Virus record (IMG/VR): IMGVR_UViG_3300021960_000520
Coordinates: 1-23,618 of that record
Reading direction: 5' to 3' (one strand)
DNA length: 23,618 nucleotides
Origin: a virus
Shown: in pieces, positions 1 to 23,618 of the stretch
How positions within the stretch are numbered: position 1 is the first letter of the stretch
Layout: each line of letters starts with the position of its first letter
Notes under the pieces: generated by a model
What the model saw: the letters and a program-made list of their open reading frames with translations, nothing else
Database searches by the model: none
What the model was told of the DNA's origin: nothing
Made by a program: the position numbers and the translations under genes

Positions 1-36
1 TGTTGATGCTCCTATTAAATTCGGTTGTTGAAACAT
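1..36 (-). CDS. Partial CDS, N-terminus only (runs off left edge)
   Basis: Only the first 12 codons are in the window (MFQQPNLIGAST). The start is supported by a strong site, AGGAGAAGATAAA, directly before the ATG, and by its position 11 bases after the stop of the preceding gene in the same operon. Nothing can be said about function. It lacks the MSW-type tag carried by its two upstream neighbours. Confidence 0.6.
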   Translation of the reverse strand, partial: MFQQPNLIGAST

Positions 37-47
37 TTTATCTTCTC

Positions 48-590
48 CTATGTTTTATCTAAATATTTTTTCCATTCTTCAATCGTCATAAAGACTAATT
101 TATCGGGTGAAATTGGTTTATTTGAAATATACCATTGTGTGCCTACTTGATATATTGGTGATTCTGCTCTATCCCAATCAATATTTTCTCCTCTAATGCC
201 TATCATATTTCCATCAATGGTAACAATTTCTTCTTTTATCGCAGGATTAGGTAATAGATTTCCTTTTTCATCAAATAACGAATTGTAATCTACTTTAACT
301 TCTTTTCTTTTCTTCTGTCCGTATTCTAAAGGTAAGCCTTGTTCTTTCCCTGCCGCCCAAATCAATTTTGTTTTTTTGTTTTTTGGAGATACCATCAAAT
401 CTGCATGGTGGGGTTTTCCATATCCTGTTTCGTGTTGAATGTATTCGCCTTTAGGTAATAGTCCTTCTTGCATAATTTTTTCTTTCGGTGCTTTACTACC
501 ATGAAAATGAGTTATTTTTCCATGAGGATTTTCGGGATAATCTACAAAATTATACAGTTTAGTTTGTATTTTTAATATATCAAACCACAT
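48..590 (-). CDS. Tagged protein with a possible ADP-ribosyltransferase-like fold
   Basis: A 180-residue protein opening with MWFDILK, a shortened version of the MSWKDIIK tag seen across this window. The rest resembles the small ADP-ribosyltransferase/RNA 2'-phosphotransferase-like layout. It has an early His-Gly (residues 30-31) followed by a helix ending in GLLP (43-46). Then come a strand HADLMVSP (62-69), a helix with WAAGKE (78-83), a strand VKVDYNSLFD (98-107), and a late strand YISNKPISPDKL (154-165) of the kind that precedes the last strand in such folds. I see this as a pattern match only; no catalytic residue is proven. The ribosome site AAAGGA lies about 10 bases before the ATG. 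With the next gene upstream it forms a pair of tagged proteins at the end of the structural operon. If the tag is a packaging signal, this could be a head-carried effector like T4 Alt. Confidence 0.8.
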   Translation of the reverse strand: MWFDILKIQTKLYNFVDYPENPHGKITHFHGSKAPKEKIMQEGLLPKGEYIQHETGYGKPHHADLMVSPKNKKTKLIWAAGKEQGLPLEYGQKKRKEVKVDYNSLFDEKGNLLPNPAIKEEIVTIDGNMIGIRGENIDWDRAESPIYQVGTQWYISNKPISPDKLVFMTIEEWKKYLDKT

Positions 591-604
591 AATAATCTAA
601 TCCT

Positions 605-1156
605 TTATCGTAGGAAATCATATTCTTTTTCTTTGTCGTAGTGTCTTTGTTCTAATGGTTTTACTTTTATAATCTTTAGATTTTGAGTATTCCAAATACA
701 CCCCGAATCCATATCCCAACCGTTAAATATACGAAAAATAAATTTATCTATCCTTTTTTCAGTATTATACCAAGATTTATACCATGTTTTGTAGTTTAAT
801 ACCTCTATTCCATCAAAAGTTTGAGAAACTAAATCCCAATCTATTTTTTCGTTTAAATTACCAATTTCCGAACCATGTTTTTTATATGCTTGAATAAATT
901 CTCTTGCTTCTTCTAAATTTTTAATTTGTAAAATATTCAATGCAGAAGTATCTAAGTATAAAATATATTTATATGAGTCTAACCAGCCATAATCTACCAT
1001 ATTTCCTCTCATCCACCCTCTTCCCAAACTAAATGAATACCATAAACCAAGAGGCTTAACATCTGCTTTTTGTTGTGTGTTTTCTCTTATTAACTTATCT
1101 TTATCACTAAGAGCGATTCTTTCAAGTTTTTTAAGAATACCAAACCACATACTCAT
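605..1156 (-). CDS. Tagged conserved protein with GLWYS and WDMDSGCIW motifs
   Basis: A 183-residue protein beginning MSMWFGILKK, another variant of the tag. Two starts are possible. The first ATG overlaps the stop of the upstream GTPase gene (TGATG) and has AAGGA six bases before it. The second, at residue 3, would give MWFGILKK, closer to the downstream neighbour. The body carries spaced motifs GLWYS (37-41), YKYILYLD (62-69), IDW (105-107), FDGIEV (114-119) and WDMDSGCIW (147-155). From memory these match a family of uncharacterised proteins in phages and bacteria built as 'kPxGLWyS...DGIE...WdxxSGCIW'. I do not know its activity. An ADP-ribosyltransferase-like fold is conceivable but unproven. 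Confidence 0.8.
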   Translation of the reverse strand: MSMWFGILKKLERIALSDKDKLIRENTQQKADVKPLGLWYSFSLGRGWMRGNMVDYGWLDSYKYILYLDTSALNILQIKNLEEAREFIQAYKKHGSEIGNLNEKIDWDLVSQTFDGIEVLNYKTWYKSWYNTEKRIDKFIFRIFNGWDMDSGCIWNTQNLKIIKVKPLEQRHYDKEKEYDFLR

Positions 1157-1824
1157 CAGTAGTCCTTTATCATTGTCATAATTCCTCTATACACCATTTC
1201 GGGTTGTGATTTTGCCGACACTATATACTTAAAACAAGGTATTCCTTTTTCGTTTAGTTTTTGCATTCCGTATTTGAAAGGTTCAAAGATAGGGTGCTTA
1301 TCAATTTCGCCTTCATGCTTGTGTTTCTCTCCCCATATATCATGTTTGTTAGCCCAAATACCCACCGCTAAAGGATAATCTTCATTCTTTTTCTTTTTTC
1401 CGTTAGGCCAAACGCTTGCACATATTCCATCTACTAAAAATTTCCATGCTAATTGGTGGTCTAAATTAGCGGGGCTATCTAAATGTCTATGGTCTATCAT
1501 AAAAATAATATATTTTACATTTCTTTTTTGTATATCATCAATCCATGCTCGCCAATACATTGACTCTCCGCCAACATCAGCACTTCGTATAGTGTTTGCA
1601 TTACCATCAATTTTGATTATTTTTCTAGAAGCCCTTTCGAGTCCAACCGTTCTATGTTTGATTTGAGGCACTTCTCCTCTTGTTCTCATTTGATGGCTAA
1701 GTGTAGTTTTACCTACCATAGTTGAACCATAAACACCAAAATTGATTGCATGAACTCTTTTATAAAAGGAATAAACTGCTTCCGTAAGGACTACCGCAAA
1801 TCCCGTAAGTAACGAAATATCCAT
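1156..1824 (-). CDS. Membrane-anchored Arf/SR-beta-like small GTPase
   Basis: A 222-residue P-loop GTPase with the full set of G motifs. G1 is GSTMVGKT (33-40). A switch I threonine lies in HRTVG (T59). G3 is DVGGE (83-87), G4 is NKHD (159-162) and G5 is SAK (203-205). The DVGG form is typical of Arf, Sar1 and SR-beta, but Glu replaces the usual catalytic Gln. Residues 3-20 form a hydrophobic helix, giving an N-terminal anchor plus GTPase layout like SR-beta. A long insert with KKKK lies between G3 and G4. The ribosome site GGAGGA sits almost against the ATG, unusually close, and no better start is visible. It follows two small membrane proteins, so all three may act together at a membrane. 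A GTPase of this type is not part of any standard tailed-virus head module I know. Confidence 0.88.
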   Translation of the reverse strand: MDISLLTGFAVVLTEAVYSFYKRVHAINFGVYGSTMVGKTTLSHQMRTRGEVPQIKHRTVGLERASRKIIKIDGNANTIRSADVGGESMYWRAWIDDIQKRNVKYIIFMIDHRHLDSPANLDHQLAWKFLVDGICASVWPNGKKKKNEDYPLAVGIWANKHDIWGEKHKHEGEIDKHPIFEPFKYGMQKLNEKGIPCFKYIVSAKSQPEMVYRGIMTMIKDY

Positions 1825-1829
1825 TCCTC

Positions 1830-2033
1830 CTAATGAAACAGACCTACAACTTTACTAATTAACCAACCCATGATATTTATGTCAAAAACGCCTAAAATAT
1901 TACCAATTAGAAAGGAACCTATAACAAAACAAGAACCCCAAAACCACATTCTCATTTGCATCAACCAAATGTCAGCAGAATGAGCGCGTTGTAAATCATA
2001 GGCTATTGTGGTTTCATCGAAGCCTAAAACCAT
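1830..2033 (-). CDS. Small membrane protein, one transmembrane helix
   Basis: A 67-residue protein with a polar N-terminus (about 1-25), a strong hydrophobic helix at about 29-50, and a second, weaker hydrophobic stretch at 53-66. The start has AGGTG five bases before the ATG and follows the preceding stop by 8 bases. It lies directly before the anchored GTPase and directly after another membrane protein. A holin-like or membrane-adaptor role is possible from size and topology, but there is no family signature to support it. Confidence 0.75.
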   Translation of the reverse strand: MVLGFDETTIAYDLQRAHSADIWLMQMRMWFWGSCFVIGSFLIGNILGVFDINIMGWLISKVVGLFH

Positions 2034-2041
2034 TAAAACAC

Positions 2042-2431
2042 CTATTGTAGTGTTGTTAGGAATTCTGCTCCAATACCATCTTCGTCATATTGTGCTATTC
2101 TAGGAGCAGTATTGTATTCTTGTTTAAAAGATTTAATTGAGTCTTTCATACGCTTTCTTTGTTCTTCTTCTTTTTGTTTGAGTTCCCAATAGGCACTAAT
2201 TCTACGGTCTAATAGCCATGATTCTATCCAATCATTTAGGAGTAAATCATTCAATGCTTTCATAACAAGAATGCCTCCTACGGTAATTAAACCAAAAAGA
2301 ATACCATGTTCTAATGCTCCATATGGAAAATCTATTCCATAATTTGCATACATGAATACATTTGTTCCGCTAATCGTTCCAACAAATAAGATTGTCATAA
2401 TCAATCTTGTATCTTTATCTAAAGCCGCCAT
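2042..2431 (-). CDS. Membrane protein, two helices plus coiled cytoplasmic tail
   Basis: A 129-residue protein with hydrophobic helices at about 10-28 and 40-60 joined by a short loop. A highly charged helical tail follows (about 80-107, rich in E, K, R, Q), then an acidic end. The start is preceded by GAGGT. It is the first of three consecutive genes encoding membrane-associated proteins, the third being the Arf-like GTPase. I recognise no family. The hairpin of helices with a charged tail could be a membrane-remodelling or lysis component, which is inference. Confidence 0.75.
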   Translation of the reverse strand: MAALDKDTRLIMTILFVGTISGTNVFMYANYGIDFPYGALEHGILFGLITVGGILVMKALNDLLLNDWIESWLLDRRISAYWELKQKEEEQRKRMKDSIKSFKQEYNTAPRIAQYDEDGIGAEFLTTLQ

Positions 2432-2440
2432 AAAAAGACC

Positions 2441-2764
2441 TCAATTAAATTCTACCGAATAGGCAAAGTGAGAACTAGGAGAAGGACTAACAGGAGCCGT
2501 TACTTCTGCATAAAGTCCTTCTCTAGCCAATACTCCGTGCATATCCGCTTCTACATTTTGTGCGGAAGTATTTCCATTAAAGACAAAACGGCAAAGTTCT
2601 GTATTTCCTGTAAATGTTGCATCGTTAGAATCATATATTTTTAGAATATATTCATCGGGGCCATCTGCTTTACAAGTAATATGAATACTTTTCAAATTAC
2701 AAGCATTTCCACAAATTAAAGCACTAGTTGTTAATACACCACTTGACCTTGAAGCATCGGGCAT
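2441..2764 (-). CDS. Small beta-rich virion protein, probable decoration or fibre protein
   Basis: A 107-residue protein without predicted membrane segments, built of short strands (for example SIHITCKA, EYILKIYDS, CRFVFNG, GLYAEVTAP) with Gly/Ser/Asn turns. It has cysteines at about 18, 22, 31 and 58. The arrangement 'strand, KIYDS-N-T, strand, GLYAEV' is common in small beta-sandwich proteins found next to phage capsid genes. Its place two genes after the capsid gene fits a head surface or neck role. The start has GGTGA a few bases before the ATG. Confidence 0.75.
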   Translation of the reverse strand: MPDASRSSGVLTTSALICGNACNLKSIHITCKADGPDEYILKIYDSNDATFTGNTELCRFVFNGNTSAQNVEADMHGVLAREGLYAEVTAPVSPSPSSHFAYSVEFN

Positions 2765-2798
2765 TACATCACCTATACAATCCTAAGAATATACCTTT

Positions 2799-2818
2799 AA
2801 TGAAACTTTTGTTTCATT
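2799..2818 (-). other. Perfect 8-bp inverted repeat with 4-base loop
   Basis: The arms AATGAAAC and GTTTCATT flank a four-base loop. The repeat overlaps the stop codon of the gene ending at 2814 and lies in one of the larger gaps of the window. On the transcribed strand no T-run follows, so it is not a classic intrinsic terminator. It could stabilise an mRNA 3' end or be a processing site after the capsid genes, or be chance in AT-rich DNA. Confidence 0.4.
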
Positions 2819-3140
2819 CTTCGGTTTTCTTAGGTGTTGTTTTCTTTGTAGGAACTTTTTTAATTTCCTTTGTTGGTAAAAGAATTGAAACAATGGTTTC
2901 GATATTCTCTTCACAACCCAAAGAAGTAGCCAACATATTAATTTCTCTTTCGGGAAGAGCCATAAGAGGCTCCCTATCTGCTTCTGTAAAGGTAATGTTT
3001 AACTTTGGACTTGAAAGGTAGTGAGAAGCAGTAAAGGTTGAAATTTCTGTTTCTTCTTTACTAACTTCAAACCACCCTTCTTGTCCTTTAAGTTTCATTG
3101 AATCTTCTAGAACAATTTCTGTTAATTGAATTGTGGCCAA
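2814..3140 (-). CDS. Small hypothetical protein of the capsid region, Lys/Thr-rich tail
   Basis: A 108-residue protein with a mixed alpha/beta body and a basic, Lys/Thr/Pro-rich tail (about 90-105), probably disordered. The start is TTG, not ATG. It is backed by a strong site, GAGGAGGG, six bases ahead, and by the short spacing to the previous gene. It lies between two beta-rich proteins just downstream of the capsid gene, so a head-completion, neck or decoration role is plausible. I see no recognisable family motif. Confidence 0.72.
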   Translation of the reverse strand: MATIQLTEIVLEDSMKLKGQEGWFEVSKEETEISTFTASHYLSSPKLNITFTEADREPLMALPEREINMLATSLGCEENIETIVSILLPTKEIKKVPTKKTTPKKTEE

Positions 3141-3152
3141 TTAAGACCCTCC

Positions 3153-3419
3153 TCAATTACCGTATGCAACCCAAATGCCGTCAGTATCGGCAGTAGTAAC
3201 AATTGTTACATTACCACTAGCCAAAGGAAATGTTTCATTTACTGCGGGTGCATTTGTATCAACGGCTGAACCTCTAACTTGAAGATGAATAAAATCTACA
3301 CGGTTAAGACCTGTTTCAATATCTCCTCCTGTATCGGAACCGCCATTGGTAAATGTTCCATAAGCAACTCTTTTATTACCGAACACCGTAGTTTCGGTGA
3401 TTGTTGATGAAAAAGCCAT
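3153..3419 (-). CDS. Small beta-rich capsid-neighbour protein, probable head decoration
   Basis: An 88-residue, strand-rich protein with the pattern 'kRVAYGTFTNGGsDTGGDIETGL' near residues 16-38 and 'VTIVT...GIWVAYGN' at the end. I know this layout from small proteins encoded beside major capsid genes of marine tailed viruses. It is rich in Gly, Thr, Ser and Val with few charges. The start is preceded by GAGGTGA. It sits immediately downstream of the major capsid gene, the usual place for a decoration protein. Confidence 0.78.
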   Translation of the reverse strand: MAFSSTITETTVFGNKRVAYGTFTNGGSDTGGDIETGLNRVDFIHLQVRGSAVDTNAPAVNETFPLASGNVTIVTTADTDGIWVAYGN

Positions 3420-3430
3420 CTTTAATCACC

Positions 3431-4765
3431 TCAAGCGATGTTAGTAATCTTTGCTTGTCCTCTAAAGAAGGAACAACCTGTTTCAGCAATTGTTCGATAC
3501 AATGCTTGATTTCCTAGACGGCCTACACCGAATGGGTTTCCGTTGCTAATACCATCTTCAAAGTATTGAGTTGGTTTCAAAACTTGAAGCCACAAGTGGT
3601 CTGTATCAAGGAATAGCATATCGCTAATTCCACTATCTGCTGAATTTCGTGTTCCTGTCATTTCCTTAACAGGAATAAGAGGAATGTCGTAGTATGTTGC
3701 TACACGGAATCCAACTTCTTGACCCTTTACACCACGAACACCATTAACAGTAGGAATAACTTCCTTTCTATCCATGAATCTTTCTTGTGCTTGGAGCAAA
3801 TCAGCAATTGCTTGAATGGTGTCATATCCTGTTAGGATAACCTTTGGTGAACCACCTGCTTCTCGGAGTTGTCGAATAACCGAGTTGATAAGAGTCAAGG
3901 TTAGAGGTCGAACTGATGATGCGGCATATGATGAGTTGAAATCAACAATTGCATCAAGATAAGAAGCCGCAGTAAATCGCTCTTCACCGTAGATTTTACC
4001 GAGATTGTTAGTAGCAGAAGTTGTATCTGTTGCGAGAACTCCGCCATCAAGAGCAAGAAGTTCTGCTCGGCTTGTAACAATCTTAAGGAGTGAAGTATAG
4101 TTTCGCTCAATATCTGCTAGTGCGCTTGATTCACCATAGAATTCAAGTGGCATAACCAACATTTTGTTTTGTGCTTCTGCGTGTGCTTTACCCATATCTT
4201 CTCGGATAATTGCTCGAATATCGCCTAGTCCATCATCAATTTGAGCCATTTCCATAGCGAGTTCGGAAATATCAAATTGGTGTGCAATTGTCTTAGGCGA
4301 CATGAAAAGTTGTGCGTAAGTAGGAGCCATAGAACTAAGTCCATCTGCCGTAGTAGAAAGTCCTGCGTTTTCGGGAACACCACCAATCTCGTCTGCTTGT
4401 GGGTCATCGGAACCGATACCGCCTCCGCTTCCATCGGATTGTAGAGTCAATGTGTTTCCACTACCACCAAAAGGACGACTCTTAAGAATACGCCATCCAC
4501 TTGAATTGTATGGCCTCTTAGAAAGCATAGCCAAAGCATTAACCTCTCGGTTAAGCATTGACCATACTTTTTGTCCGTAAAGAACATTGTAAAGTCCTGT
4601 TGTTCCTGTAATTCCTGTTACTCCGCTTGCGGAAGCATCTGTAATATCGTGTGCAGTATGTAGTCCTTGAACTACACCTGCTTGCTTAAGGAGAGAATTT
4701 CCTCCAAAGGCAGGTAGGCCGTATGTTGATGCTTCCAAATCTCTAATTGTGTTAATATATCCCAT
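3431..4765 (-). CDS. Major capsid protein, HK97 fold
   Basis: A 444-residue protein, rich in Ala, Gly, Ser and Thr, without cysteines in its first half, directly after the protease-scaffold gene and before small decoration-type proteins. I chose the ATG at 4765. It has an excellent site (GAGGTG, five or six bases away) and begins right after the upstream stop, whereas the 23 extra residues of the longer frame overlap the scaffold gene and look like noise. The sequence reads as an HK97-type shell protein: a long early segment, a Gly/Ser-rich stretch (about 105-145) that could be the extended loop, then alternating helices and strands ending in a FEDGISNGNPFGVGR-type segment. Base and codon use is visibly less AT-rich than in the neighbours, as expected for the most highly expressed virion gene. 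Specific family is not assigned. Confidence 0.88.
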   Translation of the reverse strand: MGYINTIRDLEASTYGLPAFGGNSLLKQAGVVQGLHTAHDITDASASGVTGITGTTGLYNVLYGQKVWSMLNREVNALAMLSKRPYNSSGWRILKSRPFGGSGNTLTLQSDGSGGGIGSDDPQADEIGGVPENAGLSTTADGLSSMAPTYAQLFMSPKTIAHQFDISELAMEMAQIDDGLGDIRAIIREDMGKAHAEAQNKMLVMPLEFYGESSALADIERNYTSLLKIVTSRAELLALDGGVLATDTTSATNNLGKIYGEERFTAASYLDAIVDFNSSYAASSVRPLTLTLINSVIRQLREAGGSPKVILTGYDTIQAIADLLQAQERFMDRKEVIPTVNGVRGVKGQEVGFRVATYYDIPLIPVKEMTGTRNSADSGISDMLFLDTDHLWLQVLKPTQYFEDGISNGNPFGVGRLGNQALYRTIAETGCSFFRGQAKITNIA

Positions 4766-4775
4766 GTTTTTCACC

Positions 4776-5453
4776 TCAATATTCTCCGCTAACCGCTTTA
4801 TGAATATCGCTCCATGACATATCGGAAATTTCATCTAGTGAAAAGACCTTTACTGTAGAAGCAACTTCTTGGGCTTTGCGAATTTCATTCTTTTCTTCTG
4901 TAAGCGACTTTCGGAGTTCGCTAAATTGTGTCTTAAGATTTGTAATTTCTGCTTGTGCATTGTATTCTGCTTTAGCAACCAAATCATTACGAGAAGCAAC
5001 TTCTTGCTTAAATCGTGTTTCAAATTGCTTTTCTAATCGGCCATAAGCCAATTTTTCAAGTTGTTCTTGTCGAAATTGCTCATAGGCTTTCTCGATGTTT
5101 TCGTTTGAAAGGTTGAGCGAAGTAAATTCATTGTTACTGAATGCTTTAGTAACATTGTGTTCCTTAAAAGCCTGTGAATCGCCTGTTGGTCGGCCACCAC
5201 TAACTACAACATTATCAGCAGGTTCGCCATCTTCAATTGAACCTGCGTCAAGGGTTGGAGTTGGGCCTTTCATTTCACTATCATCGGCTTTATCATATCC
5301 CATCATTTCTTCTTCGCCATCAGTTGTGTCCATCATTTCTTCCGATGGATGGCCACTACCATAGCCTTTTTCTTCTTCTTCTTCTTTACGAAGTTGATTT
5401 ACTTCCTTTAGAAGCATATCAAGTTCGCTTAATGCTTTTTCTAGTTTTGTCAT
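4776..5453 (-). other. Possible nested in-frame start for a free scaffold protein
   Basis: Within the protease-scaffold gene an ATG at 5453 follows the sequence AGGAAGTGAAAAAT. This closely resembles the site used for the capsid gene (GAGGTGAAAAAC). Translation from here would yield a 225-residue scaffold alone, starting MTKLEKALSELD and ending in the C-terminal tag. Lambda C/Nu3 makes scaffold from an internal start of the protease gene in just this way. The position falls exactly at the protease-scaffold boundary. Evidence is suggestive only. Confidence 0.35.
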
Positions 5454-5972
5454 ATTTTTCACTTCCTGTTTTAAGATGTCAAATTTCGCTTCGGGGTTAA
5501 TTCCTTTTTCGCATATGGTAACTTCGTGTAATTCAAGTTTGCTAATCTCATTGTATTCGCCTAACTCTTCATTACGCTTTTTTACTTTTTGTAACGCCTG
5601 TCCTCCAATGCTAAAACTTCTTAACGAACCTTTGCGAATGCCTCTATTTATTTCCTTTGCTTTTTCTATATCATCTCGGAGTTTAATTACAACAAAGAAG
5701 CCCACATCATCTACTTCTGTTTTCCATAACCTCCCCGATTTATCCCTGTATGAATCTACTACTTCTCCGACTTGAACATTAGAATGATTTGTCATTACAT
5801 TACGAAATCTATCTTTTTCCATAAATTTCTTTACTGCTCCCTCCAATGCTTTTAATGTAATCAAGTCGTTTTGCTTATCTACCATTTCTATTGAAGCATA
5901 TCCACCAATCATTAAATCTTCATTTGCCTTTAGTATCATAAAGTCATTGTTTTTATGAAGCATTAGTGTCAT
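4776..5972 (-). CDS. Prohead maturation protease fused to scaffold-like tail
   Basis: Residues 1-170 form a phage prohead protease of the HK97 type, a herpesvirus-assemblin-like serine protease. Seen in order are GGYASIE (about 23-29), a His in MTNHSN (H63), RSFSIGG (S121) and ELHEVTICEKG with INPEAKF (about 147-163). This matches the family's His-Ser-Glu arrangement. Residues about 170-398 are not needed for proteolysis. They form a helix, an acidic Met-rich linker (about 195-230) and a long coiled helix (about 290-375), typical of an internal scaffold. The last 14 residues start MSWSDIHK, a copy of the tag found at the N-termini of other proteins here. The ATG at 5972 has AAAGGAAG about 10 bases upstream; a TTG at 5981 is an alternative. 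It overlaps the ligase gene by about 20 bases. Confidence 0.87.
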   Translation of the reverse strand: MTLMLHKNNDFMILKANEDLMIGGYASIEMVDKQNDLITLKALEGAVKKFMEKDRFRNVMTNHSNVQVGEVVDSYRDKSGRLWKTEVDDVGFFVVIKLRDDIEKAKEINRGIRKGSLRSFSIGGQALQKVKKRNEELGEYNEISKLELHEVTICEKGINPEAKFDILKQEVKNMTKLEKALSELDMLLKEVNQLRKEEEEEKGYGSGHPSEEMMDTTDGEEEMMGYDKADDSEMKGPTPTLDAGSIEDGEPADNVVVSGGRPTGDSQAFKEHNVTKAFSNNEFTSLNLSNENIEKAYEQFRQEQLEKLAYGRLEKQFETRFKQEVASRNDLVAKAEYNAQAEITNLKTQFSELRKSLTEEKNEIRKAQEVASTVKVFSLDEISDMSWSDIHKAVSGEY

Positions 5973-8445
5973 CGGCTTCAACTTCCTTTGTTCTATCTTG
6001 ACTATTTAAGTGCTTCGCTTTATTTTGTAATTTAAGGTCTTTGAACTTGTCATTATAAATATTCCAAATACCTTCATCTGTGCTTTTATCAACGGGTTTT
6101 TGTTCATAGCCCGTCCATGCTATCCACATTTTTTCTCCTTTTGTTTCTACAACTCTAAAATGAAGTTTAGTTTCAAACTTATTTCCTTTTAGAATGTATT
6201 CATGATAGCCATGTCTTTGAACACCTAATTGAACTTCTCCTTCATCAAGTAATTTAGTTCTATCTATATTTGTAGATATTTCAGCAGGATATTTTACGGC
6301 TTTTCCAAAGAAAGCAAAAATATCATCATCAGTAGCAATATCAATATTCCAATTTAGAATTTCTTCTTTATGCTCTACTGCAAAAGAAAGATTGCCGTCC
6401 TTTCTAAGATAGACTTTAAATTGAGAAGATTCTTTAACAATTTTATCATGTTCTGCAATTACAATATTATTTTTAACTGTAAGACCATCTCTTAAATTAA
6501 TCCATTCTCCTAGTTCTTTTTTATTAGATTCTAGTAGAGTTTCATAATCATTAGCATATTCTTTTAAAAGAAAATTATGAACATCTATAACTGTTTGGGG
6601 TTTATTTTTATTTTTGATGAAGTTAATTATTGCTACTGTAAGTTTTCCTTGCATCGTTTTGAGAGTTTCTTCTGCTTCTTCTTTCCAAAAATCTAAATCT
6701 TGTAGGGCATTCTTAGACATTAGATTGTTTTCTTGAAAACCATAAATAGTAAATCCGTCCATACTTTTAGCAATAATAGTAGCAGTTCCGTGAATATTAT
6801 CTGTAATCGTTATACCTTTTTTAAGAGCCTCAACATTATATTTTAGAGAAGGCTTAGTATCTTTAGCCAACATCTCTAATGTAACTATTTTATCGGGTTC
6901 TTCGACTTCGGGTATTTCTATAACCTTAGCAGAATAAAGTGTATATTTTCCCCCACTTTCTTTTACTTCATCTACTTTGACTCTAATGATTTGGCCAACA
7001 TCAACAACGGTTTTTGTGTTGAGGGCTTTACCAACATTCATGTAAAATTTACCGTTTATTTCAGTTCCGCCCTCTTCTTCATCAATTGGCCCTGCCCCTA
7101 AAGTATAGGAATACATACCCGATTTTGTGCCTTTCTTATCAAGAACAATCAAATCTAAATCTACAAATTTCTTCCATTTTACCCATTTAGGATTTTTCTT
7201 TGTTCCTATGAAATATGTGGATTCTATATCCTTGATAACAACTCCTTCGGAAGTAGGCATTTCCATAATTTCTTCTGCGTATTCCTTTACATCTTTTAGA
7301 TTATCTGCAATCCTAGTATCTTTTTTAGAAGGAAAGAATAAATCTTCCGAAGATTTTGTAGAGTAATTATTGAATAGAATATTGATTCTTTTTCTCAATG
7401 GTTCATCTGTTAGTTTTTGATTTTCATGCCTCAAAATATCAAAAACATGGGCTTTGAGTCTAGACTCTTTGTAGGAATTTTTGAAAATATGGGCTATTGT
7501 ATCGGCCCTATGAAGTGCTTTATCACCATCAAACAGTATCAATTCAGCATCAAGAATACAATCCCCGTATTCCTTTTTCTCTAATTCTTTGACTTGTTCT
7601 TTACACTTCTCGGTAATGTCTTTTTCATTATATGAATAGATTGAAACCTTGCCGTCTATTTTGTGTAATTGGATTCTCATTCCGTCATATTTTTCTTGAA
7701 CTACATATTCTCCGCTAAACCCTTTGAGTTCATTCATATCTTCAATGTCAAAAATTCGATACATTGGTTTATTTGGAACTAAGAAATGAACATTCGCTTT
7801 TTGTTCTTTTTGAATTTCTACAAGTTCTTCAAATTCTTCTTCTTCATGTTTTGAGAAATAAAATAATTCTAGAATGTTAAGTGCTTCCTCTACTTTCTTT
7901 TCTACTTGTTTTGTATCTTTATCATCACCATAATGTTCAATAATATAGAGGCTAATATCTTCTTCTTGTAAATCAAGACCTTGAAGCCCTTCGGTTAAAG
8001 TATCTTCTTCCATATCTTTGATTGAATATATATCTTTAGGTAGGGCTTTATCATCGGAGCGAAGAGCATAATGAACAAATTTAACCATTGTTTCGGGCGA
8101 AGATAAAAGAGCCTCTAATACATCTCCCTTAAATTTGTCAGCGAATGGGTCTTCTACTTTTTCGGAATCATATCTCATAAGTTTAATTGCTTCATAAATA
8201 TCTTTAGCAACATTCGATTCGGGGTTTTTAGCATCTTTATCTTCTATTTTTTCTTCTCCAACATAATTTTCTAATTCGTCTTTTATTTCCGAAGAAAAGG
8301 CTCGATTGATTTCTTCAATGATATTTCGCCAACGCCCCCCATATTCTTTGGGGTCTTCTTTTGCTGAAAGATATGCTACTCTTGTTTTCTCAAAGAGTCG
8401 AAGGATTACATTAGAAGCGTTATCTTTTTCGATAAGATACGCCAT
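5953..8445 (-). CDS. ATP-dependent DNA ligase with C-terminal LigD phosphoesterase-like domain
   Basis: An 830-residue, multi-domain ligase. Residues 1-245 are helical and acidic, in the place of a DNA-binding domain. The adenylation domain carries motif I EKYDGMR (Lys252 would take the AMP), motif III ILDAEL (297-302), motif IIIa HVFDIL (333-338), motif IV EGVVIKD (400-406) and motif V KWVKWKK (420-426). An OB fold follows (about 430-515), then a linker with a likely winged helix (about 595-665). Residues about 675-785 resemble the LigD 3'-phosphoesterase fold ('FAVEH...LNW...GKAVKYPAE...GEVQLG...HEYIL...HFRV'). The HYDFR signature of active enzymes is missing, so I doubt phosphoesterase activity. 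The gene sits between head genes, an odd place for a replication or repair enzyme. Most cellular ATP-dependent ligases of this class are much shorter. Confidence 0.88.
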   Translation of the reverse strand: MAYLIEKDNASNVILRLFEKTRVAYLSAKEDPKEYGGRWRNIIEEINRAFSSEIKDELENYVGEEKIEDKDAKNPESNVAKDIYEAIKLMRYDSEKVEDPFADKFKGDVLEALLSSPETMVKFVHYALRSDDKALPKDIYSIKDMEEDTLTEGLQGLDLQEEDISLYIIEHYGDDKDTKQVEKKVEEALNILELFYFSKHEEEEFEELVEIQKEQKANVHFLVPNKPMYRIFDIEDMNELKGFSGEYVVQEKYDGMRIQLHKIDGKVSIYSYNEKDITEKCKEQVKELEKKEYGDCILDAELILFDGDKALHRADTIAHIFKNSYKESRLKAHVFDILRHENQKLTDEPLRKRINILFNNYSTKSSEDLFFPSKKDTRIADNLKDVKEYAEEIMEMPTSEGVVIKDIESTYFIGTKKNPKWVKWKKFVDLDLIVLDKKGTKSGMYSYTLGAGPIDEEEGGTEINGKFYMNVGKALNTKTVVDVGQIIRVKVDEVKESGGKYTLYSAKVIEIPEVEEPDKIVTLEMLAKDTKPSLKYNVEALKKGITITDNIHGTATIIAKSMDGFTIYGFQENNLMSKNALQDLDFWKEEAEETLKTMQGKLTVAIINFIKNKNKPQTVIDVHNFLLKEYANDYETLLESNKKELGEWINLRDGLTVKNNIVIAEHDKIVKESSQFKVYLRKDGNLSFAVEHKEEILNWNIDIATDDDIFAFFGKAVKYPAEISTNIDRTKLLDEGEVQLGVQRHGYHEYILKGNKFETKLHFRVVETKGEKMWIAWTGYEQKPVDKSTDEGIWNIYNDKFKDLKLQNKAKHLNSQDRTKEVEADDTNAS

Positions 8446-8456
8446 TTTTCATCACT

Positions 8457-8849
8457 TTATTCATAGCCTAAATCTCGCATAATTGCATCTACAATTCTCG
8501 TAAATTCCATTAAATGTTTATCGTAGTCCAATATTTTTTTATCTACTAAAGGGTTAATCAAAGAATAAACATTATCAAATGCACTATTTAATTGATTTTT
8601 TAGTTTTGAGTTCAATTCTTGCTTTTTCACACTTTCACCTGCTAAACCATATCCCGAATGTGTATTTTTATTGTTTTCAATTTTAGTATTGTCATTTTCA
8701 GCCTTTGGTCTTTTGACTTTGACTTCTTCCATATCATCATCATAAGGCAAATTTACTTCGTTTTCTTGTTGAATAAGTTGTTTTACTAAACGAAGTTGTT
8801 CTACTGTCTGTCTAATTATTGCTTCTTCTTTGGTAACTTTTTCGGGCAT
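8457..8849 (-). CDS. Small helical hypothetical protein
   Basis: A 130-residue protein in two helical halves (about 5-27 and 75-128) joined by a polar linker rich in Asn, Lys and Glu (about 40-72). I chose the ATG at 8849 because GGAGGA stands seven bases before it. The upstream ATG at 8864 has no site of its own, and that site would lie inside its codons. It follows the small protein with a C-terminal tag and precedes the ligase. No family recognised; a scaffold accessory or head-joining role is possible from position only. Confidence 0.72.
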   Translation of the reverse strand: MPEKVTKEEAIIRQTVEQLRLVKQLIQQENEVNLPYDDDMEEVKVKRPKAENDNTKIENNKNTHSGYGLAGESVKKQELNSKLKNQLNSAFDNVYSLINPLVDKKILDYDKHLMEFTRIVDAIMRDLGYE

Positions 8850-8850
8850 T

Positions 8851-9084
8851 TTATCTTCCTCCATTTACAAATTTATCAATGTCTTCCCAACTCATTTTAT
8901 GGATTGCATCGGAATCGGGAACTCCCATGTTTGTCATTGAAGGTGTTGGTGTTTCAGTAACTACAAATCCCGACTTCATCAATAAGTTGTCTTTATGATA
9001 AACGGCTCTTTCTAGTTCTTTTATTCTATCAGTTAGTGCTTTTAGAATTTCTAAAAGTTCAGTATCTTGTTCTACATCATTCAT
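8851..9084 (-). CDS. Short coiled-coil protein with C-terminal MSW tag
   Basis: A 77-residue protein: a coiled-coil helix (about 5-36), a flexible Thr/Pro/Ser stretch (about 41-60) and then IHKMSWEDIDKFVNGGR. The MSW motif begins 14 residues from the C-terminus, exactly as in the protease-scaffold protein, and shares the same spacing of Trp, Asp-Ile, Lys, Val and Gly. That makes chance unlikely. A coiled coil plus a flexible linker plus a shell-binding tail is the layout of a minimal scaffold, so this may be an auxiliary scaffold or head-core protein. Its start overlaps the preceding gene by 8 bases. Confidence 0.78.
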   Translation of the reverse strand: MNDVEQDTELLEILKALTDRIKELERAVYHKDNLLMKSGFVVTETPTPSMTNMGVPDSDAIHKMSWEDIDKFVNGGR

Positions 9085-10519
9085 CTCTTAAATCCCCCTT
9101 TCTTTTTGGAAATACTACTTCTCTTAATTGACGATATAGTAACTCATACTCTTTACGAAGTCTGCTACTTAACGCTACCATATCAATATTCCTCTCGTCA
9201 ATAGATTCAAACCTTTTTTTCATTTTATTGTCAGATTTTATTAAATCTAATTCTTTGAGCATATCAATTAGTTCACCTAATCGAGTAAAGTCTTGACCAA
9301 AATATTCTGTTGGCTCAACTGATTGTAAGGTTTTCTTGAGTCTTTTTCTTTCTTTATCATCTAAAGTGTCTAGAATTGGGCTGAATTCTTTTTCGATTTC
9401 TTGTTTTTTAATGAATGTTTCTAAATATTCATTTACATATTCTTCTAATTCCTTTATGTTAGAATTTAATTCGGACTCATACAGTTCGGCATTTTCTTCT
9501 TTTAGTCTATCATTCAAATTCATTAAATCTTCATCGGAAATAGTATCTTCTACATTATCTAAACTAGAAACATATTCTTCAATTATTCTATCTAAATCAT
9601 CAAGTTCAAAAGCCATTGAATAAGGGTCATCTAGTGTGCTACTAAAAAGAGTAGCCATATCTTCTACAAATCTACCTCTATATCCTGCTATGTTTTCTTC
9701 TTTATTCAAACGATAAAATAATACAGTTACTATTTTTGTAGGTCTATTTATTTCTAATAAGCGAGATAAAATATCCTCTTCGTAATTTGCCCTAAGAAAT
9801 ATTTCGTTATCTTCATCATTCAAAGTCGAATTCAAAATCTTATTTATTCTTCTTCCTAAGTTTTTCAGTTCTCTAAACTGTTCTTGTTCTTTATAGGGTT
9901 GAGTTGTAATGATAAGTTTTCCCTTATCTTGAATAAAATACATTACATCATTAGAGTCTTTTTCTATTCTTTCTAGAAAATTTCCTAATCCATCAATTTT
10001 TTTAGCCCAATCTAAATTAGAAGAAAAAGGGCCATTTTGGAATTTTTCAAGACTAGTTTCAATATTTTTTATAATTTTAATATATGATTCTTGTATTTTT
10101 TTATCTTTAAATTCTCCTCTTACGATACCTTCAAAGATTTTAGAGGCTTCTACTATTGTTGTAGGAGGTTTTATTTTTGTTATTCTTTTCAATTCTAACG
10201 CAGTTTCATATATTGAAACTAAAAGTGTATTTAAAAATGAAGTGTCTATGTCTTTAGATAAAGATTTTAGATACTTTTTAATTTTGTTAAGGCTATCATC
10301 AACAGATTTAGATTCCTCTTCATTTAGATAGTCGTTTTTATATTCATCTGTATTAGCAACATATCTATTCACTTCTTTAATATATTGTTCAAGCCCATCC
10401 CCTTTCTCACTATCAAATCTACGCATAGCATCTTCAACAGTAATTCCTTTAGGCATTCTGCCGCTTCTATCTAAAGAGTCCTCTTCATTTTCTGCTTTAA
10501 GGATAGAAGTCCAAGACAT
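9077..10519 (-). CDS. Tagged large helical protein, possible head-core or internal protein
   Basis: A 480-residue protein starting MSWTSILKAENEED, a clear copy of the tag. The ATG at 10519 is preceded by GGTGAG at five bases; an ATG four codons upstream has no site and would hide the tag. The rest is almost all helix, very rich in Glu, Lys, Asp, Leu and Ile, with long coiled-coil stretches (about 310-390 and 430-475) and no cysteine or membrane segment. It lies between the portal region and the scaffold-related genes. An internal head protein or part of a scaffold core is likely from tag, composition and position. No known family is apparent. Confidence 0.8.
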   Translation of the reverse strand: MSWTSILKAENEEDSLDRSGRMPKGITVEDAMRRFDSEKGDGLEQYIKEVNRYVANTDEYKNDYLNEEESKSVDDSLNKIKKYLKSLSKDIDTSFLNTLLVSIYETALELKRITKIKPPTTIVEASKIFEGIVRGEFKDKKIQESYIKIIKNIETSLEKFQNGPFSSNLDWAKKIDGLGNFLERIEKDSNDVMYFIQDKGKLIITTQPYKEQEQFRELKNLGRRINKILNSTLNDEDNEIFLRANYEEDILSRLLEINRPTKIVTVLFYRLNKEENIAGYRGRFVEDMATLFSSTLDDPYSMAFELDDLDRIIEEYVSSLDNVEDTISDEDLMNLNDRLKEENAELYESELNSNIKELEEYVNEYLETFIKKQEIEKEFSPILDTLDDKERKRLKKTLQSVEPTEYFGQDFTRLGELIDMLKELDLIKSDNKMKKRFESIDERNIDMVALSSRLRKEYELLYRQLREVVFPKRKGDLRDE

Positions 10520-10524
10520 AATGC

Positions 10525-10749
10525 TCACCATTTATTTTCTGTTCGTGGTCTTTTCTTGATAGGTAATTGAATAGCATCGGGAGTATCAGCAGAACCAACT
10601 TTAGATTTATGGGTTGTATCGGGTGGAAGTCCACCTAAAGAATAATCCCTAGATGGCCTAACTTGATTATCGTTTGACATTTTTTCTGCTCTTACTTTCG
10701 CTAATTCTTTTACTAATCTTCTCTCTTTTTGTCCTATATCTTCTGTCAT
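10525..10749 (-). CDS. Small basic hypothetical protein downstream of portal
   Basis: A 74-residue protein starting MTEDIGQKERR: a charged helix (about 1-25), then a Pro/Asp/Ser-rich, probably disordered half ending in a basic KKRPRTENKW. The ATG at 10749 lies right after the portal stop and has AAGGAG about 11 bases upstream. A GTG start at 10770 would also be possible. The disordered half resembles the end of the portal protein ('GLP-D' and 'SVGPD/VGSAD' segments), so the two may be related or contact the same partner. Function unknown. Confidence 0.65.
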   Translation of the reverse strand: MTEDIGQKERRLVKELAKVRAEKMSNDNQVRPSRDYSLGGLPPDTTHKSKVGSADTPDAIQLPIKKRPRTENKW

Positions 10750-10750
10750 A

Positions 10751-12322
10751 TTAACCAATTCTCCTTTCACTTCTTCTATCTACATTTTGGTTTCCCGCAT
10801 CTGTCGGCAATCCCGTAAATCTCTTATCGGGGCCTACGCTCATCGAGGGTTTATTTCTTGTGGTTGCAGGATTCTCTTGAGGTTTAGAAGGCATACCTCC
10901 ACCTTCTGCAAATTGTCTTTGCATTTCATCTAAATCTCTTTGGTCTAAATTTGACCCTGCTAATGAATTACTTTCTATTGCTTTTTCAGTAGGGGCTTCT
11001 TGTGTTTCTACGGGTTCGGGCTTCTTAAAAGTAAAGTTTCCATCTTCGTCCATTTCAACTTCAAATCCAAGATTTTTAGTAGAAGCGGCAATATTAACTT
11101 CAAGTTCTCTCTTTCTCAATACTGCAATTTCATCTTCTTCTTCACTTGGAGGTAGTTTCAAATTCCAATCTGTAATACCGAATTGCTTAACCAAAAAAGG
11201 AAATACATAATTATTATACACATTTTGAGCCATTTGAACTGCTCGGTTAGTAACAAGGATTTGCATACCTTCATTATTCAATCCTCCACTTGTAGTATTG
11301 TCAGCCATAAACACTTTACTTACACCATAAAATGCTGAAATCCTATCTCTTAAATCATCTTTAACTGAAACATAATCCATTTCTTTTAGACTATCCATGA
11401 ACTTAATCCATTCAACAGACCCCTTTCCATTTTCTGCTTCTATTCCCATAACAGGAATATAATGGGGGTCTTGTTCCATTCTTTCTTTGACTCCACGCCA
11501 AAAGGCCGCCATTGAATCCATATTTCTTGTTTGAACTGCGAGAATCCCTCTCGGCATACGGCTTTTTGTATAAGACGAATTAACATAAGTTTCCATAGCA
11601 ATAAGAGTCATAATATGATTGAATAAAGTAAGAATAGGGGATTGACCATAAAGCCTACTAGGATTATATTTACTAAAGTGAAGTATTTCTCCTTCAATAT
11701 AATATTGCTCTTCTCCATTTGCTCTATTTACATAATGAATGGGGAGCAAATTACCTCCACAATCTTGACAATTTTCATACGGTTCAATAGAAATATAATT
11801 TCTATGATTGATACAAGTAAAGCCCTTTGTTCCACGAATACCTACTTCATCAGCATAAATACTCATAGTAACAGGGTCGCCCCTAAATAATTCTTTGATA
11901 CGGTGCATACGGATTTTACCATTACCGTCTAAATAATATTCTTTTACAAGAACAATATAAGCATCATCCATAATATTCAAATCCTCTTCTAATTCTTTTA
12001 GAACATCAATAAAGAGTTGCTCGGATTTATTGATATATCCCTCTAGAAATTTTTCAGCATATTCTAACTGTTTGGGATTTGGTAATGCTAGATTATTAGA
12101 ACCACATCTAGAACATTCAGTAACAGGTCTTTTATGTGTTTTTTGACATTCGTTACATCGGCTTTCATAGGCTTTTTCCCAAACATACCCTCTTCTAAAT
12201 ATCTCTTGTTTGAGTTGAGTAATACAAGTCCGAACAATAACCGATTGACTTACGACATTATAAATCATAGGGGCGGTCATCATGTAGGAGTTTTCTCTTT
12301 CTTGAATCCCTACATTATACAC
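10751..12322 (-). CDS. Portal protein with two zinc-binding knuckles (5' end uncertain)
   Basis: A portal protein of at least 523 residues, forming the DNA channel at one head vertex. Support comes from its place downstream of the terminase, the early 'MIYNVVSQSVIVRTCITQLKQE' helix region, HFSKYNPSRLYGQSPI (215-230), the helices after it (LFNHIMTLIAMETY), and VSKVFMADNTTSGGLNNEG (about 344-362), all typical of HK97-like portals. Two zinc sites are inserted: C56/C59/C70/C73 and C170/H173/C185/C188. The C-terminal 100 residues are polar and disordered. The listed start is a GTG with no ribosome site. The same frame stays open for 28 more codons, up to a TAG at 12407-12409, without a normal start. 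The best site (AGGAGGGG-A-ATG, ATG at 12399) lies in another frame and would need a -1 shift at a run of six A. Confidence 0.85.
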   Translation of the reverse strand: MYNVGIQERENSYMMTAPMIYNVVSQSVIVRTCITQLKQEIFRRGYVWEKAYESRCNECQKTHKRPVTECSRCGSNNLALPNPKQLEYAEKFLEGYINKSEQLFIDVLKELEEDLNIMDDAYIVLVKEYYLDGNGKIRMHRIKELFRGDPVTMSIYADEVGIRGTKGFTCINHRNYISIEPYENCQDCGGNLLPIHYVNRANGEEQYYIEGEILHFSKYNPSRLYGQSPILTLFNHIMTLIAMETYVNSSYTKSRMPRGILAVQTRNMDSMAAFWRGVKERMEQDPHYIPVMGIEAENGKGSVEWIKFMDSLKEMDYVSVKDDLRDRISAFYGVSKVFMADNTTSGGLNNEGMQILVTNRAVQMAQNVYNNYVFPFLVKQFGITDWNLKLPPSEEEDEIAVLRKRELEVNIAASTKNLGFEVEMDEDGNFTFKKPEPVETQEAPTEKAIESNSLAGSNLDQRDLDEMQRQFAEGGGMPSKPQENPATTRNKPSMSVGPDKRFTGLPTDAGNQNVDRRSERRIG

Positions 12323-12396
12323 CCTGCGGTCATTTGGCTTAGGGGTGCTTCTACGGAATAAATTCGTAAAGGAAAATCTACTTTTTTCAGCGATAG

Positions 12397-12409
12397 CATT
12401 CCCCTCCTA
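12397..12409 (-). promoter_or_regulatory. Strong ribosome site and ATG out of frame with the portal
   Basis: AGGAGGGGA immediately precedes an ATG at 12399. That frame begins MLSLKK and then ends after about 29 codons, while the adjacent frame holds an open, portal-like N-terminus (SRFSFTNLFRRS) that runs into the portal. The frames meet at six consecutive A residues (12382-12387). One more A would give a continuous protein. This marks the true portal start if a frameshift or an assembly error is accepted. Confidence 0.6.
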
Positions 12410-12444
12410 GTATATCCACGAATCTTTTACTCTTAGTTTTTCGC

Positions 12445-12858
12445 CTACCAATTGAAGTTACAAGCCCACCAACCCGCAGTTAGTTTGTTTTTCTTGTCCT
12501 TACAATTGTGCCTTGATTTGAAATTTTTTCTTCTTTCGGGGTCTTTGTGTTGAAGGAAATCTTCCATTCCTCTAAACCCAAAATTGACAATTTTAATAAT
12601 GGACTTCCCTCTTTCATAGACTCTAGCCAATACTCGATATTTGCTTTGGCTACCCTTTGGGGCTCTTTTGGGTTTATTAAAAGCAGGAAATGTTTCTCCC
12701 CGATATTTAATTTGACCACTTTTTGTTCTTTCAACATCAGCCTTTACAATAGAATGAAATGCTTCATCGGATATGCAATCATCACAACATGATTTCATAA
12801 AAATATCATCGGGTATCTCATAATGAATTTCTTCTTTTAGTATTGTTTTCCAACTCAT
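12445..12858 (-). CDS. Tagged small basic protein with RRKNFKSRHNC/WWAC motif
   Basis: A 137-residue protein starting MSWKTILKEE, a full copy of the tag, then a Cys cluster (24, 25, 28). Next comes a basic domain: YRGETFPAFNKPKR (52-65), short strands (about 72-95), RRKNFKSRHNC (109-119) and AGWWACNFNW at the end. The last part, 'RRKxFxxRHxC...WxC...W', is a conserved signature of small proteins common in marine phage genomes. Their function is unknown to me; they often lie near structural genes. Untagged relatives I recall begin at the basic domain, so the tag looks added to a pre-existing protein. The start has GGAGGA eight bases upstream and overlaps the preceding stop (ATGA). Confidence 0.82.
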   Translation of the reverse strand: MSWKTILKEEIHYEIPDDIFMKSCCDDCISDEAFHSIVKADVERTKSGQIKYRGETFPAFNKPKRAPKGSQSKYRVLARVYERGKSIIKIVNFGFRGMEDFLQHKDPERRKNFKSRHNCKDKKNKLTAGWWACNFNW

Positions 12859-13346
12859 ACTCCTTTCCTCCTTTTATATGTTTTACAAGCGGCACAAGTT
12901 GGCCTACATCTTTGTTTAGTTCCTTTAGAAGCATCTTCACGACCACAAGATTCTGTTCCCTCTTTATCATCTTCGCAAGATTGACAAGAAATCCAACCCT
13001 TTGCTTTACCACTACCGCCTCTTCTTGAAAACCAACCATGAAGACCTTCCTTTTTTTCTCTTGCGAAGTTATCTCCGCCTTTTTCAACTGAATTACCCCA
13101 ATTCTTAGCACCGACTTTACGACATTGAACTAAAGCCCCACTACCATAAGCAGAAGGCCATTCTTTATATCGGGATTTAACTTTATAGTAGCAAGCATCC
13201 TTTTCTTTCTTAAGTATTTCTTGCCAACTTTTCTTAACATACCCGCTAGAATAGGCCGCAGTTCTTACTTCTTCGGCCTTTTTCTTTGTTTCAAATGGCC
13301 CCCTTGAACCCCAATACCACCCATCTTTTTTATGAGTAATAGGCAT
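12855..13346 (-). CDS. Two-domain Cys-rich phage protein with internal MSW-like tag
   Basis: A 163-residue protein in three parts. Residues 1-36 match a small phage domain ('HKKDGWYWGSRGPF...KKKAEEV...AAYSSGY'). Residues 39-48 read KSWQEILKKE, the same motif as the N-terminal tags but here between domains. Residues about 50-163 form a basic Cys domain with CYYKVKSRYKEWPSAYGSGALVQCRK (C52, C75), GLHGWF (101-106), CQSC (121-124), CGR (134-136), CRP (147-149) and CAAC (151-154). This corresponds to a DUF5872-like phage family with a likely zinc site. It looks like a tagged protein that gained a new front domain. It overlaps the tagged downstream gene by four bases and follows the HMG-CoA lyase gene. 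Function unknown. Confidence 0.8.
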   Translation of the reverse strand: MPITHKKDGWYWGSRGPFETKKKAEEVRTAAYSSGYVKKSWQEILKKEKDACYYKVKSRYKEWPSAYGSGALVQCRKVGAKNWGNSVEKGGDNFAREKKEGLHGWFSRRGGSGKAKGWISCQSCEDDKEGTESCGREDASKGTKQRCRPTCAACKTYKRRKGV

Positions 13347-14182
13347 TAAAATCCCCTCTTATTTTGAACCCATGCAGTAATTTCATTTAAGTCTTCTAAT
13401 TCGATATTAGTTTCATAATTGTTATCATAAGCCCATTGAATGAGTTTATTCGTAGAAAGATTACTACCGCTTTTTGGGATAAAAGGACAACCTCCTAAAC
13501 CCGCAATACTACTATCGAATTTATCTACTCCCCAATCAACTGCGGATTTTACATTAGAAAAAATATCTCGTTTAATTTCTTTATTTTGGTGAAGATGAAG
13601 GGCGATTTCACAATCTGCCTTGCGAGTTAATTCTAAAGTTTGTAGCATTTGTGTGGGATGGGCCACCCCTATTGTGTCGCATAATACTACTTCTTTTCCT
13701 AAATTAGAAGCCTTTTCTATTGCATTAACAAGGTCTTTTTCTTTTGGTTTGTTTTCGATAGGACAACCAAAAGCACATGAAATATAAACTCTAACATTTT
13801 CTTTATTTATATCTTCTAACATAGAATATAATTCGGAATATATCTCATCTAAATTTTTATTTAAATTTCTTTGATTGAATGAATTCGATGCTGAAAAAAA
13901 TACATTGAAATTTTTAGCACCGACTTCTTGTGCATTTTGTAATCCTTTTTTATTAGGAATAAGAACATCAAAATCATCAAGGTGTTTTGTTGCTTCAAAT
14001 ATTTCTTTTGCATCGGCCATTTGAGGAACAAGTTTGGGATTTACAAAAGAAGTAATTTCCATTTGTTTTAGTCCTGCGTTGTATAAAGATTCCACCATAT
14101 ACTTTTTTTCTTCTGTTGTTACATGAAAACTACTATTTTGAAGGCCATCTCTAACACCGACTTCGTAGATTTCAAGGGTCAT
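13346..14182 (-). CDS. Hydroxymethylglutaryl-CoA lyase (HMGL-like)
   Basis: A complete 278-residue TIM-barrel lyase of the DRE-TIM family, predicted to split HMG-CoA into acetoacetate and acetyl-CoA. Motifs agree closely with bacterial and human enzymes: EVGVRDGLQN (7-16, with R11 and metal ligand D12), ITSFVNPKLVPQMAD (43-57), CDTIGVAHP (168-176), HLH (H196, H198 metal ligands) and AGLGGCPFIPKSGSNL (227-242, with catalytic C232 and ligand N241). It is slightly shorter than the usual 295-300 residues but has no missing key residue. It lies in the terminase-portal interval with a good ribosome site (GAGGAG), one base after the preceding stop. This is an auxiliary metabolic gene, most likely taken from a cell. 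Alternative substrates of the wider family cannot be ruled out. Confidence 0.9.
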   Translation of the reverse strand: MTLEIYEVGVRDGLQNSSFHVTTEEKKYMVESLYNAGLKQMEITSFVNPKLVPQMADAKEIFEATKHLDDFDVLIPNKKGLQNAQEVGAKNFNVFFSASNSFNQRNLNKNLDEIYSELYSMLEDINKENVRVYISCAFGCPIENKPKEKDLVNAIEKASNLGKEVVLCDTIGVAHPTQMLQTLELTRKADCEIALHLHQNKEIKRDIFSNVKSAVDWGVDKFDSSIAGLGGCPFIPKSGSNLSTNKLIQWAYDNNYETNIELEDLNEITAWVQNKRGF

Positions 14183-14183
14183 T

Positions 14184-15803
14184 TCATTCTCCTCTTTTTT
14201 CTAATCTTAGTCGGGCATCTATTTCTTCTTGAGTATATCCTCTATTTTTTAATTTTTCAACATCTAAACCTGCTTCAACATAATTCATAATTTGCTCATC
14301 TGTAAATCCTAATTCTCTAAGTTTTTTGTAATCAAGATAATAGTGCATTTTCGGATGAGTTGGTAGTCCATAGCGTCTAGTGAGCATATCAAATGTTTCG
14401 GGTTTATTTTTATCTAAATAGTAGGCTTGTTTCAAACTTTTAATTTTAGCCTTTAGTGTATCTTCTTTAATAATGACACCAACTTGTTCTAATTCGTCCA
14501 TTACAGACATTTTACAATTATCTTTATATTTTTGAATATCATCAACATAAATTCCCTCTTTCACAAAATCATATCCTACATGGTCTTTATGATTTTCCCA
14601 CTTCATTAACTTAAAAAGTTCTTCACATCTTTCTTCATACCAATCAGTATTTTTATGTGCTTTCTTCATTCTTATAAGTTCAATAAGTAATTCAGCATTA
14701 CTCTTTTTTAATTTAAAATGAGGCATACATTTAGTAAGTAAATTATAGACATCATCTTGAGAATAAAAGTTTAGTCTATTAACGGGTCGAGTATCTTGTG
14801 GGGATTTTTGATTAAGATGTAGTTTTCCAAAACCTATGCTTTTGTGCATTTCCTCCATGAATATTTTTCCTCTATCCCCCGTAGCAATAAGTCCGACTCT
14901 TGGGTTGTAGTTTCTATCCATAGTAATATATCCATCGGAGTCAATAAATGCCGCAGTATATGACCAAATATTCTTTTTTATTTCGGTATTTATTTTGTAG
15001 TATTTTCCTTCAAGAGAAACAATATCTAAACTTTTACTAATTTTAGATATGGAATTCCATGAAGTTCTATCATATAGTTTAGAAGGCATTTTATCATGTA
15101 TTTGTCTTGAGGTAATGCCTTGATTTTCACAAACGCACTTAATAATAAAATCTTCGACTTCTTCTTTAATTGATTTTCTAACTGAATAATCAGTAATATT
15201 AGAAAGACTTTTTCTAAAGTTTGTTTTGGCTAAGTTCATCTGTTTTTGTAAAGTTGAGTATTCTTTACCATACGCCATATTTTTTTGCTCAAGTTCTGCT
15301 TCCCAATATTTACAAAGACTTTCGATAATTTCTCTTCTAGGTTCTACATCTTTTAACGAATGCAATTTTCTTAAATCTAATTCGTTATATTTCATTTTTT
15401 TAAATGCAGATTGATAAGGAGTTAGCCAATAAATATTATCAATGCACTTTTGTAAATATTCGGAATATCCTTCAATTAAAGAATCAATGCTCTTTGTCAT
15501 TTTTTCTCTAAGTTCTCCCTTCAAATTTCTTCTTTCTTTTCTCATATCTTTAATAATGTCGGGAACTGTTTCTTCGTAAATTTGAAAAGTGGGTGGATAT
15601 TCTTCTACAATTCTTTTTGCTTGGCTCATGTTCATATTATATTTTTTACAAATATCAATGCAAATCTCATTATCGGAAACAACATACATTTTTTGTGTAA
15701 TCATTTCCCGAATATCATCAAGGTCATTCTCGGCTTCTTCTTCAAGTTCAGCCACTTGTTGTAGGCGGCTACTTGCTTCCCTTAATTCTTGTGCGGTAGC
15801 CAT
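14184..15803 (-). CDS. Winged-helix plus LAGLIDADG homing-endonuclease-like protein
   Basis: A 539-residue protein. Residues 1-205 are helical and coiled. Residues about 213-272 form a winged helix ('EEVEDFIIKCVCENQGITSRQI...SWNSISKISKSLDIVSLEGKYYKI'). Residues about 278-400 hold a LAGLIDADG-type unit: TAAFIDSDGYI (283-293), strands up to NRLNFYSQDDV (342-352) and the KKSNAELLIELIRM helix (366-379). Only one such motif is visible, so it may act as a dimer or no longer cut. The C-terminal part (about 450-539) is helical with two short repeats, 'LRELGFTDEQI' and 'LKNRGYTQEEI'. It starts with AGGTGA and lies directly after the large terminase. It could be a homing enzyme inserted beside a conserved gene or one recruited to packaging, for example as a DNA-binding terminase partner. 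Confidence 0.83.
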   Translation of the reverse strand: MATAQELREASSRLQQVAELEEEAENDLDDIREMITQKMYVVSDNEICIDICKKYNMNMSQAKRIVEEYPPTFQIYEETVPDIIKDMRKERRNLKGELREKMTKSIDSLIEGYSEYLQKCIDNIYWLTPYQSAFKKMKYNELDLRKLHSLKDVEPRREIIESLCKYWEAELEQKNMAYGKEYSTLQKQMNLAKTNFRKSLSNITDYSVRKSIKEEVEDFIIKCVCENQGITSRQIHDKMPSKLYDRTSWNSISKISKSLDIVSLEGKYYKINTEIKKNIWSYTAAFIDSDGYITMDRNYNPRVGLIATGDRGKIFMEEMHKSIGFGKLHLNQKSPQDTRPVNRLNFYSQDDVYNLLTKCMPHFKLKKSNAELLIELIRMKKAHKNTDWYEERCEELFKLMKWENHKDHVGYDFVKEGIYVDDIQKYKDNCKMSVMDELEQVGVIIKEDTLKAKIKSLKQAYYLDKNKPETFDMLTRRYGLPTHPKMHYYLDYKKLRELGFTDEQIMNYVEAGLDVEKLKNRGYTQEEIDARLRLEKRGE

Positions 15804-15811
15804 GTTATCAC

Positions 15812-17239
15812 CTAGAAGTTTAATCCGATGATGCCTTTATATGGATTATAAGGCTTCTCGTTAAATATCCCCAAATCGTCTAATAATAAGAATTTTTCAC
15901 CCATTGTTTGTGAAGAAGCATTTGCTAAAGCCAAACTCATAACCATATCATCATGCCCCCCTACTCCTTCAAATCTTCCTGTTTCTGTAATAGCAAACAT
16001 AGATAATTCTTCTACTAAGGCAGTTGTTACTCTTCGACTTTCTTCATTTCCATAGGGCAAATGTATTTTGCCATTTTCAAAATTCATTTGTAGATTAAGA
16101 ATAATATCTTGTTTCTTTTTGCGTGTAGTATTAAAGTCATGCACATTTACATCGGATATGTTTCTTAACTCTTGAGTAAATGATTTAGCGAAAGCATTCG
16201 TTTCAAAGAGAATAACTTCGGGGTTGAATATTTTACTAACAATTCTAACTTTATTTAGATTCTCTCTAAACTCAACATTCTTTGCTCGGTCAATATACAC
16301 AATAGATTTATTGTCATGCTCATCAACTTCTAAGACTGTAATAACATTGTAGTCGCCATCAGTAGAAATAGCAGGGTCAATTCCTACATAATATTTGTAG
16401 CCTTCTCTTCTTGTAGGCTTTAATATCAAATCTTTGTTTTTGGCTCTTTCGATATATTCGGGATTAAATAAAGAAGTTCCCGTAGAAATAGGCACACACA
16501 TATATTCTCTTGTGAATTTAAGCGAGCCAATTTCAGCCTTTCTATCCATAAGAGAATCATAATCCCATCTTTCTTTCCAAAGAGGTTCATTAAGAGAATT
16601 CAAACAAGGATATTTTCTAACAAGGTATAGTGGATTTTCTTCTAATTGAGCATAAATATCTGTGTAAGAAAAAGGAGTTCCAATAATTCTTAATGATGCA
16701 GAATGATGTAGTGCGGGTATCATATCCCCAAAAAACCAATCTGTAACTTTTTGTATTCCCGTAAGACTGAATTCTTTTAGAGGGTCGTCAATAATAATTT
16801 CTTGTGGGTGAAGTCCACGAATTTGAGAATTTACAGAACGGGCCACAATATTGTTTCCATTGATAAGGTTCATTTCTTCAACCGCCCAACCCTTATTTCC
16901 TTCGGGTTTAAATCTTTCAAGAAGGGGGCTATTGAATAATTTAGCAATAGACTTCATGTGCATATTTGTCTGTTTTTGGTTTGAAGACATATATACAATT
17001 TGATAGGGGGGAGGTTGAAATATTAAATTCCATACTACCCAACTGTGCATAAATACTGATTTACCATGACCACGACTACAAATGATAACATTTCTGTTGG
17101 AGTCTTTCATCAAATCTAACCATTCTAATTGATGATTTGTCATTTGGTATTTCAAAACATATTCAAAGAAATAGGAAAAGGAATTTCTAGAAAGTTCTAA
17201 ATCCATTTGGTGTTCTAGATTTAATTTATTTATTTCCAT
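15812..17239 (-). CDS. Terminase large subunit (packaging ATPase and nuclease)
   Basis: A 475-residue large terminase, which drives DNA into the prohead and cuts it. The ATPase half has Walker A CSRGHGKS (54-61), an adjacent strand IVYMSSNQKQ (81-90) and Walker B EIIIDD (147-152), then RIIGTPF (184-190), a coupling-motif region. The nuclease half is of the RNase H type, with GIDPA (286-290, D288), FETN (345-348, E346) and GGHDDMVMSLALA (427-439, D430/D431). Length and layout are normal for the family. It begins at an ATG overlapping the stop of the small helical gene upstream (TAATG), with GAGGGA ahead of it, and is followed by the LAGLIDADG protein. No intein is present in it. Confidence 0.95.
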   Translation of the reverse strand: MEINKLNLEHQMDLELSRNSFSYFFEYVLKYQMTNHQLEWLDLMKDSNRNVIICSRGHGKSVFMHSWVVWNLIFQPPPYQIVYMSSNQKQTNMHMKSIAKLFNSPLLERFKPEGNKGWAVEEMNLINGNNIVARSVNSQIRGLHPQEIIIDDPLKEFSLTGIQKVTDWFFGDMIPALHHSASLRIIGTPFSYTDIYAQLEENPLYLVRKYPCLNSLNEPLWKERWDYDSLMDRKAEIGSLKFTREYMCVPISTGTSLFNPEYIERAKNKDLILKPTRREGYKYYVGIDPAISTDGDYNVITVLEVDEHDNKSIVYIDRAKNVEFRENLNKVRIVSKIFNPEVILFETNAFAKSFTQELRNISDVNVHDFNTTRKKKQDIILNLQMNFENGKIHLPYGNEESRRVTTALVEELSMFAITETGRFEGVGGHDDMVMSLALANASSQTMGEKFLLLDDLGIFNEKPYNPYKGIIGLNF

Positions 17240-17484
17240 TACTGTTCCCTCAAAGAAAATAATATGGCTTTCATTTCGTCCATTATTATTTTGTATATTC
17301 TATTAAATTCACTAAGAAAATCTTCAAATTCATCAGCATTTATCATTTTTTCTGTGTGATAATCACGAATAAATTCTTCAATTTCTATAATTATATCTTT
17401 AAATTCACCAATTTTTTGAATAAGAATATTGGCTTTTGATGGTTCTTGTCCTATTGGTTTAGCATAAGTATCTTTTTTTAACAT
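17239..17484 (-). CDS. Small helical protein upstream of terminase
   Basis: An 81-residue, mostly helical acidic protein (helices about 22-45 and 50-80). The ATG at 17484 has AGGTGA five bases upstream; the GTG three codons earlier has no site. The place directly before the large terminase, with overlapping stop and start, is where a small terminase subunit is often found. I see no helix-turn-helix, so this is only a positional suggestion. Confidence 0.7.
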   Translation of the reverse strand: MLKKDTYAKPIGQEPSKANILIQKIGEFKDIIIEIEEFIRDYHTEKMINADEFEDFLSEFNRIYKIIMDEMKAILFSLREQ

Positions 17485-17489
17485 AATAC

Positions 17490-19943
17490 TCACCTAAAAT
17501 TAGCCTTAAGGAAATAAACTACTTCTTCTGTAATTCCTAAAGATTTAGCAATATTGCTAAACGAATCAATTTCACTTACTGCTTTAACAATTTCATTAGC
17601 AATAATATCCATACTGTATTTTTCATCCACTTTTCTAATCGCCCAATCAATGTGTTCAACTTCATCTATTGAATTCCGACCATAGAAAGTTTCCATACCC
17701 TTCATAATTCTCAAAGAATCATGAACATTCAAAATTTTATCTTGTATTTCTTTTTTCTTTAGTTCATTAAAGATATTGGAAATGTTTTCTCCTAGTGGTA
17801 TCTTTTGTTTATTATCGTCTATAAATTCTAAAACAGAATAGAGAGTTTCGGAATCCCTCACATCAAAATCTTCTGCTCCTATATCGGTAATAGTAAAAGA
17901 ACCAAACAGTCGAGTTTTTTCGGAAATATTAGGATTCATTTTTTTCCATATTGAGCCGACTAAAAGAGAAAAGTCTTTGACCACTTGTTTTCTTTTTTCA
18001 TCCTCGTTTTTGAAGAAAGCCTGTATGACTTTGATTGCTCTTCTTCCTTCTCTTATTACTTTGTTAATATCTATTTCTCCTTCTAAACTCTTTAGGAATT
18101 TTAGAATAGTGTTTGCTTGATTTTTCTTAATTGGTATATTCTTTGTGGCTAGATTTTGAACTAAAGCGGAATATGTAGGGGTGGATTTTGGAGTAGGTTG
18201 CGATACAAACATAATAAGAGCCTTTGTATTTCTATCATTTTGATATGGGAAACGCAACCCTACATTGTTTGTTCTATCGAAAGAGGGCTTGATATAATAT
18301 TCATAGAATGCTTTTATGTATTCTATAATTTTCTCATCAAGATTTTCTCTAGCAGAAAAAGGTCTTGGTCGTGTTCTTTGTCCGTATGTTCTAGATACGG
18401 CTTCGTCTTCTTGATTTGCTTTGTAGTCCTTTTTTCCTGTTATGAAAGTAACACTACCTCTTGCTCCTTCACGGAATTGAGTTGATTCTACATAATCTGC
18501 TATGGATTCAATTGCATCTGTTATTGCTTCTATTGTTTCGTTGGCTTTACTATCTATTGATGATTCTTTAGGCTCTTTGGGTTCTTCACCTTCTTCGGTT
18601 TCGGATTCTATCCATTCTAATACTTCCCCCCCATAAAAAATAGGAAAGTAGGAATTCTCAATTTTTTTCATTGAAGTAATATCTTTAGCGGCATCATTAA
18701 TTGCTTCTATTTCATTTAATGGTAATGTAAGTTTTCTAGAATAGGCTTGTATTAGTTTTTTCATTCTAAGAGTTCTCGCAGGAATAAACGACCCCATATA
18801 TTTTTCAGCATAGAGTTTCCCTATAATATCCATTTCTGTTGTTTCAACGATATTCTTGTAAGATTCTTGTATAGAATTTGCTAATGCAGTATATTTTTGC
18901 CTACCTTCTTCTGTTCTAAATTTAGTTGCTCCTTCTTCAATATCGGCATATTCTTCAAAGGCCTTCTTATCAATATCATAGCCTATTCTTTTTAACATCT
19001 CGGTAAAAATAAGTAGGGCTTGTGCTTTTTCATTTGAGGCAGAAGCAGTAATAAGATTTACAGGACTCATTTTTTTAATATATTGGCCTTTTTTTCCTAC
19101 TGCTAGAACTTTTGCGGTTTTAATGAGTCTATTTCTTCTCTTCTCATCATCAATTTCTTCTTGTGTTATTCCGCTTTTTGTTTCTTTCAATCCATTGATT
19201 ATTTCTACTAACGAATCAAATTCTTTACTCTTATCTTCCCAAAATTTATAAATTTCTTCTCTCTCTTTTAGTCCTCTTTTTAGAGTATTTCCTAACTTAG
19301 ACCGAATTTCGTCCTTTACATCTATGGCCTTACCCTTCTTTGTTTTTTGAGTAGAAGTAATGCCCTTATAGTATTCATCAATGCCCTCTAATAATTTTTT
19401 AAAACTAGGCATGGCTTCTATTGTCTTAAACATATTAGTGCTTATTGAGTCAGTTCTTGCTTTCATTCTTTCAAGAATTTTTTCGGACTTAAAACGGGGA
19501 AGGTTTTGCTTTTCACTAAATGGGTCTTTGATGTTAATTTTAGAAGAAGAAATATCGCCCGATAATGTATTCATAGTAATGGGTTTATCATTATAGGTAA
19601 TGTTTGAGAAAAACTTATTTAAAAAATTATTTAACTCTTCGGCTTCATCAACTTCACTTCCTGCTCCCTTTTCTGTCATTAAAATTGCTAAATTCTTTTT
19701 AGATAAGGGGCCATCTTCTCTTGTTTTTTCTGTGATTAAATCTCTTAATTCTTTACCGTCTTCATTTTCTTCTAAAATAGAAGAAAAATGTTGTTCCATA
19801 ATATTGATTATTTCTCTTTTAAGCCCCGAATAATTATCCTTATATTTTATTCTCAAATCAAATAGTTCTTCACTTGGAGGCAAAACCCCTACTAAATCTG
19901 TCGAAGCAAATCTACTCTCAAAATTTTCTTCATTAACTTTCAT
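17490..19943 (-). CDS. Large helical protein of unknown function (817 aa)
   Basis: The second largest gene in the window. The protein is soluble, mostly helical, and rich in Lys, Glu, Ile and Ser. There is an acidic linker at about 444-463 (ESETEEGEEPKEPKE) separating two halves. The second half contains a more folded region, about 495-620, including RTYGQRTRPRPFSARENLDE and LRFPYQNDRNTKALIMFVSQ. I recognise no catalytic motif, cysteines are almost absent and there is no membrane segment. The start overlaps the preceding gene by 11 bases with GGAGAGGT upstream. It lies between the tagged cassette and the terminase. Candidates are an internal head protein or a packaging accessory; neither is supported by homology. 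Confidence 0.78.
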   Translation of the reverse strand: MKVNEENFESRFASTDLVGVLPPSEELFDLRIKYKDNYSGLKREIINIMEQHFSSILEENEDGKELRDLITEKTREDGPLSKKNLAILMTEKGAGSEVDEAEELNNFLNKFFSNITYNDKPITMNTLSGDISSSKINIKDPFSEKQNLPRFKSEKILERMKARTDSISTNMFKTIEAMPSFKKLLEGIDEYYKGITSTQKTKKGKAIDVKDEIRSKLGNTLKRGLKEREEIYKFWEDKSKEFDSLVEIINGLKETKSGITQEEIDDEKRRNRLIKTAKVLAVGKKGQYIKKMSPVNLITASASNEKAQALLIFTEMLKRIGYDIDKKAFEEYADIEEGATKFRTEEGRQKYTALANSIQESYKNIVETTEMDIIGKLYAEKYMGSFIPARTLRMKKLIQAYSRKLTLPLNEIEAINDAAKDITSMKKIENSYFPIFYGGEVLEWIESETEEGEEPKEPKESSIDSKANETIEAITDAIESIADYVESTQFREGARGSVTFITGKKDYKANQEDEAVSRTYGQRTRPRPFSARENLDEKIIEYIKAFYEYYIKPSFDRTNNVGLRFPYQNDRNTKALIMFVSQPTPKSTPTYSALVQNLATKNIPIKKNQANTILKFLKSLEGEIDINKVIREGRRAIKVIQAFFKNEDEKRKQVVKDFSLLVGSIWKKMNPNISEKTRLFGSFTITDIGAEDFDVRDSETLYSVLEFIDDNKQKIPLGENISNIFNELKKKEIQDKILNVHDSLRIMKGMETFYGRNSIDEVEHIDWAIRKVDEKYSMDIIANEIVKAVSEIDSFSNIAKSLGITEEVVYFLKANFR

Positions 19944-21477
19944 CTTCTACCTCTCCTTGAATCACATTATTTTTCTTTAACAAATAAAATAAAGCATCTA
20001 CATTCTGTGTATATTTTTCGGGATTATTCACTAGGTCTTCTACCTTTTGCTCAATGTTGTTTGGCAATTCTTGTTTAAATTGATAAATTGCCTTTGATAA
20101 TTCTTGTTCATATTTATCCCAATCTTTCTCATCAAAAGAATTTAATTCATCATAATACCTAGCCGCCATGTGAATAGAACCTAGCCCTCTTCTTATTTTT
20201 TCTTCTAAGTCGCTAGTTTCTTGAGCATTCTCTAAAGAAAAAGAAAAGTCGGAATAGGTTTTCAAAATATTTTTAACAGTAGGTAAATCCATTGTAAGTT
20301 TTTCTAAAAGTTCTTCTTTAGTTTCTTCATCAACCAATTCCGAAATAGATTCTTTTAGGCGTTCTACTTCATTGGGTATAAGTAGGGCTTTCCCATCACG
20401 AATTTCAATTTCCTCAAACATTAAAATATCTATATCATTATCATCTAATTCTTCTTTTATATTGTTTAAATCCCTCTCGGATAATACTACATCTTGTTGT
20501 TGTTTAGGGGCAAATTCCAAAAAGTAATTATTGAGAATGTTTCCTTCTGTTGTTTCTATACTCAATAGTCTTTTCAAATAAGGGTTCATAATATAGCCCC
20601 CTCCATACGATTGAAAAACAATATTGTTTTTTCCTAGTAGTTTATTGTTTATGCTAGGTAAAAAGTTAGGAGTTAATTTTTGTAGTTTAATTTTACCTAT
20701 TGTTCTATTTTCTAAGAAGTTGATGTAGCCGCTTATTAAATTTTCCATAGGTTCTACTTCTGTGGTTTCTTCTATGTCTTTTTCTTCTCCAATTTCTCTT
20801 TTTACATCTATTTTTTTATCCATTTTTATTTTATCAAGAAGAGGAGAAAGAGTAGATTCTACAAAAACACGAACACCTGCTCCTTCTCTTTTTTCAATCT
20901 CTTTTATCTTTTGTTGGGCTTTTTTTGAGGCTTCTTCATATCCTACTATCATCTGTTCTTTCTGTGTTCCCTTGACTCCCATTTTACCAAAAGTAAATGT
21001 CAAAAGAATAGAAGTGTTGGGAGTAGTTTCAAAATTTTCCAATGTGGTTTTTTCTTCTACTGATTTAAAGGCGTTAAGAAGAGCCTCTCTATTTTTGAGG
21101 TTGGCTATTTGTCTTCTTATACCTATTTCCCCTCTTGACAAAATATCCTCAAAAAGTTCCTTTGCTTTTTCCTTTGTTGGATTCTCAATAAAAGATTCAA
21201 GTTGATTTTCAGTAACCATTTTTGGCCTCTTTTTATTCAATTGAACCAACGCATTACTAATCTCTTTTCTTTCTTGAGCAGAAAGATTTTCAGTCAAACG
21301 AAGAAAAGATGGATTCGTGCGTATTTCTTTATTTGTTGAACCCAATTCTTGAAGAATACGAATAAGATTTTGGTATTGGCTAGCCTTTGTATTAAGAATA
21401 CCCTCATAGTATGGTAGTCTTTTTGGTAAATCTTGAAGAAGATTTTCCAAAGTAATAGTAGGGTTTCTTCTAGCCAT
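19933..21477 (-). CDS. Large hypothetical protein (514 aa)
   Basis: A 514-residue acidic, mostly helical protein. Residues 1-135 are charged helices. About 150-215 holds a region with strands ('TSILLTFTFGKMG') and a Lys-rich helix. About 265-320 contains LQKLTPNFLPSINNKLLGK and IVFQSYGGGYIMNP, probably the folded core. The rest is coiled, and the end is acidic. Start ATG has AGGTTGAT upstream. It is translationally linked to the 817-residue protein by overlap, suggesting the two are partners made in equal amounts. No family recognised. It carries no MSW tag despite following the tagged cassette. Confidence 0.77.
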   Translation of the reverse strand: MARRNPTITLENLLQDLPKRLPYYEGILNTKASQYQNLIRILQELGSTNKEIRTNPSFLRLTENLSAQERKEISNALVQLNKKRPKMVTENQLESFIENPTKEKAKELFEDILSRGEIGIRRQIANLKNREALLNAFKSVEEKTTLENFETTPNTSILLTFTFGKMGVKGTQKEQMIVGYEEASKKAQQKIKEIEKREGAGVRVFVESTLSPLLDKIKMDKKIDVKREIGEEKDIEETTEVEPMENLISGYINFLENRTIGKIKLQKLTPNFLPSINNKLLGKNNIVFQSYGGGYIMNPYLKRLLSIETTEGNILNNYFLEFAPKQQQDVVLSERDLNNIKEELDDNDIDILMFEEIEIRDGKALLIPNEVERLKESISELVDEETKEELLEKLTMDLPTVKNILKTYSDFSFSLENAQETSDLEEKIRRGLGSIHMAARYYDELNSFDEKDWDKYEQELSKAIYQFKQELPNNIEQKVEDLVNNPEKYTQNVDALFYLLKKNNVIQGEVEDES

Positions 21478-21481
21478 AATA

Positions 21482-21808
21482 TCAACCTAATCTTCTTGCT
21501 TCATCGGGCATAACTGTTCTTTGTTGTTGTTGTTCTTGTTGTGAAGATAGGGCTTTTTGTTCAGCAGAAGAAATATCTACATTGTCTAATTGAATAACTC
21601 CTCCATAGTTTTGTCCTTGTATGGCCACATTAAAAATAAAACTATCAGCGATTCTTTGCCCTTTTGGAATTAACTCATTGTATTTGTTTTGTATTTGATT
21701 AAGAATATCTTTGGAGGCTCTAAATTTTGTTTGGCCAATTTGTGTGGGTTTGGTAAATGGCCAACCCTTTTCTAAATCGTCTTCTTTTAGTATTTCTTTC
21801 CAAGTCAT
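21482..21808 (-). CDS. Tagged small protein, Gln-rich tail
   Basis: A 108-residue protein opening with MTWKEILKED. The middle (about 25-75) is a compact mixed domain ('KFRASKDILNQIQNKYNELIPKG...SFIFNVAIQG...YGGVIQLDNV'). The end is Gln-rich and disordered, closing PDEARRLG. Its leader and first codons are identical to those of the next tagged gene over 36 bases, while the two bodies are unrelated. No function can be assigned; predicted virion cargo only by the tag. Confidence 0.78.
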   Translation of the reverse strand: MTWKEILKEDDLEKGWPFTKPTQIGQTKFRASKDILNQIQNKYNELIPKGQRIADSFIFNVAIQGQNYGGVIQLDNVDISSAEQKALSSQQEQQQQRTVMPDEARRLG

Positions 21809-21821
21809 TGTAGCATCTCCT
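21786..21821 (-). repeat. Leader-plus-tag repeat, type MTWKEILK, copy 1
   Basis: These 36 bases are identical to 22295-22330. They include the ribosome site (AGGAGATGCTACA), the ATG and the codons for MTWKEILK. The downstream coding sequences are not related, so the repeat is a 5' module shared by different genes and not a gene duplication in the usual sense. Confidence 0.85.
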
Positions 21822-22317
21822 ATGGCCTATATCCTGTGGAGGAGGCTTTAGTAGGTTTAGATTCGGGGTCTTTAGGAATCCAATCAACGCCACCTTCACC
21901 AAGATATTCTAAAGACATACCCGATTCATCTAACTGCATTTCTTCGGGCGTTCTATCTATCATTTTAATAAATTCCAATAAAAAGTCATAAACTTTCTTT
22001 GGGTTTTTCTCCATAGTTTCATAATCTTGACTTTGAAAAGCAAACATATAATCATCGGAAGAGAAATCAATAAAAATACCATCGTCAATATAAACACTTA
22101 CTTCTGTTCCATTTCTTTCATCCTCTATTTGATTAAAGGGCGTTCTTCTCCCGTTCTTTAACAAATACAGAATATCCGAAGCAACTTCTTTTGTCAATTC
22201 TCCGTAAATATAAGGTTGGCTTGAATCTCTAGTAAGAAGACTCCTATTAGATTTAATAAAATCAATAATCTTCTCAACCTCAATAACATCTTGCTTTAGT
22301 ATTTCTTTCCAAGTCAT
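21820..22317 (-). CDS. Tagged acidic protein of unknown function
   Basis: A 165-residue protein starting MTWKEILKQD, then a mixed alpha/beta domain (about 14-130). This has strands around TEVSVYIDDGIFIDFSSDDYMFAFQSQD and a helix KKVYDFLLEFIKMID, a compact fold of 100-120 residues. The end is polar (DWIPKDPESKPTK). It starts inside the stop of the 33-residue zinc protein (ATGA overlap). Its 36-base leader and tag are copied in the next gene. No family recognised. Confidence 0.78.
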   Translation of the reverse strand: MTWKEILKQDVIEVEKIIDFIKSNRSLLTRDSSQPYIYGELTKEVASDILYLLKNGRRTPFNQIEDERNGTEVSVYIDDGIFIDFSSDDYMFAFQSQDYETMEKNPKKVYDFLLEFIKMIDRTPEEMQLDESGMSLEYLGEGGVDWIPKDPESKPTKASSTGYRP

Positions 22318-22330
22318 TGTAGCATCTCCT
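22295..22330 (-). repeat. Leader-plus-tag repeat, type MTWKEILK, copy 2
   Basis: Identical over 36 bases to 21786-21821. In this copy the ribosome-site portion also encodes the last residues (KEMLQ) of the upstream zinc protein. Confidence 0.85.
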
Positions 22331-22415
22331 TTTGTCTTTTACAATGTGTGCATCTTTCACTTTTTTTTGTTCCTGCTAATCCTCGACCACAATTGATACA
22401 ATAATTTTTACTCAT
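22314..22415 (-). CDS. 33-residue zinc-knuckle protein
   Basis: A very short gene that is easily missed: MSKNYCINCGRGLAG followed by KKSERCTHCKRQ and a short tail. Two CxxC pairs (C6/C9 and C22/C25) form a minimal zinc ribbon. It has the same GGAGAGATTACA leader as its tagged neighbours, an ATG at the same spacing, and a stop overlapping the next ATG (ATGA). This, with the Cys pattern, makes it a convincing real gene. Small zinc ribbons of this type bind nucleic acid or protein; which one is unknown. It lacks the tag, though it does begin Met-Ser. Confidence 0.75.
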   Translation of the reverse strand: MSKNYCINCGRGLAGTKKSERCTHCKRQKEMLQ

Positions 22416-22427
22416 TGTAATCTCTCC

Positions 22428-22694
22428 TTAAAATTTACCTGCTGAAACTAAATCTTCCCATTGTTTTCTAAGACCATGCTTTTTAGTAACATATTTTTTA
22501 AAATTCATCAAATAATCTTTTTGTTTGTCTTTCTTTATTTTTTCGGATTTAACATTATCATAGATTACATTAAGCGATTTAGCGTTCATAGTTTTGTTTT
22601 CTAGCATGGCTTCTATCAATTCCTCTAAATTGTCAAATGTCATAAATAGCGTATCTTCATTATATTTTTTACTAATGACATTTTTCCAACTCAT
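22428..22694 (-). CDS. Tagged small helical protein
   Basis: An 88-residue basic, helical protein starting MSWKNVISKKYNED, the most diverged N-terminal tag of the cassette. Helices at about 20-33, 37-52 and 58-85. The leader GGAGAGATTACA is shared with three other genes here. No family recognised. Size and charge are reminiscent of the small basic internal head proteins of T-even phages, but that is analogy only. Confidence 0.77.
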   Translation of the reverse strand: MSWKNVISKKYNEDTLFMTFDNLEELIEAMLENKTMNAKSLNVIYDNVKSEKIKKDKQKDYLMNFKKYVTKKHGLRKQWEDLVSAGKF

Positions 22695-22707
22695 TGTAAT
22701 CTCTCCT
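22683..22707 (-). repeat. Leader-plus-tag repeat, shorter copy (MSWK)
   Basis: Twenty-five bases covering the ribosome site, ATG and codons for MSWK are identical to the matching parts of 23035-23071 and 23439-23475. The leader part (ribosome site through ATG-AGT) recurs again at 22410-22428 in front of the zinc-knuckle gene. Confidence 0.8.
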
Positions 22708-23054
22708 TAATATTCAGGTGGGCTTCTATCTACTGATTCATATGACCTTTCATAAAATGGTATTGAATATCTTTCAGTTTCATCGGGAGTCCAACTTAAA
22801 GAAGCAATCCATTTAGGGTCATCTACATATTTATGCCAATCTTTCTTTAGAATTTCAACTATTTCTTCTCTATCATACATACCAAATTGACTTCTTGACC
22901 TTACTCTTTTTTTCATTCCTTCAACTGCTTTTTTTGCTTGGGGGTCTTGTTTAAAAATTTCTATAAGAAAATCCTCCCAATTATTAGGGCTTAATTCCAC
23001 TAACTCGTCTTCGGTATATCCTTCTTCTTGTTTTATTATATCTTTCCAACTCAT
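22707..23054 (-). CDS. Tagged small acidic/basic hypothetical protein
   Basis: A 115-residue protein starting MSWKDIIKQEEGYTEDEL. A helical middle (about 24-60, then 62-78) is followed by a Tyr/Ser/Pro-rich tail with SLSWTPDETERY and ERSYESVDRSPPEY. The leader is GGAGAGATTACA. Its first 20 bases of coding sequence and the leader are shared with the next gene upstream (37 identical bases), although the remainder is different. No function can be assigned. Confidence 0.78.
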   Translation of the reverse strand: MSWKDIIKQEEGYTEDELVELSPNNWEDFLIEIFKQDPQAKKAVEGMKKRVRSRSQFGMYDREEIVEILKKDWHKYVDDPKWIASLSWTPDETERYSIPFYERSYESVDRSPPEY

Positions 23055-23071
23055 TGTAATCTCTCCTGCAT
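23035..23071 (-). repeat. Leader-plus-tag repeat, type MSWKDII, copy 1
   Basis: Thirty-seven bases identical to 23439-23475, spanning the ribosome site, ATG and the codons for MSWKDII. Flanking sequence on the coding side is unrelated between the two genes. Confidence 0.87.
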
Positions 23072-23458
23072 TTAATAAAAATTTCTTCTTTCAATATTTC
23101 TTCTTTCGGGGGAAAAATTATAGTCATCATCATCTTCGGGAATCAAGGCAAAATAAATATCTTTTACTTTAGTGGTCGGGCCTGAAAAATCAACAACAAA
23201 CCCTCCTTCATCTTCTTCGGAAACACCCGATAGCATGAAATAAGCCTCATTTTCACCCATACCCCGATAAAGACTACTATGATAAGCAAAAAGAGGGCCA
23301 ATTGTTGCACTTGGCGACATAAAAGAATTTTCATTTATGTCCTCTTTAGTGTATTTTTCAAATTCTTCTTTACTTAGTCCTTCAAATTTACTTCTAATAA
23401 TTCTTTCAAGTTGTGCTTCTTTTTCATTTTTTGCTTTAATTATATCTTTCCAACTCAT
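23072..23458 (-). CDS. Tagged hypothetical protein (128 aa)
   Basis: A 128-residue protein starting MSWKDIIKAKNEKEAQ. A charged helix runs to about 42. A region follows with NSFMSPSATIGPLFAYHSSLYRG and strands NEAYFMLSG, GGFVVDFSG and DIYFALIPED, then an acidic-to-basic tail (DDDDYNFSPERRNIERRNFY). The middle could be a small beta fold. The start overlaps the stop of the preceding gene (ATGA) and has the shared GGAGAGATTACA leader. No family recognised. Confidence 0.78.
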   Translation of the reverse strand: MSWKDIIKAKNEKEAQLERIIRSKFEGLSKEEFEKYTKEDINENSFMSPSATIGPLFAYHSSLYRGMGENEAYFMLSGVSEEDEGGFVVDFSGPTTKVKDIYFALIPEDDDDYNFSPERRNIERRNFY

Positions 23459-23475
23459 TGTAATCTCTCCTGCAT
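23439..23475 (-). repeat. Leader-plus-tag repeat, type MSWKDII, copy 2
   Basis: Identical over 37 bases to 23035-23071. Here the leader is also read as the last codons (QERLQ) of the upstream gene, so one sequence serves as a C-terminus, a ribosome site and a tag. Confidence 0.87.
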
Positions 23476-23618
23476 CTTCTGTTTAATATCTAGCCAAATT
23501 TCGGGATTATTCTGTGCAAGCACTTCTTGAACAATCTGCATTTGGGCGACTATAATTGTATCTTGCCTCTTGTGAATCAATTTACCTTTGAACTCCATCA
23601 TATACTTTAGCGACTCTC
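23455..23618 (-). CDS. Partial CDS, C-terminal end only (runs off right edge)
   Basis: An open frame enters from the right edge and encodes at least 53 residues, ending IWLDIKQKMQERLQ. It is helical and amphipathic throughout. Its stop overlaps the next ATG (ATGA), the same junction style as elsewhere in this operon, which supports it as a real gene. An ATG pair at about 23595-23600 could be its start, but the frame stays open to the edge, so the length is unknown. No function can be assigned. Confidence 0.6.
   Translation of the reverse strand, partial: ESLKYMMEFKGKLIHKRQDTIIVAQMQIVQEVLAQNNPEIWLDIKQKMQERLQ

Follow-up and report, generated by a model that had tools for sequence, protein, structure and literature searches.

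The virus DNA analysed here (the window, one entire 23.6-kb IMG/VR record, IMGVR_UViG_3300021960_000520, 23,618 nucleotides) carries an array of small genes whose unrelated products begin with the same short tag, M-S/T-W-x-x-I-L-K, and whose 5' ends are copied between genes at the DNA level. With a probability of about 0.74, it is an internal-protein (cargo) array, in which the tag serves as capsid-targeting signal and homologous recombination at the common 5' module lets related viruses exchange cargo genes.

Late module and virus group

The minus strand of the window encodes a tailed-virus late module that comprises the array, genes for a 514-aa and an 817-aa protein, and those for terminase, portal, S78 prohead protease and SU10-type major capsid protein (MCP). 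Pfam matches were obtained for the head module (portal, terminase, MCP and S78 protease). The terminase shares 66–86% identity with those of 80 marine contigs, 11 of which, chosen at a length of 84–98 kb, were used as long relatives. A B-family polymerase (PolB) and an S78 protease are encoded in 11 out of 11 of them, so that the genome of about 90 kb with a B-family DNA polymerase is found in these relatives, the window being a 23.6-kb fragment. A tailed-virus head module, S78 protease and B-family polymerase belong to the gene set of magroviruses (PMC10160649), and the window probably derives from a magrovirus-type tailed marine virus, for which Poseidoniales archaea are the probable hosts. 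PCNA was found in only one of the 11 long relatives, below the cut-off. The search of genome contigs gave no host genome link for the virus group; its one strong match, L121 (NZMJ01000101.1), is a MAG labelled Maricaulis sp. that contains a contig of the virus group, an assignment that is probably a binning error.

Several further genes were observed. In most long relatives, the PolB domain matches are located in two separate open frames at most approximately 2 kb apart (G002–G006 and G008–G011, the records behind L007, L016, L033, L034, L054, L081, L006, L038 and L046), which suggests a split or intein-bearing polymerase. An HMG-CoA lyase-like enzyme (13346–14182, minus strand; PF00682, E 4e-30) is encoded between the terminase and portal genes and is possibly an auxiliary metabolic gene product. 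An ATP-dependent DNA ligase of 830 aa (5953–8445, minus strand) is encoded between small head genes and the prohead protease, and a small GTPase-like protein with a weak Roc match and the P-loop GSTMVGKTT (1156–1824, minus strand) is also part of the late module.

The array and its repeat blocks

The array and the other tagged genes of the window are composed as follows (all on the minus strand).

23455–23616 (-): 3' part of f7, the conserved anchor gene (66-member cluster, 43-row alignment)
23439–23475 (-): leader-tag block 1, 37 nt, in its native position at the f7 end
23072–23458 (-): slot-1 cargo, 128 aa, tag MSWKDIIK, 4-bp overlap with the f7 stop, singleton family
23035–23071 (-): leader-tag block 2, 37 nt, transplanted f7 3' coding end, here non-coding
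22707–23054 (-): slot-2 cargo, 115 aa, tag MSWKDIIK
22683–22707 (-): shorter leader-tag copy
22428–22694 (-): cargo f92, 88 aa, degenerate tag MSWKNVISK
22410–22428 (-): leader copy, tagless
22314–22415 (-): zinc-ribbon-like ORF, 33 aa, shared leader, untagged
22295–22330 (-): leader-tag block 3, 36 nt
21820–22317 (-): cargo f59, 165 aa, tag MTWKEILK
21786–21821 (-): leader-tag block 4, 36 nt
21482–21808 (-): last-slot cargo, 108 aa, tag MTWKEILK
19933–21477 (-): f33, 514 aa, untagged, right boundary of the array
13206–13229 (-): internal tag SWQEILKK, residues 40–47 of the 163-aa ORF 12855–13346
12445–12858 (-): N-tagged gene, MSWKTILK, DUF5754
9077–10531 (-): N-tagged 484-aa protein (MVSIMSWTSILK), family f8
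8854–8895 (-): C-terminal tag MSWEDIDKFVNGGR of f9 (77 aa)
4779–4820 (-): C-terminal tag MSWSDIHKAVSGEY of the S78 prohead protease (gene 4776–5972)
605–1156 (-): N-tagged gene, MSMWFGILKK
48–590 (-): N-tagged gene, MWFDILK

The internal tag, unlike the terminal tags elsewhere, precedes a DACYxKVKSRY domain that matches several PHROGs.

Blocks 1 and 2 both read ATGCAGGAGAGATTACAATGAGTTGGAAAGATATAAT, and blocks 3 and 4 both read AGGAGATGCTACAATGACTTGGAAAGAAATACTAAA. All six copies named in the preliminary description, the two shorter ones included, were confirmed letter for letter, as was the complete divergence beyond them, the proteins having only the tag in common. The 37-nt and 36-nt copies are the two longest exact repeats in the window; the longest repeat in first-order Markov simulations was 14–20 nt, and once the leaders are masked, no exact repeat above 15 nt is left in the window. 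From codon usage alone, two independent tags would share all codons with P ~0.04 and 0.015, while a 17-nt leader match by base composition has P ~6e-10. Block 2 follows immediately on the TAA stop codon of the gene upstream. The ORF 22314–22415 possesses the leader but begins with MSKNYC..., thus leader and tag are separable.

The tag in related viruses

In the related loci, the consensus of the tag is M-S-W-[KEQ]-[DN]-I-L-K, and W-x-x-I-x-K starts at residue 3 in 414 ORFs. An N-terminal tag (within the first 14 residues) was found in 454 of approximately 2,100 ORFs of related IMG/VR contigs compared to 3.4 expected from the internal frequency of the motif, and in none of the ORFs of two control tailed viruses. 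The tagged bodies form about 250 unrelated clusters, 149 of them singletons; these numbers are approximate, since they rely on greedy ORF calling and single-linkage blastp, and promiscuous domains merge some families (f0). Among 140 representatives, W3 alone is invariant, M1 and K8 are nearly so, and the positions past K are diffuse, with no conserved protease cleavage site after the tag. Strict tag starts number 82 in the 11 long contigs (about seven per genome); 81 of them lie on the same strand of their respective contig, and no instance of the reversed pattern was found. The tag-bearing strand is the late strand with the head genes, PolB being encoded on the opposite one. When the 140 cargo proteins were compared to Pfam, PADLOC, PHROGs and NCBIfam, only single and mostly weak matches were obtained (PAP2, secure in L100, SAM lyase, GNAT, Ren-like and JetC), so that the cargo is nearly all orphan and homology gives no function. 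A description of the tag was not found among the searched papers on magroviruses and Poseidoniales viruses.

Matching motifs are present at the C-termini of other late proteins. W-x-x-I occurs within the last 24 residues in 76 of 80 S78 proteases, typically as MDWSDIHKMVGG. The strict motif ends 31 of 55 proteins of f9, a small coiled-coil neighbour, for which an AlphaFold model of modest confidence predicts a coiled coil followed by a disordered linker, with the tag itself forming short helices. Some f9 lineages lack the strict motif and have F for W; the f9 tails of L010, L011, L031, L041 and L042 read MSFDEMAKII or MSFDDMAKII, with F replacing the tag tryptophan. A similar terminal motif is often found in family f10, which is outside the head assignment, and the C-terminal W-L-D-I-K of f7 resembles the tag as well.

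By analogy to packaged internal proteins, the N-terminal M-S/T-W-[KEQ]-[DNE]-I-[LIV]-K would act as a capsid-targeting signal that binds the same partner as the C-terminal tails of the protease and f9 during prohead assembly. The tagged proteins would in this way end up inside the head and would probably be delivered along with the DNA; many of them may counter host defences.

Copying and probable exchange at the 3' end of f7

The end of f7, W-L-D-[IV]-K...MQE[RK]LQ, is conserved in the 43-row alignment of its 66-member cluster. Its last codons, ATG CAG GAG AGA TTA CAA TGA (MQERLQ*), also serve the first cargo gene as its leader. The f7 product, a zinc/HTH-like DNA-binding protein, is possibly the small terminase subunit, judging by its position, its zinc-type cysteines, a stretch resembling an HTH and a pair of long helices; Foldseek returned nothing significant for it. 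At 61 of 65 loci, f7 runs straight into a tagged gene with a stop overlap of four bases (ATGA), and the 60 usable first-slot genes represent 46 families. An untagged gene with the same overlapping leader is located directly behind f7 at four loci (L022, L064, L080 and L081).

The preliminary description held that unrelated genes share the 5' module at the DNA level, that breakpoints fall in or next to the tag, and that new genes gain expression and tag in one step. Where close f7 ends are followed by unrelated bodies (105 close pairs from 49 reused loci, the pairs therefore not being independent), mean identity is high across f7 (0.93), the leader (0.95) and ATGASTTGG (0.99), lower in the remaining tag codons (0.67) and 0.31 in the body. 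Codon 2 is identical in 0.93 of these same-slot pairs (0.31 at baseline) and codon 4 in 0.59 (0.21), while codon 5 is at baseline (0.17 and 0.15); the identical prefixes mostly measure 9–15 nt. This profile places a seam at ATGAGTTGG(AAA), inside the tag, in line with the proposed breakpoints. Codons 2–4 follow the slot, whereas the similarity of codons 5–8 does not exceed that between unrelated tagged genes. Since the second tag half is not linked to the slot, incoming genes seem to arrive with theirs, having been drawn from a pool of genes that carried the tag beforehand. The recombination-cassette reading of the preliminary description is thus borne out for the shared module, the variable content (see below) and the breakpoints, but not for the one-step gain of a tag by untagged genes.

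Leaders derived from f7 are also found elsewhere. TRANSPLANTED f7 ends were detected 25 times away from f7, always ahead of a tagged gene. Approximately half of these relics are non-coding (e.g. window 23055–23071) and the others form an in-frame fusion with an unrelated gene upstream, a pattern that is hard to explain other than by DNA copying. Leader runs of at least 20 nt are shared by 16% of adjacent pairs compared to 1% of pairs more than three genes apart in the same genome; the closer resemblance between neighbouring leader modules is supported by permutation (p = 0.0005). Perfect leader-tag identities extend over 36–48 nt. Two individual cases show the transition in detail. The blastn match between f59 and L099 covers the gene, its stop, the next leader (block 4) and the next ORF up to codon 8, after which the bodies differ. 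The homology of f92 to L037 does not begin until 17 nt after the ORF start, still within the tag, and L037 has about 70 other codons in place of the preceding region.

Gene content of the array among relatives

Between f7 and the next core gene (f4), 51 complete intervals contain 154 small genes (110 tagged) that group into 114 families, 87 of them singletons, which agrees with the earlier expectation that content between the leaders varies among relatives. Even at an f7 identity of at least 0.9, family sharing is low (mean Jaccard 0.08). The cargo families differ between genomes and change slots: a relative of f59 is located in slot 1 in L099 and L117, and the slot-1 cargo of one genome sits behind a new gene in another for f126, f142, f151, f192 and f58. 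In close pairs, 2% of the first-slot genes are homologous compared to 14% of the last-slot genes.

The mechanism of exchange would be ordinary homologous recombination at a 5' module consisting of the ribosome site, the start codon and the first tag codons (...GGAGAGATTACAATGAGTTGG(AAA)), anchored at the f7 3' end, by which related viruses may swap cargo genes and new tagged genes may enter, or replace others, beside f7. No Rad51/RecA-family gene was found in the 11 contigs of 84–98 kb and no recombinase is tied to the locus; nothing points to a dedicated cassette or recombination machinery. The difference between first and last slots, together with the slot-1 cargo found downstream of new genes elsewhere, also prompts a more specific and rather tentative proposal, a polar cargo-capture array with the f7 3' end as fixed landing site and a gene order that records acquisition history. 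New tagged genes would be inserted repeatedly beside f7, pushing older ones downstream, each with a relic of the f7 end, and abundant marine archaeal viruses might draw on one common pool of tagged injected proteins.

Alternative explanations

A modular tag might also dock to a virus-made partner other than the capsid, such as a late replication or packaging complex, a membrane or a host factor, and be retained on late proteins for that purpose. The capsid role is drawn by analogy, f10 often ends in a similar motif and f7, DNA-binding and perhaps a terminase component, ends in W-L-D-I-K; all of this would suit such docking. The conserved tag copy that ends the S78 prohead protease, the placement of tag genes among head genes and the precedent of the T4 internal proteins, with the same architecture, nevertheless argue for the capsid and make non-capsid docking unlikely.

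The copied leaders themselves might be mimicked or created in other ways. All sequences are metagenome assemblies, and chimeras joined at the 37–48 nt repeats could generate false neighbours; the window's own exact junctions were searched among viral contigs without a match (L123–L126 encode a protease 100% identical to that of the window, and these contigs do not include the array). Several junctions recur in different IMG datasets, however (L110/L112, L099/L117, L083/L084/L085 and L225/L241), the seven-gene arrays of L055 and L056 are identical, the same kind of block is present in the finished genome of T4 and the tag itself is independent of the junctions, which renders chimeras highly improbable. 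Convergence through selection on translation start and tag codons could draw on a common ribosome site, AT-rich codon usage and the small difference in whole-genome codon identity (0.56 within and 0.55 between genomes), the signal being confined to adjacent genes and same-slot pairs. It is scarcely credible given the perfect identities of up to 48 nt, the adjacency effect and the slot-specific codons 2 and 4, far over baseline; moreover, the MQERLQ coding sequence is not needed in non-coding DNA ahead of other cargo, which already disfavours convergence. Duplication of whole genes followed by fast divergence of the bodies would leave similar leaders in adjacent genes. For this, random-level bodies would have to begin directly behind a tag that is preserved down to its synonymous sites, and cargo families differ by genome and move between slots; its probability is close to negligible. 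The preliminary description had named recent full-length duplication as an alternative source of the DNA identity; identical leaders ahead of random-level bodies exclude it, and for same-slot pairs duplication is refuted by zero residual similarity past the tag.

Comparison with known systems

The internal-protein locus of phage T4 (ipI, ipII, ipIII and Alt) is the closest known counterpart of the cargo array. The T4 internal proteins are packaged via a targeting signal and injected (PMC3012670, PMC9026906, PMC12373910), and IP1–3 inhibit distinct restriction enzymes, having the leader alone in common (PMC12373910, PMC9026906, PMC3012670). Both loci combine a short N-terminal signal on unrelated proteins with variable genes. 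In the T4 record, ipII and ipIII share 47 identical nt from the SD through the capsid targeting sequence, followed by unrelated bodies; DNA-identical leader and signal in unrelated neighbours measure 37, 36 and at most 48 nt here. The tag sequences, on the other hand, are unrelated (MSWKDILK here, MKTYQEFIAE in T4), so the array is not T4-family by sequence. Further differences are the matching motif at the protease and f9 C-termini, the SU10/HK97-type MCP with S78 protease, about seven strict tags per genome with at least 114 families in one interval, the fusion of the array with a single conserved gene at the latter's 3' end and the lack of a recognised cleavage site.

In giant phages such as SPN3US, many head proteins are delivered with the DNA and processed by the prohead protease (PMC7411985, PMC5694885). 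Such ejection-protein heads resemble the system proposed here in having a prohead protease and head proteins delivered with the DNA. For the head-packaged proteins proposed here, encapsulins offer another parallel. Their cargo carries a short terminal peptide that binds the shell and brings unrelated proteins into an HK97-fold compartment. The likeness lies in the short terminal peptide directing unrelated cargo, the difference in the usually C-terminal position of encapsulin peptides.

The motif marks hundreds of unannotated proteins of abundant marine viruses as probably packaged in the head and perhaps injected. If head packaging is true, the tag would be a first functional handle on otherwise matchless sequences. 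With the T4 internal proteins studied to date, which inhibit restriction enzymes, as precedent, the array would be a place to seek counter-defence proteins of uncultured, probably archaeal viruses. The best reading, by analogy, is that it works like the T4 locus, with a different tag and a far larger repertoire. The same modular design of signal and copied 5' leader is seen here with a capsid system unrelated to that of T4, and its breakpoints could be narrowed down to a few codons.
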